A stretch of 64,000 bases of DNA, taken from an uncultured Flavobacteriaceae bacterium. Its GTDB lineage: Bacteria > Bacteroidota > Bacteroidia > Flavobacteriales > Flavobacteriaceae. Positions 1 through 64,000 of this stretch are shown one piece after another; within the stretch, counting starts at the first letter, position 1; the number at the start of each line of letters is the position of its first letter. The stretch is taken from the NCBI GenBank assembly GCA_947489085.1, contig CANLCJ010000002.1, positions 62,001-126,000 on the forward strand, read 5' to 3'. The position numbers and the translations under genes were made by a program. The notes beneath the pieces were generated by a model that did no database searches, was not told the origin of the DNA, and saw only the letters and a list, made by a program, of their open reading frames with translations.

Positions 1-243
1 TACTGGTCTATTTTCATTATCGAAAGTTGTAAGGTTAGGACCTGAAAAAGAAGCTGGGTTGCGCAAATTTATATGTATACTATCTGTATAGATACTTAAA
101 CTTCCCATACTCCTATTTTCTACAGTTCCTTTAAATTTGAGACTTCCTATACCATAAAATGAGTATGGTGAGTCTCCGCCTTTTTGGGCATAAGTTGTCA
201 CTGTAAAAATTGTAACAAAAACTACTAAAAGTTTTCTTATCAT
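1..243 (-). CDS. Outer-membrane protein, N-terminal part only
   Basis: The reading frame begins with ATG at 241-243 and runs off the left edge, so only about 81 residues are visible. The start follows the coaX stop codon with no gap (TGA then ATG), so the two are translationally coupled. The first 20 residues (MIRKLLVVFVTIFTVTTYAQ) form a signal peptide. The mature part (GGDSPYSFYGIGSLKFKG, then IHINLRNPASFSGPNL) resembles the start of flavobacterial FadL-like or other beta-barrel outer-membrane proteins. Family assignment is inferred from this fragment only. Confidence 0.7.
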   Translation of the reverse strand, partial: MIRKLLVVFVTIFTVTTYAQKGGDSPYSFYGIGSLKFKGTVENRSMGSLSIYTDSIHINLRNPASFSGPNLTTFDNENRPV

Positions 244-972
244 TCAATTAGAATTAAATTTCAAAATATAATTTAGACCTTCTAAAATAAAATTTGAGTT
301 GGCAAATATGCTACTTTTTAATTGTTCTGACAAGAAATTAGCATCACCCCCTGTTAAAATTATTGTTAAATCGGAATATTTTTCTTTATAGCGTTTCACA
401 AAGCCATCTATTTCATTTACAACACCATGAACCACACCAACATGCATTGAAGTGCTCGTAGAATCTCCTACCAAAAATTGTGGCTTTTCAGTGTTTAATA
501 ACGGTAAGTTTGCTGTTAAATTATTCAAAGCCTTATATCGTGTTCTTATTCCTGGAGAAATAGCCCCTCCTAAGTATGCATTATCTTGTGTAACAAAATC
601 GTAAGTAATACATGTTCCTGCATCTATAATTAGTGTATTGTTATTTGGGTATTTATAAACTGCTGCACTAACCAGCGCAATTCTATCTAAACCCAATGTA
701 TTTGGTGTTTTGTAAAGATTATAAAAAGGCACTTTAGTAAGGTGCGTTAATTCTAATAGCCTAAAATTATGCTTTAAGCATTTAATTTGCACTTTACTAA
801 TTGAAGCTACTGACGAAATAATGGCATTTTTTAATTCTGGATATTCTTTTTTAAGTGTTCTTATAATTTCTATAAAACGTTCTAGATCGACAGCTTTCTT
901 GTAAAGCAATTTATCCGCTTTAAAAACAGCAAATTTCACACGTGTATTACCAACATCGACAACTAAATTCAT
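244..972 (-). CDS. coaX: Type III pantothenate kinase
   Basis: It phosphorylates pantothenate, the first step of coenzyme A synthesis, in the cytosol. The 242 residues show the ASKHA-fold signatures of the family in order: DVGNTRVKF at the N-terminus (phosphate loop), GLDRIA near residue 94, IDAGTCITYDFV near residue 115, GGAISPGIRTR near residue 135 and LTGGDA near residue 207. Length is typical of CoaX. It is the upstream partner of an outer-membrane protein gene that starts directly after its stop codon. Identification is firm. Confidence 0.95.
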   Translation of the reverse strand: MNLVVDVGNTRVKFAVFKADKLLYKKAVDLERFIEIIRTLKKEYPELKNAIISSVASISKVQIKCLKHNFRLLELTHLTKVPFYNLYKTPNTLGLDRIALVSAAVYKYPNNNTLIIDAGTCITYDFVTQDNAYLGGAISPGIRTRYKALNNLTANLPLLNTEKPQFLVGDSTSTSMHVGVVHGVVNEIDGFVKRYKEKYSDLTIILTGGDANFLSEQLKSSIFANSNFILEGLNYILKFNSN

Positions 973-1073
973 AAAATGAGCTTAAAACGCAAAACTACAA
1001 AACCATGAGAACTAAACCTTTAAATATTTTACAATTCGAAAAGTAAAAAAAACTCATTTTTTTGCATTATTAT

Positions 1074-1105
1074 TTTGGCAAATACCAAAATTGAATATAT
1101 ATTTG
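1074..1105 (+). promoter_or_regulatory. Bacteroidota-type promoter of tRNA-Phe
   Basis: TTTG at 1074-1077 and TATATTTG at 1098-1105 are separated by 20 bases. This matches the Bacteroidota sigma-A consensus (TTTG, about 19-21 bases, TAnnTTTG). Transcription would start just before the tRNA at 1121. Confidence 0.75.
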
Positions 1106-1120
1106 CAACCGCTTTAGCGA

Positions 1121-1193
1121 GGTACCTTAGCTCAGTTGGTAGAGCAAAGGACTGAAAATCCTTGTGTCCCTGGTTCGATTCCTGGAGGTACCA
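1121..1193 (+). tRNA. tRNA-Phe (GAA)
   Basis: The 73-nt sequence folds as a standard cloverleaf. The acceptor stem is GGTACCT with AGGTACC, the anticodon stem is AAGGA/TCCTT around loop CTGAAAA (anticodon GAA at 1154-1156), and the T-loop is TTCGATT. The discriminator base is A at 1193. The terminal CCA is not encoded (the next bases are CAC). Confidence 0.97.
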
Positions 1194-1201
1194 CACAAGT
1201 T

Positions 1202-1232
1202 AAAACCCGAAACAATTGTTTCGGGTTTTTTT
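1202..1232 (+). terminator. Intrinsic terminator after tRNA-Phe
   Basis: Perfect 14-base arms (AAAACCCGAAACAA and its complement, 1202-1229) run into a T tract. The hairpin begins 9 bases after the tRNA end. Confidence 0.9.
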
Positions 1233-1375
1233 GTAGGCTATTTTTGACTCGTTTTAAACATTTTAATATATTTAAATGTTTAAATGTTTAAACTAAATTC
1301 CCCTCATTACTTTATTAATGCCAATTTGTAATTTAAACAACTTTTTACTTAAGATCATCAAAAAACAAATAGATA

Positions 1376-1975
1376 ATGATTCAAATTGAAGACAAACATT
1401 ATATAGGCAAAGGAGGATTTCAAAAATGCTACGTCCATCCCGATAATAATAACATATGTTTAAAGGTAAAAATAAATGAGTTTCATAAAGACCCTCGTGT
1501 AAACAGAGAAGTCGATTATTACAAAAAAATCCAAAAAAGGAAAGGGGAAATTCCTTTTATTGCAAAGTATCACGGAGAAACAATGACAAATTACGGCATG
1601 GCTTCTTTATATGATTTGGTAAGAGACGAGACGACAAATAAGGTTTCGTTAACTTTATACGATTATTTAAAAATGGATAATTCGCCTTTTTCTAATACTG
1701 TTTTAACTGAAGAAGTACTAGAACTGAAACAAAAACTAATTGCTCATAAAATTATTGTTCGAGATTTAATGGGCAAAAACATCTGTTGCAAAATATTAAA
1801 AGATCATTCAGTAGAACTGGTTATTGTTGATGGTGTTGGTCATAGAGATTTTATTCCTCTAGTAGATTGGATTTCTTTTTTTACAAAAAAGAAAATTGAT
1901 AAAATTTTTCACAAAAAAAAGCTATATGTTTTAGAGGAACATAAAAACTGGTTAAAAGCTAAATACCCAAGTTAA
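1376..1975 (+). CDS. YrbL-family kinase-like protein
   Basis: A 199-residue protein resembling the PhoP regulatory network protein YrbL, a small protein-kinase-fold family of unknown substrate. Visible kinase-like elements are a glycine-rich loop (IGKGGFQKCYVHP, residues 10-22), the conserved lysine in ICLKVKI (about residue 30), a catalytic-loop-like IVRDLMGKNICC (about residue 126) and a DFG-like IVDGVGHRDFIP (about residue 149). The gene stands alone behind the tRNA-Phe terminator. Enzymatic activity is inferred from the fold only. Confidence 0.75.
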   Translation: MIQIEDKHYIGKGGFQKCYVHPDNNNICLKVKINEFHKDPRVNREVDYYKKIQKRKGEIPFIAKYHGETMTNYGMASLYDLVRDETTNKVSLTLYDYLKMDNSPFSNTVLTEEVLELKQKLIAHKIIVRDLMGKNICCKILKDHSVELVIVDGVGHRDFIPLVDWISFFTKKKIDKIFHKKKLYVLEEHKNWLKAKYPS

Positions 1976-2270
1976 GATTACAGCTAAAACAAAAATAACG
2001 AGACAAACATCTTAAATTATATATCTGATTTTATTTTTAATATAGTTTCATTTCTAAGGCCTTTGTAAAAAACGCTTGTTTCTCAAACATTAAAACTCCT
2101 CAGGCTTTAAATTTTATATACTAATTTAATTTCTTTAAATTTAAAAGCATGAAAATAAATAAGATAACTTAACAGTAGTAATTGTAGCACTAAGCTTCGA
2201 ACATTGGACCAACTAACTTTTTGAGAGATGCCCGAAGCCTTTGTGCTAACCTACCTAATGCTATTAATTT

Positions 2271-2540
2271 TTATCTTAAGTATTTTTTTTGTGTTTCTAT
2301 TTTTTGCTCTAATAAAATTATAAGTTTGTCTTGGTATTCTTCTGGGATACTCCAAAAACTAGAAAACCAATGTACTCTTAAACTTTGTGGTGATTTCCCA
2401 AAATAATCTGCTACTTCTATTATAAATTTAGTTTTCTTATCTATTTGAGCATATAACGCTTTTATGTATGCTTTCTTGTTAAATGTTGGTGCCACAACTA
2501 TTGTCTTACTTTTAAATTTAATCTCATATGCCCACAACAC
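2271..2540 (-). CDS. Small putative DNA-binding protein, divergent from a repressor
   Basis: An 89-residue protein I do not recognise. The C-terminal half (VADYFGKSPQSLRVHW, then EEYQDKLIILLEQKI) looks like a helix-turn-helix followed by a basic helix. It is transcribed divergently from the XRE-type repressor at 2687, with operator-like repeats between them, reminiscent of a cI/cro arrangement. The region may be a remnant or cargo of an old mobile element. A reading frame on the opposite strand (2221-2406) overlaps it and looks like a shadow. Function is unproven. Confidence 0.5.
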   Translation of the reverse strand: MLWAYEIKFKSKTIVVAPTFNKKAYIKALYAQIDKKTKFIIEVADYFGKSPQSLRVHWFSSFWSIPEEYQDKLIILLEQKIETQKKYLR

Positions 2541-2594
2541 TTTAAACCTAAAATGGTATGATTTCTTTGGTTTAAGACACTTTTTGTTATTACT

Positions 2595-2633
2595 TTGTTA
2601 TTGTATGTAACAAATATATAGAGTTTTTCTCTA
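2595..2633. promoter_or_regulatory. Operator-like inverted repeats in a divergent promoter
   Basis: Two dyads sit between the divergent genes: TTGTTA at 2595-2600 with TAACAA at 2608-2613, and the perfect TAGAG-TTTTT-CTCTA at 2619-2633. A further TTAGAG...AGAGAA copy lies around 2648-2667. They are natural sites for the XRE-type protein encoded just to the right. Confidence 0.45.
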
Positions 2634-2686
2634 ATATAGAAATATAATTAGAGTTTTTTTAGAGAATTTACCTAAATCATAAGTTT

Positions 2687-3403
2687 TTGAGCGTAAAAGA
2701 GAGGTTGAAAAGTTTTATAAGAGACGAAGGTTTGTCCATCAAAGCCTTTGAAGAGTCTATCAATGTCTCTAACGGATACGTTAATAGCATCTCTAAAGGC
2801 ATAGGTAGTGACAAAATAGAGATAATTTTAGAGAATTACCCTAATTTGAATTTAGAATGGCTTTTAACTGGTAAATTTGCTGAAGATGCCGCTAACGAAC
2901 CTGATATAGATTATAAAATTGAAGGCCCTATATTAGATGCGCCCCCCTTATTTAATTTTGCAATTGTAATTCCTTCGGAACAGCGTAAAAATTTAGAACA
3001 ATCTTATTTTGACTGTTCTTGTTTTAACGATTTTGAAAAGGAAAAATTAGCGGCCAGCTACATCCAATCCAGTAACAACAATTGGTTTAAAGTTGAAATT
3101 ATAGATTCTGCCATGGATAACGGCGCTAAATATTCTCTTACTAAAGGCGATTGGGTTTACTGTAAATCTATAAGCAAAAAATATTGGAAAGATGGCTTTA
3201 AGGTTACTGCTGATTCTGTGTTTTGTTTTTTCCATAACGAACGTGGTATTATTTTTAGAAAAATTAAAGCTCAAAACGCCCTTACTGGCGAATTAACACT
3301 TAAAGCTATAAACGACAACAAATACTCTTTTCCAGATTTTAAGATTAAAATTTCTGAATGCTCTTTTATATGCAATGTCATTACAGTGCTTAGCGCTTTG
3401 TAA
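2687..3403 (+). CDS. XRE/LexA-like repressor
   Basis: A 238-residue regulator. Residues 1-60 form an XRE-type helix-turn-helix (IKAFEESINVSNGYVNSISKG, then LNLEWLLTGK, typical of phage CI-like proteins). The C-terminal half resembles an S24/LexA peptidase fold: IIDSAMDNG stands where the catalytic serine motif would be, followed by KGDWVYCK. The usual catalytic lysine is not obvious, so self-cleavage is doubtful. The start codon is TTG at 2687; no in-frame ATG gives a complete HTH. It probably binds the dyads upstream and controls itself and the divergent 89-residue protein. Confidence 0.7.
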   Translation: MSVKERLKSFIRDEGLSIKAFEESINVSNGYVNSISKGIGSDKIEIILENYPNLNLEWLLTGKFAEDAANEPDIDYKIEGPILDAPPLFNFAIVIPSEQRKNLEQSYFDCSCFNDFEKEKLAASYIQSSNNNWFKVEIIDSAMDNGAKYSLTKGDWVYCKSISKKYWKDGFKVTADSVFCFFHNERGIIFRKIKAQNALTGELTLKAINDNKYSFPDFKIKISECSFICNVITVLSAL

Positions 3404-3491
3404 AAAATCTAATTCATTTCTTTTAGAATATTTACTTGCTTATAACAATGCTTCTATAGCATGCTTCAAAGTAGATAATTGCTTAAATTTG

Positions 3492-3541
3492 TAACTTTGT
3501 TTTACAGAACATTAATTTCAACCCTAGGCAAAAAGTTTTGC
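3492..3541 (+). promoter_or_regulatory. Candidate promoter and operator of the LacI-family gene
   Basis: TAACTTTG at 3492-3499 fits the TAnnTTTG -7 consensus. Downstream lies the dyad GCAAAA-AG-TTTTGC (3528-3541), whose size and symmetry suit a LacI-family operator. It sits about 19 bases before the start codon, which suggests autoregulation. Confidence 0.45.
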
Positions 3542-3559
3542 TAAAACATTTTCAACCAA

Positions 3560-4582
3560 ATGCCAAAGCGTATTACCTTAAAACATATAGCAAATACTTT
3601 TGGGGTCTCTATAGCTACAGTATCTAAAGCTTTAAGTGATAGCTACGAAATTAGCACTAGCACAAAAGAAAAAATTGTAGCTTATGCTAAAGCGAACAAC
3701 TATAAATCTAAAAGCATAGATCTTAACTTACTGCACAAAAAAACGAAAACTATAGGTGTTATTATACCCAATATTATGAATAGTTTTTTTGCTAAAGTAT
3801 TTGTGGGTATCGAAGCTAAGGCTACGGAATGTGGCTATCATTTAATTTCTTGCATTTCTAACGAGTCTTTCGAAAAAGAAGCAAAAACTATAGAACTTTT
3901 AAAAAGCGATACTTTAGATGGTATTATAATCTCTCTTGCAGAGGAAACACAAATAAAACAAGAGTACACACACATAAAAAACGCCATTAACGAAGGCGTT
4001 CCTGTGGTTATGTTCGATCGTGTTGCAGATGCTATTGCTTGCGACAAAATAGTTATAGACGATGTTGAAGGTGCCTACCGTGCAACAAAACACTTAATTA
4101 AAACTGGCTGCAAGCATATTGCACTGGTTTCTGTTATAGATAGTTTAAGCGTTGGCAAGTTGAGAGTTGAAGGCTTTGAAAATGCTTTAAAGGAGCATGA
4201 TAAACCTATTGTAGATAGAAATATTGTACGCATTGGAAAGCACGAAGATTTTGATACGGCTTTAAAAATTGTACTTGCCGATAAAACAATAGATGGCATT
4301 CTATGTCTCGAAGAAACTTCTGCTGTACACACTTTACGTTTGGTAAAGCAAATGAATTACAAGATTCCTGAAGACATAGCAATAGCTTGTTTTACCAACG
4401 GAAGCCTTCTGCAACATCTTACCCCTTCGATATCTGCTATAAGCCAACATGGCAAATATATTGGACAAACCGCAGCCAGCATGCTTATTAAACGTATAGA
4501 AAACGACACGCAAGCTACAAGTTTTGAGACAAAAGTTGTTAAAACAACATTTATAGAACGAGAGAGCACCAAAAAACATTAA
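3560..4582 (+). CDS. LacI-family transcriptional regulator
   Basis: A 340-residue repressor of the LacI/GalR family. The N-terminal HTH (ITLKHIANTFGVSIATVSKALS) and hinge helix are complete, followed by the periplasmic-binding-protein-like ligand domain (KTIGVIIPNIMNSFFAKVF from about residue 62). The effector is probably a sugar, as for most family members, but no carbohydrate operon adjoins the gene. The nearest candidate target is the secreted glycosidase at 6178-8136. It converges with pdhB across a shared terminator. Confidence 0.9.
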   Translation: MPKRITLKHIANTFGVSIATVSKALSDSYEISTSTKEKIVAYAKANNYKSKSIDLNLLHKKTKTIGVIIPNIMNSFFAKVFVGIEAKATECGYHLISCISNESFEKEAKTIELLKSDTLDGIIISLAEETQIKQEYTHIKNAINEGVPVVMFDRVADAIACDKIVIDDVEGAYRATKHLIKTGCKHIALVSVIDSLSVGKLRVEGFENALKEHDKPIVDRNIVRIGKHEDFDTALKIVLADKTIDGILCLEETSAVHTLRLVKQMNYKIPEDIAIACFTNGSLLQHLTPSISAISQHGKYIGQTAASMLIKRIENDTQATSFETKVVKTTFIERESTKKH

Positions 4583-4760
4583 GTACCAGCTTTTCTATAA
4601 CTTACCTCAGTTCTTCCAAAATTAATATTATAACAAAACATTAAACACAATGTTTTCAAGAACAAAATACTTTATTTGTATTTTAAAACTTAGCAAATGA
4701 AAATTTTGACATACTATTTTACAGCCCGTAATAATACGATGAATAAGTATTTCTTATAAA

Positions 4761-4835
4761 TATGTTGAATTATGTTTCGCTAGTCAAAGGCAAAGCAAAT
4801 AAAATTCAGCCCTAGTTAAAGTTTCACTTTTAACA
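4761..4835. repeat. Diverged intergenic repeat, copy 1
   Basis: TATGTTGAATTATGTTTCGC, then TAGTC and AGTTAAAGTTTC followed by CTTTT, match a second intergenic copy at 12701-12771. It fills most of the 319-base gap between the LacI gene and pdhB. I see no open frame here. Confidence 0.5.
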
Positions 4836-4838
4836 TAA

Positions 4839-4876
4839 AAAAACGCCATTAACATAAAAATGCTAATGGCGTTTTT
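4839..4876. terminator. Bidirectional terminator
   Basis: Perfect 13-base arms AAAAACGCCATTA (4839-4851) and TAATGGCGTTTTT (4864-4876) separate the convergent LacI-family gene and pdhB. Confidence 0.85.
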
Positions 4877-4901
4877 AATCACTTTATATGTATTGTATCC
4901 T

Positions 4902-5882
4902 CTAAGCTCTGTAAAGCACTTTATTTACAGCTTTGATAACATCTTTATAATTTGGCAACCACTCTTCCAATAAAACTGGAGAATAAGGCGCTGGTGTATC
5001 TGCGGTATTTATTTTTACTATCGGTGCATCCAAATAATCAAAAGCTTCGCTTTGCACCAAATACGTAATTTCAGTAGATACATTTCCAAAAGGCCACGCC
5101 TCTTCTAAAACCACAAGTCTATTTGTTTTCTTAACAGATTCTAATATAGCTTTTCTGTCCATTGGTCTAACAGTACGTAAATCTATGATTTCGCAAGAAA
5201 TACCATCCTTCTCCAACTCGTCTGCAGCTTTGTAGGCCTCTTTTATGATTTTACCAAAAGATACTATGGTAACATCTTCTCCTTTTCTTTTAATTTCTGC
5301 AACTCCTATAGGTAATACATACTCACCTTCTGGAACCTCACCTTTATCGCCATACATTTGCTCACTCTCCATGAAGATTACAGGATCGTCGTCTCTAATT
5401 GCTGCTTTAAGTAACCCTTTTGCATCGTAAGGATTAGAAGGCACTACAACTTTAAGACCGGGCGTATTAGCAAACCAGTTTTCAAATGCTTGAGAGTGGG
5501 TAGCTCCTAATTGTCCTGCAGAAGCCGTTGGCCCTCTAAACACTATTGGACATTTAAATTGTCCTCCAGACATTTGTCTAATTTTAGCCGCATTATTAAT
5601 AATTTGATCAATTCCCACCAAAGAAAAGTTAAAAGTCATGTATTCAACTATTGGTCTATTACCTGTCATAGTTGAGCCCACAGCAATACCAGCAAAACCT
5701 AACTCTGCAATTGGTGTATCTATAACGCGCTTTTCCCCAAACTCATCTAACATTCCTTTAGATGCCTTGTAAGCACCGTTATATTCAGCAACTTCCTCTC
5801 CCATTAAATATACGCTTTCATCTCTGCGCATTTCTTCACTCATGGCTTCGCAAATTGCCTCTCTGAATTGAATTGTTTTCAT
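4902..5882 (-). CDS. pdhB: Pyruvate dehydrogenase E1 component, beta subunit
   Basis: The beta chain of the thiamine-diphosphate-dependent E1 enzyme that decarboxylates pyruvate in the pyruvate dehydrogenase complex. The 326 residues match the family length. Visible hallmarks are FREAICEAMSEEM at the N-terminus, MGEEVAEYNGAYKASKG (cofactor-contact region), DTPIAELGFAGIAVG, GPTASAGQLGATHSQAFE and the transketolase C-terminal domain starting at IVSFGKIIKEAY. The alpha subunit and E2 are not adjacent. The gene ends at the bidirectional terminator shared with the LacI-family gene. Confidence 0.93.
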   Translation of the reverse strand: MKTIQFREAICEAMSEEMRRDESVYLMGEEVAEYNGAYKASKGMLDEFGEKRVIDTPIAELGFAGIAVGSTMTGNRPIVEYMTFNFSLVGIDQIINNAAKIRQMSGGQFKCPIVFRGPTASAGQLGATHSQAFENWFANTPGLKVVVPSNPYDAKGLLKAAIRDDDPVIFMESEQMYGDKGEVPEGEYVLPIGVAEIKRKGEDVTIVSFGKIIKEAYKAADELEKDGISCEIIDLRTVRPMDRKAILESVKKTNRLVVLEEAWPFGNVSTEITYLVQSEAFDYLDAPIVKINTADTPAPYSPVLLEEWLPNYKDVIKAVNKVLYRA

Positions 5883-6109
5883 TTATTATTGATTGTTGTT
5901 ACTTTTAGATGAACAAAAATAAGGAAATAATCGTCAATTTTTACTCTCCCGGAAGAAACTAATTAAAATATGTTATTGTATAAAAAATTAGGCTTAGAAA
6001 TTAAATTTAAAATAGTCTATCTACCATTTCTTTAAGATTTAACTATCGCTTTTAAATTATCTCAACTTTTACCACTCTCAAAATATAATATCTAAAACAC
6101 TTTGATAGC

Positions 6110-6145
6110 AAAACACCGTTATATAAATTTATACAACGGTGTTTT
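6110..6145 (-). terminator. Terminator of the secreted glycosidase gene
   Basis: Arms AAAACACCGTT (6110-6120) and AACGGTGTTTT (6135-6145), with inner TATAAATTTATA, lie 33 bases beyond the glycosidase stop codon. Confidence 0.75.
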
Positions 6146-6177
6146 GAGTAAACTTTATTTTAAAGAAGTAATTTGTT

Positions 6178-8136
6178 TTAGTTAACAACTAGCTTATTAA
6201 CAAATCTTCTATTATTACCATCTGTAACACTTACCAAATAGACACCTGCATTAAGTATATTGGCCGTATCCAATTGTACGTTTGTTTGGTTGGTTTCTGT
6301 TTCGAATACAGTTTTACCCAACAAATCTGTAATTACAATATTCGCGTTGTTCATCCCTTTAAGGACTATGTTTAGTATGGATGATGTTGGATTAGGAAAT
6401 AACACCACAGCATTATCATCATCTAAGTTTGCATTGTCGTTAGTAGATAGTATTGGAGCTCCAACACCAAAACTCATATCGACACCAACCAGAGAATATG
6501 GTGGTACTAATATAGCATCTGTATCGCTTTCTTCTTCTAAAACCGCAATAGATTGAATTGTTGTAAGACTTTCCCATCTCACGCCTCGAGAAACATAGTT
6601 AATACTATTTTCCGTATTTCCATCTCTATTCACGATTAAACGACCTGTCCTGTTCGTTTTATTTATAATAACCAAACGCGGTGCACCACTTTCTGTTCTT
6701 ACAGATATAACTGTTAAGGCATTAACTTCTTGAAGCGGATTACTTTGCCCATTAACCGTTAATTCTGGAGATGTTACTGTTGCGCTATTAAATAACTCTG
6801 AATCTCTTAAATTGTCTCTCAATACTCTATAGATATCGCCATAACCTGTAGGTGTTGCAACAACTTGTCCATTAACACGTTCTAGAGTAAATTGGGAGTT
6901 TAACCCAACTGTAGAAAACCAATTGACACGCTCTATTTCTAAACGGTCTTGGTTACGTATTAAGTGAGAATAAGTGTCTGCCGAGCCTAAAAAACTAGCA
7001 CCTATACCGTCTTCCCGGCTTCCTGCTACCCCCCATTCTGTGAGCCAAATGGAATTTTTAGATTCGCTAACCTGAGTTCTACAATACGTTAAAGATTCAT
7101 CCATTGTAACACTGGCAGATAATAACCTTCGTAATGAATTATCAGACAATTGGTTCGGTTCGAGACCATTATCACCTCTATCCACATTAACATACCTGTG
7201 CACTACCAAGGCATCAAAAAAACTTTCGTCTTGAGTAATTAAATCATTAAAGCGCTGATCGCTCTCTCTTCTTGATAAGGGTTCTAAAGGATCTCCTGGT
7301 CTATAAGCTATTGGTATTGCAAAACGCACGGTTCTGCCTAACTGGCTTGCTCTCGACTTGATCTCACTTACAATCGCTGCTGCACGTGTACGCCATTGCG
7401 CCTCTGTATTTATAGTTCCAGATCTTTGGCTTCTAAAAAAGAACTCGTTACCCAGTTCCATATCTCTTACATCATGACCATCGGCTATCATAGAAGACCA
7501 ACGTCTTCCATTAGAGTCTACATCGTTTCCTATAATACTTAGCACAGTGAGTAAATTTAATGGTCTGCCCAAATCTTCCGCCGTATCAAAAATACCTCTT
7601 AAAGCAGGATAACCTATACGCACATTAACAGGACTATTGTGATCTGAAATTACACGCCCATTAGCAGCAATAAAAGGATCTATAATATGCCTGGAATCTG
7701 CAGCAGCTATTTCTTCACCTTCATCGTCTAAAACACGTTCCCAGTGGTAAGTATTAGCAAATACACCTTGAGGAAAACGTATCGCCACAGGGTCGTTTTC
7801 TTCAATAAATCTTTGTCCTTCTAAACTATTAAAACCTTGATTGGCTGCGTTTCTAGTTATAACATTACCCTCAGCATCTAATAATGGCGCTCTCGATAAA
7901 AGCAATCTAGCGACACTAGTATTAAAATCCACATTACTACCCAACAATAAATTATTAAAAGGTGTTACACCCTCATTTGTATTAATTGTTATGGTATTGT
8001 TAAAAGTTCCTCCACTTAGAGGTATTTCATCAAAAGGAAAGTCATTTTGAGCCTTTGCAATACCCAAGCTGCAAAATGCCGAGAGTGTCAAAAGAAATTT
8101 TCGTCCTTCTAATACTTTAAGGTAATTTTTTTTCAT
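6178..8136 (-). CDS. Secreted clan GH-A-like glycoside hydrolase with T9SS sorting domain
   Basis: The start is set at 8136, where MKKNYLKVLEGRKFLLTL begins a clean signal peptide ending at AKAQ; the longer frame to 8226 would add 30 residues that hide it. The body (about residues 50-460) looks like a TIM-barrel glycosidase: MELGNEFFF fits a barrel acid/base Asn-Glu motif and IWLTEWGVAGS fits a nucleophile strand, as in GH39/GH51/GH79-type enzymes. A beta-sandwich-like region follows. The C-terminal ~75 residues (VVLFPNPTSSILNIVLKG ... GVYLVSVTDG ... NKLVVN) are a type A T9SS sorting domain. Substrate is unknown, probably a plant or algal polysaccharide. Confidence 0.75.
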   Translation of the reverse strand: MKKNYLKVLEGRKFLLTLSAFCSLGIAKAQNDFPFDEIPLSGGTFNNTITINTNEGVTPFNNLLLGSNVDFNTSVARLLLSRAPLLDAEGNVITRNAANQGFNSLEGQRFIEENDPVAIRFPQGVFANTYHWERVLDDEGEEIAAADSRHIIDPFIAANGRVISDHNSPVNVRIGYPALRGIFDTAEDLGRPLNLLTVLSIIGNDVDSNGRRWSSMIADGHDVRDMELGNEFFFRSQRSGTINTEAQWRTRAAAIVSEIKSRASQLGRTVRFAIPIAYRPGDPLEPLSRRESDQRFNDLITQDESFFDALVVHRYVNVDRGDNGLEPNQLSDNSLRRLLSASVTMDESLTYCRTQVSESKNSIWLTEWGVAGSREDGIGASFLGSADTYSHLIRNQDRLEIERVNWFSTVGLNSQFTLERVNGQVVATPTGYGDIYRVLRDNLRDSELFNSATVTSPELTVNGQSNPLQEVNALTVISVRTESGAPRLVIINKTNRTGRLIVNRDGNTENSINYVSRGVRWESLTTIQSIAVLEEESDTDAILVPPYSLVGVDMSFGVGAPILSTNDNANLDDDNAVVLFPNPTSSILNIVLKGMNNANIVITDLLGKTVFETETNQTNVQLDTANILNAGVYLVSVTDGNNRRFVNKLVVN

Positions 8137-8394
8137 TTCTTTAAATTTTTTTGATAAAAAAGGAGGTGTGATTTGAGATTGCCCTTTAGTCTTTAGTACG
8201 TAAAAACAGAGATTACTTACAATCAATCGTCAAAAAAATATTAAGAAGGTTTAAAACAATAATTTTAAGTTATTAATATCACACACATTAGATTGTTACC
8301 CAATCTAGGTCTTCGTAATATTTAGTGCAGTAAACCTCAAAACACAACATAAATAAGCCCATTATTTAGAGGAGCATTAATCTAAAGAACCTTT

Positions 8395-8422
8395 AAAAAT
8401 ACTATGCATGCATAGTATTTTT
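8395..8422. promoter_or_regulatory. 28-bp perfect palindrome in the glycosidase-etfB divergent region
   Basis: The 28 bases 8395-8422 are exactly self-complementary, centred on TATGCATGCATA with flanking A5/T5. There is no central loop, so a protein-bound operator fits better than a terminator. It is 62 bases before the etfB start codon and lies in the only long spacer between the two divergent genes. Confidence 0.55.
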
Positions 8423-8483
8423 GAAATAAAATAACTAACTTCGTTGAATAAATAAAAGTGAGAGGATTTAATATATAGTTTTT

Positions 8484-9230
8484 ATGAAAATACTAGTTTG
8501 TATAAGTCATGTTCCTGATACGACATCAAAAATAAATTTTACAGAAAGTGATACAAAGTTTGACACAAATGGTGTGCAATTTGTAATAAACCCCAATGAT
8601 GAATTTGGACTAACCAGAGCCATGTGGTTTAAGGAAAAGCAAGGTGCTTCTGTAACCGTAGTAAACGTAGGCACAGCAGATACAGAACCTACATTACGTA
8701 AGGCCTTAGCTATAGGCGCAGATGCTGCTGTTAGAATAAACACAGTTGCCAAAGATGGTATTAGTGTAGCCAAAGAGTTAACACAAATAGTTAAAGATGG
8801 TAGCTACGATTTAGTAATTGCTGGAAGAGAATCTATAGATTACAATGGTGGCATGGTGCCTGGCATGTTAGCTGGTTTAACCAATGCTAATTTTGTAAAC
8901 AATTGCATAAGCTTGGAGATTGAAGGCACAACGGTTACAGCTATTCGTGAAATTGATGGTGGAAAAGAAACAGTAAATACCAGTTTACCCTTAGTTATTG
9001 GTGGACAAAAAGGTCTTGTTGAAGAGAGTGATTTGCGCATACCTAACATGAGAGGTATTATGATGGCTCGCAAAAAGCCTTTAACGGTTGTTGAACCAAT
9101 TGGCGCAGCAGCGTCCAATAATGCAGTTAAATTTGAAAAACCTGCTGAAAAAGGGGCTGTTAAATTAGTTGCTTCTGATAATATAGATGAATTGATTAAC
9201 TTACTTCATAACGAAGCTAAAGTTATATAA
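8484..9230 (+). CDS. etfB: Electron transfer flavoprotein, beta subunit
   Basis: One half of the soluble ETF heterodimer that accepts electrons from acyl-CoA and other dehydrogenases. The 248 residues start MKILVCISHVPDTTSKINF, typical of EtfB, and include the AMP-binding-like segment LVIAGRESIDYNGGMVPGML and the recognition-loop region LRIPNMRGIMMARKKPL. Length agrees with the family. It precedes etfA by 73 bases on the same strand, the usual pairing. Confidence 0.94.
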   Translation: MKILVCISHVPDTTSKINFTESDTKFDTNGVQFVINPNDEFGLTRAMWFKEKQGASVTVVNVGTADTEPTLRKALAIGADAAVRINTVAKDGISVAKELTQIVKDGSYDLVIAGRESIDYNGGMVPGMLAGLTNANFVNNCISLEIEGTTVTAIREIDGGKETVNTSLPLVIGGQKGLVEESDLRIPNMRGIMMARKKPLTVVEPIGAAASNNAVKFEKPAEKGAVKLVASDNIDELINLLHNEAKVI

Positions 9231-9303
9231 CTCTCTAAAATTTCACAGAGCAAGTTTAGTAATTACACCCATTATATTTAGGGTAAAGAAAACCATTTAG
9301 ATT

Positions 9304-10260
9304 ATGTCAGTTTTAGTATATACAGAATCAGAACAAAATAAATTTAAAAAAGCAGCTCTCGAAGTAGCTTCTTATGCCAAAGCCGTTGCAGACCAGTTAG
9401 GCACAACTGTAACAGCCATTGCAATTAATGCTGGCACACCTAACGAATTAGAAAATTACGGTGTAACCAAAATATTAAAAGTAACAGACTCAAAACTAGA
9501 AGCTTTTAATGCAAACGCCTATGCAGATGTTATTAAACAAGCTGCACAAAGCGAAAATGCTCAAGTTGTAATATTAAGCTCTAGTGCAGATAGTAAATAT
9601 TTAGCGCCATTGTTAGCTGTTGGCTTAGATGCCGGTTACGTTTCTAACGTTGTTGCTGTGCCTGAGAACACCTCGCCGCTAACCGTAAAACGCTCTGCAT
9701 TTACCAACAAAGCATTTGAGGTTTCCGAAATTAATGCTGAAATTAAAATTATTGGTGTTTCAAACAATGCTTACGGAATTAAAGACAACAAAACAGAAGC
9801 AACTGTCGAAGATTTTAAACCTTCTATCCCAGAGTTAAGCGTAACTGTAACTGCAACAGATAAAGCAACAGACAAAGTAACTATTGCCGATGCAGAAATT
9901 GTTGTTTCGGCAGGAAGAGGATTAAAAGGGCCTGAAAATTGGGGCATGATTGAAGAACTTGCCGATGTTCTTGGTGCTGCCACCGCTTGCTCCAAACCAG
10001 TATCAGATCTGGGATGGCGTCCACATGGCGAACACGTTGGCCAAACAGGGAAACCTGTTGCATCTAATCTTTATATAGCCATAGGTATATCTGGCGCCAT
10101 ACAACATTTAGCAGGAATTAATGCATCTAAGGTAAAAGTAGTTATCAATACAGATCCTGAAGCGCCGTTTTTTAAAGCGGCCGATTATGGTATTGTTGGA
10201 GATGCTTTTGAGGTTGTACCACAACTCATAGAAAAAATAAAAGCATTTAAAGCGCAATAA
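9304..10260 (+). CDS. etfA: Electron transfer flavoprotein, alpha subunit
   Basis: The FAD-carrying alpha subunit of ETF. The N-terminal ETF domain starts SVLVYTESEQNKFKKAALE. The C-terminal FAD-binding domain is complete, with VVSAGRGLKGPENWGMIEEL, SDLGWRPHGEHVGQTGKPV and YIAIGISGAIQHLAGI, the signature that contacts the FAD. With 318 residues it is full length. It forms an operon with etfB. Confidence 0.95.
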   Translation: MSVLVYTESEQNKFKKAALEVASYAKAVADQLGTTVTAIAINAGTPNELENYGVTKILKVTDSKLEAFNANAYADVIKQAAQSENAQVVILSSSADSKYLAPLLAVGLDAGYVSNVVAVPENTSPLTVKRSAFTNKAFEVSEINAEIKIIGVSNNAYGIKDNKTEATVEDFKPSIPELSVTVTATDKATDKVTIADAEIVVSAGRGLKGPENWGMIEELADVLGAATACSKPVSDLGWRPHGEHVGQTGKPVASNLYIAIGISGAIQHLAGINASKVKVVINTDPEAPFFKAADYGIVGDAFEVVPQLIEKIKAFKAQ

Positions 10261-10288
10261 ATATATTTTTTATAAATTGTATGATGTT

Positions 10289-10365
10289 AAAGAACTGCTT
10301 AAATTAGCATTTCGTACCAAAATTTGCTCTGGCAGTTGGTAAAGTTCTAATTTAAACAGTTCTTT
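10289..10365. repeat. Nested inverted repeat between etfA and the nuclease gene
   Basis: Arms at 10289-10307 and 10347-10365 (19 bases, one mismatch) enclose an inner TACCAA/TTGGTA pair. The predicted RNA is a long stem with a second stem on top. It ends before a GCGTTTTTA tract 18 bases upstream of the next start codon, so it may terminate or attenuate etfBA transcripts. Confidence 0.55.
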
Positions 10366-10382
10366 GCGTTTTTAATAAATTT

Positions 10383-11012
10383 ATGAGTTTAGTTAGATTA
10401 AACATAAAAGGCATTTCTTACAGCCAAACCCAAAATGGCGCTTATGCTTTAATATTAAATGAAGTTGATGGCGATCGTAAACTTCCTATAGTTATAGGTG
10501 CTTTCGAAGCACAATCTATAGCAATCGCTTTAGAAAAGGAAATTCGACCTCCAAGACCACTTACTCACGATTTATTTAAAAACTTTGCAGATCGTTTTGA
10601 TATCGTTGTAAAGCAAGTTATTATTCATAAACTTGTAGATGGTGTATTTTACTCCAGCTTAATTTGCGAACGAGACGGCATAGAAGAGATTATAGACGCC
10701 CGAACAAGTGATGCTATTGCTCTTGCACTACGTTTTGAAGCGCCTATATTTACCTATAAAAACATATTAGATAAAGCTGGTATTTATCTAAAGGTAGATC
10801 CTAGAAAAGAGGATGAAGACGAAAATGGTACCGATAGTGAAGATAGTGTTTTGGTAGATGATATACTATCTGGTGAGTTGGAACCAGCAGTAGCCAAAGA
10901 CGACTATTCGTCTAAATCTATAGAAGAACTACACAAATTACTCGAAACTGCAGTAAATAACGAAGATTACGAAAAAGCAGCACGAATAAGAGACGAAATT
11001 TCTAAACGTTAA
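10383..11012 (+). CDS. Bifunctional nuclease family protein (DUF151 plus UVR motif)
   Basis: A 209-residue protein. Residues 1-135 are a bifunctional nuclease (DUF151) domain: LPIVIGAFEAQSIAIALE, RPPRPLTHDLFKNFADRF and IDARTSDAIALALRFEAPIF. The C-terminus (SIEELHKLLETAVNNEDYEKAARIRDEI) is a UvrB/UvrC motif. Plant and bacterial relatives have DNase/RNase activity; the cellular role here is not known. It is followed after 6 bases by a nucleoside transporter, so a link to nucleotide salvage is plausible. Confidence 0.88.
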   Translation: MSLVRLNIKGISYSQTQNGAYALILNEVDGDRKLPIVIGAFEAQSIAIALEKEIRPPRPLTHDLFKNFADRFDIVVKQVIIHKLVDGVFYSSLICERDGIEEIIDARTSDAIALALRFEAPIFTYKNILDKAGIYLKVDPRKEDEDENGTDSEDSVLVDDILSGELEPAVAKDDYSSKSIEELHKLLETAVNNEDYEKAARIRDEISKR

Positions 11013-11018
11013 TTTACA

Positions 11019-12503
11019 ATGCATATAAAGCAATTATACATTACTATTGTTTTTATATGCTTTACCTTTATTTCTCCTGCCAGTTCTATAGCATATAGGC
11101 AAGCGGACAGTGCTTCTGTAAGTATTACAAAAGAAATATTAACAACTCCAGCAACTGCAATAAAGTCAAGTGTCCATAAAACACCAAAGCTAATTGCAAG
11201 CCAAGGATTTTCTTTTTACAGTCTCTATCGGGGTTTTCTGGGAATGCTATTTTTAATTTTTAGTGCTTACTTATTAAGCAACAACAGAAAAGCCATACGC
11301 TGGAAAACAGTAGGTCTTGGGCTGTTATTTCAAATATTAATAGCTGTTTGTGTATTAAAAATCAATAGTATTAAGGTTATTGTAGAGCATATAGGGCTTT
11401 TATTTCTTAACGTTCTTAATTACACTAAAGCTGGTAGCGAATTTCTTTTTAATGGCCTTGTAGATATCAATTCCTACGGTTTCATTTTTGCATTTCAAGT
11501 TTTACCTACTATTTTATTTTTCTCTGCACTAACTTCAGTTTTATTTTATCTAGGCATTATCCAAAACATTGTAAAGCTAATGGCATGGCTTTTATCTAAA
11601 CTACTTAACATTTCAGGTGCAGAAAGTTTAAGTGTGGCGGGAAATATATTTTTAGGCCAAACTGAGGCGCCATTGCTTATAAAGGCTTACTTAGAGAAAA
11701 TGAATGCTTCAGAAATCCTCTTGGTTATGGTAGGCGGTATGGCCACCGTAGCTGGTGCTGTTTTAGCTGCCTATATAGGGTTTCTAGGAGGAGACGATCC
11801 TGTATTAAAATTATTTTACGCCAAACACCTACTTACAGCATCTGTAATGGCTGCGCCTGGCGCTATTGTTATTTCTAAAATTCTATACCCCCAGACACAA
11901 TCTATTACTTCAACCGTGCAAGTGTCTCAAGATAAAATAGGTTCTAATTTGCTCGAAGCCATGGCTAATGGTACTACAGAAGGTTTAAAGTTAGCTATTA
12001 ATGTAGGCGCAATGCTTTTAGTATTTGTAGCTTTTATTGCCATGTGTAATGGTATTTTAAATTGGGCAGGAACCGTTACTACAGCCAACCAATGGATAAC
12101 ACAGCACACAACCTACCAAGGCTTATCTATAGAATTTGTTTTAGGTTACCTATTTGCCCCTCTAATGTGGGCCATTGGTATTGCTAAAGAAGATATTACC
12201 TTAATGGGGCAGTTATTAGGCGTAAAATTAGCGGCTAGCGAATTTATTGGTTACATACAATTGGCAGAACTAAAAAACACTAGTAACGCTATACATTTAA
12301 ATTATGAAAAATCCGTAATAATGGCTACTTATATGCTTTGTGGTTTTGCAAATTTCGCTTCTATTGGCATTCAAATAGGCGGTATAGGCGCACTAGCACC
12401 AAGCCAACGTAAAACACTATCTCAACTAGGTTTAAAAGCACTTGTAGGAGGCACAATAGCATCTTTAATTTCTGCTACCATTGCTGGGAGTATCATGGGC
12501 TAA
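11019..12503 (+). CDS. CNT-family concentrative nucleoside transporter
   Basis: An inner-membrane cation-coupled nucleoside importer. The 494 residues begin with a signal-like helix and a ~60-residue soluble extension, then follow the CNT pattern: RKAIRWKTVGLGLLFQILIA, then FFSALTSVLFYLGIIQNIV, SLSVAGNIFLGQTEAPLLI (substrate-binding signature), GGMATVAGAVLAAYIGFLG, and NFASIGIQIGGIGALAPSQR near the C-terminus. It lies 6 bases after the nuclease gene, probably in one operon, and not far upstream of thyA and the DHFR fusion. Confidence 0.9.
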   Translation: MHIKQLYITIVFICFTFISPASSIAYRQADSASVSITKEILTTPATAIKSSVHKTPKLIASQGFSFYSLYRGFLGMLFLIFSAYLLSNNRKAIRWKTVGLGLLFQILIAVCVLKINSIKVIVEHIGLLFLNVLNYTKAGSEFLFNGLVDINSYGFIFAFQVLPTILFFSALTSVLFYLGIIQNIVKLMAWLLSKLLNISGAESLSVAGNIFLGQTEAPLLIKAYLEKMNASEILLVMVGGMATVAGAVLAAYIGFLGGDDPVLKLFYAKHLLTASVMAAPGAIVISKILYPQTQSITSTVQVSQDKIGSNLLEAMANGTTEGLKLAINVGAMLLVFVAFIAMCNGILNWAGTVTTANQWITQHTTYQGLSIEFVLGYLFAPLMWAIGIAKEDITLMGQLLGVKLAASEFIGYIQLAELKNTSNAIHLNYEKSVIMATYMLCGFANFASIGIQIGGIGALAPSQRKTLSQLGLKALVGGTIASLISATIAGSIMG

Positions 12504-12700
12504 TTCGAAACACCTCCCGTTAATAACTTTTGAATATTTCTAGGGCTAAATCTAAAACTAAATCTGCTGCTTTTTATAAATTCGTCTCAGTCTTAAAGCA
12601 CACATTCAATACTATAGTTTAGATTAGATTATCTTTATGTAAGAGAACAGAAGCTTTAAAAACAAATAATGCAATTTACAGGCAATAATTTTGTGTAACC

Positions 12701-12771
12701 ATATTGAATTAGTTTTCGCTGGTCTTTGATAGAAAATCAAAGTTTAGCAGTAGTTAAAGTTTCTTTTTTTT
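12701..12771. repeat. Diverged intergenic repeat, copy 2
   Basis: ATATTGAATTAGTTTTCGCT, GGTC and AGTTAAAGTTTC plus a T tract align with 4761-4835. The rest of the 12504-12886 gap has no open frame that I can support. Confidence 0.5.
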
Positions 12772-12864
12772 TAACGAAAGAATAGTAAAAGAATAGTAGA
12801 AAAAGAAACTACATATATGAGACATTTTTGTGTGTAAATCGTATAATATAACCTTTTAAAATTT

Positions 12865-12878
12865 CTTGCTTCGGCAAG
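12865..12878 (+). promoter_or_regulatory. UUCG-tetraloop hairpin before thyA
   Basis: CTTGC-TTCG-GCAAG forms a very stable small hairpin ending 8 bases before the thyA ATG. Its position in the ribosome-binding region suggests an effect on translation or mRNA stability. No regulator is visible. Confidence 0.45.
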
Positions 12879-12886
12879 GCGTATTT

Positions 12887-13711
12887 ATGAAACAATACCA
12901 CGATTTAGTAAAACATGTTTTAAACAATGGCAACGAAAAAGGAGACCGAACAGGGACGGGAACCAAAAGTGTTTTTGGTTACCAAATGCGGTTTGATTTA
13001 AATGAAGGCTTTCCAATGGTAACCACAAAAAAACTGCACCTAAAGTCCATTATTTATGAACTGTTATGGTTTTTAAAAGGAGACACAAATATTGATTATC
13101 TTACTAAAAATGGCGTGCGTATTTGGAACGAATGGGCAGACGAAAATGGCAATCTAGGCCCTGTATATGGGCACCAATGGCGCAACTGGAATAGTGATGA
13201 AATAGACCAAATAAAAGACGTTGTTAACACTTTAAAACACAACCCTAACAGCAGACGCATGTTAGTATCTGCTTGGAATCCTTCTGTTTTGCCGGATACC
13301 TCAAAAAGTTTTAGCGAAAATGTAGCTAACGGCAAGGCTGCACTTCCACCCTGCCATGCTTTCTTTCAATTTTATGTAGCGAATGGCAAACTATCTTGCC
13401 AGCTCTATCAACGTAGCGCAGATATATTTCTAGGTGTGCCTTTTAATATTGCATCTTATGCTTTATTTACCATGATGATGGCTCAAGTTTGTGGTTACAA
13501 AGCTGGAGAATTTATCCATACGCTTGGAGATGCACATATATATAGCAACCATTACGAACAATTAGAAACACAACTTTCTAGAACAATTCGTCCTCTACCT
13601 AAAATGACGTTAAACCCAGACGTAACAGATATTTTCGAATTTAAATACGAAGATTTTACGTTAACGGGTTATGATCCTCATCCACATATAAAAGGTAAGG
13701 TAGCCATATAG
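12887..13711 (+). CDS. thyA: Thymidylate synthase
   Basis: Converts dUMP to dTMP with methylene-tetrahydrofolate. The start is placed at ATG 12887 ([15 protein letters not shown]), because the upstream TTG at 12866 adds residues that run through a hairpin. The 274 residues carry all ThyA hallmarks: [34 protein letters not shown], the catalytic cysteine in [12 protein letters not shown], and [19 protein letters not shown]. The DHFR needed to recycle its dihydrofolate product is encoded about 0.8 kb downstream on the same strand. Confidence 0.96.
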
Positions 13712-13723
13712 ATTTCAAAACTT

Positions 13724-13763
13724 AAAAACCCCATAATCTAAAACTTTAGAATATGGGGTTTTT
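13724..13763. terminator. Terminator after thyA
   Basis: Arms AAAAACCCCATA (13724-13735) and TATGGGGTTTTT (13752-13763) lie between the convergent thyA and CBM48 genes. T tracts on both strands allow bidirectional use. Confidence 0.85.
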
Positions 13764-13917
13764 AGTTGAATTTTATAGTAATTACCTCAATCCATTGAGT
13801 TGCGTATAGTTGTTAGTTTATATATGGCTGTAAAAAGTTAAACTTAGTTAAGTTTGAGCATACAAAAGCCAGCTCTCCTTGAAAGAAAGTAAGTCTTACT
13901 TTTATAAAAGTATAATT

Positions 13918-14214
13918 TTACACTGTAATTACACCATTCTCTGTACCCGCATAATCGTTCCATGCATAGGCATCTGCAGCTGTATCGTTTACGTATTCGC
14001 CGTCTACAATATATCTAAACTCATACGATTGGTCTTTTGGTAAATCTACGGTAGCTTTAAATGTTCCGTTTTTTAATTTTTTTAGTGGTACATCTTTAGA
14101 ATCCCACTCATTAAAACAGCCTACCAAGGCTACTTTTTCTGCATCTTCTGCTTCTAGAGAAAATGTAACTTTACATATTGGTTTACTTTTTAAATACTGT
14201 TTTTTAATTGCCAT
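13918..14214 (-). CDS. Small CBM48 (isoamylase early-set) protein
   Basis: A 98-residue single-domain protein: KVTFSLEAEDAEKVALVGCF, NEWDSKDVPLKK, then YEFRYIVDGEYVNDTAADAY. This is the AMPK/isoamylase N-terminal early-set fold (CBM48), which usually binds alpha-glucans as part of a larger enzyme. Stand-alone versions are common in Flavobacteriaceae. There is no signal peptide, so it is cytosolic. The precise role is unknown; glycogen binding is an inference from the fold. Confidence 0.85.
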   Translation of the reverse strand: MAIKKQYLKSKPICKVTFSLEAEDAEKVALVGCFNEWDSKDVPLKKLKNGTFKATVDLPKDQSYEFRYIVDGEYVNDTAADAYAWNDYAGTENGVITV

Positions 14215-14494
14215 AATAAAATAATTAGTCTTTATTAACTGTTCTTACAAATTTATAAAACTATTTTACAACCCCATAGCATAGTTTACTTAAGCTCAAA
14301 GAATTATTAATTTATCAATATGCCCTTAATTAAAATAGTACAATTAAAAAAATGCTCAAATCAAAATTACTTTATCGCAATGTAAAAAACATTATCAATT
14401 TCATATTCAATTTATAAGTACATTAAAAATTTGAGGTTCTCATTCTGTTTTAATTTCGTTAAAATCTTTAAATTTACTTTTATATATTGCAAAT

Positions 14495-15424
14495 ATGTTC
14501 GGGAGAAAAAAACAAAAATCAACCATAGATAAAGACCAGTTAGAGCTTATTGAAAATGCGCAAAGGCGTATTAAGCAAAAGAAAAGATTATATGCACACT
14601 TTATTCTTTTTTTAATTGGCTCTGTACTTTTAATTATTGTAAATACCGTTTTAGGTATTGGAGAATACATTACACTTTATGGTATAAGCTGGTTTGTTTA
14701 TGCCATATCTATATGGTTTTTATTGTTTTTGTATCACGTATTTAACGTATACGTTACCCAAAAATTTATGGGTAAAGCTTGGGAACAGCAACAATTGCAA
14801 AAACTTGTTGGTTTGCAGGAATTACGCATACAAAAACTTAAAGAAGAACTTAGAAAAGAAGAAATGGTTAAAGCTCAAAGCGATATTTATAATGAAACCA
14901 CAAGTAACACTCCAAAATTAGAAAAACATACAACTGCTCAAGCCACAATAATAGTAGCTGCTGCAGAAAATAATGCTATTGGCAAAAACAATACACTTAT
15001 TTGGCATTTAAGTAAAGATTTAAAACGTTTTAAATCTTTAACCAGCGGACACCATATTATAATGGGTAGAAAAACTTTTGAGAGCTTTCCAAAACCGTTA
15101 CCCAATAGAACGCATGTCGTAATTACAAGACAATCCAATTATAAGGTTCCAGAAGGCGTAATTGTTGTTAATTCTTTAGAGAAAGCACTTGCTATCTCTA
15201 AAAACGATTCTCAGCCATTTATTATTGGGGGCGGACAAATTTATGAACAAGCTATAAGTATGGTAGATAAAATCGAGCTAACACGTGTTCATGAAACTTT
15301 CGAAGCCGATACTTTTTTTCCTGAAATAGACACTTCTTTATGGGAAGAAACGAAAAATGAATTTCATCCAAAAGATGAAACTCACAATTATGAATTTTCA
15401 TTTATAACTTACCAAAGACGCTAA
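14495..15424 (+). CDS. folA: 2TM-domain / dihydrofolate reductase fusion
   Basis: Two domains in one 309-residue frame. Residues 1-95 are a 2TM domain: a basic amphipathic stretch (ENAQRRIKQKKRLYAHF), then helices LFLIGSVLLIIVNTVL and WFVYAISIWFLLFLYHV. A charged coiled-coil linker of about 55 residues follows. Residues ~148-309 are a complete DHFR: IIVAAAENNAIGKNNTLIWH, SGHHIIMGRKTFESF, LPNRTHVVITR and FIIGGGQIYEQAI. The frame is continuous with no stop or shift. DHFR makes tetrahydrofolate for thyA nearby, and here would be tethered to the inner membrane. In relatives the two domains are usually separate genes, as far as I know. Confidence 0.88.
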   Translation: MFGRKKQKSTIDKDQLELIENAQRRIKQKKRLYAHFILFLIGSVLLIIVNTVLGIGEYITLYGISWFVYAISIWFLLFLYHVFNVYVTQKFMGKAWEQQQLQKLVGLQELRIQKLKEELRKEEMVKAQSDIYNETTSNTPKLEKHTTAQATIIVAAAENNAIGKNNTLIWHLSKDLKRFKSLTSGHHIIMGRKTFESFPKPLPNRTHVVITRQSNYKVPEGVIVVNSLEKALAISKNDSQPFIIGGGQIYEQAISMVDKIELTRVHETFEADTFFPEIDTSLWEETKNEFHPKDETHNYEFSFITYQRR

Positions 15425-15458
15425 TTGCGGAAAACACAACGCTTTTATAAATTTTATT

Positions 15459-16916
15459 ATGAAATACTTGCTAAAACGCTTCTCTTTAATAGCACTGTGT
15501 TTTATAGCAATACCACACAGTTACGCTAAAGTAAAATTACCCGCCATAGTAGCTTCTAATATGGTTTTACAACGCAATACAACTGTAAAATTATGGGGAT
15601 GGGCAGACGCTAACGAAGCCATTTATGTAAAACTTTCGTGGACTAATCTTACTCTAAATATAGAAGCAAACAACGAAGGGTATTGGGAAACCACAGTAAA
15701 AACCAATAACAGCAAAACACCCAAAGAAATTACAATAACAAGTATTGACTCTCACATCGTGCTCAATAATATTTTATTTGGTGAAGTATGGCTGTGCTCA
15801 GGCCAATCCAATATGTTTCAACCTTTAAAAGGATACCCTGCGCAACCAACATTCGAAGGCTCGACTGCCATTTTAAATGCTAAAAACGCAAACCTAAGAC
15901 TCTTTACCGTAGATAATACCAGTTCTAAAACAAAACTATCAGATTTAAAAACTAATACATCTTGGCAGGTTGCTTCTCCAGAAACTGCTGCCAATTTTAG
16001 TGCCATCGGGTATTTTTTTGGCGAAAAATTGCAAAATGTTCTCGATGTTCCCGTAGGCATTATTCACAGTTCTTGGGGTGGTAGCAAAATTGAAGCTTGG
16101 ATGAGTGAAGAATGTTTTCTAGAAAACGCTGAAACTCCGCTTCGTATTCCAAAAAATTCCAACCGTATACAACATGTCCCTAATATCTTATACAATGCTA
16201 TGATACACCCTTTAACATCCTACAAAATTAAAGGTGTACTATGGTATCAAGGAGAATCTAACAGACTATCTCCTAAAGCTTATAAAACATTATTCCCAAG
16301 AATGATAAAAGACTGGAGAACACGTTGGAATATTGGAGACTTCCCCTTTTATTACGTGCAAATTGCTCCTTTTTTATACGCTGGTAACGACCGTTACGAC
16401 ACCTTCGAGAATACCGCTTTCTTTAGAGAAGCGCAGCTTGAGTGTTTGGCGCTTATTCCAAATTCTGGTATGGCTATAACTCTGGATGCAGGACATCCCG
16501 ATTTTATACATCCACCTCAAAAAAAAGAAGTAGCATACAGACTTCTTTACAACGCATTACACAAAACCTATGGGTATAGCACTATAGATTGTGCAACGCC
16601 AATATTTAAATCCAAACAAAACAAAGACAAAGGGCTATTATTATTTTTTGAAAACGCCGAGGACGGATTGTATACATACGGCACTTTAAAGGATTTTGAA
16701 ATTGCTGGTAAAGACAGAATATTTTATCCTGCCCAAGCAAAAATTGTAGACAAGCGTACACTTTACGTTAAAAGCGAAGCTGTACCTCGACCTGTAGCCG
16801 TGCGTTATGCTTGGAAAAATTGGGTTAAAGGCTCCTTATTTACCACAAGCCTACTTCCCGTATCTTCTTTTAGAACAGACTATTGGCCAGACGCTACACA
16901 AAAAAAACAAGACTAA
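15459..16916 (+). CDS. Secreted sialate O-acetylesterase-like SGNH hydrolase
   Basis: A 485-residue exported esterase of the sialate 9-O-acetylesterase family. Residues 1-23 are a signal peptide ending at SYA. The catalytic serine lies in GEVWLCSGQSNM (about residues 108-119), followed by GIIHSSWGGSKIEAW and KGVLWYQGESN. The Asp/His pair lies in ITLDAGHPDFIHPPQKKEVA (about residue 350). The family removes acetyl groups from sialic acids or xylan-type glycans; the substrate cannot be told here. No T9SS domain is present, so it is probably periplasmic. Confidence 0.87.
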   Translation: MKYLLKRFSLIALCFIAIPHSYAKVKLPAIVASNMVLQRNTTVKLWGWADANEAIYVKLSWTNLTLNIEANNEGYWETTVKTNNSKTPKEITITSIDSHIVLNNILFGEVWLCSGQSNMFQPLKGYPAQPTFEGSTAILNAKNANLRLFTVDNTSSKTKLSDLKTNTSWQVASPETAANFSAIGYFFGEKLQNVLDVPVGIIHSSWGGSKIEAWMSEECFLENAETPLRIPKNSNRIQHVPNILYNAMIHPLTSYKIKGVLWYQGESNRLSPKAYKTLFPRMIKDWRTRWNIGDFPFYYVQIAPFLYAGNDRYDTFENTAFFREAQLECLALIPNSGMAITLDAGHPDFIHPPQKKEVAYRLLYNALHKTYGYSTIDCATPIFKSKQNKDKGLLLFFENAEDGLYTYGTLKDFEIAGKDRIFYPAQAKIVDKRTLYVKSEAVPRPVAVRYAWKNWVKGSLFTTSLLPVSSFRTDYWPDATQKKQD

Positions 16917-16989
16917 TCTCTTTAGACTTTTACCGTAGATTTATAGCCTTAAAGGTTTACGCCCTCTCGAATTTTAGTAATTTCGCGTT

Positions 16990-18546
16990 ATGGTAAAAGA
17001 GATACAACTGCGGGTGGCGCTTAAAGAAGAGCGTATCGAAGATATACTTGTTAAAAAAGCAGCTATAAAATTAGCCGTTAGTAGCGCTACAATTAGTGGG
17101 GTTAAAATATTAAGAAAATCTATAGACGCAAGATCATCAAAAATTATTTTTAACTATAAAGTTGCTGTTTATATCAACGAAGCACTCCCAAAAACCTCCA
17201 ATTACCAATTTAACTATAAGGATGTATCTCATGCAAAACCAATACACATTATTGGTTTTGGTCCAGCTGGCATGTATGCTGCCCTGCGTTGCATAGAATT
17301 AGGTTTTAAACCTATTGTTTTAGAACGTGGTAAAGACGTGCAAAACAGACGCCGAGACTTGAAAGCTATTAATAGAGATCACTTGGTTAACGAAGACTCT
17401 AATTATTGTTTTGGTGAAGGTGGCGCAGGCACTTATAGCGACGGAAAATTATACACCAGAAGCCTAAAACGAGGAGATGTACGTCGTATTTTTGAAAATT
17501 TAGTTTACCATGGCGCTACAGATCAAATTTTGGTAGATGCACACCCCCATATTGGTACAAATAAGCTCCCTAAAGTGGTTCAAAATATTCGCGAAACTAT
17601 TTTAAATTACGGTGGAGAAATACATTTTGAAACTCGAGTTACCGATTTCATATTAAAAAACAAAGCCATAAAAGCCATTCTAACACTAGACGGTAAAGAG
17701 CTTATTGTCGATAAGGTTATTTTGGCCACAGGGCATTCTGCAAGAGATATTTTCTCATTATTACACAAAAAGCATATTGCAATAGAAGCCAAGTCTTTCG
17801 CCATGGGTGTTCGAGCAGAGCACCCGCAGCATATTATAGATGGCATTCAATACCATTGCTCTGGAGAGCGGCACGAATTACTACCCGCTGCCTCTTACAG
17901 TCTGGTAGAACAAATTAAAAACAGAGGTGTATATTCGTTTTGCATGTGCCCTGGAGGCTTTATCGTTCCTGCCGCCACTGCTAATGGAGAGGTTGTAGTT
18001 AATGGCATGTCTCCATCTAAACGTAACAATACTTTTGCAAACTCGGGCATAGTTGTAGAAATTGATGTAAATCAAGACATTCCCAAATACGAAAAATTTG
18101 GCCCTCTTAAAGGCTTAGAATATCAAAAAGACTTGGAACGTTTGGCCTATACCGCTGGTGGTAGAAGTCAGGTTGCCCCCGCGCAACGGTTAACAGATTT
18201 TGTTGAAGGTAAACTGTCTGAATCTTTAAACGATACCTCATATCAGCCAGGTTTAAAATCTGCACCACTACACTCCCTATTTCCTAAATTTATAGGTAGT
18301 CGCCTGCGTAAAGGCTTCGAAAGCTTTGGCAGGAAAATGAAAGGGTATTATACCAGCGAAGCCAATATTATCGGGGTAGAATCTAGAACCTCATCGCCTG
18401 TGTCTATACCTAGAACTGCAACATTACAACATCCCGAAATCTCAAATCTTTTCCCTTGTGGAGAAGGAGGTGGTTACGCTGGCGGTATTGTATCTGCTGC
18501 TATGGATGGCGAACGTTGTGCCGAAGCTGCTACAAATGCCATTTAG
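16990..18546 (+). CDS. FAD-dependent oxidoreductase (COG2509-like)
   Basis: A 518-residue flavoprotein. After a ~90-residue N-terminal domain typical of this family, the dinucleotide-binding loop IIGFGPAGMYAALRCIELG and FKPIVLER appear. Further signatures are YCFGEGGAGTYSDGKLYTRS, VDAHPHIGTNKL, VILATGHSARDIF, YSFCMCPGGFIVPAAT and FPCGEGGGYAGGIVSAAMDG at the C-terminus. It is common in Bacteroidota, and its reaction is not established. It stands 73 bases after the esterase gene and before fabD, with no clear operon partner. Confidence 0.85.
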   Translation: MVKEIQLRVALKEERIEDILVKKAAIKLAVSSATISGVKILRKSIDARSSKIIFNYKVAVYINEALPKTSNYQFNYKDVSHAKPIHIIGFGPAGMYAALRCIELGFKPIVLERGKDVQNRRRDLKAINRDHLVNEDSNYCFGEGGAGTYSDGKLYTRSLKRGDVRRIFENLVYHGATDQILVDAHPHIGTNKLPKVVQNIRETILNYGGEIHFETRVTDFILKNKAIKAILTLDGKELIVDKVILATGHSARDIFSLLHKKHIAIEAKSFAMGVRAEHPQHIIDGIQYHCSGERHELLPAASYSLVEQIKNRGVYSFCMCPGGFIVPAATANGEVVVNGMSPSKRNNTFANSGIVVEIDVNQDIPKYEKFGPLKGLEYQKDLERLAYTAGGRSQVAPAQRLTDFVEGKLSESLNDTSYQPGLKSAPLHSLFPKFIGSRLRKGFESFGRKMKGYYTSEANIIGVESRTSSPVSIPRTATLQHPEISNLFPCGEGGGYAGGIVSAAMDGERCAEAATNAI

Positions 18547-18641
18547 TTGTAATTTTATTGTTATTTTTACCGCTCTAAATGTATTACACGAATAAACCTG
18601 TGCTTTAAAACAGCAATAGGTAAGACATAATTATTAAAAAC

Positions 18642-19535
18642 ATGAAAGCATATATATTTCCAGGGCAAGGTGCTCAATTTTCTGGTATGGGCTTAGACCT
18701 CTATGAAAATTCTCCCCTAGCTCAAGACCTATTCGAGCAAGCTAATAATATTTTAGATTTTTCTATTACAGATACTATGTTCGAGGGTTCTGCGGAAGAT
18801 TTAAAAGAAACAAAAGTAACGCAACCTGCCATATTTTTACATTCTGTTATATTAGCTAAAATCTTAGGAGATAGTTTTAAACCAGATGTTGTTGCAGGGC
18901 ACTCTCTAGGCGAATTTTCGGCTTTAGTAGCAAACGGCACTCTCACTTTCGAAGATGGTTTAAAACTTGTATCGCAAAGGGCTTTGGCTATGCAAAAAGC
19001 CTGTGAACTACGACCAAGCACTATGGCTGCCGTTTTAGGTTTAGAAGATGCTGTTGTAGAAAACGTATGTAAAACTACAGAGGGTATTGTGGTAGCCGCA
19101 AACTATAATTGCCCGGGGCAATTGGTTATTTCTGGCGAAATAGAAGCTATAAATAAGGCCTGTGAAACGCTAAAAGCTGAAGGTGCACGTCGCGCTTTAG
19201 TATTACCTGTAGGCGGTGCATTTCATTCCCCCTTAATGGAGCCAGCACGAGAAGAATTAGCTGCCGCGATAGAAAACACCACATTTAATACACCAAACTG
19301 CCCAATATATCAAAATGTAACTGCTAGTGCTGTTAACGATAATGCTGCAATTAAAAACAATTTAATAGCGCAACTTACAGCCCCTGTAAAGTGGACACAA
19401 TCTGTACAACAGATGATTGCAGATGGCACAACACACTTTACTGAAGTTGGCCCAGGGAAAGTATTGCAAGGCCTAGTGAAAAAGATAGATAGATCGGCGC
19501 AAACCGCTTCTGCAACTTTTGAAGCCGTATCCTAA
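18642..19535 (+). CDS. fabD: Malonyl-CoA:ACP transacylase
   Basis: Transfers malonate from CoA to acyl carrier protein for fatty-acid synthesis. The 297 residues show FPGQGAQFSGMG at the N-terminus, the nucleophile serine in VAGHSLGEFSALVA (about residue 90), and the catalytic histidine in GGAFHSPLMEPAREEL (about residue 197), with FTEVGPGKVLQGLVKKI at the end. Its stop codon is one base before the lspA ATG, so the two genes are coupled. Confidence 0.95.
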   Translation: MKAYIFPGQGAQFSGMGLDLYENSPLAQDLFEQANNILDFSITDTMFEGSAEDLKETKVTQPAIFLHSVILAKILGDSFKPDVVAGHSLGEFSALVANGTLTFEDGLKLVSQRALAMQKACELRPSTMAAVLGLEDAVVENVCKTTEGIVVAANYNCPGQLVISGEIEAINKACETLKAEGARRALVLPVGGAFHSPLMEPAREELAAAIENTTFNTPNCPIYQNVTASAVNDNAAIKNNLIAQLTAPVKWTQSVQQMIADGTTHFTEVGPGKVLQGLVKKIDRSAQTASATFEAVS

Positions 19536-19536
19536 A

Positions 19537-20040
19537 ATGAAACTTACCCGCAAACATATTTTTATAGGTATTACAATAATACTTACTGTTGCTTTCGATC
19601 AAATTTCTAAGGTTATAGTAAGAACTCATGTAGAACCAGGCTCAGTAAGCCCTATTATTGGCGATTTTTTTCAGCTTATGAACGTTGAAAACACAGGTGC
19701 ATTTCTAGGTATGGGTAGCGACCTTAACCCCACTATTAAACTCATAGTATTACTTATTTTACCTGTTGTTGTGTTAGGTTTAGTATTGAGACATATTTTA
19801 AAAGATAAAACCTTAGACAACTGGTCTTTATTTGCCTTTTCTAGCATAATAGGTGGCGGTATTGCTAATGTTTACGACAGGTTTGCTTACGGCAGTGTTA
19901 CAGATTTTCTATATCTAAGACTTACTGATGTACTTAGAACAGGAATTTTTAATCTCGCTGATATTTCTGTAACCACTGGTATGCTTATACTTGTATTTAC
20001 AATGTTTACAAAAAAGAAAACAGTGGCAGAATCCTTATAA
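19537..20040 (+). CDS. lspA: Lipoprotein signal peptidase (signal peptidase II)
   Basis: An inner-membrane aspartyl protease that cleaves prolipoproteins. The start is ATG 19537 (MKLTRKHIFIGITIILTV), one base after the fabD stop; an upstream TTG at 19519 would lie inside fabD. Four membrane helices are visible. The catalytic aspartates are in ANVYDRFAYGSVTDF and FNLADISVTTG, and the conserved asparagine in MNVENTGAFLG. Length 167 is normal. Substrates include the lipoproteins seen in this window. Confidence 0.93.
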   Translation: MKLTRKHIFIGITIILTVAFDQISKVIVRTHVEPGSVSPIIGDFFQLMNVENTGAFLGMGSDLNPTIKLIVLLILPVVVLGLVLRHILKDKTLDNWSLFAFSSIIGGGIANVYDRFAYGSVTDFLYLRLTDVLRTGIFNLADISVTTGMLILVFTMFTKKKTVAESL

Positions 20041-20065
20041 CCTATTCTGCTCAATCTGTAAATAA

Positions 20066-20103
20066 AAAAAGGTGCTATGTTACATTTAACATAGCACCTT
20101 TTT
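20066..20103. terminator. Bidirectional terminator between lspA and galE
   Basis: Perfect 17-base arms (20066-20082 and 20087-20103) with the loop CATT and A/T tracts on both sides separate the convergent lspA and galE genes. Confidence 0.93.
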
Positions 20104-20122
20104 GAGTTGTATTATAATTGAG

Positions 20123-21142
20123 CTATCCTCTTACTTTTTGTTCCCACTTCCATGCAGAGCGCATGGCATCGTCTAAACTCAATTCCGTTTTCCAGCCAAG
20201 TTCATTATTTGCTTTATTTGTATCTGCATAAGCAGATATAATATCGCCTTCTCGTCTACCTACTATCTTATAATTTAATTTTTTACCAGAAACACGCTCA
20301 AAAGCGTCTACTACTTCCAGTACAGAGCTGCCTTTACCTGTGCCTAAGTTAAAGGTTTCGTAATTCGATTTGTTTTTATTTTGCAATAACCTGTTTAATG
20401 CTACAACATGCGCTTTAGCCAAATCTACAACGTGAATATAATCTCTTATACAAGTGCCGTCTGGCGTAGGGTAATCGTCTCCAAAAACAGATAATTGTGC
20501 TCTTAAGCCTATACCCGTTTGTGTAATAAACGGCACCAAGTTTTGAGGCACACCTATAGGTAATTCGCCTATGTTGGCTGATTCGTGAGACCCAACTGGA
20601 TTAAAATAACGCAGGGCTATAGCCTTTAGGTTGGGTTCTACTTTACATGTATCTTTAATAATTTCCTCTCCTATTTGTTTGGTATTTCCGTAAGGCGACT
20701 CTGCTTGCTTTACAGGTGCGTTTTCAGTTATTGGCAATTCATCTGCCTGTCCATAAACAGTACAGGACGAACTAAAAATAAAACTAGCCGCTGGCAATTT
20801 TTTTAATTCTTTAAGAATATAAACCAACGTGCTTATGTTGTTTTCGTAGTATAACAAAGGGTTTTCAACACTTTCTCCTACAGCTTTACTCGCAGCAAAG
20901 TGTATTACTCCTGTAATCGTGTTATGTTTTGCAAAAAATGCTTCAACACCAGCCTTATGCTTTAAATCTAGTTTCTCAAAAAGAGGCTGTTTCCCTGTAA
21001 TGGCTGTAATACCTTCTAACACTTTTTCAGAAGAGTTAGATAAATCGTCGATAATTACAACTTCGTAACCTTCATTTTGAAGTTCTACAACGGTGTGAGA
21101 CCCTATAAACCCCAATCCACCAGTAACTAATATTTTATCCAT
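20123..21142 (-). CDS. galE: UDP-glucose 4-epimerase
   Basis: An NAD-dependent short-chain epimerase interconverting UDP-glucose and UDP-galactose (or the N-acetyl forms). The 339 residues contain GGLGFIGSHTVVELQNEGYE (Rossmann loop), FAASKAVGESVENPL, SSSCTVYGQ, the catalytic tyrosine/lysine pair in SPYGNTKQIGEEI, and DYIHVVDLAKAH. Its start lies 8 bases inside the end of the aminotransferase gene upstream. The pair probably makes activated sugars for LPS or capsule. Confidence 0.92.
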   Translation of the reverse strand: MDKILVTGGLGFIGSHTVVELQNEGYEVVIIDDLSNSSEKVLEGITAITGKQPLFEKLDLKHKAGVEAFFAKHNTITGVIHFAASKAVGESVENPLLYYENNISTLVYILKELKKLPAASFIFSSSCTVYGQADELPITENAPVKQAESPYGNTKQIGEEIIKDTCKVEPNLKAIALRYFNPVGSHESANIGELPIGVPQNLVPFITQTGIGLRAQLSVFGDDYPTPDGTCIRDYIHVVDLAKAHVVALNRLLQNKNKSNYETFNLGTGKGSSVLEVVDAFERVSGKKLNYKIVGRREGDIISAYADTNKANNELGWKTELSLDDAMRSAWKWEQKVRG

Positions 21143-22292
21143 TTAAGAACTTTATAATTGTTGATGTTATATATTCAATTTGTTCGTTATCTAGCTCGGT
21201 ATGCATTGGCAAAGCAATAACTTCTTGTACTAAAGTGTTAGTTACAGGAAAATCGGCTTCGTTATACCTCTTGTCTAAATACGCTTTCTGCTTGTGCAAA
21301 GGTATTGGGTAATACACACCGCAAGGAATGCCCTGTTCCTGCAAATGTGCCACCAATGCATCTCTTTGTCCGCCTAATACACGTAAAGTATACTGGTGAA
21401 ATACATGGCAATCGCAACTGTCGCAAATTCCACCTTCGCAACCGTTAGAAATTTTAGGCGTAACAAGCTGCGGTACCGATTTTAAAATAGTTGTATATGT
21501 TCTAGCTGCATTTTGTCTTGCGCGATTGTATGCATCTAGCTTTGGTAATTTGGCACTTAATACTGCTGCCTGGATGCTATCTAAACGAGAGTTAACACCC
21601 ACAACATCATGATGGTAACGTTTGTACATTCCATGATTAACTATGCCTCGTATGGTATGGGCTAAATCGTCGTTATTTGTAAAAATTGCACCACCATCTC
21701 CATAACAACCTAGATTTTTGGATGGAAAAAACGATGTTGCGCCAACATCTCCTATTGTTCCTGCCTTTGCTTTTGTAGCATCTTTAAACCTGTAATTTGC
21801 TCCTATAGCTTGTGCATTATCTTCTATAACATATAGGTTATGTGCTTTAGCCAGCTCTAAAATAGCTTCCATATCGGCACACTGACCAAACAAATGCACT
21901 GGTACTATCGCTTTAGTTTTAGGCGTTATGGCGTTTTTAATAGCCTCTATGTTAATGTTAAAATCATCTGTATTTACATCTACCAAAACAGGGGTTAAAT
22001 TTAACAAGGCAATAACTTCTACTGTAGCTGCAAATGTAAAATCTGCTGTAATTACCTCGTCTCCTGGCTTAAGCCCTAAACCCATCATTGCAATTTGAAG
22101 CGCATCTGTACCGTTTGCACATGGTATCACGTGCTTTACATTTAAATAAGTCTCTAATTGTTTTTGAAATTCGTGAACTTTAGGTCCATTTATAAATGCA
22201 GTATTTTCAATCACTTCATTAATCGAATTGTTTACAACATCTTTTATTGCGTTGTATTGACCCTTAAGGTCTACCATTTGTATTTTCTTCAT
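21135..22292 (-). CDS. DegT/DnrJ/EryC1/StrS sugar aminotransferase
   Basis: A PLP-dependent aminotransferase acting on nucleotide-linked keto sugars. The 385 residues show IPCANGTDALQIAMMGLGL, VIEDNAQAIGANY (PLP-binding Asp) and SFFPSKNLGCYGDGGAIFTN, where the lysine forms the Schiff base. A cysteine-rich insert (GCEGGICDSCDCHVFHQYT, about residue 290) is seen in WbpE/WlbC-type subfamilies, which make amino sugars for O-antigen. It overlaps galE by 8 bases in one operon. The exact sugar is not deducible. Confidence 0.9.
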   Translation of the reverse strand: MKKIQMVDLKGQYNAIKDVVNNSINEVIENTAFINGPKVHEFQKQLETYLNVKHVIPCANGTDALQIAMMGLGLKPGDEVITADFTFAATVEVIALLNLTPVLVDVNTDDFNINIEAIKNAITPKTKAIVPVHLFGQCADMEAILELAKAHNLYVIEDNAQAIGANYRFKDATKAKAGTIGDVGATSFFPSKNLGCYGDGGAIFTNNDDLAHTIRGIVNHGMYKRYHHDVVGVNSRLDSIQAAVLSAKLPKLDAYNRARQNAARTYTTILKSVPQLVTPKISNGCEGGICDSCDCHVFHQYTLRVLGGQRDALVAHLQEQGIPCGVYYPIPLHKQKAYLDKRYNEADFPVTNTLVQEVIALPMHTELDNEQIEYITSTIIKFLNG

Positions 22293-22446
22293 TTTTAAAA
22301 TTTGAAGGTCAACCGTTTACAAAATCTAAGACCTCATTTAAACGTCTATAAGAGCTTAGCTTCTTAAAGACAAAACTACAAAATTCATATATGTAAGCTG
22401 TATAATTCTTTTAAGAAATGTATTTTAGCACGAAACATGTTTAAGC

Positions 22447-23685
22447 TTGAATTTTATTTATAACATTGGTATTCGTTTTACAGGTTTTATTTTAAAATGT
22501 ATTGCTCCTTTCAATAAAAAAATAAAACAGGGTGTACATGGTCGCTCTAAAACATTTAAACAATTAGAGGAACATATTACTCCTAAAGATAAGGTCCTTT
22601 GGTTTCATTGTGCTTCATTGGGCGAATACGAACAAGGACTACCTGTTTTTGAAGCTTTAAGGGCACACTACAAAACACATAAAATTGTTTTAAGTTTTTT
22701 CTCTCCTTCGGGATATACCATTAGAAAAAATACGCCTATAGCAGATGTTGTAGTGTACCTCCCCATGGACAGCACACACAATGCGGGTAGATTTATTGAT
22801 TTTTTAAATCCTGAACTGAGTATTTTTGTAAAGTACGATATATGGCCAAATTACCTCCAAGCATTAAAACAACGAAATTTAAAGGCCATTCTAATTTCTG
22901 CTGCCTTTAGAAAACCACAAATTTATTTTAAACCCTATGGGCGTTTTTTTAAAAACGCATTATTTGCTTTCCAACATATCTTTACACAAAATAAAGCTTC
23001 TCAAGTGTTGCTAGAATCTATTGGTTATAATGCCACAACCGTAACTGGAGATACCAGATACGATCGGGTTTCTAACCAATTAACCCAAGATAACATTCTA
23101 GATTTTGTAGCTAAATTTAAAACGGACAAACTGTGCATTGTTGTGGGGAGCTCCTGGCCAGAAGACCATAGTTTATTTTTAAATTTTATTAATGCAAACT
23201 CTAATGTAGATGTAAAATACATTATTGCACCTCATGCAATAAAAGCCAACCAAATCGAAACATTTAGATCTAAACTAAACGCAAAAACCATTTTGTTTTC
23301 TGAAATAGAAACCGATACTGTTTTAAAAGATTATAAGGTATTGGTTATAGATACTATAGGTTTACTTTCTAAAATATACAGTTATGCAGATATTGCTTAT
23401 GTTGGTGGCGCCATGGGAACAACAGGTTTACATAACACATTAGAACCTGCTGTATTTGGTGTACCTATTATTATAGGTAATAACTACGATAAATTTCCCG
23501 AAGCCAAAGCTTTAATCGAGAATGGAGGCATGTTTGCTGTTAAAGATCAAAGCGCATTTAATAGCATTATCGATAATTTGATTTCTAAAAGTGACTTCCG
23601 TTTAACTGCAGGGTCTAAAAACAAAATGTTTGTAGAAGAAAACAAGGGAGCTGTCATCCAAATACTGGACTATCTGCGTATATAA
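22447..23685 (+). CDS. waaA: 3-deoxy-D-manno-octulosonic acid (Kdo) transferase
   Basis: A membrane-associated glycosyltransferase adding Kdo to lipid A precursors. The start codon is TTG at 22447; the ATG at 22437 is out of frame, and the resulting N-terminus (MNFIYNIGIRFTGFILK) fits the family. Hallmarks are FHCASLGEYEQGLPVFEAL, VLSFFSPSGYTIRKN, KYDIWPNYLQAL and, in the GT-B C-terminal half, AYVGGAMGTTGLHNTLEPAVFG. At 412 residues it is full length. It is divergent from the nucleotide-sugar pair, all of it consistent with envelope synthesis. Confidence 0.93.
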   Translation: MNFIYNIGIRFTGFILKCIAPFNKKIKQGVHGRSKTFKQLEEHITPKDKVLWFHCASLGEYEQGLPVFEALRAHYKTHKIVLSFFSPSGYTIRKNTPIADVVVYLPMDSTHNAGRFIDFLNPELSIFVKYDIWPNYLQALKQRNLKAILISAAFRKPQIYFKPYGRFFKNALFAFQHIFTQNKASQVLLESIGYNATTVTGDTRYDRVSNQLTQDNILDFVAKFKTDKLCIVVGSSWPEDHSLFLNFINANSNVDVKYIIAPHAIKANQIETFRSKLNAKTILFSEIETDTVLKDYKVLVIDTIGLLSKIYSYADIAYVGGAMGTTGLHNTLEPAVFGVPIIIGNNYDKFPEAKALIENGGMFAVKDQSAFNSIIDNLISKSDFRLTAGSKNKMFVEENKGAVIQILDYLRI

Positions 23686-23771
23686 ATCGTTTTTCTGCAA
23701 AAAAATTAAGAAAAACGATGCAGGTTTAATTTAACTGATTAAATTGTGCATCTGAATAATTAACACTAAAA

Positions 23772-24212
23772 ATGAGAAAAATGAGAAAATTAATCTTAGG
23801 ATCGGCTTTATTATTAGCCATGAGTGCCTCTTTTACATCTTGTAGAGATGCTAAAAAAGCAGAAAACGCTATTCAAGAGACTGCCAACGATGCAGTTGAA
23901 GCTACAAAAGAAGCTGCAAAGTCTGCTGGCGAAGCTGTAGATAACGCTGCTACCGCTACAAAAGAAGCTGCGGAAAACATGGCTGAAAAAACAGGTGAAG
24001 CTGTTGAAAGTGCTGTAGACGCTGCTGGAAATGCAGTAAACACTGCTAAGGCTAAGGCTGGTGAGGCTGTAGATGCTACGAAAAACGCTGCTGAAGCAAC
24101 TGTAACTAAAGCTACAGATGCTACAAAAAAAGCTGCTAATGATGCTGCTGCTGCACTAGAAAGTGGTGCTAATAAGTTAAAAGATCATGCTGGTCATGGC
24201 CATGAGCACTAA
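23772..24212 (+). CDS. Alanine-rich apolipoprotein-like lipoprotein
   Basis: A 146-residue lipoprotein. The signal peptide ends in the lipobox SFTSC (Cys about residue 24). The mature part is built from imperfect ~11-residue amphipathic repeats rich in Ala, Lys, Glu, Thr and Asp (EAVEATKEAAKSAGEAVD-like), as in LEA-type or apolipoprotein A-like proteins. The C-terminus is histidine-rich (DHAGHGHEH) and could bind metal. Function is unknown; envelope stress protection is a guess. The long helical repeats make recombination-driven length variation likely. Confidence 0.8.
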   Translation: MRKMRKLILGSALLLAMSASFTSCRDAKKAENAIQETANDAVEATKEAAKSAGEAVDNAATATKEAAENMAEKTGEAVESAVDAAGNAVNTAKAKAGEAVDATKNAAEATVTKATDATKKAANDAAAALESGANKLKDHAGHGHEH

Positions 24213-24235
24213 TTAACTGTTGCATTAAAAATACG

Positions 24236-24263
24236 AACCACCTCCAATCGGGGTGGTTTTTTT
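24236..24263 (+). terminator. Terminator after the lipoprotein gene
   Basis: AACCACC (24236-24242) pairs with GGTGGTT (24252-24258), followed by a run of seven T. Confidence 0.8.
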
Positions 24264-24461
24264 GTTTCCTATAATTGCTAAAATTAAAACTTCCAAACAA
24301 GGGGGAGGCTCAATCTTATTAGTACTATCTCTATACGGTACACAACACGAAAAGCTGCGACCATCATGTTGAAATAGCCATACTCTTTTAATTTGGTGTT
24401 AGTCTTGCTCTAGAATATTCATAAAATAAAGTATTTATACCTTCTTGTATTCTCCTAAAAC

Positions 24462-24554
24462 TTAGAATTTCTCAGATGCACCTAACCTTGCGTGCTCTGC
24501 ATTAGCTCCTTTGTAACCTCCCCAAGAGGTATTAAATAAGTTGGAGTCCTTATT
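24462..24554 (-). pseudogene. Possible C-terminal gene fragment downstream of hipA
   Basis: Thirty codons, closed at both ends by stops, read NKDSNLFNTSWGGYKGANAE and then HARLGASEKF. The composition is protein-like but there is no start, and the frame is cut off by the hipA end 20 bases away. It looks like the tail of a gene broken by the arrival of hipBA. The remainder of the 24213-24573 gap shows nothing else. I do not recognise the family. Confidence 0.3.
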
Positions 24555-24573
24555 TCAAAAAACAAAAATAATT

Positions 24574-25833
24574 TTATTCGTAGTCTATTCTAAAAGCCCC
24601 TTCCATCAATTCTACCTCATTTCGTTTTATACCAATTTCATTTGCTATATGTTTCCAATTTTTGACAACCATTAATACTTCAGAAAGTATAGTTTTCATT
24701 TCCTTTTCGCTTAAGCGAAAATACATCCCTACACTTTTTGCCAAATCAAAACTTAAAGCATTATCATCCATATCTATATTTAGAGATAAACCATCTTTCT
24801 CTATGGATGGATTCAAATCATAAGCTGGTGATAAAATCCAACCTTTATCGGCTAATATAAATCCATGATTTCGCAAATGGTCATCCGTATTAGAAATTGC
24901 TATGTTAAATACGATACGTCTCCAAAGCTGATGCAAATTAGCCTCTATATCTGCACCGTAATTTTCTATAAATTCTACTATTTCGAGATAACTTGATACA
25001 GATTCCTTTATGGTATCTTCGGTATTTCTAGTCATCGTCATAGCAGAAGCAAAGTGAATACGTTTTCCATTGTCCCTATCAAATCGTCTTGTTAAGAATG
25101 TATGATAAGGGCCACTAATCTTCTCTATTTTAGAATCTGCCATTTTTATACCCGCTGCAGTTGCTAATTGATAGGCTAAAAATTCCCAAGCACCTTTATC
25201 AATAGTATCTGTCTTTGATGGGAACTTTGCAATCCAAAGATTCTTTTTGGCATCAAAAATATTTGCCTTGGGTCTCGCTCCGCCTAATGATGAACCCGGT
25301 GCAATCAATACCGCAATCCATTTTCGTACAGCTTCACTTTGGTCACTACTTTCCAATTGTTTAGCAGCTTCCTGTAAATCTCCTAGCGAAGACCACGGTG
25401 GTGTTGGACTATGCACATCATTATCTAAAAATGAGCCGTCCAATTCAGTTTTAAAACGCAAAGCCCCCATTCTACTTTCGTCAAAAACTCCAAGTAAATA
25501 ATCTATTTCATAGAGTGTACGAGCTTTTTCATTATTTGCTCTAGCATCTTGGGCAGCTCTACGTTTCATTAAAGTCTTGCCCCAAGTGTCTGGCATACTA
25601 TCTAAAAAGATTCCAAAATTTTCTTTATTGGTTGGGTATTGAGGGCCTGAGTAAAAATCGATATCTGGGTCTAACAATCTTTGTGCATCGGTTTTTAACC
25701 AATCTTTATTATACTCAAAACTGAACGCCTTTTTTCCTTTGGCAAAATGTGCCGATAATGTTCCTATTAATGTTGGTTCTTCCAGATCTACCCAATCAGC
25801 GAATACATATATGTCAAATTTTCCTCCAGCCAT
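24574..25833 (-). CDS. hipA: HipA-family serine/threonine kinase toxin
   Basis: The toxin of a type II HipBA module; HipA kinases phosphorylate translation factors such as a tRNA synthetase and cause growth arrest. The 419 residues are full length: an N-terminal HipA subdomain with NFGIFLDSMPDTWGKTLM, the regulatory/P-loop segment PGSSLGGARPKANI (about residue 182), the catalytic motif NTDDHLRNHGFI (about residue 316) and the metal-binding LSPAYDLNPS (about residue 337). It follows hipB by 5 bases. It is intact and probably functional. Confidence 0.92.
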   Translation of the reverse strand: MAGGKFDIYVFADWVDLEEPTLIGTLSAHFAKGKKAFSFEYNKDWLKTDAQRLLDPDIDFYSGPQYPTNKENFGIFLDSMPDTWGKTLMKRRAAQDARANNEKARTLYEIDYLLGVFDESRMGALRFKTELDGSFLDNDVHSPTPPWSSLGDLQEAAKQLESSDQSEAVRKWIAVLIAPGSSLGGARPKANIFDAKKNLWIAKFPSKTDTIDKGAWEFLAYQLATAAGIKMADSKIEKISGPYHTFLTRRFDRDNGKRIHFASAMTMTRNTEDTIKESVSSYLEIVEFIENYGADIEANLHQLWRRIVFNIAISNTDDHLRNHGFILADKGWILSPAYDLNPSIEKDGLSLNIDMDDNALSFDLAKSVGMYFRLSEKEMKTILSEVLMVVKNWKHIANEIGIKRNEVELMEGAFRIDYE

Positions 25834-25838
25834 CTTTC

Positions 25839-26126
25839 TTATAATAAATCAAGGTCTTGTAATTTTCTACCAAATTCATCATCAACTGCTAACTTTTTAA
25901 AATCTTCTTCTAGATTCAATACTCTGAATACATTAAAATAAGAGCCTATGGCAACTTTTGGGTCGCCCTTTTCGATTCGATACAATGTAGTCCGATTAAT
26001 GCCAGCTCGTTCTGAAACCTGCTCTGTTGTGAGTTTTCTTCGCTTTCGCGCGAGCCTTATATTCTCGCCCAATTGCTCAAATATCTTCTGATATTTCGGC
26101 AAGAGCACTGCTTTCTTAGAATTCAT
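25839..26126 (-). CDS. hipB: HipB-like HTH antitoxin
   Basis: A 95-residue XRE-type protein: NIRLARKRRKLTTEQVSERA, GINRTTLYRIEKGDPKVAIG, with a C-terminal tail likely to contact the toxin. It is the first gene of the hipBA operon, 5 bases ahead of hipA. Two 20-bp dyads overlap its start codon region and promoter, fitting autorepression by HipB with HipA as co-repressor. Confidence 0.9.
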   Translation of the reverse strand: MNSKKAVLLPKYQKIFEQLGENIRLARKRRKLTTEQVSERAGINRTTLYRIEKGDPKVAIGSYFNVFRVLNLEEDFKKLAVDDEFGRKLQDLDLL

Positions 26127-26127
26127 T

Positions 26128-26178
26128 TTGTTGCATATTTACCACAAATTTAATGTTTTTGTTGATAATATACAACAA
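26128..26178 (-). promoter_or_regulatory. hipBA promoter with two HipB operators
   Basis: Two 20-bp sites share the layout TTGTTG-N8-C(A/C)ACAA: 26128-26147 and 26159-26178, 31 bases apart (about three helical turns). On the minus strand a -7 box TAAATTTG (26145-26152) and a -33 TTG (26173-26175) are 20 bases apart, so the operators overlap the promoter. E. coli HipB also uses 20-bp sites with an 8-base spacer. Confidence 0.7.
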
Positions 26179-26389
26179 ATCAATTTTTAGGCTTTTGAAA
26201 GTCACCTATTGTTTTATACAGATAAAAAAAGAATTTGAACTTTATAGAGATAAAGTATTAACCAAAAATCTCAAATCTCTAGACGCGCCTGTTGAAATAT
26301 CTACAAACGTAGTTTCATCAGATAATACAGAAATTGAAGATAGAGATTGGATTTATAACGCATTACTTTTCAATTTGAATTCTCTATAA
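26153..26389 (+). pseudogene. Probable gene fragment upstream of hipBA
   Basis: A 78-codon open frame whose first codons lie inside the hipBA promoter, so the annotated start is unlikely. The latter part (FELYRDKVLTKNLKSLDAPV, then EIEDRDWIYNALLFNLNSL) has real protein character. It may be the 3' end of a gene interrupted on the left. I do not recognise a family. Confidence 0.3.
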
Positions 26390-26703
26390 ATTGGCGTTTT
26401 TCATAATTTCTAATGCAAAGAAATTCTCTCAACTTATCCTAAAAACTAAATTAGGTATTCCACTTTGAATCCTTTTCTATAGCACAGGTATTTTTTTCAG
26501 TTTATCAGAATCTAAACACCTCTAAGTATTGTTTTCTTCTAGAATTACCTTTTTACCATATTTGGTAATTGCAATTTGAGTTTGTGGTATTCTGCAAATT
26601 GCAGCACTTCAATTTTAAAAATAGAATAGAACAAAAGATGTTTTGGCAAGAAATCTCAAAATACACGTATCACCAATTTTAGTGTTACAGGGTATTGTTA
26701 ACT
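26390..26703. other. Gene-free stretch left of the ICE
   Basis: No complete gene is visible. On the minus strand around 26530-26610, short pieces in two frames (EVLQFAEYHKLK and ITKYGKKVILEE) look like a decayed small antitoxin-type gene broken by a frameshift. A TTACCA/TGGTAA dyad lies in the same place. The evidence is weak. Confidence 0.25.
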
Positions 26704-26735
26704 AAAAAAACCCAACTTTTAAAAAGTCAGGTTTT
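26704..26735 (-). terminator. Terminator downstream of the tRNA-Leu attachment site
   Basis: AAAACCTGACTTTTT and AAAGTTGGGTTTT pair on the minus strand, followed by a T run. This lies just beyond the tRNA-Leu 3' end and is the chromosomal terminator of the original tRNA gene. Confidence 0.7.
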
Positions 26736-26744
26736 CTTTTTTTG

Positions 26745-26802
26745 TGCGGGCGGAGAGACTCGAACTCTCACACCTCGCGGCACTAGATCCTAAGTCTAGC
26801 GT
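26745..26802 (-). other. ICE attachment site: 3' fragment of tRNA-Leu (UAG)
   Basis: The minus strand reads a tRNA-Leu from the anticodon stem to the discriminator: stem CTAGA/TCTAG around CTTAGGA (anticodon TAG, plus-strand 26790-26792), a long variable arm, T-arm GAGAG-TTCGAGT-CTCTC, and acceptor strand CGCCCGC plus A. The 5' acceptor strand and D-arm are missing; the sequence diverges past about 26802. This is the footprint of integration into the 3' half of a tRNA, with the intact copy expected at the other end of the element. Confidence 0.85.
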
Positions 26803-26971
26803 ATATTGCACCAAAGAAACACAAATACACTCATTTTCAATGATTTAAGTGTTTGTCAATTTTCTTTAAAGTCATATAATATCATATGATATCGATATTT
26901 GTTGTACCTATGTTGTACCCAAACGCAGATAATAATTTGTATCTTTACATAAGTACTTAATCAAATGATAT

Positions 26972-26986
26972 CCTGATTTGACTTTC
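26972..26986 (+). repeat. 15-bp motif in the integrase leader, inverted copy at 31431-31445
   Basis: CCTGATTTGACTTTC here is the exact reverse complement of 31431-31445, and both are flanked on the same side by a TATCATTT/AAATGATA match. It lies 16 bases before the integrase ATG. Direct TTGTACC repeats (26902-26908, 26913-26919) and the palindrome ATATCATATGATAT lie further upstream. These are candidate arm-type or regulatory sites. Confidence 0.5.
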
Positions 26987-27002
26987 GCAAAACAGGTCAA
27001 CG

Positions 27003-28217
27003 ATGTCAGCAAGTGCAAAAATAGTTCTACGTAAAAAGCCCAACACCAAAGGGCTTTATCCACTTGCAATTCGAATAACTAAAAATCGACGCTCTACGTA
27101 TAAGCTTTTAGGTCATTATATAGATTTAGAGGATTGGGATTCAAAAAATAATGAAATAAAAAAATCCCATCCAAATTCTGAAGGTTTAAATAACCTCATA
27201 ACATCAAAATTATCTGAAGCTAGGAAAGGTCTTATTACTCTACAAACCAACAATAAAGATGCATCTGCAAATCAAATTAAAAAAGAGATTTACAAACCCA
27301 CTTCAAACCTAACATTTTTTGATTTTGTTGATGAACACCTTGAAGCTCTAGAAGTCGAAGGCAAAATGAATCGTCTTTCTACTGACTCAGCTTGGGTTAG
27401 TTATATAGAAAAATATTGTAAAGTAAGACATCTAACTTTTCAAGAAATCGATGAACGGTTTCTCAAAAAATTTAAAATATATTTAAAAGGCAACTGTTCT
27501 CTTACCGAAACTACCGCAATGAATGTCATGGTTTTTATTCGTCTGTTATTCAATAGAGCGATTAAGGATAAGGTTGTAAGTAAAGAGCTTTATTGTTTTG
27601 GGCCAGGAAAATTCAAAATAAAATTTCCAGAAACTGTCAAAGTTGGACTCTCAGAGAAAGAGTTAAAAGTCATCGAGAGCTTAGATAACCTATCTGATGT
27701 AGAACGTCATTCATTGAATGTATGGCTTTTTAGTTTTTACTTTGCTGGAATGAGGGTTTCAGATGTTCTGAAAACAAGATGGTCTCAAATTTATGATGGT
27801 AGATTACATTACAGAATGGGTAAAAATTCCAAATTGCTTTCTCTCAAAATACCATTAAAAATCGATATAATTTTAGAGGAATATGTTTGCAATAAGAATT
27901 ATGATGATGACTTTATATTTCCAGAATTAAAAAAAGCTAATCTTGACGATGCTAAAGACTTATACAATAAAATTAAAACTGCTAATAAAAAATTCAACAA
28001 GAACTTAAAGTCTATTGCTCTGAAAGCTGGAATAAATAAGAAAGTAACAATGCACATTGCTCGCCACTCATTCGGAAATATTGCTAGAGACACCATCCAC
28101 CCATTGATGCTTCAAAAGCTGTATCGTCATAGTGATTTAAAAACTACAATTAATTATCAAGCTAACTTCATTCATACAGAAGCTGATGATGCTTTGGAAA
28201 GTGTAATCAACTTTTAA
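27003..28217 (+). CDS. Tyrosine recombinase / ICE integrase
   Basis: Catalyses site-specific integration and excision at the tRNA-Leu site. The 404 residues contain an N-terminal arm-binding domain (KIVLRKKPNTKGLYPLAIRI), a SAM-like core-binding domain (about residues 105-205) and the catalytic domain. The active-site residues are in FAGMRVSDVLKTRW (Arg, about residue 249), HIARHSFGN (His-x-x-Arg, about residue 350), LYRHSDLKTTINYQ (second His and the nucleophile Tyr, about residue 384). It lies 200 bases from the attachment site, as expected. Confidence 0.93.
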   Translation: MSASAKIVLRKKPNTKGLYPLAIRITKNRRSTYKLLGHYIDLEDWDSKNNEIKKSHPNSEGLNNLITSKLSEARKGLITLQTNNKDASANQIKKEIYKPTSNLTFFDFVDEHLEALEVEGKMNRLSTDSAWVSYIEKYCKVRHLTFQEIDERFLKKFKIYLKGNCSLTETTAMNVMVFIRLLFNRAIKDKVVSKELYCFGPGKFKIKFPETVKVGLSEKELKVIESLDNLSDVERHSLNVWLFSFYFAGMRVSDVLKTRWSQIYDGRLHYRMGKNSKLLSLKIPLKIDIILEEYVCNKNYDDDFIFPELKKANLDDAKDLYNKIKTANKKFNKNLKSIALKAGINKKVTMHIARHSFGNIARDTIHPLMLQKLYRHSDLKTTINYQANFIHTEADDALESVINF

Positions 28218-28218
28218 G

Positions 28219-29199
28219 TTACTTTAAAAGCTCTTCGGAATAATAAAAATTTGCCGGTAAACCACCTGTATGCCAAAAGAGCACATTAGAGTTTTTCTCA
28301 ATTTTGTTATTTTGAAGATGGTCTATCATTCCGTAAAACGCTCTACCAGAATAAACAGGGTCTAACAATATACCTTCACTTTGAGCCAATTGCTTTATGG
28401 CCATCTTTTCGTTTTCAGTAATTACTCCATAACCAGGTTTATCATAATCTCTAATAAGTGTTGCATCTTTAATTGAGTACGTTTTTTGAATACTCAATTC
28501 TTTTTGACCTTGATGCAGTATCTCTAAAACAGCATCGTCTAGTGTTTTATCTCCTAAACCAATTTTATCTATACTAATTGGCATTAGTTTTATATCAAGA
28601 TCGTATAAATCTATACCAAGTTTAAGCCCAGCTTGTGTTCCGCCAGAACTTGATGCAAAGAAAATGTAATCGATTTTCAAGTTATTTTCTAAAAGTTGTT
28701 CCTTCAATTCTTTAACAGCATCTACAAAGCCGTAAGCTCCAAGTAAATTAGATCCACCATAAGGAATTTCGTAAACATTTCTTTTCTGTACTTCTAAATC
28801 TTGCTTTAATTTAATTATATCTTCCCCTTTTCTATTATCTCCAGTAAAATGAATTTTAGCTCCTAATAAATGAGAAAGTAATAAATTACCATTGTAATTT
28901 TTAGGCTTCTTACCACCTAACAGTAGATGGCATTCTAGTCCTGCTTTAGCACAAGCTGCTGCTGTTTGTCGGCAATGATTAGATTGTTGGGCTCCAGCAG
29001 TAATAATCGTATCACATCCTTTACTTAAAGCTTCATAAATAAAAAACTGAAGCTTTCTTACTTTGTTTCCGCCAGATGCTAAACCTGAGTTATCATCTCT
29101 TTTGATATACAAATTATAGTTTGGATAGACTTTGGATAAGTTATCCATTCTCTCCAAAGCCGTAGGGAAAAAACCTAGTTTATACTTGTTATTCAGCAT
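28219..29199 (-). CDS. ACC deaminase / D-cysteine desulfhydrase family PLP enzyme
   Basis: A 326-residue type II PLP enzyme. KRDDNSGLASGGNKVRKLQF holds the PLP lysine, GAQQSNHCRQTAAACAKAGL the substrate loop, and SSSGGTQAGLKLGI the phosphate-binding glycines. Members deaminate 1-aminocyclopropane-1-carboxylate or split D-cysteine to pyruvate, ammonia and sulfide; the sequence alone does not choose, though D-cysteine desulfhydrase is more common in bacteria. It is cargo between int and rteC, its stop codon close against that of int, and divergent from a membrane LuxR gene. Confidence 0.85.
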   Translation of the reverse strand: MLNNKYKLGFFPTALERMDNLSKVYPNYNLYIKRDDNSGLASGGNKVRKLQFFIYEALSKGCDTIITAGAQQSNHCRQTAAACAKAGLECHLLLGGKKPKNYNGNLLLSHLLGAKIHFTGDNRKGEDIIKLKQDLEVQKRNVYEIPYGGSNLLGAYGFVDAVKELKEQLLENNLKIDYIFFASSSGGTQAGLKLGIDLYDLDIKLMPISIDKIGLGDKTLDDAVLEILHQGQKELSIQKTYSIKDATLIRDYDKPGYGVITENEKMAIKQLAQSEGILLDPVYSGRAFYGMIDHLQNNKIEKNSNVLFWHTGGLPANFYYSEELLK

Positions 29200-29291
29200 T
29201 TTACGCTTTATAATTTTTGATTCACACTAAGATAAGTTATATTTAGTACTCTCGGAATTTTAAGTTAAAATATTGTTGTGCATGTGGTTAT

Positions 29292-30206
29292 ATGTTTTAC
29301 TTAATTCAAAAATATCGGTTTGTCCCAGAATACACCTACGCTTCTTCTATGCATTGGGTGGTGCTTTTCTTGTGCATAGTTATTGGTATAATTATTATTT
29401 TTCAACTTTTTAATATTGGATTAGGTAAGCATCAAAACATTAAATCTAAGTATCGCTATCTAATTTTAGCTATTATTTTTCTACTATATAATGTTTTGAA
29501 TGGTTTATTACCAGATGATAACTTTCCTGGTCCTAGAATCCTTCAATACGTTATAACTTATACGATTTCAATTGTAATGTGCATCTATCTAGTTTGGTAT
29601 TTATATAAAGAATTCAATATTAAAACACCAAATACATTTTTCAAAATAAAGAACTTGATTATCATTCTTTCCCTTTGTTTTGCATTACTTTTTATAATCC
29701 CCTATTACTATACAGGCTCTCTAGATTTCGCTAGAAGTCTATTTCTAATTTTCCCTACTATACTTTCCATAGTTTTTATTGTATATTTCTTTCTAGTGAT
29801 TAAAAAGAAAACTAAAAGAGATCGCTATTTTAAAATTCAAACGAATCTAGGTTTAAGTTCAATTTTCTCTTTAGTTATGCTTCCCGCATTAACTTATTTT
29901 GGCGATTTTCAGCCCATAACGCATTCCATAATGACGTCATCATTTTTTTTCGTTACTATAATGGAAGTAAATAGCTATTTATATCGATTAAAGAACACCT
30001 ACAAATTAGATCAAGATATTGCAGACCTATACGGTCTTACAAATAGAGAAAATGAAATTGTACTTCAGATAATAGAAGGCTACAGTTATAAAAAAATAGC
30101 TGAAAATATGTTTATATCCTATGGTACAGTTAGAAAGCACGCTTCTAACATCTTTAACAAATCAAACTGTTCGAGCAGACAAGAACTTATTGATAAAGTG
30201 AATTAA
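29292..30206 (+). CDS. Membrane-anchored LuxR-type regulator
   Basis: A 304-residue protein with about seven predicted membrane helices in residues 20-225 (WVVLFLCIVIGIIIIFQLF, YLILAIIFLLYNVLNGLL and others), followed by a C-terminal LuxR HTH: YGLTNRENEIVLQIIEGYSY, KKIAENMFISYGTVRKHASN. No ligand domain is recognisable; sensing is likely through the membrane part. The start at 29292 is 92 bases from the divergent PLP enzyme start, so that gene is its first candidate target. Confidence 0.8.
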   Translation: MFYLIQKYRFVPEYTYASSMHWVVLFLCIVIGIIIIFQLFNIGLGKHQNIKSKYRYLILAIIFLLYNVLNGLLPDDNFPGPRILQYVITYTISIVMCIYLVWYLYKEFNIKTPNTFFKIKNLIIILSLCFALLFIIPYYYTGSLDFARSLFLIFPTILSIVFIVYFFLVIKKKTKRDRYFKIQTNLGLSSIFSLVMLPALTYFGDFQPITHSIMTSSFFFVTIMEVNSYLYRLKNTYKLDQDIADLYGLTNRENEIVLQIIEGYSYKKIAENMFISYGTVRKHASNIFNKSNCSSRQELIDKVN

Positions 30207-30398
30207 TAAACTAATCTCAATAGCATTTATGAATTGTGTATAAAATTCACATAGCAAATACGCAAAATTTACACAGTTTATTATCCTACATTTATGTATT
30301 TCTAACCATCTTTATTAAACTAACCTAAAATCTACCAAATACTATTAAAAGTCAATAGATAATCTATTGGATACCGCGTGTATAACTAAACTTTTGTG

Positions 30399-31226
30399 AT
30401 GGATTTTACTTTACGCAATACTATATACACTAATGAACTTGAAAAAATCGAACAAAGTTCTTTATCCATTCTTGACACGTCCAGACAAATCATAATTCTA
30501 TCTCGCAACACTTTAAATGATTTTAAAAAAGCTATTATTAAAACGGATTTTGTTTCAGTTCCAAAGGAAGTAGAATTCTTTAAACACCAAAAGCAAATCT
30601 CTTTAATTCAACTTATCTATTATACCGAAATACGTTCTTTTGAACTTCAGTTTCCAAAATCAAATGTTCAAGACCAAGAAAAAGCTTTAAAGAAAAAACT
30701 TCGAAAGCTTAATCGGTTCTATTTATACAATATTGATTTCAACCAATATGTTGAAGCTAAACTCCATCACTTTGATAAGCAATATTACACAAGAGGCCAT
30801 TTAGACCGTTTTTCAATCTCATCATCAAAATTCTATTTTCAAGATCCTGATTTTAGTACGCCACGTGATATGCTTTTAGGTAAGATTAAAGCCTACAAGC
30901 TTTTTATGAATTACCTAAAATTAAGGCTTGATAAAATCAAAAACAGAAAATCAACCAATGACATAAATAATACAAATCTAAAATGGACATCTTCTAAATC
31001 TGCACTAACAGAATTAATCTATGCACTTTATTTTAATCGTGTAATAAATAATGGAAACGTCGATATAAAAGAAATAGCAATTGCATTACAAAAAGTATTA
31101 CAATTTGACCTTGGGGATTTCTACAAAATATTCTCTGAAATTAAATCTCGAAAAATAAGCAGAACTAAATTTTTGGATGATTTATCCAATGGTTTGCTTC
31201 TACAAATGGATAGCGCAGAAGAATAA
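30399..31226 (+). CDS. rteC: RteC-like excision regulator
   Basis: RteC controls excision gene expression in CTnDOT-type elements. The 275-residue protein has the RteC-domain pattern: an N-terminal helical region, then EVEFFKHQKQISLIQLIYYT, FELQFPKS and a C-terminal winged-helix-like part (LKWTSSKSALTELIYALYFN, then ISRTKFLDDLSNGL). The start is placed at ATG 30399, directly after an in-frame GTG. There is no rteAB pair or tetracycline resistance gene here, so the inducing signal differs from CTnDOT. Confidence 0.85.
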   Translation: MDFTLRNTIYTNELEKIEQSSLSILDTSRQIIILSRNTLNDFKKAIIKTDFVSVPKEVEFFKHQKQISLIQLIYYTEIRSFELQFPKSNVQDQEKALKKKLRKLNRFYLYNIDFNQYVEAKLHHFDKQYYTRGHLDRFSISSSKFYFQDPDFSTPRDMLLGKIKAYKLFMNYLKLRLDKIKNRKSTNDINNTNLKWTSSKSALTELIYALYFNRVINNGNVDIKEIAIALQKVLQFDLGDFYKIFSEIKSRKISRTKFLDDLSNGLLLQMDSAEE

Positions 31227-31255
31227 AATATCTTCTTTTTTTAAACCACATACGG

Positions 31256-31449
31256 TTGACCTCCTGCTTTTATAACTTTGTTACAATTATCTTCTTTTTT
31301 AAATCTAAAATTCACTTATCACAACCTCAAAACGCACCAAATAGCATCAAATTTAATAATGTTAAAATTTGACCGTACTCTGGTCATACTTGTGATTAAA
31401 ATCCATCAATACTATTCAAATTTGTAGAATGAAAGTCAAATCAGGTCAA
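31256..31449. promoter_or_regulatory. TTGACC/GGTCAA motif cluster before the excisionase-like gene
   Basis: TTGACCT occurs at 31256-31262, the dyad TGACC-GTACTCT-GGTCA at 31370-31386, and AGGTCAA at 31443-31449; AGGTCAA also lies in the integrase leader (26994-27000). The spacing suggests binding sites for an element regulator such as RteC. The inverted 15-bp motif at 31431-31445 falls inside this cluster. Confidence 0.45.
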
Positions 31450-31506
31450 GGGCTATCATTTTAGTCGAAAGCAAAATGGTAGTTCTTTTCTAAAAATAGT
31501 TCTACT

Positions 31507-31788
31507 ATGCCAGCAACAATTATTACTACAGATGATCTTAGGGATTTTAAACTTGAATTGCTCGATGACATCAAAAAACTTTTAAGCAAACAAGCGCAAG
31601 GTAAACTAAAGAAATATCTAAAATCTTCAGAACTCATGGACTTACTTCAAATTAGTCCTGGTACTCTACAAAATCTCCGAATTAAAGGCACACTACCCTA
31701 TACAAAAGTTGGTGGCATCATTTTTTATGATTCCGAAGAAATTCAGAAGGTTATGGACAATAATCGCGTGCACCACAAAATCGATTAA
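31507..31788 (+). CDS. Excisionase-like helix-turn-helix protein
   Basis: A 93-residue protein with an N-terminal coiled segment and a MerR/excisionase-type winged HTH: YLKSSELMDLLQISPGTLQN, LRIKGTLPYTKVGGIIFYDS. Such proteins sit beside rteC in Bacteroidota elements and act in excision or as regulators. The upstream cluster of dyads and its position opening the replication module support that. It precedes the next gene by 6 bases, probably in an operon. Confidence 0.8.
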   Translation: MPATIITTDDLRDFKLELLDDIKKLLSKQAQGKLKKYLKSSELMDLLQISPGTLQNLRIKGTLPYTKVGGIIFYDSEEIQKVMDNNRVHHKID

Positions 31789-31794
31789 GGATGT

Positions 31795-32442
31795 ATGAAT
31801 TATATAAAACATCTCAATGCTGTATTTCAAAAATTCTATGCAGACAAAAGGCTAAACACAACTCATGTCAGCTTGTATATGGCTTTGTTTCAGTTTTGGA
31901 ATTTAAACCGATTTCGAGAAGAATTTTACATAGACAGGCAAGAAGTTATGGAACTCTCAAAAATTGGTTCGACAGCAACTTATCATCGCTGTTTAAAACA
32001 AATGGATTCATGGAATTATCTAAAATATATGCCTTCACATAATCCATACAAAGGCAGTAAGATCAAGTTGTTCAATTTCGGTACAACCTCTGAACAAGCT
32101 GTGAATGAGTTGGAAACAAGTACTGAACAAGCATTGATACGTAATACAAACATTAATAAACAAATAGAAAACATAAATAAAACTAAGCTACCAAAAAATG
32201 AAATTGAAGTGATTGATTTTTTTAAAAAGAAAAAATGGCCTGATAATGAAGCCAAGAAATTCTACAACCACTACCAAGGCATCGGATGGAAAATTGGTGG
32301 TAAAATAAAAATTGAAGATTGGCATGCTACAGCAAGTAATTGGATGTTAAAAGCCAATGAATATGAAAATGCAGATGCAGTTCCTCAAAAAAAGGACAAT
32401 CTGCGAACCAATAAAAACAAAGATTATGGTCAACCCTTGTAA
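31795..32442 (+). CDS. Putative replication-initiator-like protein of the ICE
   Basis: A 215-residue protein. Residues 1-90 look like a winged-helix DNA-binding domain (LNTTHVSLYMALFQFWNLNR, then LSKIGSTATYHRCLKQMDSW), and residues 135-190 resemble a DnaD-like C-terminal segment (EVIDFFKKKKWPDNEAKKFY, then IEDWHATASNWMLKA). Phage replisome organisers share this plan. It overlaps the DnaC-like gene that follows, supporting an initiator/helicase-loader pair. The family name is inferred from this pattern. Confidence 0.65.
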   Translation: MNYIKHLNAVFQKFYADKRLNTTHVSLYMALFQFWNLNRFREEFYIDRQEVMELSKIGSTATYHRCLKQMDSWNYLKYMPSHNPYKGSKIKLFNFGTTSEQAVNELETSTEQALIRNTNINKQIENINKTKLPKNEIEVIDFFKKKKWPDNEAKKFYNHYQGIGWKIGGKIKIEDWHATASNWMLKANEYENADAVPQKKDNLRTNKNKDYGQPL

Positions 32443-33082
32443 AATAGTCGAAGAACACAAAACGTATGACATTGGTACTTTTGATGGCAAAGAAGTGATG
32501 TATGATTTTGAAAAAATTTTAATCTATCTCGATGTTAAAGGAAAAATGCTCTTTGGAAATGGTTTTAAAATCTACGAAGAAGACCATCCAATCATTTTAA
32601 AACTCTGCCATTATTTTATAAAAGATAAAGAAAACTGCGAGAAAAATGAGATTGATCCCAATAAAGGCATTTTACTTTCTGGACCTGTTGGTTGTGGCAA
32701 AACGAGCCTAATGATTTTATTGAAAAATATCGTTCCGTTACAAAAGCCATACATCCTAATTCCATCTAGAAATATCGTATTTGGCTTTAATCATATTGGC
32801 TATAAAACCATCGAGGATTATGGTTGTAGGCAGTTTTTCTGTTTCGATGATTTAGGTGTTGAACCTATTGGAAGACATTACGGAAAGGATTGCAACGTCA
32901 TGGGCGAAATCTTACTCTCACGACACGAACTTTTTATAAACCATCATATAAAAACACACGGAACTACAAACCTAAATGCTGAAGAATTGGAAGATTTATA
33001 TGGCAATAGAGTCCGAAGCAGAATGCGAGAATTATTTAACCTCGTAGCATTCGATCAAGATACCAGCGATAAACGAAAATAA
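32426..33082 (+). CDS. DnaC-like AAA+ ATPase
   Basis: A 218-residue ATPase when started at ATG 32426 (MVNPCKIVEEHKTYDIG); an upstream start at 32357 would overlap the previous gene by 86 bases. It has a Walker A LLSGPVGCGKTSLM, a Walker B RQFFCFDDLGVE, a sensor-1 region HGTTNLNAEELEDLYG and an arginine-finger region NRVRSRMRELF. The layout is that of helicase loaders (DnaC/IstB family). It probably supports replication of the excised circle with the preceding gene. Confidence 0.82.
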   Translation: MVNPCKIVEEHKTYDIGTFDGKEVMYDFEKILIYLDVKGKMLFGNGFKIYEEDHPIILKLCHYFIKDKENCEKNEIDPNKGILLSGPVGCGKTSLMILLKNIVPLQKPYILIPSRNIVFGFNHIGYKTIEDYGCRQFFCFDDLGVEPIGRHYGKDCNVMGEILLSRHELFINHHIKTHGTTNLNAEELEDLYGNRVRSRMRELFNLVAFDQDTSDKRK

Positions 33083-33095
33083 AAATTTAGAAATT

Positions 33096-34217
33096 ATGAA
33101 AATAGCAACTTTTAATGTTCAGAACTTATTTCACAGAGACAGAAACCTTTTAGAAAAACTAATCGAAAATTCAACTTCCGATTGGACAACAGAGCTTGAC
33201 AAACTCATGGTCGAACCCTCTAAATCTTTGATTCAACAGGATCGGATTAGAGAACTATCATTTTTAATTGGTTTTGAAAAATCAAGTCCGCGACCTTATG
33301 CAGTTTTGAGACGAAAAGCAGGTTTTCTCTTTATGAAAGGCCTTAGCCATTCTATTGACTGCAAAGCTAATAATCTCACAGATTGGAATGGATGGATAAA
33401 ACTTCAAACCGTTCCCATTCATCCTAAAGCAACACAACATAAAGCCCAAGTTATCGCCAATGTAAATCCAGATATTTTACTACTACAAGAAATTGAGGAC
33501 AGAGCTTCATTTGAGGACTTTAACCAACTCATTCTACCAGAATTTGACTGTAAACCTTTTGAACACTCTTTTGTGATTCAAGGCAATGATATGGATAGTT
33601 TAGAAATGGGAATAGCGCTGCGACATGGCTATAATCTCAAAGCTGTTAGAACCCATAATATCAATGCAGCAACTAACGATGATGGCAAAAATTTGATTGT
33701 ATATGAAATTAGCACACCATCAAAAGAAACCATTTGGCTATTAAATGCTTATTTAAAAAAGCCAACAAAGAACAGAAAACAATCGGATAGTATTCGAAAA
33801 AAACAAGTTTACAAGATTGCTGAAGTTTATAAAAAGCTAATAGCTGAAGGCAAAACTAATGTCATCATCGCAGGTACATTTAACGCACCATCTTATTGTA
33901 ATTCTTTATCGCCTTTAATTCAAGACACAGACTTAAAAGATATTACAAAACATCTCTCTTTTGAAGTGGATATTGATAAGGGAAACGATGGTACTTATTT
34001 CAGATTAGGCGCTTACAGAATGGGTGTAAATATTAAGCAGAAAGATTACATGTTGTTCTCTCCAGCTTTATTCAATAAAATGGAAGATAGTGGCTTAAAT
34101 CGCAAAGCGATATGGCCAGAAAAGCATCCGCAATGGTCTATCTATAAATCTGTTTCTAATAGAAATGTTGCTGCTAGTGAGCATCCTTTGGTTTGGGGAA
34201 GAATTAGAAACATGTAA
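33096..34217 (+). CDS. Endonuclease/exonuclease/phosphatase-family protein with altered motifs
   Basis: A 373-residue EEP-fold protein: IATFNVQNLFHRDR at the start, PDILLLQEIEDRASF (metal-binding Glu, about residue 130) and YLKKPTKNRKQSD. The usual GDFN motif reads AGTFNAPS (about residue 258), replacing the aspartate by threonine, and the terminal SDH reads SEHPLVWGR (about residue 360). Weakened or changed catalysis is therefore likely. It follows the DnaC-like gene by 13 bases and may be part of the replication operon. Confidence 0.78.
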   Translation: MKIATFNVQNLFHRDRNLLEKLIENSTSDWTTELDKLMVEPSKSLIQQDRIRELSFLIGFEKSSPRPYAVLRRKAGFLFMKGLSHSIDCKANNLTDWNGWIKLQTVPIHPKATQHKAQVIANVNPDILLLQEIEDRASFEDFNQLILPEFDCKPFEHSFVIQGNDMDSLEMGIALRHGYNLKAVRTHNINAATNDDGKNLIVYEISTPSKETIWLLNAYLKKPTKNRKQSDSIRKKQVYKIAEVYKKLIAEGKTNVIIAGTFNAPSYCNSLSPLIQDTDLKDITKHLSFEVDIDKGNDGTYFRLGAYRMGVNIKQKDYMLFSPALFNKMEDSGLNRKAIWPEKHPQWSIYKSVSNRNVAASEHPLVWGRIRNM

Positions 34218-34328
34218 TCATTCAATTGAACTAAAAGCACACATTAATTAGATAATAGAGCAGACCTAATATATTAAATCAATTATTTATTTGAATTGTT
34301 AGCGCTTTGGGTGCTGACCTTGTGTCTT

Positions 34329-36056
34329 CTATTTTGTTTCGTTATATTTTATCCCCAAAAATCTATTGTCCTTTGTAAATGCTTCACGTTTTAAATCATC
34401 TACTTTAAATAATAGTTTCCCATTTCTTAAAGCCGATTCAATCAAATCACTATTAAGCGTAACTATATATTGAAATTCATTTGGTGTTTTGTTATTGTAT
34501 TCAAATAAATAATTTAAACTTTTTTCAATAGAATCATCATCTTCAAATATGTTGTCGTGGATTAAGAATCCTAGGTGATTTGTTCGAGTGTATTCATTCA
34601 ACATTAATGCAATGTCATAGATAAACACCTTCATTCTTTCAGTTGAATGACTACCATCATCATCAGTTCTCATTATAAAATCAACCACACTTTGATTTTT
34701 TGTTGTTTTAATCTCAAAATGTGCCTCACGATTTCCCATAATTCTTTCGTGAATGTTTAGTATTGACTCTTTAAAACTCTTTAATGTTTTTTCGTTTTTA
34801 TATAACTCTTCTTCGAAGTCGGAAATCAAAACAGCCTTATCTGCTTCTATTTTTTTCTTGTCTCTCTCTGATTCATCGTATTTTTGAATTAATGAACGTA
34901 AATTATTTAACTCTCGATTCTTTTCATTGAAAACATTAATCGATGTTTTTAAATCTTTTAAGACTTCTCCATTGTCTAATAATGATATTTTTTCCGAATA
35001 CTCTTCATCAATTTTTCTAACGATTGAATTAAGTTCAGAAAGCTCAGTTCTTAAGCTTATCAAGCGATCATTTACAATTGAATTTCTAAAACCATCAATC
35101 TTATTTTTAAATTCTTTCAAATCCTCCAAAGACCTTTCAACTAAATTTCCTAGACCTTTCTTGAACTGATTAAAAATTATTTGAATTTCGTTTTCATTAA
35201 TACTTTCAGGTTTAGGGAACGAATCTATTTGTTTAATCTCGTATTTTATCGCTTGTTGTTTAGTCCTTAATTGTGCTAGTTTCGCTTCTAACTTAACTAA
35301 ATCTTCCTGAACTAGTTCAAATGATTCATTGGTTTTCAAGTTTTCAATTGCCTTATTAACTTTGTCAACTTCACTTTCTAATTCATTGAGATGAGCTTTA
35401 GCATCTTGAATTTTTATTTCGTTGTTATTTGTTATGAGTTTTTTAGTTTCAGAGAAAAAAGCTCTTTTCTTTTTTAATGCATCATTAACTTTTTTTATCT
35501 CTTTGTATTTTTCAAGACCCACATTCAAAAAGAAAAGATGAGGACTATAATCAGGTGGAATCGACTTGTTTGTGTCAAAACATTTTATTAAATCCTTAAA
35601 TTCTGATCGTTCGTCTCTTATAATCGGTTGTAATAGATTTCTAAAACTCAGACGCGTAGTCTTTGCAGAATAATTCTCAAAATAAAGATTTCCGAGATAT
35701 TCAGAAGCGTCATCTAGCTTCTCAAAATAAATTTGTTTATCATCAATTTCAATTGAAACCTGCTCAGGATTACTAATCGAGCGAGAAATTATAACCCTTT
35801 TATTATTGAAATCGAAGTCTAATTTAATTTGACTTTCAATAATATCAGCATTTTTTTTAGGTATTAAATTTAGCCGACTATCTGATATCCTTTTTAATAG
35901 ACAAAAGTTAATAAATTCTATACATATTGATTTTCCAACACCAATTTTCTTATTTGTCTTTTCTGATTTCTCTCCCATTATTATATTGACTCCAAAATCA
36001 AATGATATTGGTGTGAATATTTCAGGCTCACTATATAATTTATTGATTTTAATCAT
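34329..36056 (-). CDS. ABC-3C ATPase subunit (DUF2326-like)
   Basis: A 575-residue SMC/RecN-like protein and the ATPase of an ABC three-component system. The nucleotide-binding loop is an extended one: FGVNIIMGEKSEKTNKKIGV followed by GKSICIEF (residues ~22-48). Residues 190-425 are coiled coil (KAHLNELESEVDKVNKAIEN and similar). The C-terminal DUF2326-type part has LGFLIHDNIFEDDDSIEKSL with the Walker-B-like acidic residues. It overlaps the middle-component gene by 8 bases. ABC-3C systems are predicted anti-invasion modules. Confidence 0.8.
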   Translation of the reverse strand: MIKINKLYSEPEIFTPISFDFGVNIIMGEKSEKTNKKIGVGKSICIEFINFCLLKRISDSRLNLIPKKNADIIESQIKLDFDFNNKRVIISRSISNPEQVSIEIDDKQIYFEKLDDASEYLGNLYFENYSAKTTRLSFRNLLQPIIRDERSEFKDLIKCFDTNKSIPPDYSPHLFFLNVGLEKYKEIKKVNDALKKKRAFFSETKKLITNNNEIKIQDAKAHLNELESEVDKVNKAIENLKTNESFELVQEDLVKLEAKLAQLRTKQQAIKYEIKQIDSFPKPESINENEIQIIFNQFKKGLGNLVERSLEDLKEFKNKIDGFRNSIVNDRLISLRTELSELNSIVRKIDEEYSEKISLLDNGEVLKDLKTSINVFNEKNRELNNLRSLIQKYDESERDKKKIEADKAVLISDFEEELYKNEKTLKSFKESILNIHERIMGNREAHFEIKTTKNQSVVDFIMRTDDDGSHSTERMKVFIYDIALMLNEYTRTNHLGFLIHDNIFEDDDSIEKSLNYLFEYNNKTPNEFQYIVTLNSDLIESALRNGKLLFKVDDLKREAFTKDNRFLGIKYNETK

Positions 36057-36288
36057 TTTTATTTTTGATATAAATAAAAGGTTCTTGAAAATCTACTATT
36101 CCTGAAGAATACAAAAATGCAAGACCAAAAAACAAGTGTCGATAACGAGTTATATTATGTTTTTTCAGTTCTTTAGAAACATCGAAAATAGAAATTTTAT
36201 CCACCTTCTTTTTCTGAATTTGTTTCAAAATAAGAGATGCAACATATATTGATGAAGTCTTTATATTTTCGTCTTTAGATAATAACAT
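36049..36288 (-). CDS. ABC-3C middle component
   Basis: A 79-residue protein (MLLSKDENIKTSSIYVASLI, then DVSKELKKHNITRYRHLFFG) matching the small winged-helix-like middle components that link effector and ATPase in ABC-3C systems. It lies 3 bases after the SMEK gene and overlaps the ATPase gene by 8 bases, the canonical order. By position and length I would place it with middle component 6, without certainty. Confidence 0.72.
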   Translation of the reverse strand: MLLSKDENIKTSSIYVASLILKQIQKKKVDKISIFDVSKELKKHNITRYRHLFFGLAFLYSSGIVDFQEPFIYIKNKND

Positions 36289-36291
36289 AAA

Positions 36292-37218
36292 TTATTTGTT
36301 TGGAAATACATTGCAATTAATTAATTCATCAAGTAAATAAAACTTAATAGCTTGTTTGTCAAACTTAACTCCATTAGAAGAAAGTTTTTCATAAAATAAT
36401 TCAACAAGTGAATGCAAAGCTAGTTTAGGGTTGTTATTTTCTTTAGTTAAAATAATGTCACTTTCATCTTTTAAAAAATCTGAAATTATTTCAGCTTCCA
36501 CGCTATCAATCTCTGATGTTGCTTCGATTAAAGGACCATTATATTTACCATATAAACCTGCGTATTGTTGTTTGAGATATTCTGAATGTTCACTAAACCT
36601 GTTTTCAATTTTATTTTTTGGATCAACATTTACTGTTTTGTCAATAATTATTCTGTTTTTATTTAAACTAAGGTAATTAATCAGTTCCATTATGGTTTCA
36701 ACTTCTGAACATTCTGTTTTTTGCCTTTCTGTCAATATATTATTGTTCAAAAAGTCTGCTAAATCTTTAATCTTATCTATTTCTTGAAGGTCATTGATGA
36801 TTGCAAGAAGTCTTTTAATGTCCAAAACATCTTCTCTATGATTAAAGTTTTTTCCGAACTTCGTTCTGTAATTTTTTGCGTCTTTTGAAATGAGCAATAT
36901 TTGTAATTTATAGTATTGATTTTCTGGTTTTGCAAAAAAGCCATCTATCGCCTCTTTAATTTTGGTATTATCATTTTGGGAAGTAACCTGAATTGCTTGT
37001 TTATTAACATCGTCAATTAAGTCTATATGGGCAAAATTGTTACTTTCAAAATTTGTGTTGTTAAATTTAAATCCAATTAAATTGAATAGGTCTCTATAAA
37101 AGTTTTCAGCAAAAACATTTATATCAGTTAAATTTAATGAATTAAAATTTTCTACTTCTTTCTGAAGATATGTTAGTCTTTTTGTAATTATTGATATGTA
37201 AGTTTGTCTATTGTCCAT
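36292..37218 (-). CDS. SMEK-domain ABC-3C effector
   Basis: A 308-residue protein and the first gene of the operon. Its N-terminal SMEK domain (residues 1-140) has helical YISIITKRLTYLQKEVENFN, NVFAENFYRDLFNLIGFKF and FAHIDLIDDVNKQAIQVTSQ. The D...QVT pattern on successive strands resembles a restriction-endonuclease-like core, suggesting a nuclease effector. The C-terminal half is helical (LHSLVELFYEKLSSNGVKF). The target is unknown. About 300 AT-rich bases upstream (37219-37517) contain no gene and hold its promoter. Confidence 0.78.
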   Translation of the reverse strand: MDNRQTYISIITKRLTYLQKEVENFNSLNLTDINVFAENFYRDLFNLIGFKFNNTNFESNNFAHIDLIDDVNKQAIQVTSQNDNTKIKEAIDGFFAKPENQYYKLQILLISKDAKNYRTKFGKNFNHREDVLDIKRLLAIINDLQEIDKIKDLADFLNNNILTERQKTECSEVETIMELINYLSLNKNRIIIDKTVNVDPKNKIENRFSEHSEYLKQQYAGLYGKYNGPLIEATSEIDSVEAEIISDFLKDESDIILTKENNNPKLALHSLVELFYEKLSSNGVKFDKQAIKFYLLDELINCNVFPNK

Positions 37219-37517
37219 TTTCGCTGTAAAGATACTTTTTCTAAATTTCGTTCTTCATAAATATTAATTAATTTGTTATTGTAAATTTATTGAACAGGCA
37301 ACCAATGTTTTAAAAGTACCTCATATCGCTTCATTTATACTTCATTGAAAATACGGAAATTATGGTATTAACACTATCGCGTAAAGTTAAATTCATTTCT
37401 TTTCTTAACTACATTATATATAATTATATATTTAGAACAATGATCTTACTTTAAATAATTTAATAATAGATAATAATATTTTTCTGATTACAATAATAAC
37501 CTCTAAATACAACTGAC

Positions 37518-38171
37518 TCATAACCCCAAAAATTTAATAATCGATTGAAGTATAACCAAAGCAACAGCACTTTGAGACTCTTCTTTAGATAAATATATCG
37601 CCTCATCAGTTTGAGATAAAAATCCAAGTTCTAAAAGAACCGTTGCATTACTATTGTCGTTATCTCGTAACACCTGAAAATTTCCATATTTTAATCCTCT
37701 GTTTTTAATGCCAAGTATATCTGCCAATCCTTTTTGTATCATAAATCCTAAATAGGCAGATTCTTCGGCTTGCACTTCGCTTTTAGGATGAATGAAAACT
37801 TCTGTTCCTGATGCTGTTCTGTTTATGGCTTGATTACAATGTAACGAAATAAATATATCAGCTTTTAGTTTTTTGGATAGTTCTGTTCTATCGCCTAGAG
37901 ATATTAATGTGTCTTTATATCTAGTGAGATATAACATTAAAAGGTTTTCAAATAAGGTATTATTGAGTACCACTATTTTAGAAGCAACATCCAAAGTAAT
38001 ATCTTTTTCCTTTATACCATTTCTGCTCGTTGCACCAGCATCTTTTCCACCATGACCAGGATCTATTATTACAATAGGATTCCTTGCTTGGTCTTTAACA
38101 TTTTGTGCATAAGTAAGATTTAAAAAAACTGTACAGAATAGTAAGAGTGTAATTTGATTTAATGTGTTCAT
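37518..38171 (-). CDS. N-acetylmuramoyl-L-alanine amidase (Amidase_3)
   Basis: A 217-residue exported peptidoglycan amidase. Residues 1-22 are a signal peptide ending at TYAQ. The zinc ligands are visible in VIIDPGHGGKDAGATSRNGI (His), KEKDITLDVA (Glu), IFISLHCNQA (His), and the catalytic glutamate in ATVLLELGFLSQTDEA. Such an enzyme beside T4SS genes probably opens the cell wall for the transfer apparatus. It is divergent from the tra operon. Confidence 0.9.
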   Translation of the reverse strand: MNTLNQITLLLFCTVFLNLTYAQNVKDQARNPIVIIDPGHGGKDAGATSRNGIKEKDITLDVASKIVVLNNTLFENLLMLYLTRYKDTLISLGDRTELSKKLKADIFISLHCNQAINRTASGTEVFIHPKSEVQAEESAYLGFMIQKGLADILGIKNRGLKYGNFQVLRDNDNSNATVLLELGFLSQTDEAIYLSKEESQSAVALVILQSIIKFLGL

Positions 38172-38346
38172 AATAATCGTTTTAGATTACACAATATTCA
38201 AGAAATCAATCACTTCCTTAATAATCTTCAAAAGTTTAACACCATCTAGCGTTAAAATTTAGAGATTTTCTTCCTTCATCTTCATTTCATAATAGATTTC
38301 ACAAAATAAAATTAGAAACTGCCTCTACAGGCTAAACCAAATAATT

Positions 38347-38634
38347 ATGAAAAAATCAATTTTTATCTTACTCACATTCTTGATGACATCAGCATCAAGC
38401 TTTGCACAAATTGGTGGTATTGAAGATTCTGTAAACGATGTTTCAGATACCATTAGAACCATTTTCCCAATCATTCTAGGTGTCATCTTTCTTGTTGGAT
38501 TCCTATTTAATGCTGGTCATTTCTTTGGCGAGAACGCAGACCTTAAAAAAGGTATTACTCGTGTTTTAGTATTTGTTCTCATCGCTGGTGCCGTGGTAGG
38601 CATCTTCACTTACTTAATAACTATCGTAGTTTAA
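38347..38634 (+). CDS. traE: Conjugative transposon protein TraE (DUF4134, pilin-like)
   Basis: A 95-residue protein with a signal peptide ending at SFAQ and two further membrane helices (IFPIILGVIFLVGFLFNAGH and VFVLIAGAVVGIFTYLITIV). This is the VirB2-like architecture of DUF4134/TraE. It opens the tra operon and its last codon overlaps the start of traF, so the two are coupled. The preceding spacer 38172-38346 should hold the tra promoter. Confidence 0.87.
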   Translation: MKKSIFILLTFLMTSASSFAQIGGIEDSVNDVSDTIRTIFPIILGVIFLVGFLFNAGHFFGENADLKKGITRVLVFVLIAGAVVGIFTYLITIVV

Positions 38635-38918
38635 TGAAGCGATACGAAGTCTATAAAAATATTAGGAAACGGGCAGTCATTTTTGGATTGCCCATTTCCC
38701 TGTTTGCCTTAATGATGGTTTCAATTCTTGCCTCATTATTAATCATCATTTTCTCTTTCAGTTTTGGGTTGATAATTGGCATTCTGATTTTCAATTCAGC
38801 CTTATATGTTGCCTTGACTCGCATAACCAACAATCCACAACTTTTTCAGATGGCAAAAGCCTTTCCAAAAATTATAAGCAACAAAAGAAATTCCGGCTTC
38901 GATTATGAACAAGATTAA
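38634..38918 (+). CDS. traF: Conjugative transposon protein TraF (DUF4133, VirB3-like)
   Basis: A 94-residue inner-membrane protein: a basic N-terminus (MKRYEVYKNIRKRAVIFGL), then two helices (LFALMMVSILASLLIIIFSF and LIIGILIFNSALYVAL) and a short cytosolic tail. It is DUF4133/TraF, the VirB3 counterpart. It overlaps traE by one base and traG by 14 bases. Confidence 0.87.
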   Translation: MKRYEVYKNIRKRAVIFGLPISLFALMMVSILASLLIIIFSFSFGLIIGILIFNSALYVALTRITNNPQLFQMAKAFPKIISNKRNSGFDYEQD

Positions 38919-41307
38919 TATTTCAACATATCAACCCATTTTAGATATTCAAGACAATATCGTATTTGCCAACAATGGCAATGTGATTCTATGTTATGAA
39001 GGGAATCTACCAGAAATCTATTCCTTGTCCGAAAAGGATTTTGAGGATATGCATGGTGCATGGTTTCAAGCTTTGAAATCGTTACCTATTGGAACTGTTG
39101 TCCATAAACAAGACATCTACCTTAAGAAATCTTATTCTTCAGAAAAACTTCCAAACACCACCTTTTTAGAAAAAGCAACACACGAGTATTTTAGAGGTCG
39201 TGGACACATAGAACATAAATGTTATTTGTTCTTTATTTTAACTAAGAACAAAGCACTCAACAATCCGAAATACGTCAATCCCTTCAGAAAAATTTCAAAG
39301 GGAATTGTACAAGAATTGGATGATAACATTAAGAGCTTCGCTAATTCTGTAAACGATTCGGTTTCCTTTATAAATAATAGTAGAAAAATAGAATTTCTTC
39401 CGCTAAATGCAGAAGATATTCAGCAATTAACAAGTAGTTATTTTAATGGTTTCAATGAAGGATTTGATACCGATATTTTATTGGAAAAGAAAAGCGTCAA
39501 TATTGGCGAAAACCACTTTGATGCGCTCGCCATCAACAGCGAATTATGCTTTGGCGAAAATGTTCAAAGTAGCAAAACCAATGAGAAATTCACTTCGGAC
39601 GATTTTGTATTTCATCAAGGGTTTATTGATGGCTTAGGACTTACACTTAATGAAAACCATATTGTTAACCAAATTCTTTATTTGGATGACAAACAAAAGT
39701 GGCGCAAGCTATTGGATAAGAAAATAGAAGAACTTAATAAAAGTTCCAATTTTGGTTCACAGAACAAAGTGGTTCTTACAAAAATTCAACACATTCTAGA
39801 TCAAATCAATGCAGATGACAATTCACGTATTATACGTGGTCATCTCAATATTGTCTATTGGTCGAAAGATGTCAAAAAACTAGACAAAATCACTTCTAAA
39901 ATAAAAACCGAATTCAAGGAATTAGATATCATTCCTTATTATCCAAGAGGCGAAGAACGCAAAAATTATATCCTAAATAGTTACTGTTGCTTCTCTTCCA
40001 ATTTTTCAAACAATGATTTATACGTAACCGATTTAAAACATGCACTTTGTCTCTTCATAAATAACACCAATTACAAATCGGATAAAACAGGCATTATCTT
40101 TAATGATAGAGAACATAACATTCCGGTATTAAAAGATGTTTGGGATGAAAAAAAGAAGCGAATCAAAGCTAGAAATTTTGCCATTTTTGCGCCTACTGGC
40201 GAAGGCAAGTCCTTTCTAGCAAACAATATTTTACGTCAATATTTTGAAAGCGGTGTAAGATTGGTCATTATAGATTTAGGTGGTTCTTACACCAAATTTG
40301 CAAAACTCTATCCTGAAAAATACACCGTATTACGATACGAAAGCGGAAAGAACTTAGGTATCAATCCCTTTTACATTAGTGATGTAAAAGATTTGACACC
40401 TGAACGCTTAGAGGATTTATCAGTATTTCTTTTTGAATTGTTTGCTTCAGATATGAAAGTGACCAAAGCGCAATCGGTTTCCGTTAAAAAGATACTGCGC
40501 CATTATTACAATAACACTTCTGAAAATCATTCTTTGGAAGGTTATTACAACTTTATAGAAAGGAATCAGGAAGATCTTCTGACTACTCTTAAAATCCATC
40601 CCGACTACTTTAATGTTACGAGCTTTTTACACGTCATGTCTGAGTATGTTGGCGATGGTCTATATAGTTTTCTATTTGAGGTCAGCGAAGACCAAACCTA
40701 TAAAATAGAAGACAAACGATTGATTGTTTTTGAACTGGATGAAGTAAAGGACAACAAGGAAATTTTGTCCGTAATGTTGAAGTTGATTAAATCTGCTATC
40801 CAAAGAACTATTTGGAAAAACAGAGCAGAAAAAGGCATCATTTTATTCGATGAATTTGCCAAACAACTGAAGTTTGAAAACGTACTAGAAAGTGTAGAAT
40901 TCTATTATCAGGCTATTCGTAAACAGAATGGCGCTATTGGAATTATACTGCAATCCATTAATCAACTTCCGAATAATTCCACATCAGCGAGCATCTTAGA
41001 AAACACGCAAGTTATCTACAGTCTGAATAATGAAAAAGGTTATGACGAATTAGTCAGAAGACTCAATCTATCTAGCCATGATCTGAACCAATTAAAATCC
41101 ATTAAAAACAATCTTTCTGGTCCAAGAAAGTACACCGAAATGTTTATCAAAATTGGAAAGGAAAGCAACATTTTTAGACTCGAAGTACCGAAGGAAGTGT
41201 ATGCAGCCTATTTAACCGATGGACAAGAAAACGAAGACATTATGAAGCTCTACGAAGCCCATCACGATATGCAAAAAGCAATAATTCAATTCACATCTAA
41301 AACGTAA
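38905..41307 (+). CDS. traG: TraG-type conjugation ATPase (VirB4-like)
   Basis: An 800-residue motor ATPase of the type IV secretion system. The N-terminal domain (IVFANNGNVILCYEGNLPEI) is typical of TraG in Bacteroidota. The P-loop is IFAPTGEGKSFLANNILRQ (about residue 430), the Walker B is KGIILFDEFAKQL (about residue 650), and the following motif is AIRKQNGAIGIILQSINQL. It begins inside traF and is followed by traI after 4 bases. Confidence 0.93.
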   Translation: MNKINISTYQPILDIQDNIVFANNGNVILCYEGNLPEIYSLSEKDFEDMHGAWFQALKSLPIGTVVHKQDIYLKKSYSSEKLPNTTFLEKATHEYFRGRGHIEHKCYLFFILTKNKALNNPKYVNPFRKISKGIVQELDDNIKSFANSVNDSVSFINNSRKIEFLPLNAEDIQQLTSSYFNGFNEGFDTDILLEKKSVNIGENHFDALAINSELCFGENVQSSKTNEKFTSDDFVFHQGFIDGLGLTLNENHIVNQILYLDDKQKWRKLLDKKIEELNKSSNFGSQNKVVLTKIQHILDQINADDNSRIIRGHLNIVYWSKDVKKLDKITSKIKTEFKELDIIPYYPRGEERKNYILNSYCCFSSNFSNNDLYVTDLKHALCLFINNTNYKSDKTGIIFNDREHNIPVLKDVWDEKKKRIKARNFAIFAPTGEGKSFLANNILRQYFESGVRLVIIDLGGSYTKFAKLYPEKYTVLRYESGKNLGINPFYISDVKDLTPERLEDLSVFLFELFASDMKVTKAQSVSVKKILRHYYNNTSENHSLEGYYNFIERNQEDLLTTLKIHPDYFNVTSFLHVMSEYVGDGLYSFLFEVSEDQTYKIEDKRLIVFELDEVKDNKEILSVMLKLIKSAIQRTIWKNRAEKGIILFDEFAKQLKFENVLESVEFYYQAIRKQNGAIGIILQSINQLPNNSTSASILENTQVIYSLNNEKGYDELVRRLNLSSHDLNQLKSIKNNLSGPRKYTEMFIKIGKESNIFRLEVPKEVYAAYLTDGQENEDIMKLYEAHHDMQKAIIQFTSKT

Positions 41308-41311
41308 TATT

Positions 41312-41893
41312 ATGAAAAAGAAAATCAGAATTTTAGTAATGGCAGTAACATTAATGCTATTAATTCCATCAAAGGCAACTAGCCAAGGAATGCCTACCTA
41401 TGACAACACCAATTTTATCAGTTTGGTAAAACAACTTGTAGAATCTGGTAAACAGACAGCTCAAATGATTAAGTCTGTTAAATTTTTGAAGGATGCAAAA
41501 GAAGCCATAGAAAAAGTATCTAGTGTGGTACAACAACTTAGAGCGGTTGAGGAAATTGCACAAAATAATCAACGTCTTATTCAGGTTATGCAAAATGATT
41601 TACAAGACATTTTGAACTCGCCTTATATAAAACCTGAAGAAGTTACACGAATTGCAGAATCATTCGATGCGATAGTCCAAAACTCATTGGACACCGTTGA
41701 ATTTATGGGCGAAATTTTATCCAGCGATAATCTTAAAATGACCGATGCCGAACGTGCAGAAGTTCTTAAAAAGAAGGAACAGGAATCCAAAGAAATGGTA
41801 TCTAATATAACTACAAAAACAAAACGATACAGAGACATTATTTCCTTCAGAAAAATGCAGGATAAAGTCAATAATCGCGAAACAAACTATTAG
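41312..41893 (+). CDS. traI: Conjugative transposon protein TraI (DUF4141, VirB5-like)
   Basis: A 193-residue exported protein: signal peptide to about residue 25 (SKATSQG), then a long helical, coiled-coil mature part (EKVSSVVQQLRAVEEIAQNN and KKKEQESKEMVSNITTKTKR). Position between TraG and TraJ and the helical makeup fit DUF4141/TraI, the pilus-tip-like VirB5 equivalent. It ends 2 bases before traJ. Confidence 0.8.
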   Translation: MKKKIRILVMAVTLMLLIPSKATSQGMPTYDNTNFISLVKQLVESGKQTAQMIKSVKFLKDAKEAIEKVSSVVQQLRAVEEIAQNNQRLIQVMQNDLQDILNSPYIKPEEVTRIAESFDAIVQNSLDTVEFMGEILSSDNLKMTDAERAEVLKKKEQESKEMVSNITTKTKRYRDIISFRKMQDKVNNRETNY

Positions 41894-41895
41894 AA

Positions 41896-42738
41896 ATGAC
41901 CGCAACCATCATTTTAGGAATTGGGCTAGAATATATCGACACGGTATTTCAAACCATACAGAACAGCAGTTTTTCGCAATATACCATTGCAGGAATGAAA
42001 ACGCTTGCTGTATTGTTTTTCTTGGTCAATATCCTAAAAAAATACAATGAAGGTATTGCGGATAAAGATGGCTATTCTTGGGGATTGAGTCCAGGCGAAC
42101 TCGCAAAGAATTTTGCTGTGGTGCTATTGGTTATTTTTTCAACGCAGGTGTTAGGGTTTTTCGATGGTATTTTAGTTGCTATTGAAGGACAATATCGAGG
42201 GACAGCACCTGCGTTATTACCATTGCAATTACAGGATTTACCGCTTGAAGAAGAAGTCGGTTTATTAGATGCTGCAAGTATGGCAATGACGTTGCTTTAT
42301 GAAGCTTTAGTAACACCACTTTATGGATTCAAGATATTAGCTTTTATGCTGAGTACCATTTTATGGATTCTTGACCTGTTTATCTACCCTCTATTTTTAG
42401 CAGAACGCTTCTTTCTTTTAGGCATTATGCAAGCATTTTTCCCATTGGTTATAAGTTTAGCTGTATTTGAAAAATTCCGCTCTCTTGCCTACACATTTTT
42501 CAAACTCTATGCAGCAGTTTATATGTTAGTGCCAGCATTTTTTCTGGTCAATGTATTTGTCAATGCTATCTATACTGAAATAAACACCAACTTCTGGACC
42601 AACTTGTTTGGTACCGATTTTGGCCAGGGCTTTTTTGCACCTGTTGTTCAATTAGGCTCGGTAGGCTTTATCGTATTCCTGAAGTTCAAGTTATATAAAC
42701 GCGCTACATCTTTCACTCTTAGATTGTTTACCAGCTAA
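41896..42738 (+). CDS. traJ: Conjugative transposon protein TraJ (VirB6-like)
   Basis: A 280-residue polytopic membrane protein with five or more helices (MKTLAVLFFLVNILKK, NFAVVLLVIFSTQVLGFF, LAFMLSTILWILDLFIYPLF, LYAAVYMLVPAFFLVNVFVN). This is the VirB6-like TraJ, the inner-membrane channel component. It lies between TraI and TraK as in CTnDOT-type operons; the length is shorter than some TraJ proteins. Confidence 0.85.
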   Translation: MTATIILGIGLEYIDTVFQTIQNSSFSQYTIAGMKTLAVLFFLVNILKKYNEGIADKDGYSWGLSPGELAKNFAVVLLVIFSTQVLGFFDGILVAIEGQYRGTAPALLPLQLQDLPLEEEVGLLDAASMAMTLLYEALVTPLYGFKILAFMLSTILWILDLFIYPLFLAERFFLLGIMQAFFPLVISLAVFEKFRSLAYTFFKLYAAVYMLVPAFFLVNVFVNAIYTEINTNFWTNLFGTDFGQGFFAPVVQLGSVGFIVFLKFKLYKRATSFTLRLFTS

Positions 42739-42749
42739 TTCAACTCACA

Positions 42750-43373
42750 ATGAAAACACCTTACAAAAACATATACAACGTTCTAAAATTGAATCGATTT
42801 ATCGTTTTGGCAGTAGTCGTTTGCGCATTGCTATCTAGTACTTTTTCGGTTTGGATGGCATTTAATACAAATAAAAATGCGATGAATAGTGCTTTTGCCA
42901 TTAATACAGATGGCAGTATCATTCCGCTGAAACTCGTCAACCAAAAAGAAAATTTTAAGGTTGAAGCTTTGGCACATTTAGAACTGTTTCACAATTACTT
43001 CTATAATATTGATGCAAGCAATTATGAAAAAAATCTTAAAAAGGCACTTTGGCTTGGTAATAGTTCAGTCGATAACTTATATCGTCAGAAAAAAGCGGAT
43101 GGTGTCTATAATCGATTATTACAATATTCATTAGTCCAAAAAGTACTAAGCATCGAGTCGCAGATAACAGAAAATAATGGTTCATATAGTTTTACTACCA
43201 CAACCATTTTTGAAATCAATAGAGGTTCTATAATCGACACATATGAATTGGTTTCCACCGGAAACTTAATTATGGTTGACCGAAACTTCCCAAACAATCC
43301 GCACGGACTTTTAATTACAAATTATTTCGAAAACACTCTAAAAAAATTAAGCGATGAAAGTAGAAAAGAATAA
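42750..43373 (+). CDS. traK: Conjugative transposon protein TraK (VirB8-like)
   Basis: A 207-residue protein with an N-terminal cytosolic tail, one membrane helix (LNRFIVLAVVVCALLSSTFSV) and a periplasmic NTF2-like domain (NYFYNIDASNYEKNLKKALW and NGSYSFTTTTIFEINRGS). It is the VirB8-like assembly factor TraK. Its end overlaps the TraM start by 20 bases. The small TraL that often follows in CTnDOT is absent. Confidence 0.87.
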   Translation: MKTPYKNIYNVLKLNRFIVLAVVVCALLSSTFSVWMAFNTNKNAMNSAFAINTDGSIIPLKLVNQKENFKVEALAHLELFHNYFYNIDASNYEKNLKKALWLGNSSVDNLYRQKKADGVYNRLLQYSLVQKVLSIESQITENNGSYSFTTTTIFEINRGSIIDTYELVSTGNLIMVDRNFPNNPHGLLITNYFENTLKKLSDESRKE

Positions 43374-44283
43374 AATCGTATTTATAGCAGTATTAGCTAT
43401 TGTTTTCATATTCCTGATTTCCTATTCCGTAATGGTAATGGGCGATGACGAAAGCGAGAATGACAATCTTGAACAAACCTTAATACCAGATTTGGAAGAA
43501 AATCAAAAAGAGTATGATTCTAAGTTAGATGCTCTTAATGATTTAAAAGAAGTGCGTGAAAACAATGCACCCAGCATCTATGATGAAAAATTAATTGATT
43601 CTTTAGGCTATTACGATCCAGATCTTCCAGAACGTGAAAGAAAACGTATTGTAGATAGTATTTATGATGCAGGTAAAATTCAATACTCAGATAAAAAATA
43701 TCAAAACTTCGGACAGAAGAAAGTCGAAAAGAAGCAACCTATAGAAATTGATTCTTCAGAAATACTTAGAGAACTTAAAATTCAAGCTAAAGAATTAGGC
43801 TTGGAACATCAACTGTTTTTTGCAGCTGCACCAAAACCCAATGAACTTTCTATTATTGGCAATACGGATGCTACCATTTACGTGGTTGTTGATGGCGACC
43901 AAATTGTAAAGGCAAACACCAGATTGAGAATGCGACTTACCAAAGCTGCAACAATCAACAGTAAACTAATGCCCAAGAACACACTTGTATTTGGTTTCAT
44001 CAGCTTTCAACCCAATCGTGCTTTAATTGAAATTGAGAATATCAATCATCATCCCACAAAACTCAAAGCTTTCGATTTACAAGATGGTAGTGAAGGTATT
44101 TATGTGGAAAATAACTTTAGAGCTGAAGCGACAGGTGAAGTTCTGGACGATGTTATTGGCGATATCAATATTCCAACTGTTCCGCAAGTAGGCGGCATCA
44201 CTAAAGTCCTTAGACGTAGTAATCGAAATGTGAAGGTTACTGTACTGAACAATTATAAACTTATTCTAAAACCAAAATTATGA
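43354..44283 (+). CDS. traM: Conjugative transposon protein TraM (VirB10-like)
   Basis: A 309-residue envelope-spanning protein: a short cytosolic start, one membrane helix (IVFIAVLAIVFIFLISYSVM), a long acidic linker (residues 32-150) and a C-terminal TraM/VirB10-like domain (LRMRLTKAATINSKLMPKNT, LVFGFISFQPNRALIEIENI). It would connect the inner and outer membrane parts of the channel. It starts inside traK and ends inside traN by 4 bases. Confidence 0.88.
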   Translation: MKVEKNKIVFIAVLAIVFIFLISYSVMVMGDDESENDNLEQTLIPDLEENQKEYDSKLDALNDLKEVRENNAPSIYDEKLIDSLGYYDPDLPERERKRIVDSIYDAGKIQYSDKKYQNFGQKKVEKKQPIEIDSSEILRELKIQAKELGLEHQLFFAAAPKPNELSIIGNTDATIYVVVDGDQIVKANTRLRMRLTKAATINSKLMPKNTLVFGFISFQPNRALIEIENINHHPTKLKAFDLQDGSEGIYVENNFRAEATGEVLDDVIGDINIPTVPQVGGITKVLRRSNRNVKVTVLNNYKLILKPKL

Positions 44284-45107
44284 GACCAATACTATTAATA
44301 TTAGCTATGATAATTTCAACTTTCGTGGAAGCACAAACAAGAATACTTGACACCATTTATGCTAATGACACAAAAAATGTGGCACTCTTTTTTCCTGAGC
44401 CTATACGTCAAGGTATAACTGGCTCAGAAAATTTTGTATTCACTTACAATCGTGAAAAAGAACAATATTTTGGTTTACTACAAGCTAAACAAGGAAAAGA
44501 AAGTAATCTACTGGTAATCAATAGAAATGGTTCGATTTTTTCGTATATTGTAAGGTATAAAGCGCAGCTTTCAAAGCTCAATTATTTCATCCCGATGACA
44601 AGTAGTATTGGGAATGAAAAACCAAAAGTCAAAGATTCAATTCAGACTGAAACTTTTGAAAAAAAGATTGATAACAGTACGTATTATTATCAAAAATTCT
44701 GCTCTTATCTTCTCGATAGAAGACAATATCTAGGAAGATATACAAGGCGAAATAGCGGTGTTATCATGAGGCTTGAAAATATTGTTTTTGATAAAGAAGA
44801 GCTCTACTTCGTTATTCAAATTAGGAATAATTCTACTTTGGATTATGATTTGAATTTCCTTAACCTTTCCGTTGAAACACGACAAAAAGGAAAAAAGAAA
44901 TCTTTACAACGTTTGTACATAGAGCCTATTTTTAAACATCATCTGCCTTCTAAAATTGTGGTAAATGAAACGGTAAGATTTATATATGTCATGCCTAAAT
45001 TTTCGTTATCTAATGACAGAAGAGTAGTTTTAGAATTAAATGAGAAAGATGGCGAACGAAATATTGAAATGAAAGTATCACATAAATATATCAATAACCC
45101 AAATTAA
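44280..45107 (+). CDS. traN: Conjugative transposon protein TraN (DUF4138, VirB9-like)
   Basis: A 275-residue exported protein: signal peptide ending at VEAQ, then the DUF4138 beta-rich domain (TIYANDTKNVALFFPEPIRQ, GITGSENFVFTYNREKE, GLLQAKQGKESNLLVINRNG) and a second domain with FDKEELYFVIQIRNNSTLDY. It is the VirB9-like outer-membrane partner of TraM, whose last bases it overlaps. Confidence 0.88.
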   Translation: MRPILLILAMIISTFVEAQTRILDTIYANDTKNVALFFPEPIRQGITGSENFVFTYNREKEQYFGLLQAKQGKESNLLVINRNGSIFSYIVRYKAQLSKLNYFIPMTSSIGNEKPKVKDSIQTETFEKKIDNSTYYYQKFCSYLLDRRQYLGRYTRRNSGVIMRLENIVFDKEELYFVIQIRNNSTLDYDLNFLNLSVETRQKGKKKSLQRLYIEPIFKHHLPSKIVVNETVRFIYVMPKFSLSNDRRVVLELNEKDGERNIEMKVSHKYINNPN

Positions 45108-45114
45108 TAATATC

Positions 45115-45480
45115 ATGAAAAAAATAGCCATTTACTCACTTGTTGCCTTATTTATTTCTTGTGCGGGAACTACGAATTCAGATCCTCCATCGGTAGCAGA
45201 AATCGTTGCAGAAAGTTTTTATCAAGGCAAAGAAGCCACGCTTAAAAAGCATACAACACCAGAAGGTTTTGCCACATTTTCCAATCTTCAAAAAATGTTT
45301 GCTAAACCTAAAGGTTCAGAATCAAATTTTAAACTTATAGATGAAGTTACAGAAGGCGATGTTGCTTGGATAAAATACTCGACCTCTTATGACAAAACAC
45401 CAGGCATTTTTAAATTGGTAAAGCAAGATGGTGTTTGGAAAGTTACGGTTAGAGATCCTAAGGAAAAAGCGCCGTTGTGA
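45115..45480 (+). CDS. Small lipoprotein with DUF4878-like domain
   Basis: A 121-residue lipoprotein: signal peptide with lipobox LFISC (Cys16), then an NTF2-like DUF4878-type fold (AEIVAESFYQGKEATLKKHT, VAWIKYSTSYDKTPGIFKLV, GVWKVTVRDP). It closes the tra operon 7 bases after traN, a place where other elements carry TraO-TraQ or an entry-exclusion-type lipoprotein. A VirB7-like or surface-exclusion role is an inference from position. Confidence 0.72.
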   Translation: MKKIAIYSLVALFISCAGTTNSDPPSVAEIVAESFYQGKEATLKKHTTPEGFATFSNLQKMFAKPKGSESNFKLIDEVTEGDVAWIKYSTSYDKTPGIFKLVKQDGVWKVTVRDPKEKAPL

Positions 45481-45517
45481 AAATTAGATACTTTTTTTAA
45501 ATATAAAATTAACTTAT

Positions 45518-45543
45518 AAGGGATGAAATTACTTTCATCCCTT
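45518..45543. terminator. Bidirectional terminator at the end of the tra operon
   Basis: AAGGGATGAAA (45518-45528) pairs with TTTCATCCCTT (45533-45543). It separates the tra operon from the convergent 45535-49043 operon and overlaps the last codons of the latter. Confidence 0.8.
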
Positions 45544-46518
45544 TGTGCTTTTGTCTTTCAATTTCATCAATTCTACTGAGCCTGTATCTTTATCAATAAA
45601 AATGAAATCTGCTTGATCTTTTGATATTCCATAATTTTCTCTTGCGCCAAAAATTGTTGTCTTATCTGTTATAAATTCAATATCCTCATTAATCGAGAAA
45701 GAATATCGCTCTACTGTAGAATTAATTAAAGTATCAGCATAATTTGGGTAATCCTTAAATTTAATTTCATTATAGTTGGTATCAAGAATATTTACAAATG
45801 CTTTCTCCGCATCTTTAAAAATTCTTAATCTATCTTCTAATTCATTTTTCCCAAGTTCATTAAAATCTGTCGGATGCAAATATTGCTTTATTTCTAATGA
45901 ATTAATATCGAAAAAAAACAATATCATTTCATCTGTAACCCTAGAACCTTTAATATGCGGATGCTCATTTGAAAGTATTCTAAGTCGCTTGTCATGAGGT
46001 TTAATCACAAGCCTACTAAAGCTATCATTCTTCGTAGAAATTCCTATGTAGTGCAAATGGTACTTTGTAAAATCTCTGTAATTTTCAAACCCTGAGAAAA
46101 ATGGTGGTTGATATGAAAGATTATAAAGAAATTTCTCTGTTGTGAACCAATCTATTACTTCAGGATCTTCAGATTTTTTCCATATTCTAATTAACTTATC
46201 TCCAAGTTCTATATCTAAATCTCCAAATTCCATAAGTGGTAAATCATGAGCTTTAAACAATTCAACTAAATCTATACTTCCGGACATTTCATTGCCTCCA
46301 GATTCAAATTTAAAGTTGATTTTACCTGAAAGACTCAAATTCATCAAAACTAAATTTTCATTTTCAAAAATGAATTTTGATTCTGCCCTTTGTCCTATAA
46401 AATAAATTTTACTTCTCTTAAACCAATCTAAAGACTCCGTATCGTTTTTCAGCCACTCAGATTCTTGATTCGAAATGGGTGGATATACTAATTCTAAATA
46501 ATGTATTTGTGCCCTCAA
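45535..46518 (-). CDS. Hypothetical protein, last gene of the accessory operon
   Basis: A 327-residue soluble protein I do not recognise. It is rich in acidic and aromatic residues (LELVYPPISNQESEWLKNDT, ITDEMILFFFDINSL-like segments, FIFIDKDTGSVELMKLKDKS) and has no signal peptide, membrane helix or obvious catalytic motif. It lies 3 bases after the ankyrin gene in the operon 49043-45535, so it probably works with it. Immunity or regulatory roles are possible but unsupported by any motif. Confidence 0.6.
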   Translation of the reverse strand: MRAQIHYLELVYPPISNQESEWLKNDTESLDWFKRSKIYFIGQRAESKFIFENENLVLMNLSLSGKINFKFESGGNEMSGSIDLVELFKAHDLPLMEFGDLDIELGDKLIRIWKKSEDPEVIDWFTTEKFLYNLSYQPPFFSGFENYRDFTKYHLHYIGISTKNDSFSRLVIKPHDKRLRILSNEHPHIKGSRVTDEMILFFFDINSLEIKQYLHPTDFNELGKNELEDRLRIFKDAEKAFVNILDTNYNEIKFKDYPNYADTLINSTVERYSFSINEDIEFITDKTTIFGARENYGISKDQADFIFIDKDTGSVELMKLKDKSTKG

Positions 46519-46521
46519 TAT

Positions 46522-47127
46522 CTATAATTTATTCTTTTTCGTTTTCTCTCTCCAATCAATAAGTTTAGCACTATAGTCTGCTCCTAAGTTATCGAGAGTT
46601 CCAATATTATTTTCGAGTAGTAATTCAACCGCATTCCATTTTCCTTTCTCTCCTGCCCAGTAAACAGCTCTTTCTGCTCCACTATCAAGATTATGAAGGT
46701 CATTATCTATTAAGAATTGTAACAACGTTACTTGACCTGTACTAGCTGCACTACAAAAAATACCGTTAAACTCGTTAAAGTAACCAAGTAGCAATTCCAT
46801 AATTGGTAGATTACCTTTAGCTGCTGTCCATTGCAATGCAGAAGTCTCATTTTTATATTCTGCTGATTTCCCAATGAGATACTTTACAAGTTCCAAGTCC
46901 TGAGCATCACAAGTATATGCAAGTACCATTTTTTTAGCAGCAGATTCATGAGAAATTCCATTCTCTAGAAAATAGGTGACAATTTTAGAATATCCTTTTC
47001 TAGCAGCAATATCTATACACCAATCATTAGCAACATGAATATCTACTCCGTGTTTTACACATGTCTTGATAAATCTTAAATTGCCTTCAAAACAGGATTC
47101 TATGAAGCTTTTTTCTTGGTCTGTCAT
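46522..47127 (-). CDS. Ankyrin-repeat protein
   Basis: A 201-residue protein of about five ankyrin-like repeats: GNLRFIKTCVKHGVDIHVAN, GYSKIVTYFLENGISHESA, DLELVKYLIGKSAEYKN, GNLPIMELLLGYF, GQVTLLQFLIDNDLHNLDS and GKWNAVELLLENNIGT. There is no signal peptide, so it is cytosolic and presumably binds a partner protein. It stands between the membrane-anchored protein and the unknown protein of the accessory operon. Confidence 0.78.
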   Translation of the reverse strand: MTDQEKSFIESCFEGNLRFIKTCVKHGVDIHVANDWCIDIAARKGYSKIVTYFLENGISHESAAKKMVLAYTCDAQDLELVKYLIGKSAEYKNETSALQWTAAKGNLPIMELLLGYFNEFNGIFCSAASTGQVTLLQFLIDNDLHNLDSGAERAVYWAGEKGKWNAVELLLENNIGTLDNLGADYSAKLIDWREKTKKNKL

Positions 47128-47141
47128 ATATTAAACAGGTC

Positions 47142-47675
47142 TTATATTTCCATTAAATTTTCTCTATCTTTCAAATAGTAATATTTTTCCTTTCCTGAAC
47201 TAAAATAAGCATTTCGAGTGGCTTTAAATTCCATTTTCTTCAAGTCTATATTCATTGTTAAAGCTCTTATTTCCCCACCATCTTTGTGTTGAATAATAAA
47301 TGTTGAAATTGTAAATCCGTGTTCGGACAATCCTGTAAAATATTTAATATCAATTATTTTTGAGCCAGGTTCAAAACCTTTCTTTATCATTTCTCTTGTG
47401 ATATGGTCTTTACCATAATCAAATATGACTTGAATATCGTTTAAACGTTCTTTCCTTTCAGCCTCAGATAGTTTTGTCCACATTCGATAATCGTCCATAA
47501 ACATAAACTTCGTTTTCCTAATTAAATCTGAAGCTTCAAATTTAGATTCATCTTTCGATAAGTTTTGAACATTAGTTTTATTTCCTTTTTTCTTTTTTGA
47601 AATCAGTTTATAAATCCAATAGAATGGAAGTCCGAGAAAGAATAATATTAATAAAATAAGTAGAATTCCTGTCAT
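47142..47675 (-). CDS. Membrane-anchored hypothetical protein
   Basis: A 177-residue protein with one N-terminal membrane helix (LLILLILFFLGLPFYWIYKL), a lysine-rich stop-transfer KKKKGNK, and a cytosolic domain (MFMDDYRMWTKLSEAERKER, IDIKYFTGLSEHGFTISTFI, GGEIRALTMNIDLKKMEFKA). I do not recognise the domain. The overall plan is like small membrane-tethered NTF2/Tim44-like proteins. It starts 3 bases after the AlbA_2 gene. Confidence 0.6.
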   Translation of the reverse strand: MTGILLILLILFFLGLPFYWIYKLISKKKKGNKTNVQNLSKDESKFEASDLIRKTKFMFMDDYRMWTKLSEAERKERLNDIQVIFDYGKDHITREMIKKGFEPGSKIIDIKYFTGLSEHGFTISTFIIQHKDGGEIRALTMNIDLKKMEFKATRNAYFSSGKEKYYYLKDRENLMEI

Positions 47676-47678
47676 TGG

Positions 47679-49043
47679 TTATTTACTCATATTAATTTCC
47701 CAATACCCTCTAGTACCATCTTTTCGTTCTAAATAGCCTTTTTCTTTAATAGCATTTATATGTTTACCAACAGCAGATTCATTGATACCTAAAACTTCAG
47801 CTATTTCATTATAAGTTATGGTTTTATTTTCAGCAATTAGTTTAAGTACTTCTTTTTGCCTTTTAGTCAATTTAGAATTATCGTCTATTTCACTACCTAT
47901 TACACCACCTATTACACCACCTATTGCACCACCTTCTCCATTATCTTCTTTATCATCTACTTTAGTAGTAAGTTCTTTAGTAACAAAAGCCATTCTAAGA
48001 AAGTTTTCAGAAAAATTAAAACTCTCTTTACCATAATGATCTAAAATACGTGGAATACCAGAACCCAATTGTTCTACTAACTCCAAGTCTTTGAATATGC
48101 GCATCAGTTCTTTGTTACGAGGGACTGAAAACCCTTCAAAAAATTCTTGCTGACTCAATCCTTCAGGTAAACCTCCAGCAGATGTAATTTCAATTCTATC
48201 TGAAAAAATCTCAAACTTGGGCGGTACTTCATTGGTATAATCATTATGTACAAAAGCATTAATAATGGCTTCACGTAATGCAATAGGATTCCATAGGTGG
48301 CTTTGTTCTCTCTCCTTTGAAGTGATTTTTGTAGCTATTCTATTTTCTACAGCAATTTTATCTATGACTTGTTTAGTTGCCTTTGCTAAACACTCATTGC
48401 CATACTCATTACTTTCTATTAAATCTGTTCGATTTGTACCAGAATATTTAGCAACTTTAATAGACGTATTATTCTTATCTGCCAAAAGATAAGCTGCATA
48501 ATTATATGCGCCATCTTCAGTAAGTAGTTCTAAATTTTTAGCAAATGCGTTGCCTAGTTTATAGCCTGATTCTTCATAATATATTTTCAGTTGGCTAAAA
48601 GTCAAGTCTTGTGTCGTTGCTTTGATTTTACTTATGGAATTTCGAGTACGTTTAGAAAAAAGCGTATCAATCATTTTTTGAGGCATTGGTTCTGCAGCAG
48701 TTCCAATTCGTATAAAGCACCCCTTTTCACTCATACCATATTTTCTTAAATGATATGGTTTTTCTGGTCCACTTGCTACAATAATTTTTATGATATCCTT
48801 ACCCTCACGTTCTTCACTAACAATATCAAATAAGCCTAATGCAGATGGTTTAATATTGTGTTTCAACCGATCCTTTATCTTTAATTGGTCACTATCTGAA
48901 TCTGCCAAACCATAAGTTTTTCCTGTTTTATCAATACCTATATAGATAATGCCACCTTCGCGATAGTTCAGAAAAGCAATGACTTCTTTTTCTAATCCTT
49001 CAGTAAGCTCTTGTTTGTATTCTATACGATTGGTCTCGGTCAT
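47679..49043 (-). CDS. AlbA_2 (Schlafen-like) ATP-binding regulator with winged helix
   Basis: A 454-residue protein and first gene of the operon. The N-terminal AlbA_2 domain contains RIEYKQELTEGLEKEVIAFL and YREGGIIYIGIDKTGKTYGL. A divergent ATP-binding part follows (LREAIINAFVHNDYTNEVPP, IEITSAGGLPEGLSQQEFF, RNKELMRIFKDLELVEQLGS). After a linker with GGAIGGVIGGVIGS repeats comes a winged helix (LTKRQKEVLKLIAENKTITY, NEIAEVLGINESAVGKHINA). Such proteins are transcription regulators or defence components. It is intact and not part of the transfer machinery. Confidence 0.82.
   Translation of the reverse strand: MTETNRIEYKQELTEGLEKEVIAFLNYREGGIIYIGIDKTGKTYGLADSDSDQLKIKDRLKHNIKPSALGLFDIVSEEREGKDIIKIIVASGPEKPYHLRKYGMSEKGCFIRIGTAAEPMPQKMIDTLFSKRTRNSISKIKATTQDLTFSQLKIYYEESGYKLGNAFAKNLELLTEDGAYNYAAYLLADKNNTSIKVAKYSGTNRTDLIESNEYGNECLAKATKQVIDKIAVENRIATKITSKEREQSHLWNPIALREAIINAFVHNDYTNEVPPKFEIFSDRIEITSAGGLPEGLSQQEFFEGFSVPRNKELMRIFKDLELVEQLGSGIPRILDHYGKESFNFSENFLRMAFVTKELTTKVDDKEDNGEGGAIGGVIGGVIGSEIDDNSKLTKRQKEVLKLIAENKTITYNEIAEVLGINESAVGKHINAIKEKGYLERKDGTRGYWEINMSK
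47896..47931 (-). repeat. 12-bp tandem repeat coding the GGVI linker
   Basis: Three tandem 12-base units CCTATTACACCA, the third with one A-to-G change, encode GGVI/GGAI repeats between the ATPase-like and winged-helix parts of the AlbA_2 protein. The unit is a multiple of three, so copy number could change without a frameshift. Confidence 0.85.
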
Positions 49044-49088
49044 GAAAATTGAAATGGTCTAACTAATTACGCTATAAAGATACTGATA

Positions 49089-50684
49089 TTAATTTTTGAA
49101 AATCGATCTAACTTCTTTATAAACTCTATCAAAATTAGCTTGTAAATCAGCATCAGAATAGTTCTGCTGCTTTGTTGGTAGTCGCTTTTCAATTTTAGGC
49201 AATTTAAATTGTACTTTTCTGTCCTTTCCATCTGCGAACGTAATAAATTCGCCTTCTTTCAGTCTGAAAAACACATCAGCTCTAATTTTTGCAACCTCAC
49301 GCTCTCCTGTTGTAATTCGTGTGTCAAAATTAAGATTATGACCTCTGTTTACGCTTGTGGTTTCTTTCTTTACAATTTCAAAAAAGCGTTCGTAATATTT
49401 AGCTGTGTCTGGATCGTTTACCTTTCCGAAGAATTGATATGATAAATTACTTAAAATTGCTTTACTCGCCTTATCTCCATACATCATATCATTCTGTATT
49501 TTGTCTTGCATTACATAAATCGTGGCAATATCATAACTACGCAATGTCGCTGGAATTCTGTGCATATTTAATAATCTGATTGTTGGTGCTTCTTCCATCA
49601 ACAAAAATGAAGCATTTGAATTTCGCACGCTCATTTGCTTTGTAATGGTGTGAATAATAGTCGCAATGATTGGCGAATAAGCTGTTTCGTATTTTGGATT
49701 ATTGACTACTGAAATCGCTAAAGGTTTGTCCTGGCTATTTATGTCGAGCGGAACATCATCTGCGGATAAAGCCATAAAAATACGTTGCGTACTTATTTTT
49801 TTGAGCGCATTGGCCAAAGTGCTTTTTACACCAGCCGTTTGTCTGTCTGAATCCTTACCACTAATAAAAGCGTCAGCCATCGCTCTCGATGTTGTATTCT
49901 TACTTAAAAATGCAATTAGACTTGAAGTGTTGAGATATTGGTAAACAGCTATTAAGTGAGGTAATGTACAATATTGTGGATGCGAGGTTCTTAACTTCCA
50001 AATCAATCCACTAATTAAGCCTTCAGCTGCATCATTAAAAAATTTTGTTGTTCCTATACTTCCGGATTCTCTTTGTTCTAATAGGTTTTCTATAAGCACT
50101 CTAGCGACCTCATTTACGCTTTCTTCATTGGTCATATATCTTGGTGCTATTGGATTCACTCGGTCATGAATGTTATCGAATGAAATTACTTTAAAATCAA
50201 TCTCATTTTTTTCAAATAAAGGAAATGCCATTTCTGTGATTTCAAAGTTTTTATAATCGTGAATTACACCAGAAAATTTATGTTTGCTGAAATGCTGAAG
50301 GAAATTAAAAACCACGCTTTCAGTTTTTCCACTTCCTGCAGAACCAATAATTGAAGCGCCTCGTTTGATGTTATTAATTTTGAAACTCCCTCGTTTTACT
50401 TTGAAATGAACTTGGTGCTTATCATTAGAATCCAAAATGTCATTCTCCTTGTGAAGAAACACATATAATACTGTATTGATAAGCAAAAGCGGACAACCGA
50501 TATAAAGAATCTGGATAACCCAATGCATTAAATACGGACTCAATTTAAAAAGCAACCCTAAACAAATAACAATCAAAATCAGGTTTACAAAAAAGGCGTA
50601 TCTCGTCATTTTGAAAAGACTTGAAAACACCAAGCTCATTCCAAACAGTAATGCAATAGTAAACGTGATTCCTTGTATTTCCAT
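49089..50684 (-). CDS. mobC: VirD4/TraG-type coupling protein (MobC)
   Basis: A 531-residue inner-membrane ATPase that brings the relaxase-DNA complex to the transfer channel. Membrane helices occupy residues 1-75. The Walker A is SIIGSAGSGKTESVVFNFL (about residue 112), and the Walker B region is SFLLMEEAPTIRLL, followed by RSYDIATIYVMQDKIQNDMM. It begins 1 base after the relaxase stop codon. Together with the two genes upstream it forms the mobABC set. Confidence 0.9.
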   Translation of the reverse strand: MEIQGITFTIALLFGMSLVFSSLFKMTRYAFFVNLILIVICLGLLFKLSPYLMHWVIQILYIGCPLLLINTVLYVFLHKENDILDSNDKHQVHFKVKRGSFKINNIKRGASIIGSAGSGKTESVVFNFLQHFSKHKFSGVIHDYKNFEITEMAFPLFEKNEIDFKVISFDNIHDRVNPIAPRYMTNEESVNEVARVLIENLLEQRESGSIGTTKFFNDAAEGLISGLIWKLRTSHPQYCTLPHLIAVYQYLNTSSLIAFLSKNTTSRAMADAFISGKDSDRQTAGVKSTLANALKKISTQRIFMALSADDVPLDINSQDKPLAISVVNNPKYETAYSPIIATIIHTITKQMSVRNSNASFLLMEEAPTIRLLNMHRIPATLRSYDIATIYVMQDKIQNDMMYGDKASKAILSNLSYQFFGKVNDPDTAKYYERFFEIVKKETTSVNRGHNLNFDTRITTGEREVAKIRADVFFRLKEGEFITFADGKDRKVQFKLPKIEKRLPTKQQNYSDADLQANFDRVYKEVRSIFKN

Positions 50685-50685
50685 A

Positions 50686-51714
50686 TTATATACCTATTGA
50701 ACCCGATTTAATTGCTATGTCCACACCACGTTTTAAATACTTTATGGTTTTAAGTGCTAACTGCACTTGATTGGTTGGAATACTCGCCATAGGGACTCCA
50801 GATTTTGCAAGCATTTTAAATGCTACTGCTTTCTCACTTGCTGGCAATCCTAATAATGTTGTGAAGTACAGTTTTGGATTTTTAATGAACTCTTTTTTCG
50901 ATTTATAGGATTCTGCATAGTTGCGTTTGTAACCAAAAGTTTTATCAAAAGTGCTTTCGGCTTTTGTGAAAAACGCATCTCTATCAAAACCACGTTTTAC
51001 AATTTTACCATGCATCTCAACTTCCGAACCTTTGTATTTAGATCCTGGTGATAGACTAACAGAATTTGAGGCATCTTTTCGACTCACGATAATATGAATA
51101 TGACTTTGATTACCTGCTTTTTTCATGCCTTGAACAATCCGTTTACCATTTTGTCGATGTGGTGCCTCGGCTTCGAGTTTGCTAATTTGGGATTTCATTT
51201 TCTTTATATTCCCATCTAATTGACCTTGTTCAATTTTCCGAATATCAGTTTTTAGCTGAAGTATTTTAGTGGCAAAAGGTTGGTTTTCTTTAACCTGTTT
51301 ATCTGTGCCTTTGAATGTTCTTTGATGCTCAATTTTTGCAAAATATTTTATGTCGTCAACAGTTATTGGTTTACCATTAATTTCTCGATTAAAGGACGTT
51401 GCATAATCGTTCATTATGACTCTAGTATATTTCTTTAAATCTTCAGAATTATTCTGTAATTTTCTTAATTCATATTTACTTGGACTAACTGTAATGGAAT
51501 AAAATTTTGGTTCTTTCTTTTTGAGTTTTGCAGCATTGCCATCAATTTCTTTTACCACATCTTTGGCTTCAATTTCATCGCCATATTGATTGAAAAAATG
51601 TTCCACATCTTCTTGCTCCAAACCTTGATTTTCTTTCTCCAGATACTCAGCAAAATCCGCAGAACTTTGTGAATAATCTCCTCCTAATTTTTGAGCTGTG
51701 ATTGTGATATACAT
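50686..51714 (-). CDS. mobB: Relaxase MobB (DUF5712-like)
   Basis: The start is set at ATG 51714 (MYITITAQKLGGDYSQSSAD), just past the stop of the upstream gene; the longer frame to 51741 would overlap it. The 342-residue protein has an N-terminal MYITITAQKLGG motif typical of Bacteroidota mobilisation relaxases, and NQSHIHIIVSRKDASNSVSL, where the histidine pair forms the metal-binding site (about residue 208). It nicks oriT, probably the region just upstream of mobA. Regions of charged coiled coil fill the middle. Confidence 0.82.
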   Translation of the reverse strand: MYITITAQKLGGDYSQSSADFAEYLEKENQGLEQEDVEHFFNQYGDEIEAKDVVKEIDGNAAKLKKKEPKFYSITVSPSKYELRKLQNNSEDLKKYTRVIMNDYATSFNREINGKPITVDDIKYFAKIEHQRTFKGTDKQVKENQPFATKILQLKTDIRKIEQGQLDGNIKKMKSQISKLEAEAPHRQNGKRIVQGMKKAGNQSHIHIIVSRKDASNSVSLSPGSKYKGSEVEMHGKIVKRGFDRDAFFTKAESTFDKTFGYKRNYAESYKSKKEFIKNPKLYFTTLLGLPASEKAVAFKMLAKSGVPMASIPTNQVQLALKTIKYLKRGVDIAIKSGSIGI

Positions 51715-51718
51715 AATA

Positions 51719-52111
51719 TTATAATTGATTACTTGAATCATTTTTTTCTACAATTAACACTTCCTTCTCTTTGACCTCTTTTTCTAAAATCAACTTTTCT
51801 TGCTTTGGTTCAAACTCCATAAATAAAGATCGCAACATTGCAGTTGTGGGTTTATCATGGTTCTTTTCTATGTCCTTTATAATGGCAATTACAGCATTGA
51901 TTCGCTTCTTAATTTTACTCTCCAATGTTTGCATATTTGGCCCTAAAGTTTCATTTGGTGAAATGCCATTGTCCTCAAAAAAGTCCAGCATCAGAAGCAA
52001 AGTCATCGATTGTGATTTAGATAATTTTTTACAAAACACTCGAAAACGCTCTGCTACTGAAGTTTTAATCCCGAGCTTCTCAAATCGCTCTTTTTCATAT
52101 CCTTTATCCAT
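51719..52111 (-). CDS. mobA: BfmA/BtgA-family mobilisation accessory protein
   Basis: A 130-residue protein (KLGIKTSVAERFRVFCKKLS, QSMTLLLMLDFFEDNGISP) resembling BtgA/BfmA accessory factors, which have a ribbon-helix-helix-like N-terminus and help the relaxase bind oriT. The C-terminus is a charged coil (EPKQEKLILEKEVKEKE). It lies directly downstream of the candidate oriT and its stop is 4 bases from the relaxase start. Confidence 0.82.
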   Translation of the reverse strand: MDKGYEKERFEKLGIKTSVAERFRVFCKKLSKSQSMTLLLMLDFFEDNGISPNETLGPNMQTLESKIKKRINAVIAIIKDIEKNHDKPTTAMLRSLFMEFEPKQEKLILEKEVKEKEVLIVEKNDSSNQL

Positions 52112-52310
52112 TTTTCTGAAAAAATTTGTTGTTTTGATTGGGCTGCGAGGATTTTTTCTGAAAAAACCATGTTACACATTCAAATATCAAAACAATCAAT
52201 CGCCGAAAGGTGTTGATTTTACTAGGGTTTTGAAAAACTGAAAATCGAAACATCGCGCTAGCGTGTTACCCTCTTGCTATTCCTTTTCGTCCAGCTCGCT
52301 GGACAAAAAA
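52112..52310. other. Candidate oriT region
   Basis: The non-coding sequence directly upstream of mobA is dense in dyads. TTGTTTTGAT pairs with ATCAAAACAA about 45 bases away, TTTTTCTGAAAAAA occurs twice, CGCTAGCG is an 8-base palindrome (around 52257), and GTCCAGC-TC-GCTGGAC (52289-52304) is a perfect hairpin. Position beside the mob genes is where Bacteroidota elements carry oriT. The nick site cannot be read directly. Confidence 0.5.
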
Positions 52311-52314
52311 AATA

Positions 52315-52343
52315 CCATTACATCCAAAAATGTAATGGCTTTT
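52315..52343. terminator. Terminator-like hairpin beside oriT
   Basis: CCATTACAT (52315-52323) pairs with ATGTAATGG (52330-52338), followed by CTTTTT on one strand and an A7 tract on the other. It probably isolates the mob operon from the genes to the right. Confidence 0.7.
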
Positions 52344-52454
52344 TCTGTAATACAAATTGAAATTAGATTTTTTAAGAGTGTTATTATTGAAGTTTAAAAG
52401 TATCTTTAACAAACCGCTCTTTTTGTTGCAGAATATAAAATATGGGCATAAAAA

Positions 52455-52481
52455 AAGACCTCTGAAATTTTCAAAGGTCTT
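52455..52481 (-). terminator. Terminator after the small 65-residue protein gene
   Basis: AAGACCT...AGGTCTT with an inner TGAAA/TTTCA pairing lies 18 bases beyond the stop codon of the minus-strand gene; a T run follows on the minus strand. Confidence 0.75.
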
Positions 52482-52498
52482 ACAATTTTAAAGAACGT

Positions 52499-52696
52499 TT
52501 ATATATTAAACACGTATGTGTAACTATACAAATTTCTTATTGCTTCTTCGTCTAGCATCTTGTCCAAATTTTGATTATTAGCAGATGCATATTCGATAAT
52601 GTCCTTTCCATATTTATGCTTAACATCTTCTTTAGAATTGTTAAGCAAACGCTCTTGCGCTTCTTCACTCAAATCGGTAAAATTTATATAAATCAT
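52499..52696 (-). CDS. Small hypothetical ICE protein
   Basis: A 65-residue acidic protein (MIYINFTDLSEEAQERLLNN, then DVKHKYGKDIIEYASANNQN). No family is evident beyond its usual presence beside RadC in Bacteroidota elements. It starts 11 bases after the radC stop codon and is followed by a terminator, so it ends that operon. Confidence 0.62.
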   Translation of the reverse strand: MIYINFTDLSEEAQERLLNNSKEDVKHKYGKDIIEYASANNQNLDKMLDEEAIRNLYSYTYVFNI

Positions 52697-52707
52697 AGCT
52701 TTTCGTT

Positions 52708-53157
52708 TTATAAAATTCCGTTATCTGAAAAACTATAATAATCTCCATCAGGTGCAAAAATCAAATGGTCGAGAAGCTTAATATCAAATAATTTTGCAGC
52801 ATTCTTAATCTTCTTCGTTAGGCTTTTATCAGCTTCACTAGGCATCAATTTTCCACTTGGATGATTGTGCGTTAAAATGATTGCTACCGATAGCGATTTT
52901 AAAATGACCGCAAATAAAATTCTTAAATCTACCAACGTTCCGACAATTCCACCTTGTGAAATTTGATATACGCCTTTTACCTTATTACTATTATTTAGAA
53001 GTACAATTTTAAATACTTCGTGTAGTGCAATAGTATCTTTATCCCAATCCTCAAACAACAATTCGGCTGCATCTTGAGAACTGTTTATTTTTTGCCACAT
53101 AGATGATTTTAAACCGCCTTTGTAGCTAATTTTTATTTCATTAACTTTGTTCTTCAT
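52708..53157 (-). CDS. radC: RadC/JAB-domain protein
   Basis: A 149-residue JAMM/MPN-fold protein: VFKIVLLNNSNKVKGVYQIS, GTLVDLRILFAVILKSLSV and the metal motif LTHNHPSGKLMPSEADKSLT (HxH...D), then FDIKLLDHLIFAPDGDYYSF. It is the short RadC form widespread on mobile elements, lacking the N-terminal helix-hairpin-helix. The role in DNA metabolism of the element is not established. It lies downstream of ssb. Confidence 0.88.
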   Translation of the reverse strand: MKNKVNEIKISYKGGLKSSMWQKINSSQDAAELLFEDWDKDTIALHEVFKIVLLNNSNKVKGVYQISQGGIVGTLVDLRILFAVILKSLSVAIILTHNHPSGKLMPSEADKSLTKKIKNAAKLFDIKLLDHLIFAPDGDYYSFSDNGIL

Positions 53158-53186
53158 TGTTTCTATTATTAGTTATAGTGAGAATG

Positions 53187-53225
53187 AAAAAGAGGGCGCA
53201 TCTTTCCACAGGAACGCCCTCTTTT
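53187..53225 (-). terminator. Terminator after ssb
   Basis: AAAAAGAGGGCG (53187-53198) and CGCCCTCTTTT (53215-53225) form a strong stem just beyond the ssb stop codon, between ssb and radC. Confidence 0.8.
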
Positions 53226-53233
53226 AATTTCAA

Positions 53234-53590
53234 TTATTCAGTAGCGTTATCCTCGCCTTTAATTCCCAAAAGCAGAATTTCATCAATTACCACTTCGGTA
53301 ACATATCTTTTTTCTCCCTCTTTGGTTTCATAAGAGCGTGAGGTCAATTTTCCCTCTAATGCTACTTCTTTTCCTTTGCCTACATATTTCTCAACGATTT
53401 CGGCAATCTTTCCCCATGCTACAATATTGTGCCATTGGGTGTTTGTCACTTTTTCTCCCTTAGAATCTTTATAAGATTCATTGGTTGCAATTGAAAATTT
53501 TGCAACTTTCTTTCCGCTTTCAAGATTTGTGATTTCTGGCTCGTTTCCTACGTTGCCAATTAACTGTACTTTGTTTCTTAGAGTACTCAT
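53234..53590 (-). CDS. ssb: Single-stranded DNA-binding protein
   Basis: A 118-residue OB-fold SSB: NKVQLIGNVGNEPEITNLES, KVAKFSIATNESYKDSKGEK, TQWHNIVAWGKIAEIVEKYV and KEVALEGKLTSRSYETKEGE. The C-terminal tail is short (GEDNATE) and lacks the usual acidic DDDIPF tip, so partner binding may differ from the chromosomal SSB. It would coat the transferred strand. It is preceded by a small lysine-rich frame. Confidence 0.92.
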   Translation of the reverse strand: MSTLRNKVQLIGNVGNEPEITNLESGKKVAKFSIATNESYKDSKGEKVTNTQWHNIVAWGKIAEIVEKYVGKGKEVALEGKLTSRSYETKEGEKRYVTEVVIDEILLLGIKGEDNATE

Positions 53591-53631
53591 AATAAAAAAT
53601 TTAAAGATTAATATTGACCTATCTAAACTAT

Positions 53632-53766
53632 TCAGAAAGGCTTTGTTATTGATTTACTTATTATATCCAGAGCGTTTTCCTTTTTTTGTTTTTTTAACTT
53701 TTGTTCTACTTCCTTTTTATTGATTTTGTAAGATTTCATAAGATTCATTTTAGATTTACTTCCCAT
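53632..53766 (-). CDS. Small lysine-rich protein upstream of ssb
   Basis: A 44-codon frame from ATG 53766 reads MGSKSKMNLMKSYKINKKEV and EQKLKKQKKENALDIISKSI, ending TKPF. It is colinear with ssb and ends 42 bases before the ssb start. The Lys-rich makeup and clean start and stop are suggestive, but there is no independent support. Confidence 0.4.
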   Translation of the reverse strand: MGSKSKMNLMKSYKINKKEVEQKLKKQKKENALDIISKSITKPF

Positions 53767-53812
53767 AGAGCCGACGCTGTTACCTTCTTTTTGTTGCTTA
53801 GTGCTGTCCAAT

Positions 53813-53882
53813 ATTCAGCTTTGTATAGACATATAAAAAGTGCGAGGTACGAGCCTGGTTATGCTGTCGTTCAAAGCTGAAT
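53813..53882. repeat. Long-loop inverted repeat with GCTGTC direct repeats
   Basis: ATTCAGCTTTG (53813-53823) and CAAAGCTGAAT (53872-53882) are perfect arms around a 48-base loop. GCTGTC recurs about 53803-53808, 53863-53868 and 53895-53900, with a related GCTGTT near 53776. No open frame covers it. It fits an origin-like or structured-RNA element in the 53767-54246 spacer. Confidence 0.45.
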
Positions 53883-54090
53883 GTTGTTATTTTGCTGTCA
53901 AAAAAAGGTATGACGGTGTTGGATTACGGAAGTGAACCTAAATTCTTTGTGAAATACAAAATCATAGGAATTGGAACAAAATGCAAATAATTTTTTCCTA
54001 TTTAGCGGACTTAATTCGCACTTTTTACTTGAAAATGAAGTGTGCCTTTCCAGAGCAACGGAAAGGGTTAACGGAATGAAAAGTCAAAAG

Positions 54091-54182
54091 TGTGGATTAT
54101 GTCCAAGACTTATTATAATGAAGCTCTTTTTCTGGAATGAAGTTTTTACGGAATGAAAGGAAATGTGCTGAATGACTTAGGT
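54091..54182 (+). repeat. ICE leader repeat B, copy 1
   Basis: Shares GTCCAAGAC, TGAAGCTCTTTT, TGGAATG, ACGGAATG and GGAAATGTGCTGAATG in order with 63443-63533. A looser match starts further left at an AGCGGAC element (about 54003; about 63343 in the other copy). It lies immediately before the Wadjet operon. I see no real gene in it. Confidence 0.65.
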
Positions 54183-54246
54183 AAATAAAATGTTGTCAAA
54201 TATTACTGTACTTTCTAGGTAAGAGTAATCTTTATTTTTAAATTAG

Positions 54247-55650
54247 GTGATTCACTTAAATTCAATTAAAATCGAGTCCGAAATATTAGACATAAATCAA
54301 TTGTATGACCATCTTGTTCTTACTAAAGAAGAAGGTATGGTAATCTATATCTTAGATTCAAGGATTAAAGCAGGTAAAGTTTCTAAATACTTTACTTATC
54401 GTGATATTGAGAAGTGCATTAATGAAAGTGCTAAAATAGAAGTTGGCTCTATACCACAAACAGAAAAAATTGTTAGAAACTTACTTCATTTTTATATTGA
54501 AAGACCACCAAATGAAGAGTTGAAATTTGCGCTTACCAACTATGCGAAAAAATTTATCGATTTAATCCATAAAAAACTTCATAGTCCACTTAAACATTTT
54601 CCACTTAAGAAAACGTTTCAGAAATATGCAGATTTTAAATCTTCGGAAATTGAAACTATAGCTGATTTTGAATTATGGTACGATTTACAATTTCACAATA
54701 ACAGTAAACAAACCATTATTGACCACCTTGAAGCTTTAAAGGATGTTGTCAATTCATCCATAAGCCGACTTAATGATTTATTGAAAAATGAATCAGAAGA
54801 CCTTTTGACCATTACAAAAGAATTTACATTAATCTTTGATGAAATTGGGCTAAAGTCCGAGGAAATAAAATATACTCTTCGTTTAGGAAACACTCTAAAT
54901 ATTGAAATTGAAAAAGTCGTTGATTTTTTCTATAAAGAAATAGATGAGTTTAAGCATCCTGAAAATAGTACTGAACGAGAAAAATTTGAAAAACTAAACG
55001 ATGACTACAAAAAGGCTTTGCATATAAAAACAGAAGTAACTGATTTTTTCTATGATGTAGATTATCGATTAAAGCAATTGATGGATAAGTCATTATATGC
55101 TAATAACCAATTAACAAATCTTCAAAATAGCTTTAGAAACCAATCAAGGATAAGAATAAATTTAAAGAAATTATTGAAATTCACATTAGAGCAAGCTTCG
55201 TATTCCAATAAACACATTATCACTTTACCTAAATCCTTTCCAATAAAATCAATACCTATTGAGAGATTTAAATTTATAGAAGTACCTTATTACCACACAT
55301 ATGGAATTCAGAGAAACGAAATACTACCAGCTCATTACGACAATGAATATGCAAGGTCTGAAAGAGAAAAGGTAGAAAAAGACCTTTTTAGGCAAGAGAG
55401 TGCTGCAAAATTACTTAGAGAGTATAAAAGTATTCTCGAAGAGAAAAAAGAACTGAATTTCACAGAGCATTTCTATAAAATTCTAGAACGTGAAAATGAT
55501 AGTGAAATAGCTTTAAGCGTTGGTTTTGACCTTTTCCAATTTGCAAACAGCAATCCCAGATATCAAATAGAAATTACAAAGGATTTGCCAGAGGCATATT
55601 CCGAACAAAAAATATTAGTATGGAACATGAAAATAAACCAAATTCTTTAG
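54247..55650 (+). CDS. jetA: Wadjet JetA-like (kleisin-type subunit)
   Basis: A 467-residue mostly helical protein, first gene of a four-gene SMC operon and read from a GTG start. Residues 1-100 look like a winged-helix bundle (HLVLTKEEGMVIYILDSRIK, IPQTEKIVRNLLHFYIERPP); the rest is coiled (ESEDLLTITKEFTLIFDEIG). The plan matches the MukF/MksF-like kleisins of Wadjet systems. It overlaps jetB by 31 bases, indicating translational coupling. Assignment rests mainly on gene order and the clear JetC and JetD. Confidence 0.78.
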   Translation: MIHLNSIKIESEILDINQLYDHLVLTKEEGMVIYILDSRIKAGKVSKYFTYRDIEKCINESAKIEVGSIPQTEKIVRNLLHFYIERPPNEELKFALTNYAKKFIDLIHKKLHSPLKHFPLKKTFQKYADFKSSEIETIADFELWYDLQFHNNSKQTIIDHLEALKDVVNSSISRLNDLLKNESEDLLTITKEFTLIFDEIGLKSEEIKYTLRLGNTLNIEIEKVVDFFYKEIDEFKHPENSTEREKFEKLNDDYKKALHIKTEVTDFFYDVDYRLKQLMDKSLYANNQLTNLQNSFRNQSRIRINLKKLLKFTLEQASYSNKHIITLPKSFPIKSIPIERFKFIEVPYYHTYGIQRNEILPAHYDNEYARSEREKVEKDLFRQESAAKLLREYKSILEEKKELNFTEHFYKILERENDSEIALSVGFDLFQFANSNPRYQIEITKDLPEAYSEQKILVWNMKINQIL

Positions 55651-56309
55651 AACATCCTTTTAAGTTTTTAGAAAATAATGATGTTAAAGAAAAATTTGCA
55701 AACCTTAACATAGAACTTTTAAGTGGCAGACACATTCAAAAGGACTCAAATTATTACCTCTACCAGTTACTAAAAAAATATTTTGAAGAACTAAAGTTCT
55801 ACTATGCCAACTTCTATGGTTTAGAGTTAGAAAGAGACTATAAAGATGACATCACATTTTATTTTCTTGATTTTACAGAAGATTCAAAGGGTGCTTTAAG
55901 CTCAACGAGAAGACATAAAGAATTATCCAGCTTACAGACCGTAATGGGCATAATGCTATTAAATATGTATTATGACAGGTACTTTGAAAATATTAAGGAA
56001 ATAACATTTCCAGATATTAAAAAGGAAATTTTATCTGGTGAAAACAGTAAGCATTTCAAAAAATTATGGTTTAAAGAAATAAGAGATGAATATTCGCCCA
56101 ACGAATGGAAGCGTGTGATTACCAATATTAAAAATACTATACGAGATTTTGAAAAATTAGGATGGGTAGAATCTATGGCTAAAGACGAGGGTGAAGACAT
56201 CCACTTTAAGCTAAAAGAACCTATTTATCGTTTTCAAAAATTATATGAAAAAGAAATAACCCACATTGATGAATTTATAGAGAACTACTTATTACAGACA
56301 AATGATTAA
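55620..56309 (+). CDS. jetB: Wadjet JetB-like (DUF4194, KITE-type subunit)
   Basis: A 229-residue acidic protein with tandem winged-helix character (SNYYLYQLLKKYFEELKFYY, LSSLQTVMGIMLLNMYYDRY, IRDFEKLGWVESMAKDEGED, IHFKLKEPIYRFQKLY). This is the DUF4194/MksE-like pattern of JetB, which bridges kleisin and SMC heads. The start lies inside jetA and its end overlaps jetC by 8 bases. Confidence 0.82.
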   Translation: MEHENKPNSLEHPFKFLENNDVKEKFANLNIELLSGRHIQKDSNYYLYQLLKKYFEELKFYYANFYGLELERDYKDDITFYFLDFTEDSKGALSSTRRHKELSSLQTVMGIMLLNMYYDRYFENIKEITFPDIKKEILSGENSKHFKKLWFKEIRDEYSPNEWKRVITNIKNTIRDFEKLGWVESMAKDEGEDIHFKLKEPIYRFQKLYEKEITHIDEFIENYLLQTND

Positions 56310-59300
56310 ATACCCACGAATATATTCTTTTTCTACAGTTGGAATCATAATGCATTTTAACCAAGATTATTTATTACACCCTATTAGGACAGATTTCACA
56401 GGAAAGAACGGAATAGGGAAATCACTTATTGCCGACCTTTTTCAAATTCTTTTTATCTCAGATAAGCAAAAAATAGCGTTTGGTACTGAAAGCTTCAAGA
56501 ACAATACGCGATTACTTCACACACTTCCTTATAAAACTTCAGACGCTTATATTTTTATTAATATTGAAGTAGAAAAAGATAGCTTTATCACTTTAGGCGT
56601 TAACATACCCAATAAAAAAAGCAGACCACTCAAATCATTTTGGATTCTTAATAAAGCTCATGGTATAAATGATAATAATGAATTAAGTGATTTAAGCATT
56701 GCTAAAAACAACATACCATTTTTTAAGGATTTTATTCATGATAATAGTATCCCACCAATAGAGAAACTTGCCATTAAACTAAGGGATGAAAAACAAATAT
56801 ATCTTAGAAGCTTTTCAGATAAGAATCAAAAAAATGAACTTTACACTTTCCTATTTGAAAATAGAGTATTACCAATCGACCTTTCTATAGAATCTAATCT
56901 TGACGCTTTTGCGAAAGTCATACAGTCGTTCTCAAAAGCAAAAACGTTAGACACAGATAGTGACGATAGCTTAAAGAGCTTTCTTTTTGAAGATAAAACA
57001 GACAACCTTAAATCTGAATATGAAAAACATAAAGCAGACTTAGAAAAACTCATTAATGATTACAAAGACCTTGAAGAATTAATTGCAGATATAGAAAATA
57101 AACAAGAACGTCTTACCAATTTAAGTTCTTTAAACAGCCTCTACCTCAATTCATTTAAGGAACACCTTTTAGTAGAATTCACGCATACTGAAAATGAAAT
57201 TTTAAAAAAGAATCAATCATTAAAAGATATAAACACACAACTATTAGAAGAAAATAAACTAATTAAATCATTACAAACTGATAACCCAAAAGTTAAAAAA
57301 GCAGCTCTAAAAGCTAAAAAAGAACATGATAATCTTGATAAAACCATAAAGCACTTAAAAGAATACAGCGACATTTTCGCTAAAATAGAAGCATTAGAAT
57401 CTAAGGTGAATGAATTAGAATGTATTAAGTTACCTGCAATTGAAAATGAAGCAAAAATCTCTATTAAGAATATCGAAACTTTTGAAATTTCGGAAATAAA
57501 ACGTAGAATATCTCATTTTACAACTGTTTTTGAAGATTATGGTTCTCTTGAAAGCATCGAGCAAACCATTGAATCCCAAAAAGAGACACTTGATAATCGA
57601 AAGAGTTCACTCAAATCAAATAAAGCGGACATTCGCGAATTACTTAACCTTCTCTCTAAAAATAAGAAAAACTCTCTGTTTGCTCAACTTTTATCGCAAC
57701 AGAAAACATTAACTAAAAGTCAAGAAGCAATTCTATTTGCAATCTTAAAAGGTGTTCATTGGAAGAAACCAAATGAAATAATCGCTGGCATTAGGTATGT
57801 TGAAAGTTTAGCATTTATGGATGAAAAATTTATTGAAAATGATTCTGAAAATGATGGTTATTGGTTTAGTATGGGTGGCATAAAAGAGTTTATATCTTCA
57901 ACAAAAGATAAACAATTATTCAAAGATAAAGACAAACTTGGGAAAGCACTTTCTAATCAAACAACAAAACTGAACAACCAAATTAGTCTAATCGATAAAG
58001 AACTTTCACACATTGAATCCTTTTTTAGAGGTGAAAAATTTGAACAAAAATCAATACATATTGACCAAAAGTTAGACCAAAGAATTAATGACTTTTCTAA
58101 ACTAAAAGATTTAAAACTTTCTTTAGGTTTAATTCAAAATCTTGAAGTTAAAAAACAGAGCTTAAATACTCAAATTTTTAATGAGAACAAGCTATTAAAA
58201 AAAGTAGAGCTAAAAATCAATATTCCCATTGAAAAAAAGAACCTTGCTAATCAGCTAGAAAAACTTAAAGAAGAGTTAGAATCTATCGACATAAAAGAGC
58301 GAAACCTATCTTCTCAATATAGTTCTGATAAAAGTAAATTGGAAGAAAAACTACGATTTTTACCATCACTCAAAAACCAACCTTTGGATTTGGGAAAATC
58401 GCTTACAGATTTAGAAAATCAACGTAAAAAAATTGAAACAGATTTTTACAAATATTTCCCAGATTTAGACATCAAGAATATAGATAAATCGAGGTACACA
58501 GGTATTGAAAGAAATCCTTTATATACTGAGTTTCAATCCAACAAAACTAATTATATAGGTGATTATAAAGGAATTATAAGCTCATTTGAACAAATTAAAA
58601 ACGACCCAGAAATTAACGAACAAATTACACAAGTAACATATAACTTTGAAATACTTGAGCGTGTCCTTTTAGGTCCAAAAATAAAACACTCAGCTAATAT
58701 TTCAGAAGAGCTTAAACAACTTAACAGTAGTAGATATAGAATGTTTGGTGCTATCCATGAAACGATGTTAAATATTTTTAAGCAAACCAAAGGAAAGTTT
58801 GATGAATATCATGAAACTATAAAAGCGTTAAATAAATTTTTTAAAGGAAAGAAAATTAGTGGTAAATATTATTTTCAATTGGAATTTAACAAACCGTCAG
58901 ACTTTGATATTAACTGGATTAATGATTTACAGGCCACATCCCAACAGGTGCATAGTGCAGGTGAACTTCCCTTAGGTGAATCTGTCGAGAGTTTTGTAGA
59001 GAATTTTTTCATGAAAACCACCAGTTTTAATCAAAAAATAAAATTTTCTAATTTGCTTGACCCGAAGACGTATTTTGAGTTAAGGACAAAATTTACTGAT
59101 GAGTTTGATAATGAAAAATCTGGTGGTAGTACTGGCGAAAGTTATGCAGCGATTGTACTGCTAGGTATAGGTAGATTGTCCGTAGTTTTAAATGCTGATT
59201 TACCAGGACTTCGATTCCTTATTTTAGAAGAGGTTTCAAATTTAGATAATTTGAATTTTAGCACTTTCCCAAATATTGCTGAAGAATTCGGTTATCAGAT

Positions 59301-59475
59301 TCTTACAATGACACCACGACCATTTGGCTCAGATACCGAACAAGGTTGGTATTTGCATCATTTAATAGAAGGTGCTGGCGATAAAAATATTAACTATCCT
59401 ATTCCTAATAGTTATTTTAAAACCAATGAAGGCAGGGAAGATTTAGAAACGTATCTAAAAGCACAATCAAATTAA
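56302..59475 (+). CDS. jetC: Wadjet JetC-like SMC ATPase
   Basis: A 1057-residue SMC-family motor. The N-terminal half-ATPase has Walker A FTGKNGIGKSLIADLFQILF (residues 32-51). Residues ~230-430 and 630-720 are long coiled-coil arms separated by a hinge-like region. The C-terminal half-ATPase has the ABC signature SGGSTGESYAAIVLLGIGRL (about residue 945) and Walker B LRFLILEEVSNLDN (about residue 973), the EE pair being catalytic. JetC extrudes DNA loops with JetAB. Gene order and motifs identify it well. Confidence 0.88.
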   Translation: MIKYPRIYSFSTVGIIMHFNQDYLLHPIRTDFTGKNGIGKSLIADLFQILFISDKQKIAFGTESFKNNTRLLHTLPYKTSDAYIFINIEVEKDSFITLGVNIPNKKSRPLKSFWILNKAHGINDNNELSDLSIAKNNIPFFKDFIHDNSIPPIEKLAIKLRDEKQIYLRSFSDKNQKNELYTFLFENRVLPIDLSIESNLDAFAKVIQSFSKAKTLDTDSDDSLKSFLFEDKTDNLKSEYEKHKADLEKLINDYKDLEELIADIENKQERLTNLSSLNSLYLNSFKEHLLVEFTHTENEILKKNQSLKDINTQLLEENKLIKSLQTDNPKVKKAALKAKKEHDNLDKTIKHLKEYSDIFAKIEALESKVNELECIKLPAIENEAKISIKNIETFEISEIKRRISHFTTVFEDYGSLESIEQTIESQKETLDNRKSSLKSNKADIRELLNLLSKNKKNSLFAQLLSQQKTLTKSQEAILFAILKGVHWKKPNEIIAGIRYVESLAFMDEKFIENDSENDGYWFSMGGIKEFISSTKDKQLFKDKDKLGKALSNQTTKLNNQISLIDKELSHIESFFRGEKFEQKSIHIDQKLDQRINDFSKLKDLKLSLGLIQNLEVKKQSLNTQIFNENKLLKKVELKINIPIEKKNLANQLEKLKEELESIDIKERNLSSQYSSDKSKLEEKLRFLPSLKNQPLDLGKSLTDLENQRKKIETDFYKYFPDLDIKNIDKSRYTGIERNPLYTEFQSNKTNYIGDYKGIISSFEQIKNDPEINEQITQVTYNFEILERVLLGPKIKHSANISEELKQLNSSRYRMFGAIHETMLNIFKQTKGKFDEYHETIKALNKFFKGKKISGKYYFQLEFNKPSDFDINWINDLQATSQQVHSAGELPLGESVESFVENFFMKTTSFNQKIKFSNLLDPKTYFELRTKFTDEFDNEKSGGSTGESYAAIVLLGIGRLSVVLNADLPGLRFLILEEVSNLDNLNFSTFPNIAEEFGYQILTMTPRPFGSDTEQGWYLHHLIEGAGDKNINYPIPNSYFKTNEGREDLETYLKAQSN

Positions 59476-59477
59476 GA

Positions 59478-60398
59478 ATGAATTGGACTGTATTAAAATC
59501 TCTACATCAGCTTTTTTTAGACCGAAAAACTAAAGTTAAGCATTCTCTAAAAGAAGATTCATCCTTTCAACTATTGGTATCTAATAAAGAAATTATAGAA
59601 GTAGGTAAAAACTATTTGCCTGGGCTTCTTTTTGATTCGTATTATAAAAAACATCATTTAAACCAGTTTCCTATTTATTTTGATTTTTTAGAAACCCATA
59701 ATCTTTTAAAGAAACGATTTGAAGAAGAGGATATAAAGACTCTAATTGAATTACAATCAAAGAAGCAAAGTGGTAATCTAATACCTAGTAGAGAACAATT
59801 AATTGAAGCACAAGAAACCGTTAGAGGGTTCTCAACAATGTTTTTTAAAAATGACAAGTACTTAGATAAAAAAGACTCATTAATAAAAGCCATTAATCAA
59901 ATACTTGATATTACACTTGTAGAGAACAAAGACCAACAGTATCTATACATACTTCAATGTGAAAAACCAGAATTAATTGTTCTTTGCGAAAATTTAGACT
60001 TTTTAAGAAAAGACAAAATGCCTCGTGAGAATAATTATGAACTTTGGTACGCAGGTGGAAAAAATGTTCCCAAATTAAAATACGCAGATACGAGAGGACT
60101 TCCCATTTTTTATTCAGCGGATTGGGATGCAGATGGTTTAGAAATTTATGAGTTAGCCAAAGAAAAAATTCCGGAACTTCAACTTTTATTCCCAACGGCC
60201 ATATCAAAAAGTATTGTTGATACTGAACATAGTAGTCATTGGAAAAATCAAGATAAACCAGAAGCACTTTCAAATTTAAGTTCTCATTTGTATTCAGAGA
60301 AGTACAAAGCAAAGATTAAAAAACTTATAGAGACGAATCATTGGATTATTGAGGAATCTAACGACTTAAAAAAAATGATTCAAAACAGTTTCTCTTGA
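59478..60398 (+). CDS. jetD: Wadjet JetD-like TOPRIM nuclease
   Basis: A 306-residue protein, 2 bases after jetC. The C-terminal TOPRIM-like domain shows the conserved glutamate in LIVLCENLDFLRKDK (about residue 175) and the metal motif LPIFYSADWDADGLEIYELA (DWD at about residue 215). The N-terminal part (residues 1-110) is helical. JetD cuts DNA trapped by the JetABC motor. At 306 residues it is shorter than typical JetD proteins with a separate N-terminal DUF3322 domain, so this is a divergent or minimal version. Confidence 0.8.
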   Translation: MNWTVLKSLHQLFLDRKTKVKHSLKEDSSFQLLVSNKEIIEVGKNYLPGLLFDSYYKKHHLNQFPIYFDFLETHNLLKKRFEEEDIKTLIELQSKKQSGNLIPSREQLIEAQETVRGFSTMFFKNDKYLDKKDSLIKAINQILDITLVENKDQQYLYILQCEKPELIVLCENLDFLRKDKMPRENNYELWYAGGKNVPKLKYADTRGLPIFYSADWDADGLEIYELAKEKIPELQLLFPTAISKSIVDTEHSSHWKNQDKPEALSNLSSHLYSEKYKAKIKKLIETNHWIIEESNDLKKMIQNSFS

Positions 60399-60925
60399 AT
60401 ATCTAAAATACCATCGTCTTTTGACACTTTATTCTTTTTCAAAATTCCCTTAAGCGCTTTTCTTCGCTTATCATAAATCCATAATCTCAGATTTTTTAAG
60501 AGTCCTTTTTCATAATCCGACAGTTCTTTTGGTGCTATTTCAATCATAGCTTCTAATTGGTCTTTACTTTTGGTCTGTATTGCATATTGAAGTCCTAGCC
60601 ATGTATAAATATTTACCCATTCTGTTTGCATGGGTGCTTCAAAAGTTCTTGGCATCATGTAGGCTAAAGTCTCTGTAAGCGATGCCATTTTATCTCCTGT
60701 CATTGAGCACATTATTCTTGATAATTTTATTTTACCTAGAATGTCTTTTGGTATGGTGTCTTGCCATGCGCATTTAAAAACTATTATTGGACTCGCAAGG
60801 CAATCCATAAAATCGAAAACGAAATCGCTCTTTTCCTTTTTAGTTGGTTTTACTACCTTTTCCTTTATTATAATCGGCTTACATTCAAAACCGAAATCGA
60901 ACTGAACTACTTTTAAATTTTCCAT
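60380..60925 (-). CDS. Hypothetical ICE backbone protein
   Basis: A 181-residue protein when started at ATG 60925 (MENLKVVQFDFGFECKPIII); a longer start at 60949 would overlap the next gene's stop. It has a lysine-rich N-terminal part (KEKVVKPTKKEKSDFVFDFM) and a helical rest (MASLTETLAYMMPRTFEAPM). I do not recognise a domain; homologues appear near parB in Bacteroidota elements as far as I recall. It converges with jetD and overlaps its end by 19 bases, marking the edge of the Wadjet cargo. Confidence 0.6.
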   Translation of the reverse strand: MENLKVVQFDFGFECKPIIIKEKVVKPTKKEKSDFVFDFMDCLASPIIVFKCAWQDTIPKDILGKIKLSRIMCSMTGDKMASLTETLAYMMPRTFEAPMQTEWVNIYTWLGLQYAIQTKSKDQLEAMIEIAPKELSDYEKGLLKNLRLWIYDKRRKALKGILKKNKVSKDDGILDIQEKLF

Positions 60926-60941
60926 GATGTGAGACTTTAAA

Positions 60942-61103
60942 TTAAACACTATCTAATAATACTTGATAATTCACAGGATGCTTATCTCTGTAGTAAGCTA
61001 AATGACTTTCTCCACTATCGACATCGTAATTTTCACTACTTAATCGGTAATGTTCTTCTACTTCTTGTAATGACATGTTGAATTTTTCAGTTACTTGTTT
61101 CAT
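60942..61103 (-). CDS. Small acidic ICE protein (53 residues)
   Basis: A clean frame from ATG 61103 to TAA reads MKQVTEKFNMSLQEVEEHYR, then LSSENYDVDSGESHLAYYRD and KHPVNYQVLLDSV. It is colinear with the 181-residue protein downstream and is preceded by leader repeat A, as is the parB-like gene. Good codon character and the shared leader support it as a real gene; the function is unknown. Confidence 0.6.
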   Translation of the reverse strand: MKQVTEKFNMSLQEVEEHYRLSSENYDVDSGESHLAYYRDKHPVNYQVLLDSV

Positions 61104-61120
61104 GATTCTAGGTTTTTTTG

Positions 61121-61285
61121 ATTAAACAATATTTGAGCAGTCCCTAAACGGAAGTTAAAATCACAGCTCAAAAGGAAACGGAATAAATAAGCGTTGGACG
61201 ATGCGTAGGCTTTATGCCGTAGTCTTTTGATGGATGTATTTTACGAGTTTACCTTTGCGCTGATATTGATTGAATAGGTTCTACT
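61121..61285 (-). repeat. ICE leader repeat A, copy 1
   Basis: About 165 bases that closely match 63173-63340: ATTAAACAATATTT, ACGGAAGT-AAAAT, GCTCAAAAGGAAACGGAATA, GGCTTTATGCCGTAGTCTTT and ATTTTACGAGTTTA in the same order. It starts 18 bases before the small 53-residue protein's ATG. Confidence 0.85.
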
Positions 61286-61299
61286 TACCTTTTTTTAAA

Positions 61300-61338
61300 G
61301 GACTATATAAAAAAATAAGAGCCAGCACGAATGCTGAC
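61300..61338 (-). terminator. Terminator of the parB-like gene
   Basis: On the minus strand GTCAGCA-TTCG-TGCTGGC, a UUCG-tetraloop hairpin with one G-U pair, is followed by TCTTATTTTTTTATA. It starts 22 bases beyond the stop codon. Confidence 0.8.
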
Positions 61339-61359
61339 CCTTACTTCCAACAACAAAAG

Positions 61360-63156
61360 CTAATCGTTTAATTCCTGAATTTTCTTTTCAAGATTTCCTA
61401 TCCGCTCTTTCAAACGTGTTTCACGCTTATTTCTCTCTTCAGCATATTCCTTTTCAATATTGGCAATTTTGGTTTTATAATACCCTTGCATCGCATTGTA
61501 GAATGAAATGTTTGTCAAGTTATTAACGTGATTGCTTTCGCCAAAATGTACTTGCTTGGTAAGGATGTACCGAATCAACTTATAAAAGGTTTCTTTTTTG
61601 AAATTCTTTTTGAAGTTCTCGACAGTTTCAACATCAGTCTTCTTGGATGTGTTACCCAATAATTTTGAAAAGTGTTTTTGTCGACCTACATAGTCCACAT
61701 TGTTTTCAAATAAAGTTAATGAAAAAGCCACCATTTCATCTACCGAAAGTGATTTCTTCTTTTCAATATAATCGGTTCCACGAATCATCTGAACAATGTC
61801 CTCAAATTCCTTATTGTACTCGATATGTCGCTTTCTGATTTCCCTTTCATTGATTTTAACGATTTGCTCTTCAGGCGAACACTCTGCCATTTTTCTATTT
61901 GCTAACGGTTCAGAGTATATAGAATTTACAGTTTTTGAATCTTCTATTACCTTCACAAAGATTGCTTTGTGAACATACGTTTTTGGATGAAACATAATAC
62001 CTTTTACGAATCCATTTTCTTTTGCGGAATTATACACTTCCAATTCTTCCTTGTAATTATCAACCGCTTCTTCAAGTTCATCTTTCAGCTCATCTTCAGA
62101 ATAGTCGTAATGTTGGTATTCTGTCTTAATTGCTTCCATTGTAGGTTCAATAGGTTCCTCGATTATTTCAACATCATCCAGAAGATAGACTTTCAATCCA
62201 TTTTTTTCCAATTGCGATATAATGAGCTGGTTATTCTCGTCATCTGCCCAGTATTTGCGAATTTCAGGAATCAACAACACATTCTCTCTCTTCGATTTCT
62301 CAATTAAATTCAAGAATGACTTGCTTTTCTTCGTTTCATAACAAGCTGATTTTGTACACACCATTTTACCATCGCCAAACAAATTGCCTTGATTTGCTGC
62401 GTTGAACGGACATGTTGTACAGGCACCAGCTTTTGTTATTAATTTTTCATCGACCACATCGAAAGGTGCATTCTCCAAATCATAAGTCTGGTTTTTAATC
62501 ATCTGATTAATTTGATGTGCATTAAATTCTTCGCCCATGGTTTCCAATATCATTTGCTGTTCCTCTGGCTCGAAAAGTGCAACACCTACGCCTAATGAAA
62601 TGGTCATTTCGCCATTACGAACAAACACTTTAAAACCTTCAATTAGACCTGCTAATTTTAAACGTTGTCTTACAAAGTTTTCTGTTCTACCCAAGCGTTT
62701 TGAAATCTCCGTTGGCGCATATTTTTCGCTTAGGAACGCAACCGCCTCAGCTTCTTCGGTAGGTTCAACATCCTGTCTTTGCAGGTTTTCGATAATTTGA
62801 ATTTCCAGAACATCATTATTATCATATTCTCTTACGATACTCGGAATTGTCTTCTTTTTAGCCAATTTACTTGCACGATACCTACGCTCTCCCATTACAA
62901 TGACGTAATCTCTTCCAGATTTTCGGACTGTGATAGGTTGTAGAACACCATGTTCTTCGATGCTTTCAGACAGCTGCTTAAGAGCTTCCTCGTTAAAGGT
63001 TTTTCTTGGTTGCATCGGGTCTGGGATAATCCTTCCGATAGGTAGTTCTTGAACTTGAAGTCCAATGACGCTTTGAGTCAATTTTTTCTTGACCTCATTT
63101 TTAACGGTAGCTGATGCCTTTCCGTTTTTACTTTCAGTACTCGCTTTTGTTGTCAT
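61360..63156 (-). CDS. parB: ParB/RepB/Spo0J-family partition protein
   Basis: A 598-residue ParB-type protein. The N-terminal ParB domain shows IGRIIPDPMQPRKTFNEEAL, SIEEHGVLQPITVRKSGRDY and the CTP-binding GERRYRASKLAKKKTIPSIV. An HTH follows (EISKRLGRTENFVRQRLKLA). About residue 240 is a cysteine-rich motif (ACTTCPFNAANQGN ... VCTKSACYETKK) that could bind zinc. The long C-terminus is helical with a coiled-coil end. It is much longer than chromosomal ParB, as is usual for ICE-borne copies. No parA is in the window. Confidence 0.88.
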   Translation of the reverse strand: MTTKASTESKNGKASATVKNEVKKKLTQSVIGLQVQELPIGRIIPDPMQPRKTFNEEALKQLSESIEEHGVLQPITVRKSGRDYVIVMGERRYRASKLAKKKTIPSIVREYDNNDVLEIQIIENLQRQDVEPTEEAEAVAFLSEKYAPTEISKRLGRTENFVRQRLKLAGLIEGFKVFVRNGEMTISLGVGVALFEPEEQQMILETMGEEFNAHQINQMIKNQTYDLENAPFDVVDEKLITKAGACTTCPFNAANQGNLFGDGKMVCTKSACYETKKSKSFLNLIEKSKRENVLLIPEIRKYWADDENNQLIISQLEKNGLKVYLLDDVEIIEEPIEPTMEAIKTEYQHYDYSEDELKDELEEAVDNYKEELEVYNSAKENGFVKGIMFHPKTYVHKAIFVKVIEDSKTVNSIYSEPLANRKMAECSPEEQIVKINEREIRKRHIEYNKEFEDIVQMIRGTDYIEKKKSLSVDEMVAFSLTLFENNVDYVGRQKHFSKLLGNTSKKTDVETVENFKKNFKKETFYKLIRYILTKQVHFGESNHVNNLTNISFYNAMQGYYKTKIANIEKEYAEERNKRETRLKERIGNLEKKIQELND

Positions 63157-63172
63157 AATACTTAAATTTTAG

Positions 63173-63340
63173 ATTAAACAATATTTTTGCAGAACCCAAA
63201 CGGAAGTCAAAATTTCTGCTCAAAAGGAAACGGAATAAATGAGTTGTGGGCGAAGCGTTGGCTTTATGCCGTAGTCTTTTGATGATAATATTTTACGAGT
63301 TTATCTTTGTACCAATATTGATATAGATATCTCTCCCTTT
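63173..63340 (-). repeat. ICE leader repeat A, copy 2
   Basis: The second copy of the repeat at 61121-61285, here starting 17 bases before the parB-like ATG. With repeat B directly to its right it fills the 63157-63544 gap, which has no gene. Confidence 0.85.
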
Positions 63341-63442
63341 TTTTAAGCGGACGTTATTTCAAAGTTTTATATTAGAAATGTAGTTTTACTGCTCCCGAAG
63401 TTTCGAGATTAGGCAGGATGAAGCGAAGTGGAAATCTAAAAT

Positions 63443-63533
63443 TTTGGAATTGTGTCCAAGACCTGCTTTAAGTGAAGCTCTTTTCTTGGAATGTAGAGTA
63501 ACGGAATGTAGGGAAATGTGCTGAATGGCTTGT
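63443..63533 (+). repeat. ICE leader repeat B, copy 2
   Basis: Matches 54091-54182 in the same orientation. It sits between leader repeat A and the end of the gene at the right edge of the window. Confidence 0.65.
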
Positions 63534-63544
63534 TAACTTTTAAA

Positions 63545-64000
63545 TTAAGCACCTAACTCGGCATCATCTTTTTTTAATGCTTCACATGTATTATCTAGCA
63601 AAGTTTCTAACTCCTCCCATAAAAACTTACGTAGAGTTGGAATTTCATTTTCATTTAAATGATTTTGAATAGCTAGTTGCAATTGGTACAAACATTTATA
63701 ATCATTAGGATAGAACATCTTAACATTAGTATGCTTATACCTTTCTTTAATTTCGTTTCTAAATAATGTTAAAAACTGATTTGTATTTTTATTTAAAGCT
63801 TGAAATAAGACCTGACCGTCTAAATAAGCTATAAAATCTTTGTTGAATTTTTTATCTTTAAAAAGCTCGTTTAGTTTTTCGTATTCCTCCTTTGCAAGTA
63901 CTTCAATAAGTTGATTGCTTTCCTCTTTCACTAACTCTTTATCAAGTGCTGTATGAAGTTCTATTATCTTATCCCTTATAGGCTGTACAATTGGATTGCT
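63545..64000 (-). CDS. Hypothetical protein, 5' end outside the window
   Basis: The frame is open from the stop at 63545 to the window edge. A GTG at 63931 could start it, but 23 further in-frame codons upstream (SNPIVQPIRDKIIELHTALD, then KEL) read as protein, so the true start is probably outside. The visible part is acidic and helical (IEVLAKEEYEKLNELFKDKK, HLNENEIPTLRKFLWEELET). I recognise no family. It is colinear with and upstream of the parB-like gene. Confidence 0.65.
   Translation of the reverse strand, partial: SNPIVQPIRDKIIELHTALDKELVKEESNQLIEVLAKEEYEKLNELFKDKKFNKDFIAYLDGQVLFQALNKNTNQFLTLFRNEIKERYKHTNVKMFYPNDYKCLYQLQLAIQNHLNENEIPTLRKFLWEELETLLDNTCEALKKDDAELGA

Follow-up and report, generated by a model that had tools for sequence, protein, structure and literature searches.

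The 64,000-nucleotide stretch of DNA from a marine bacterium analysed here (the window) carries what we judge, at a probability of roughly 75%, to be a full Wadjet-group operon (JetABCD = MksFEBG), probably functional, that belongs to a divergent clade and is exchangeable cargo on a Flavobacteriaceae integrative and conjugative element (ICE) of about 64 kb. Four plus-strand open reading frames follow one another at 54247-55650, 55620-56309, 56302-59475 and 59478-60398, encoding proteins of 467, 229, 1057 and 306 aa, respectively. The first two junctions overlap by 31 bp and 8 bp and the third is a 2-bp gap, so that an earlier note's description of four overlapping genes holds at two of the three junctions and fails at the last. 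The final gene also overlaps the 3' end of an antisense gene (60380-60949) by 19 bp. This four-gene operon is real and intact. The order of genes 2-3-4 is identical in all nine genomes compared, counting the window's own, and dN/dS between ICE copies is 0.045-0.13 in pairs with enough changes; for both reasons the operon is more than a chance arrangement. BLAST recognised gene 1 in eight of these nine genomes, with a weak match in G093 (4.6e-4); in the ninth, G040, a 446-aa ORF lacking a BLAST match stands in its place and is known as gene 1 from place and size alone. BLAST did not find JetA in G040, G624, G602, G632 or G582, and G040 is the one genome among them for which the ORF in that place was aligned. 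In the MAG of L014, JetB is split over two frames, which were kept as they are, and the G087 row of alignment A4 ends early at the locus border.

The first gene (54247-55650, plus strand, GTG start, 467 aa), conserved in relatives, encodes a predicted JetA/MksF-like kleisin. Its product matched nothing in Pfam, PADLOC or NCBIfam. The first eight PDB matches of its AlphaFold2 model, which is of middling quality (pLDDT 70), are all chains of MukBEF or MukEF entries: the best is 9gm7_C (6.7e-7), two belong to 1t98, an entry named MukF, and we read the other chains as MukF from their length. The ninth match is 8q72_E (3.3e-3), a chain of E. coli JetABCD that we read as JetA. A JetA profile search of the PDB returned no kleisin, the hits being designed helical bundles together with viral and other unrelated-looking proteins. 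By predicted fold only, gene 1 would thus be a MukF/JetA-like kleisin, the subunit expected in this position of a Wadjet-group operon.

Gene 2 (55620-56309, plus strand, 229 aa) encodes a JetB/MksE-like KITE subunit. It matches Pfam MksE (PF21980) at 7.4e-26 and 91.9 bits, against a cut-off of 27, and MukE at 7.8e-6, and thus provides the MksE/MukE-type KITE of the group; with DUF4194 it reached 20.9 bits, under the cut-off of 32.7. Gene 3 (56302-59475, plus strand, 1057 aa) encodes a JetC/MksB-like SMC ATPase in which G34, G37, G39, K40 and S41, as well as G942, S943 and E977, are invariant in nine sequences. We read the former set as the probable Walker A motif and the latter as the probable signature and Walker B region, and on this reading the Walker motifs of this MukB-like SMC ATPase are intact, as in the Wadjet group. 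Its profile matched MukB 3euj at 3.1e-4 over the whole chain and at 0.028 for the best stretch by itself, PADLOC gave weak matches to JetC1 (2.5e-4) and LmuB (0.0078), and a single-sequence search of the PDB yielded nothing up to E = 1.

The fourth gene (59478-60398, plus strand, 306 aa) encodes a JetD/MksG-like TOPRIM nuclease, as indicated by its predicted fold and an E...DxD pattern. E171 and D215/D217 are invariant in nine sequences; the pattern search missed the TOPRIM glutamate in most rows, and the alignment shows it in all nine. The AlphaFold2 model (pLDDT 84) matched MksG 8b7f (3.6e-6), topoisomerase VI (9o8p and 2zbk) and JetD 7til (8e-4). TM-scores are low for the JetA and JetD model matches cited here (TMq 0.15-0.36). 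Fold and residues together are those of a CAP-TOPRIM nuclease; the match to Pfam JetD_C (0.0079, 16 bits) stayed under the cut-off of 22, those to PADLOC JetD1 (0.0018) and JetD3 (0.0022) were marginal, and a JetD profile search of PDB sequences gave nothing up to E = 1.

Kleisin, KITE and SMC genes in one direction with an adjoining nuclease gene place the operon in the Wadjet (JetABCD/MksBEFG) group, and its MksF (467 aa), MksE (229 aa) and MksB (1057 aa) fall within the size criteria in the available excerpt of PMC7617805. Domain, motif and fold evidence thus bears out the earlier note's reading of a complete, Wadjet-like kleisin/KITE/SMC/TOPRIM operon. The JetA-D profile searches that the note had named did not return such a result: DUF3375 had no match in the whole genome, and DUF4194 and JetD_C remained under their cut-offs, which rules out a type I assignment by this route. 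With PADLOC types I-III there was no match for JetA or JetB, and the clade appears to lie outside these types, as judged by profile models.

Compared with Wadjet type I (JetABCD of E. coli GF4-3 and P. aeruginosa PA14) and with C. glutamicum MksBEFG, the operon shares the kleisin-KITE-SMC-TOPRIM order; the predicted fold of its JetD matches MksG 8b7f and JetD 7til, and the MksE family that it matches also matches C. glutamicum in a control search. In contrast to these systems, it has no DUF3375 kleisin, its DUF4194 and JetD_C scores are below threshold, its JetD is shorter (306 aa versus 365-374 aa in the matched MksG/JetD chains) and it rides on an ICE. With MukBEF and P. aeruginosa MksBEF it has in common a kleisin model nearest to MukBEF/MukEF chains, an MksE/MukE-type KITE and an SMC protein nearest to MukB in the PDB. 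Unlike them, it retains the JetD/MksG nuclease, which MukBEF lacks (PMC7617805, in part) and P. aeruginosa MksBEF has likely lost according to the available excerpt of PMC10586767, where both MukBEF and MksBEF are proposed to derive from Wadjet through loss of the nuclease.

The sequence of the carrier identifies it as an ICE of about 64 kb integrated in a tRNA-Leu gene. Its left end is marked by an approximate attL (26735-26800), a copy of part of tRNA-Leu, and a tyrosine integrase (27003-28217, plus strand; Phage_integrase 2.7e-13 with arm and SAM-like domains), and its other end by the intact tRNA-Leu at contig positions 152810-152892, outside the window at about window coordinate 90810. 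Conjugation genes of the Bacteroidota type follow on the plus strand: the TraG ATPase (38905-41307; Bac_Flav_CT_G 312.9 bits, cut-off 261.55), TraM (43354-44283; Pfam Transposon_TraM 1.4e-38, over cut-off; NCBIfam Bac_Flav_CT_M under cut-off) and TraN (44280-45107; Pfam DUF4138 3.1e-25, over cut-off; NCBIfam Bac_Flav_CT_N 8.8e-29, under cut-off). On the minus strand lie a MobC-like type IV coupling protein (49089-50684; Pfam T4SS-DNA_transf 1.8e-17, over cut-off; NCBIfam Bacteroid_MobC 1.6e-46, under cut-off), the MobB relaxase (50686-51741; NCBIfam MobB_relaxase 413 bits, cut-off 200; Pfam DUF5712), a BfmA/BtgA mobilization accessory protein (51719-52111; NCBIfam mob_BfmA_Nterm 5.1e-33), a RadC-like backbone protein (52708-53157; Pfam RadC 6.2e-35), the ICE SSB (53234-53590; Pfam SSB 9.3e-35) and, beyond the operon, a PRTRC-like ParB-family protein (61360-63156; Pfam ParB_N 1.7e-31; NCBIfam PRTRC_parB 2.5e-37, under cut-off). 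Integrase, relaxase, coupling protein, TraG/M/N and tRNA att sites together characterise a Bacteroidota-type ICE. An ABC-3C-like pair on the same element may be an anti-phage module.

Empty-site alignments delimit an inserted module (54190-60378) whose content is the operon and nothing else. The loci of G047 and G602 match window positions 53131-54189 and 60379-61399, with 26 bp between the two blocks; relative to them, the window carries 6.2 kb more, inserted cleanly between ssb, at the left edge of the site, and the next gene, the backbone gene g60 at its right edge (60380-60949, minus strand, 189 aa, no assigned family). The G602 locus lies inside a full ICE; around that of G047 there is no TraG, relaxase or integrase within 120 kb, and it may be a remnant. 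Among 20 g60 loci (23 were found and three partial ones left out; L128 and L137, both kept, carry a stop inside the g60 frame), the operon is missing from its window position in 17, and in 11 g60 and SSB stand within 1.5 kb of each other with no operon between them, other ICE genes having been checked in G602, G060, G632 and G047 among these 11. Divergent operons occupy other places in related ICEs. The empty site and the integrase, relaxase and Tra genes confirm that the operon was inserted as cargo on a conjugative element, and the flanking coordinates agree with its earlier portrayal as plus-strand cargo amid minus-strand mob, radC, ssb and parB.

Related ICE copies occur in four genera, most of the long aligned blocks being 87-99.6% identical in DNA. 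The window shares 36.6 kb at 99.6% identity with same-genus G002 and 14.9 kb at 98.6% with a Psychroserpens contig, in which the JetB, JetC and JetD proteins are 100% identical. These identities point to recent spread, and the occurrence of closely similar ICEs in four genera, integrated at two tRNA sites, is an indirect sign of excision and transfer. In 8 of 20 genomes the operon has a TraG no more than 40 kb away, against 0.42 expected; with one of the four window-ICE copies kept, this is so in 5 of 17 against 0.32 expected, a count reached by 2 of 200,000 simulations that used uniform positions and rounded genome sizes, the remaining five being perhaps not fully independent. No PF19044 TraG lies that close to the operon in the other 12 of the 20, among them G645, whose short contig includes a partial TraG; carriage on an ICE is thus no general feature of the clade. 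Full-length JetD of this operon's family was found in 17 of 397 family genomes; two of the 19 matches in this survey (G615 and G692) and one of four in a further search (G486) cover JetD partly and were not counted as full-length. MksE loci in 249 family genomes numbered 25: JetD of the window's family accompanied 16, another fourth gene eight (with a TOPRIM-like pattern, by eye, in four and a merely similar ORF in the other four), and one was an orphan, which apart, no operon was without a fourth gene. No JetD relative was found in plasmid and phage collections.

By analogy with the family, we infer loop extrusion, circle-specific cleavage and plasmid exclusion. The MukF-like kleisin and the MksE-type KITE would connect SMC dimers to form a double motor, powered by ATP, that draws in DNA; on a small circle, the motors would take up the entire molecule and stall, upon which the TOPRIM nuclease JetD would cut. 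A chromosome with the integrated ICE would be too long to be reeled in completely, and the likely benefit would be that competing small circular elements are kept out of the host. The same motor-nuclease architecture could instead answer to another trigger and defend against phages or conjugating DNA in general. We hold this to be rather unlikely, even with the clade outside types I-III, the ABC-3C-like pair on the same ICE and the suggestion, in the available excerpt of a review (PMC10586767), that types II and III may have other substrates; all four subunits are present in the Wadjet layout, and the activity described in the excerpts of PMC10586767 and PMC10123090 is plasmid restriction by DNA cleavage. 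Somewhat less probable still is that the operon serves the ICE itself, for maintenance or exclusion, by destroying its excised copies or the incoming circles of sister ICEs and so locking the resident copy in the chromosome: the sizes of the carriers given below would suit it, but close relatives of the ICE in four genera mean that transfer happened with the operon aboard, and most g60 loci lack the operon at this position. The least probable reading is a housekeeping condensin of the MksBEF/MukBEF kind that serves chromosome organisation or ICE segregation, the fourth gene being incidental. In its favour, KITE and kleisin look MksE/MukF-like, and a condensin role could be open, as ScpB was unmatched in the host and 20 relatives and none of the host's proteins passed the curated SMC cut-off; but ScpB was likewise unmatched in 3 of 14 control genomes, so that divergence of the family may hide it. 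Against it, the TOPRIM gene is under purifying selection with invariant acidic residues, JetD of this family is rare among the genomes, the operon lies on mobile DNA that has an empty site, and, one orphan apart, a fourth gene is present at the MksE loci. The operon is thus neither nuclease-free nor a core chromosomal gene of the lineage; on these grounds a nuclease-free MksBEF, the finding named in the earlier note as one that would count against its proposal, was rejected.

Wadjet is thought to discriminate self from non-self by the size and shape of DNA. As an ICE must go through a circular form to move, self-cleavage poses a problem for an operon-bearing one, which is a fair inference; under the plasmid-exclusion reading, the size of the excised circle may just suffice, or expression may be delayed after entry. 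The six carriers measure 63.8 (G000), 61.8 (G002), 61.1 (G083), 66.3 (G028), 53.3 (G558) and 70.7 kb (G632), and are not oversized relative to the single empty-site control, G602 (61.2 kb). Sizes of G000, G002 and G558 are the distance between 25-bp repeats just inside the tRNA-side ends, those of G602 and G632 are based on repeats of 21 and 23 bp, and the ICEs of G561, G582, G047 and G060 had no usable repeat pair. At 53-71 kb, the carriers fall inside the cut-off zone of 50-100 kb given in the excerpts of PMC12287153 and PMC10586767, and all six exceed the apparent limit of 40 kb inferred from genome co-occurrence (PMC12287153, in part), which would favour size as the exemption. Strand orientation was dropped as a timing device, the operon running against mob/ssb in the window and in G632 and with it in G558, G561 and G582; of six folds of repeats near ssb, g60 and parB, considered as candidate ssDNA promoters of the hairpin type, one had a z of -2.2 and the rest -1.7 or weaker. 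We offer only as a speculative, rather improbable proposal that one ICE family has repeatedly taken up this clade as an inter-element weapon, its 53-71 kb circle owing its escape to a dedicated arrangement instead of its size, either delayed post-entry expression or shielding by the early-region SSB, ParB, RadC and g60.

An ICE of Campylobacter is reportedly equipped with a CRISPR-Cas9 that targets plasmids; the present operon would by analogy likewise be an ICE-borne weapon against competing plasmids, guided by RNA there and sensing DNA shape here. Wadjet on mobile or formerly mobile DNA is already known, from plasmid-encoded Wadjet and the Pseudomonas PAPI-2 islands (excerpts of PMC10586767 and PMC12629846) and from the PDB title of 8q72, 'plasmid-borne JetABCD', and the operon described here is a divergent member. 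It differs from these in being carried by an ICE that is integrated at a tRNA gene and apparently active, and for which both an empty site and several positions of the operon were found. A Wadjet-group operon on a circle-forming element (53-71 kb in the six measured) opens the self-avoidance question to a direct test in nature, and related ICEs with and without the operon form a natural system for the comparison. With a kleisin and a KITE that look MukF/MksE-like, the operon widens the sequence range of JetD-bearing complexes and bears on the origin of MukBEF and MksBEF by nuclease loss, the idea put forward in PMC10586767 as excerpted.

The operon comprises four plus-strand ORFs, read as JetA/MksF (gene 1, 54247–55650), JetB/MksE (gene 2, 55620–56309), JetC/MksB (gene 3, 56302–59475, a 1057-aa SMC ATPase) and JetD/MksG (gene 4, 59478–60398, TOPRIM). 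ORF coordinates and profile searches agree with the earlier note in placing them amid minus-strand mob, radC, ssb and parB genes, the neighbors encoding a MobC-like coupling protein, a MobB relaxase, a BfmA-type accessory protein, RadC, SSB and ParB. The overlap ascribed to all four genes holds for the first two junctions (−31 and −8 bp), whereas the third is a gap of +2 bp. Gene 2 encodes an MksE-type KITE protein (Pfam PF21980, 7.4e-26, 91.9 bits), with weaker Pfam matches to MukE and DUF4194. Gene 3 carries residues invariant in nine sequences, which we read as the Walker A and C-terminal signature/Walker B regions, and the best solved relative of its profile is MukB (3euj, 3.1e-4). For gene 1, sequence-family profile searches returned no family; its predicted structure (pLDDT 70) matched chains of MukBEF/MukEF entries in the PDB at places 1–8 (best 6.7e-7; 1t98 is named MukF and the others were taken for MukF by length), and next an E. 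coli JetABCD chain (3.3e-3). Gene 4 gave sub-threshold matches to JetD_C (Pfam) and to JetD1/JetD3 (PADLOC), while its predicted structure (pLDDT 84) retrieved C. glutamicum MksG (3.6e-6), topoisomerase VI and P. aeruginosa JetD; E171 and D215/D217 are invariant in nine sequences with identity down to 31%. The MksE and SMC assignments, the MukF-like and JetD/MksG predicted folds and the E...DxD residues support the proposed complete kleisin/KITE/SMC/TOPRIM operon of Wadjet-like type, which we read as JetA-JetB-JetC-JetD, equal to MksF-E-B-G.

The type I profiles put forward for recognizing such an operon did not identify it: besides the weaker DUF4194 and sub-threshold JetD_C matches, DUF3375 had no match in the whole genome. 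As PADLOC also gave no match for JetA or JetB of types I–III, the operon remains unassigned to a Wadjet type. By the order and sizes of its subunits it fits the broader Wadjet group of PMC7617805 (available part). Of 249 family genomes, 24 carry MksE homologs, at 25 loci in all. The fourth gene is a JetD of the window operon's family at 16 of these loci and a different gene at eight, and one locus is an orphan; four of the eight show a TOPRIM-like E...DxD pattern, read by eye, and at the other four only a similar ORF was seen. A housekeeping MksBEF operon without a nuclease, the reading that would have spoken against Wadjet, was found at none of the 25 loci. JetC relatives occur in 9/149 near genomes, the window's own included, and JetD matches in 19/397 family genomes (17 full-length) and 4/395 phylum genomes (three full-length), with none in the plasmid or phage collections. 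ScpB had no match in the host genome and 20 relatives (21/21), as was also the case for 3/14 controls, and in the host genome no protein passed the curated SMC cut-off, suggesting that the host may lack the canonical Smc-ScpAB condensin.

Carriage by a conjugative element is borne out by its gene set (an integrase at 27003, TraG, TraM, TraN, coupling protein, MobB, BfmA, SSB, RadC and ParB) and by its tRNA-Leu ends. Within the 3.65-Mb genome, of which the window covers contig positions 62001–126000, the left end of the ICE is a tRNA-Leu fragment near 26735, and its right end, beyond the window, is an intact tRNA-Leu at about 90810 (window coordinates). The same-genus genome G002 shares 36.6 kb at 99.6% identity plus blocks at 84–96%; blocks longer than 2 kb match at 94–97% in the Flavivirga genome G083, with one block at 84%, and at 87.5–93% in G028. 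The latter two ICEs are integrated at tRNA-Met, with integrases 40–41% identical to the window's and att repeats of 46–47 bp spaced 61.1 kb and 66.3 kb apart, respectively. The ICE bodies of all four genomes are similar, yet they use two different integrases and two tRNA sites (Leu and Met), an indication that the integration module has been exchanged. Over 14.9 kb extending to the end of the window, a Psychroserpens contig is 98.6% identical, and its JetB, JetC and JetD proteins are identical to the window's. Upstream of TraG, the variable region holds a DUF2326 ATPase gene (34329–36056) paired with a SMEK-domain gene (36292–37218), an ABC-3C-like pair and a possible second defense module on this ICE. 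Repeats of ~95 and ~185 bp, 80–82% alike (54004–54174, 61115–61298, 63167–63346 and 63438–63531), lie near the starts of minus-strand ssb, g60 (60380–60949) and parB, with several copies in related loci; they may be control elements common to early-entry genes, with a weak folding signal.

The view of the operon as cargo inserted into the backbone was confirmed by empty sites in G047 and G602, whose loci align to 53131–54189 and 60379–61399 with 26 bp between, making the operon a clean 6.2-kb insert. The G602 site sits within a full ICE; the 120 kb around the G047 locus yielded neither TraG nor relaxase nor integrase, so this locus may be a remnant. Among 20 loci with near-full-length g60, JetD is adjacent in three, SSB lies within 1.5 kb (empty) in 11, and neither applies in six. 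In five of these six (G671, G253, G658, G739 and G561) ssb lies farther from g60 with other ORFs between, and at the sixth (G041) ssb was not found. An 839-aa DEAD-box/ResIII helicase occupies the site in G671 (L141:12307–14826; domain scan) and G253 (L142:12116–14635; called the same by length and start); the site thus takes different modules.

Between ICE copies, dN/dS of the operon genes is 0.045–0.13; the JetA value of 0.24 against G083 is based on hardly any changes, and JetB shows none in that comparison. Identity to G083 is near 100% at 53.9–56.9 kb, mostly 79–90% at 56.9–59.9 kb, and again 100% from 59.9 to 60.8 kb. Because this segment (56900–59900, ~10–21% different from the Flavivirga copy) lies between near-identical flanks, most of JetC past its N-terminal stretch, along with the N-terminal portion of JetD, was exchanged by recombination.

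Divergent operons, with JetD 31–33% identical to the window's, lie upstream of TraG in related ICEs of G558, G561, G645 (a short contig with part of TraG only), G632 and G582. In the JetD tree, ICE-borne copies are split among three groups, a pattern that suggests repeated uptake; one of these groups includes the G602 copy as well, whose contig shows no ICE genes in view. In 8/20 genomes the operon has TraG no more than 40 kb away, against 0.42 expected; keeping one of the four window-ICE copies, in 5/17 against 0.32, a count reached in 2 of 200,000 simulations. The other 12 of 20 genomes have no TraG within that distance, so carriage on an ICE is frequent without being general. Operon relatives in G062 (L038:7217–12774), G087 and G729 stand alongside a series of genes for small proteins, of which seven were scanned and two matched phage endolysin families, and near large genes, putatively for metal efflux, also present on the window's ICE; these relatives are perhaps on another kind of mobile element.

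The operon is thus a complete, divergent Wadjet-group cargo of an apparently active ICE. Wadjet has already been noted in plasmids (available part of PMC10586767) and in Pseudomonas PAPI-2 islands (available part of PMC12629846); in open-access journal papers, covered largely by title and start of abstract, we found no description of one on a flavobacterial ICE. In the accessible text of PMC10586767, JetABC reels DNA in and JetD cuts once a whole circle is taken up, while linear DNA and circles above about 50–100 kb escape; the portion of PMC12287153 consulted repeats that range and, judging from which Bacillota genomes show co-occurrence, puts an apparent limit at around 40 kb. By this family mechanism, small plasmids would be the operon's targets, the integrated ICE would be safe, and the excised circle would be a borderline target. 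Six carrier ICEs measure 53.3–70.7 kb, compared with 61.2 kb for a related ICE that lacks the operon; were the limit near 40 kb, all six would escape. Size may therefore just suffice to spare the excised ICE, or timing or protection may be needed. The operon's location on an ICE poses a testable question of self-avoidance.
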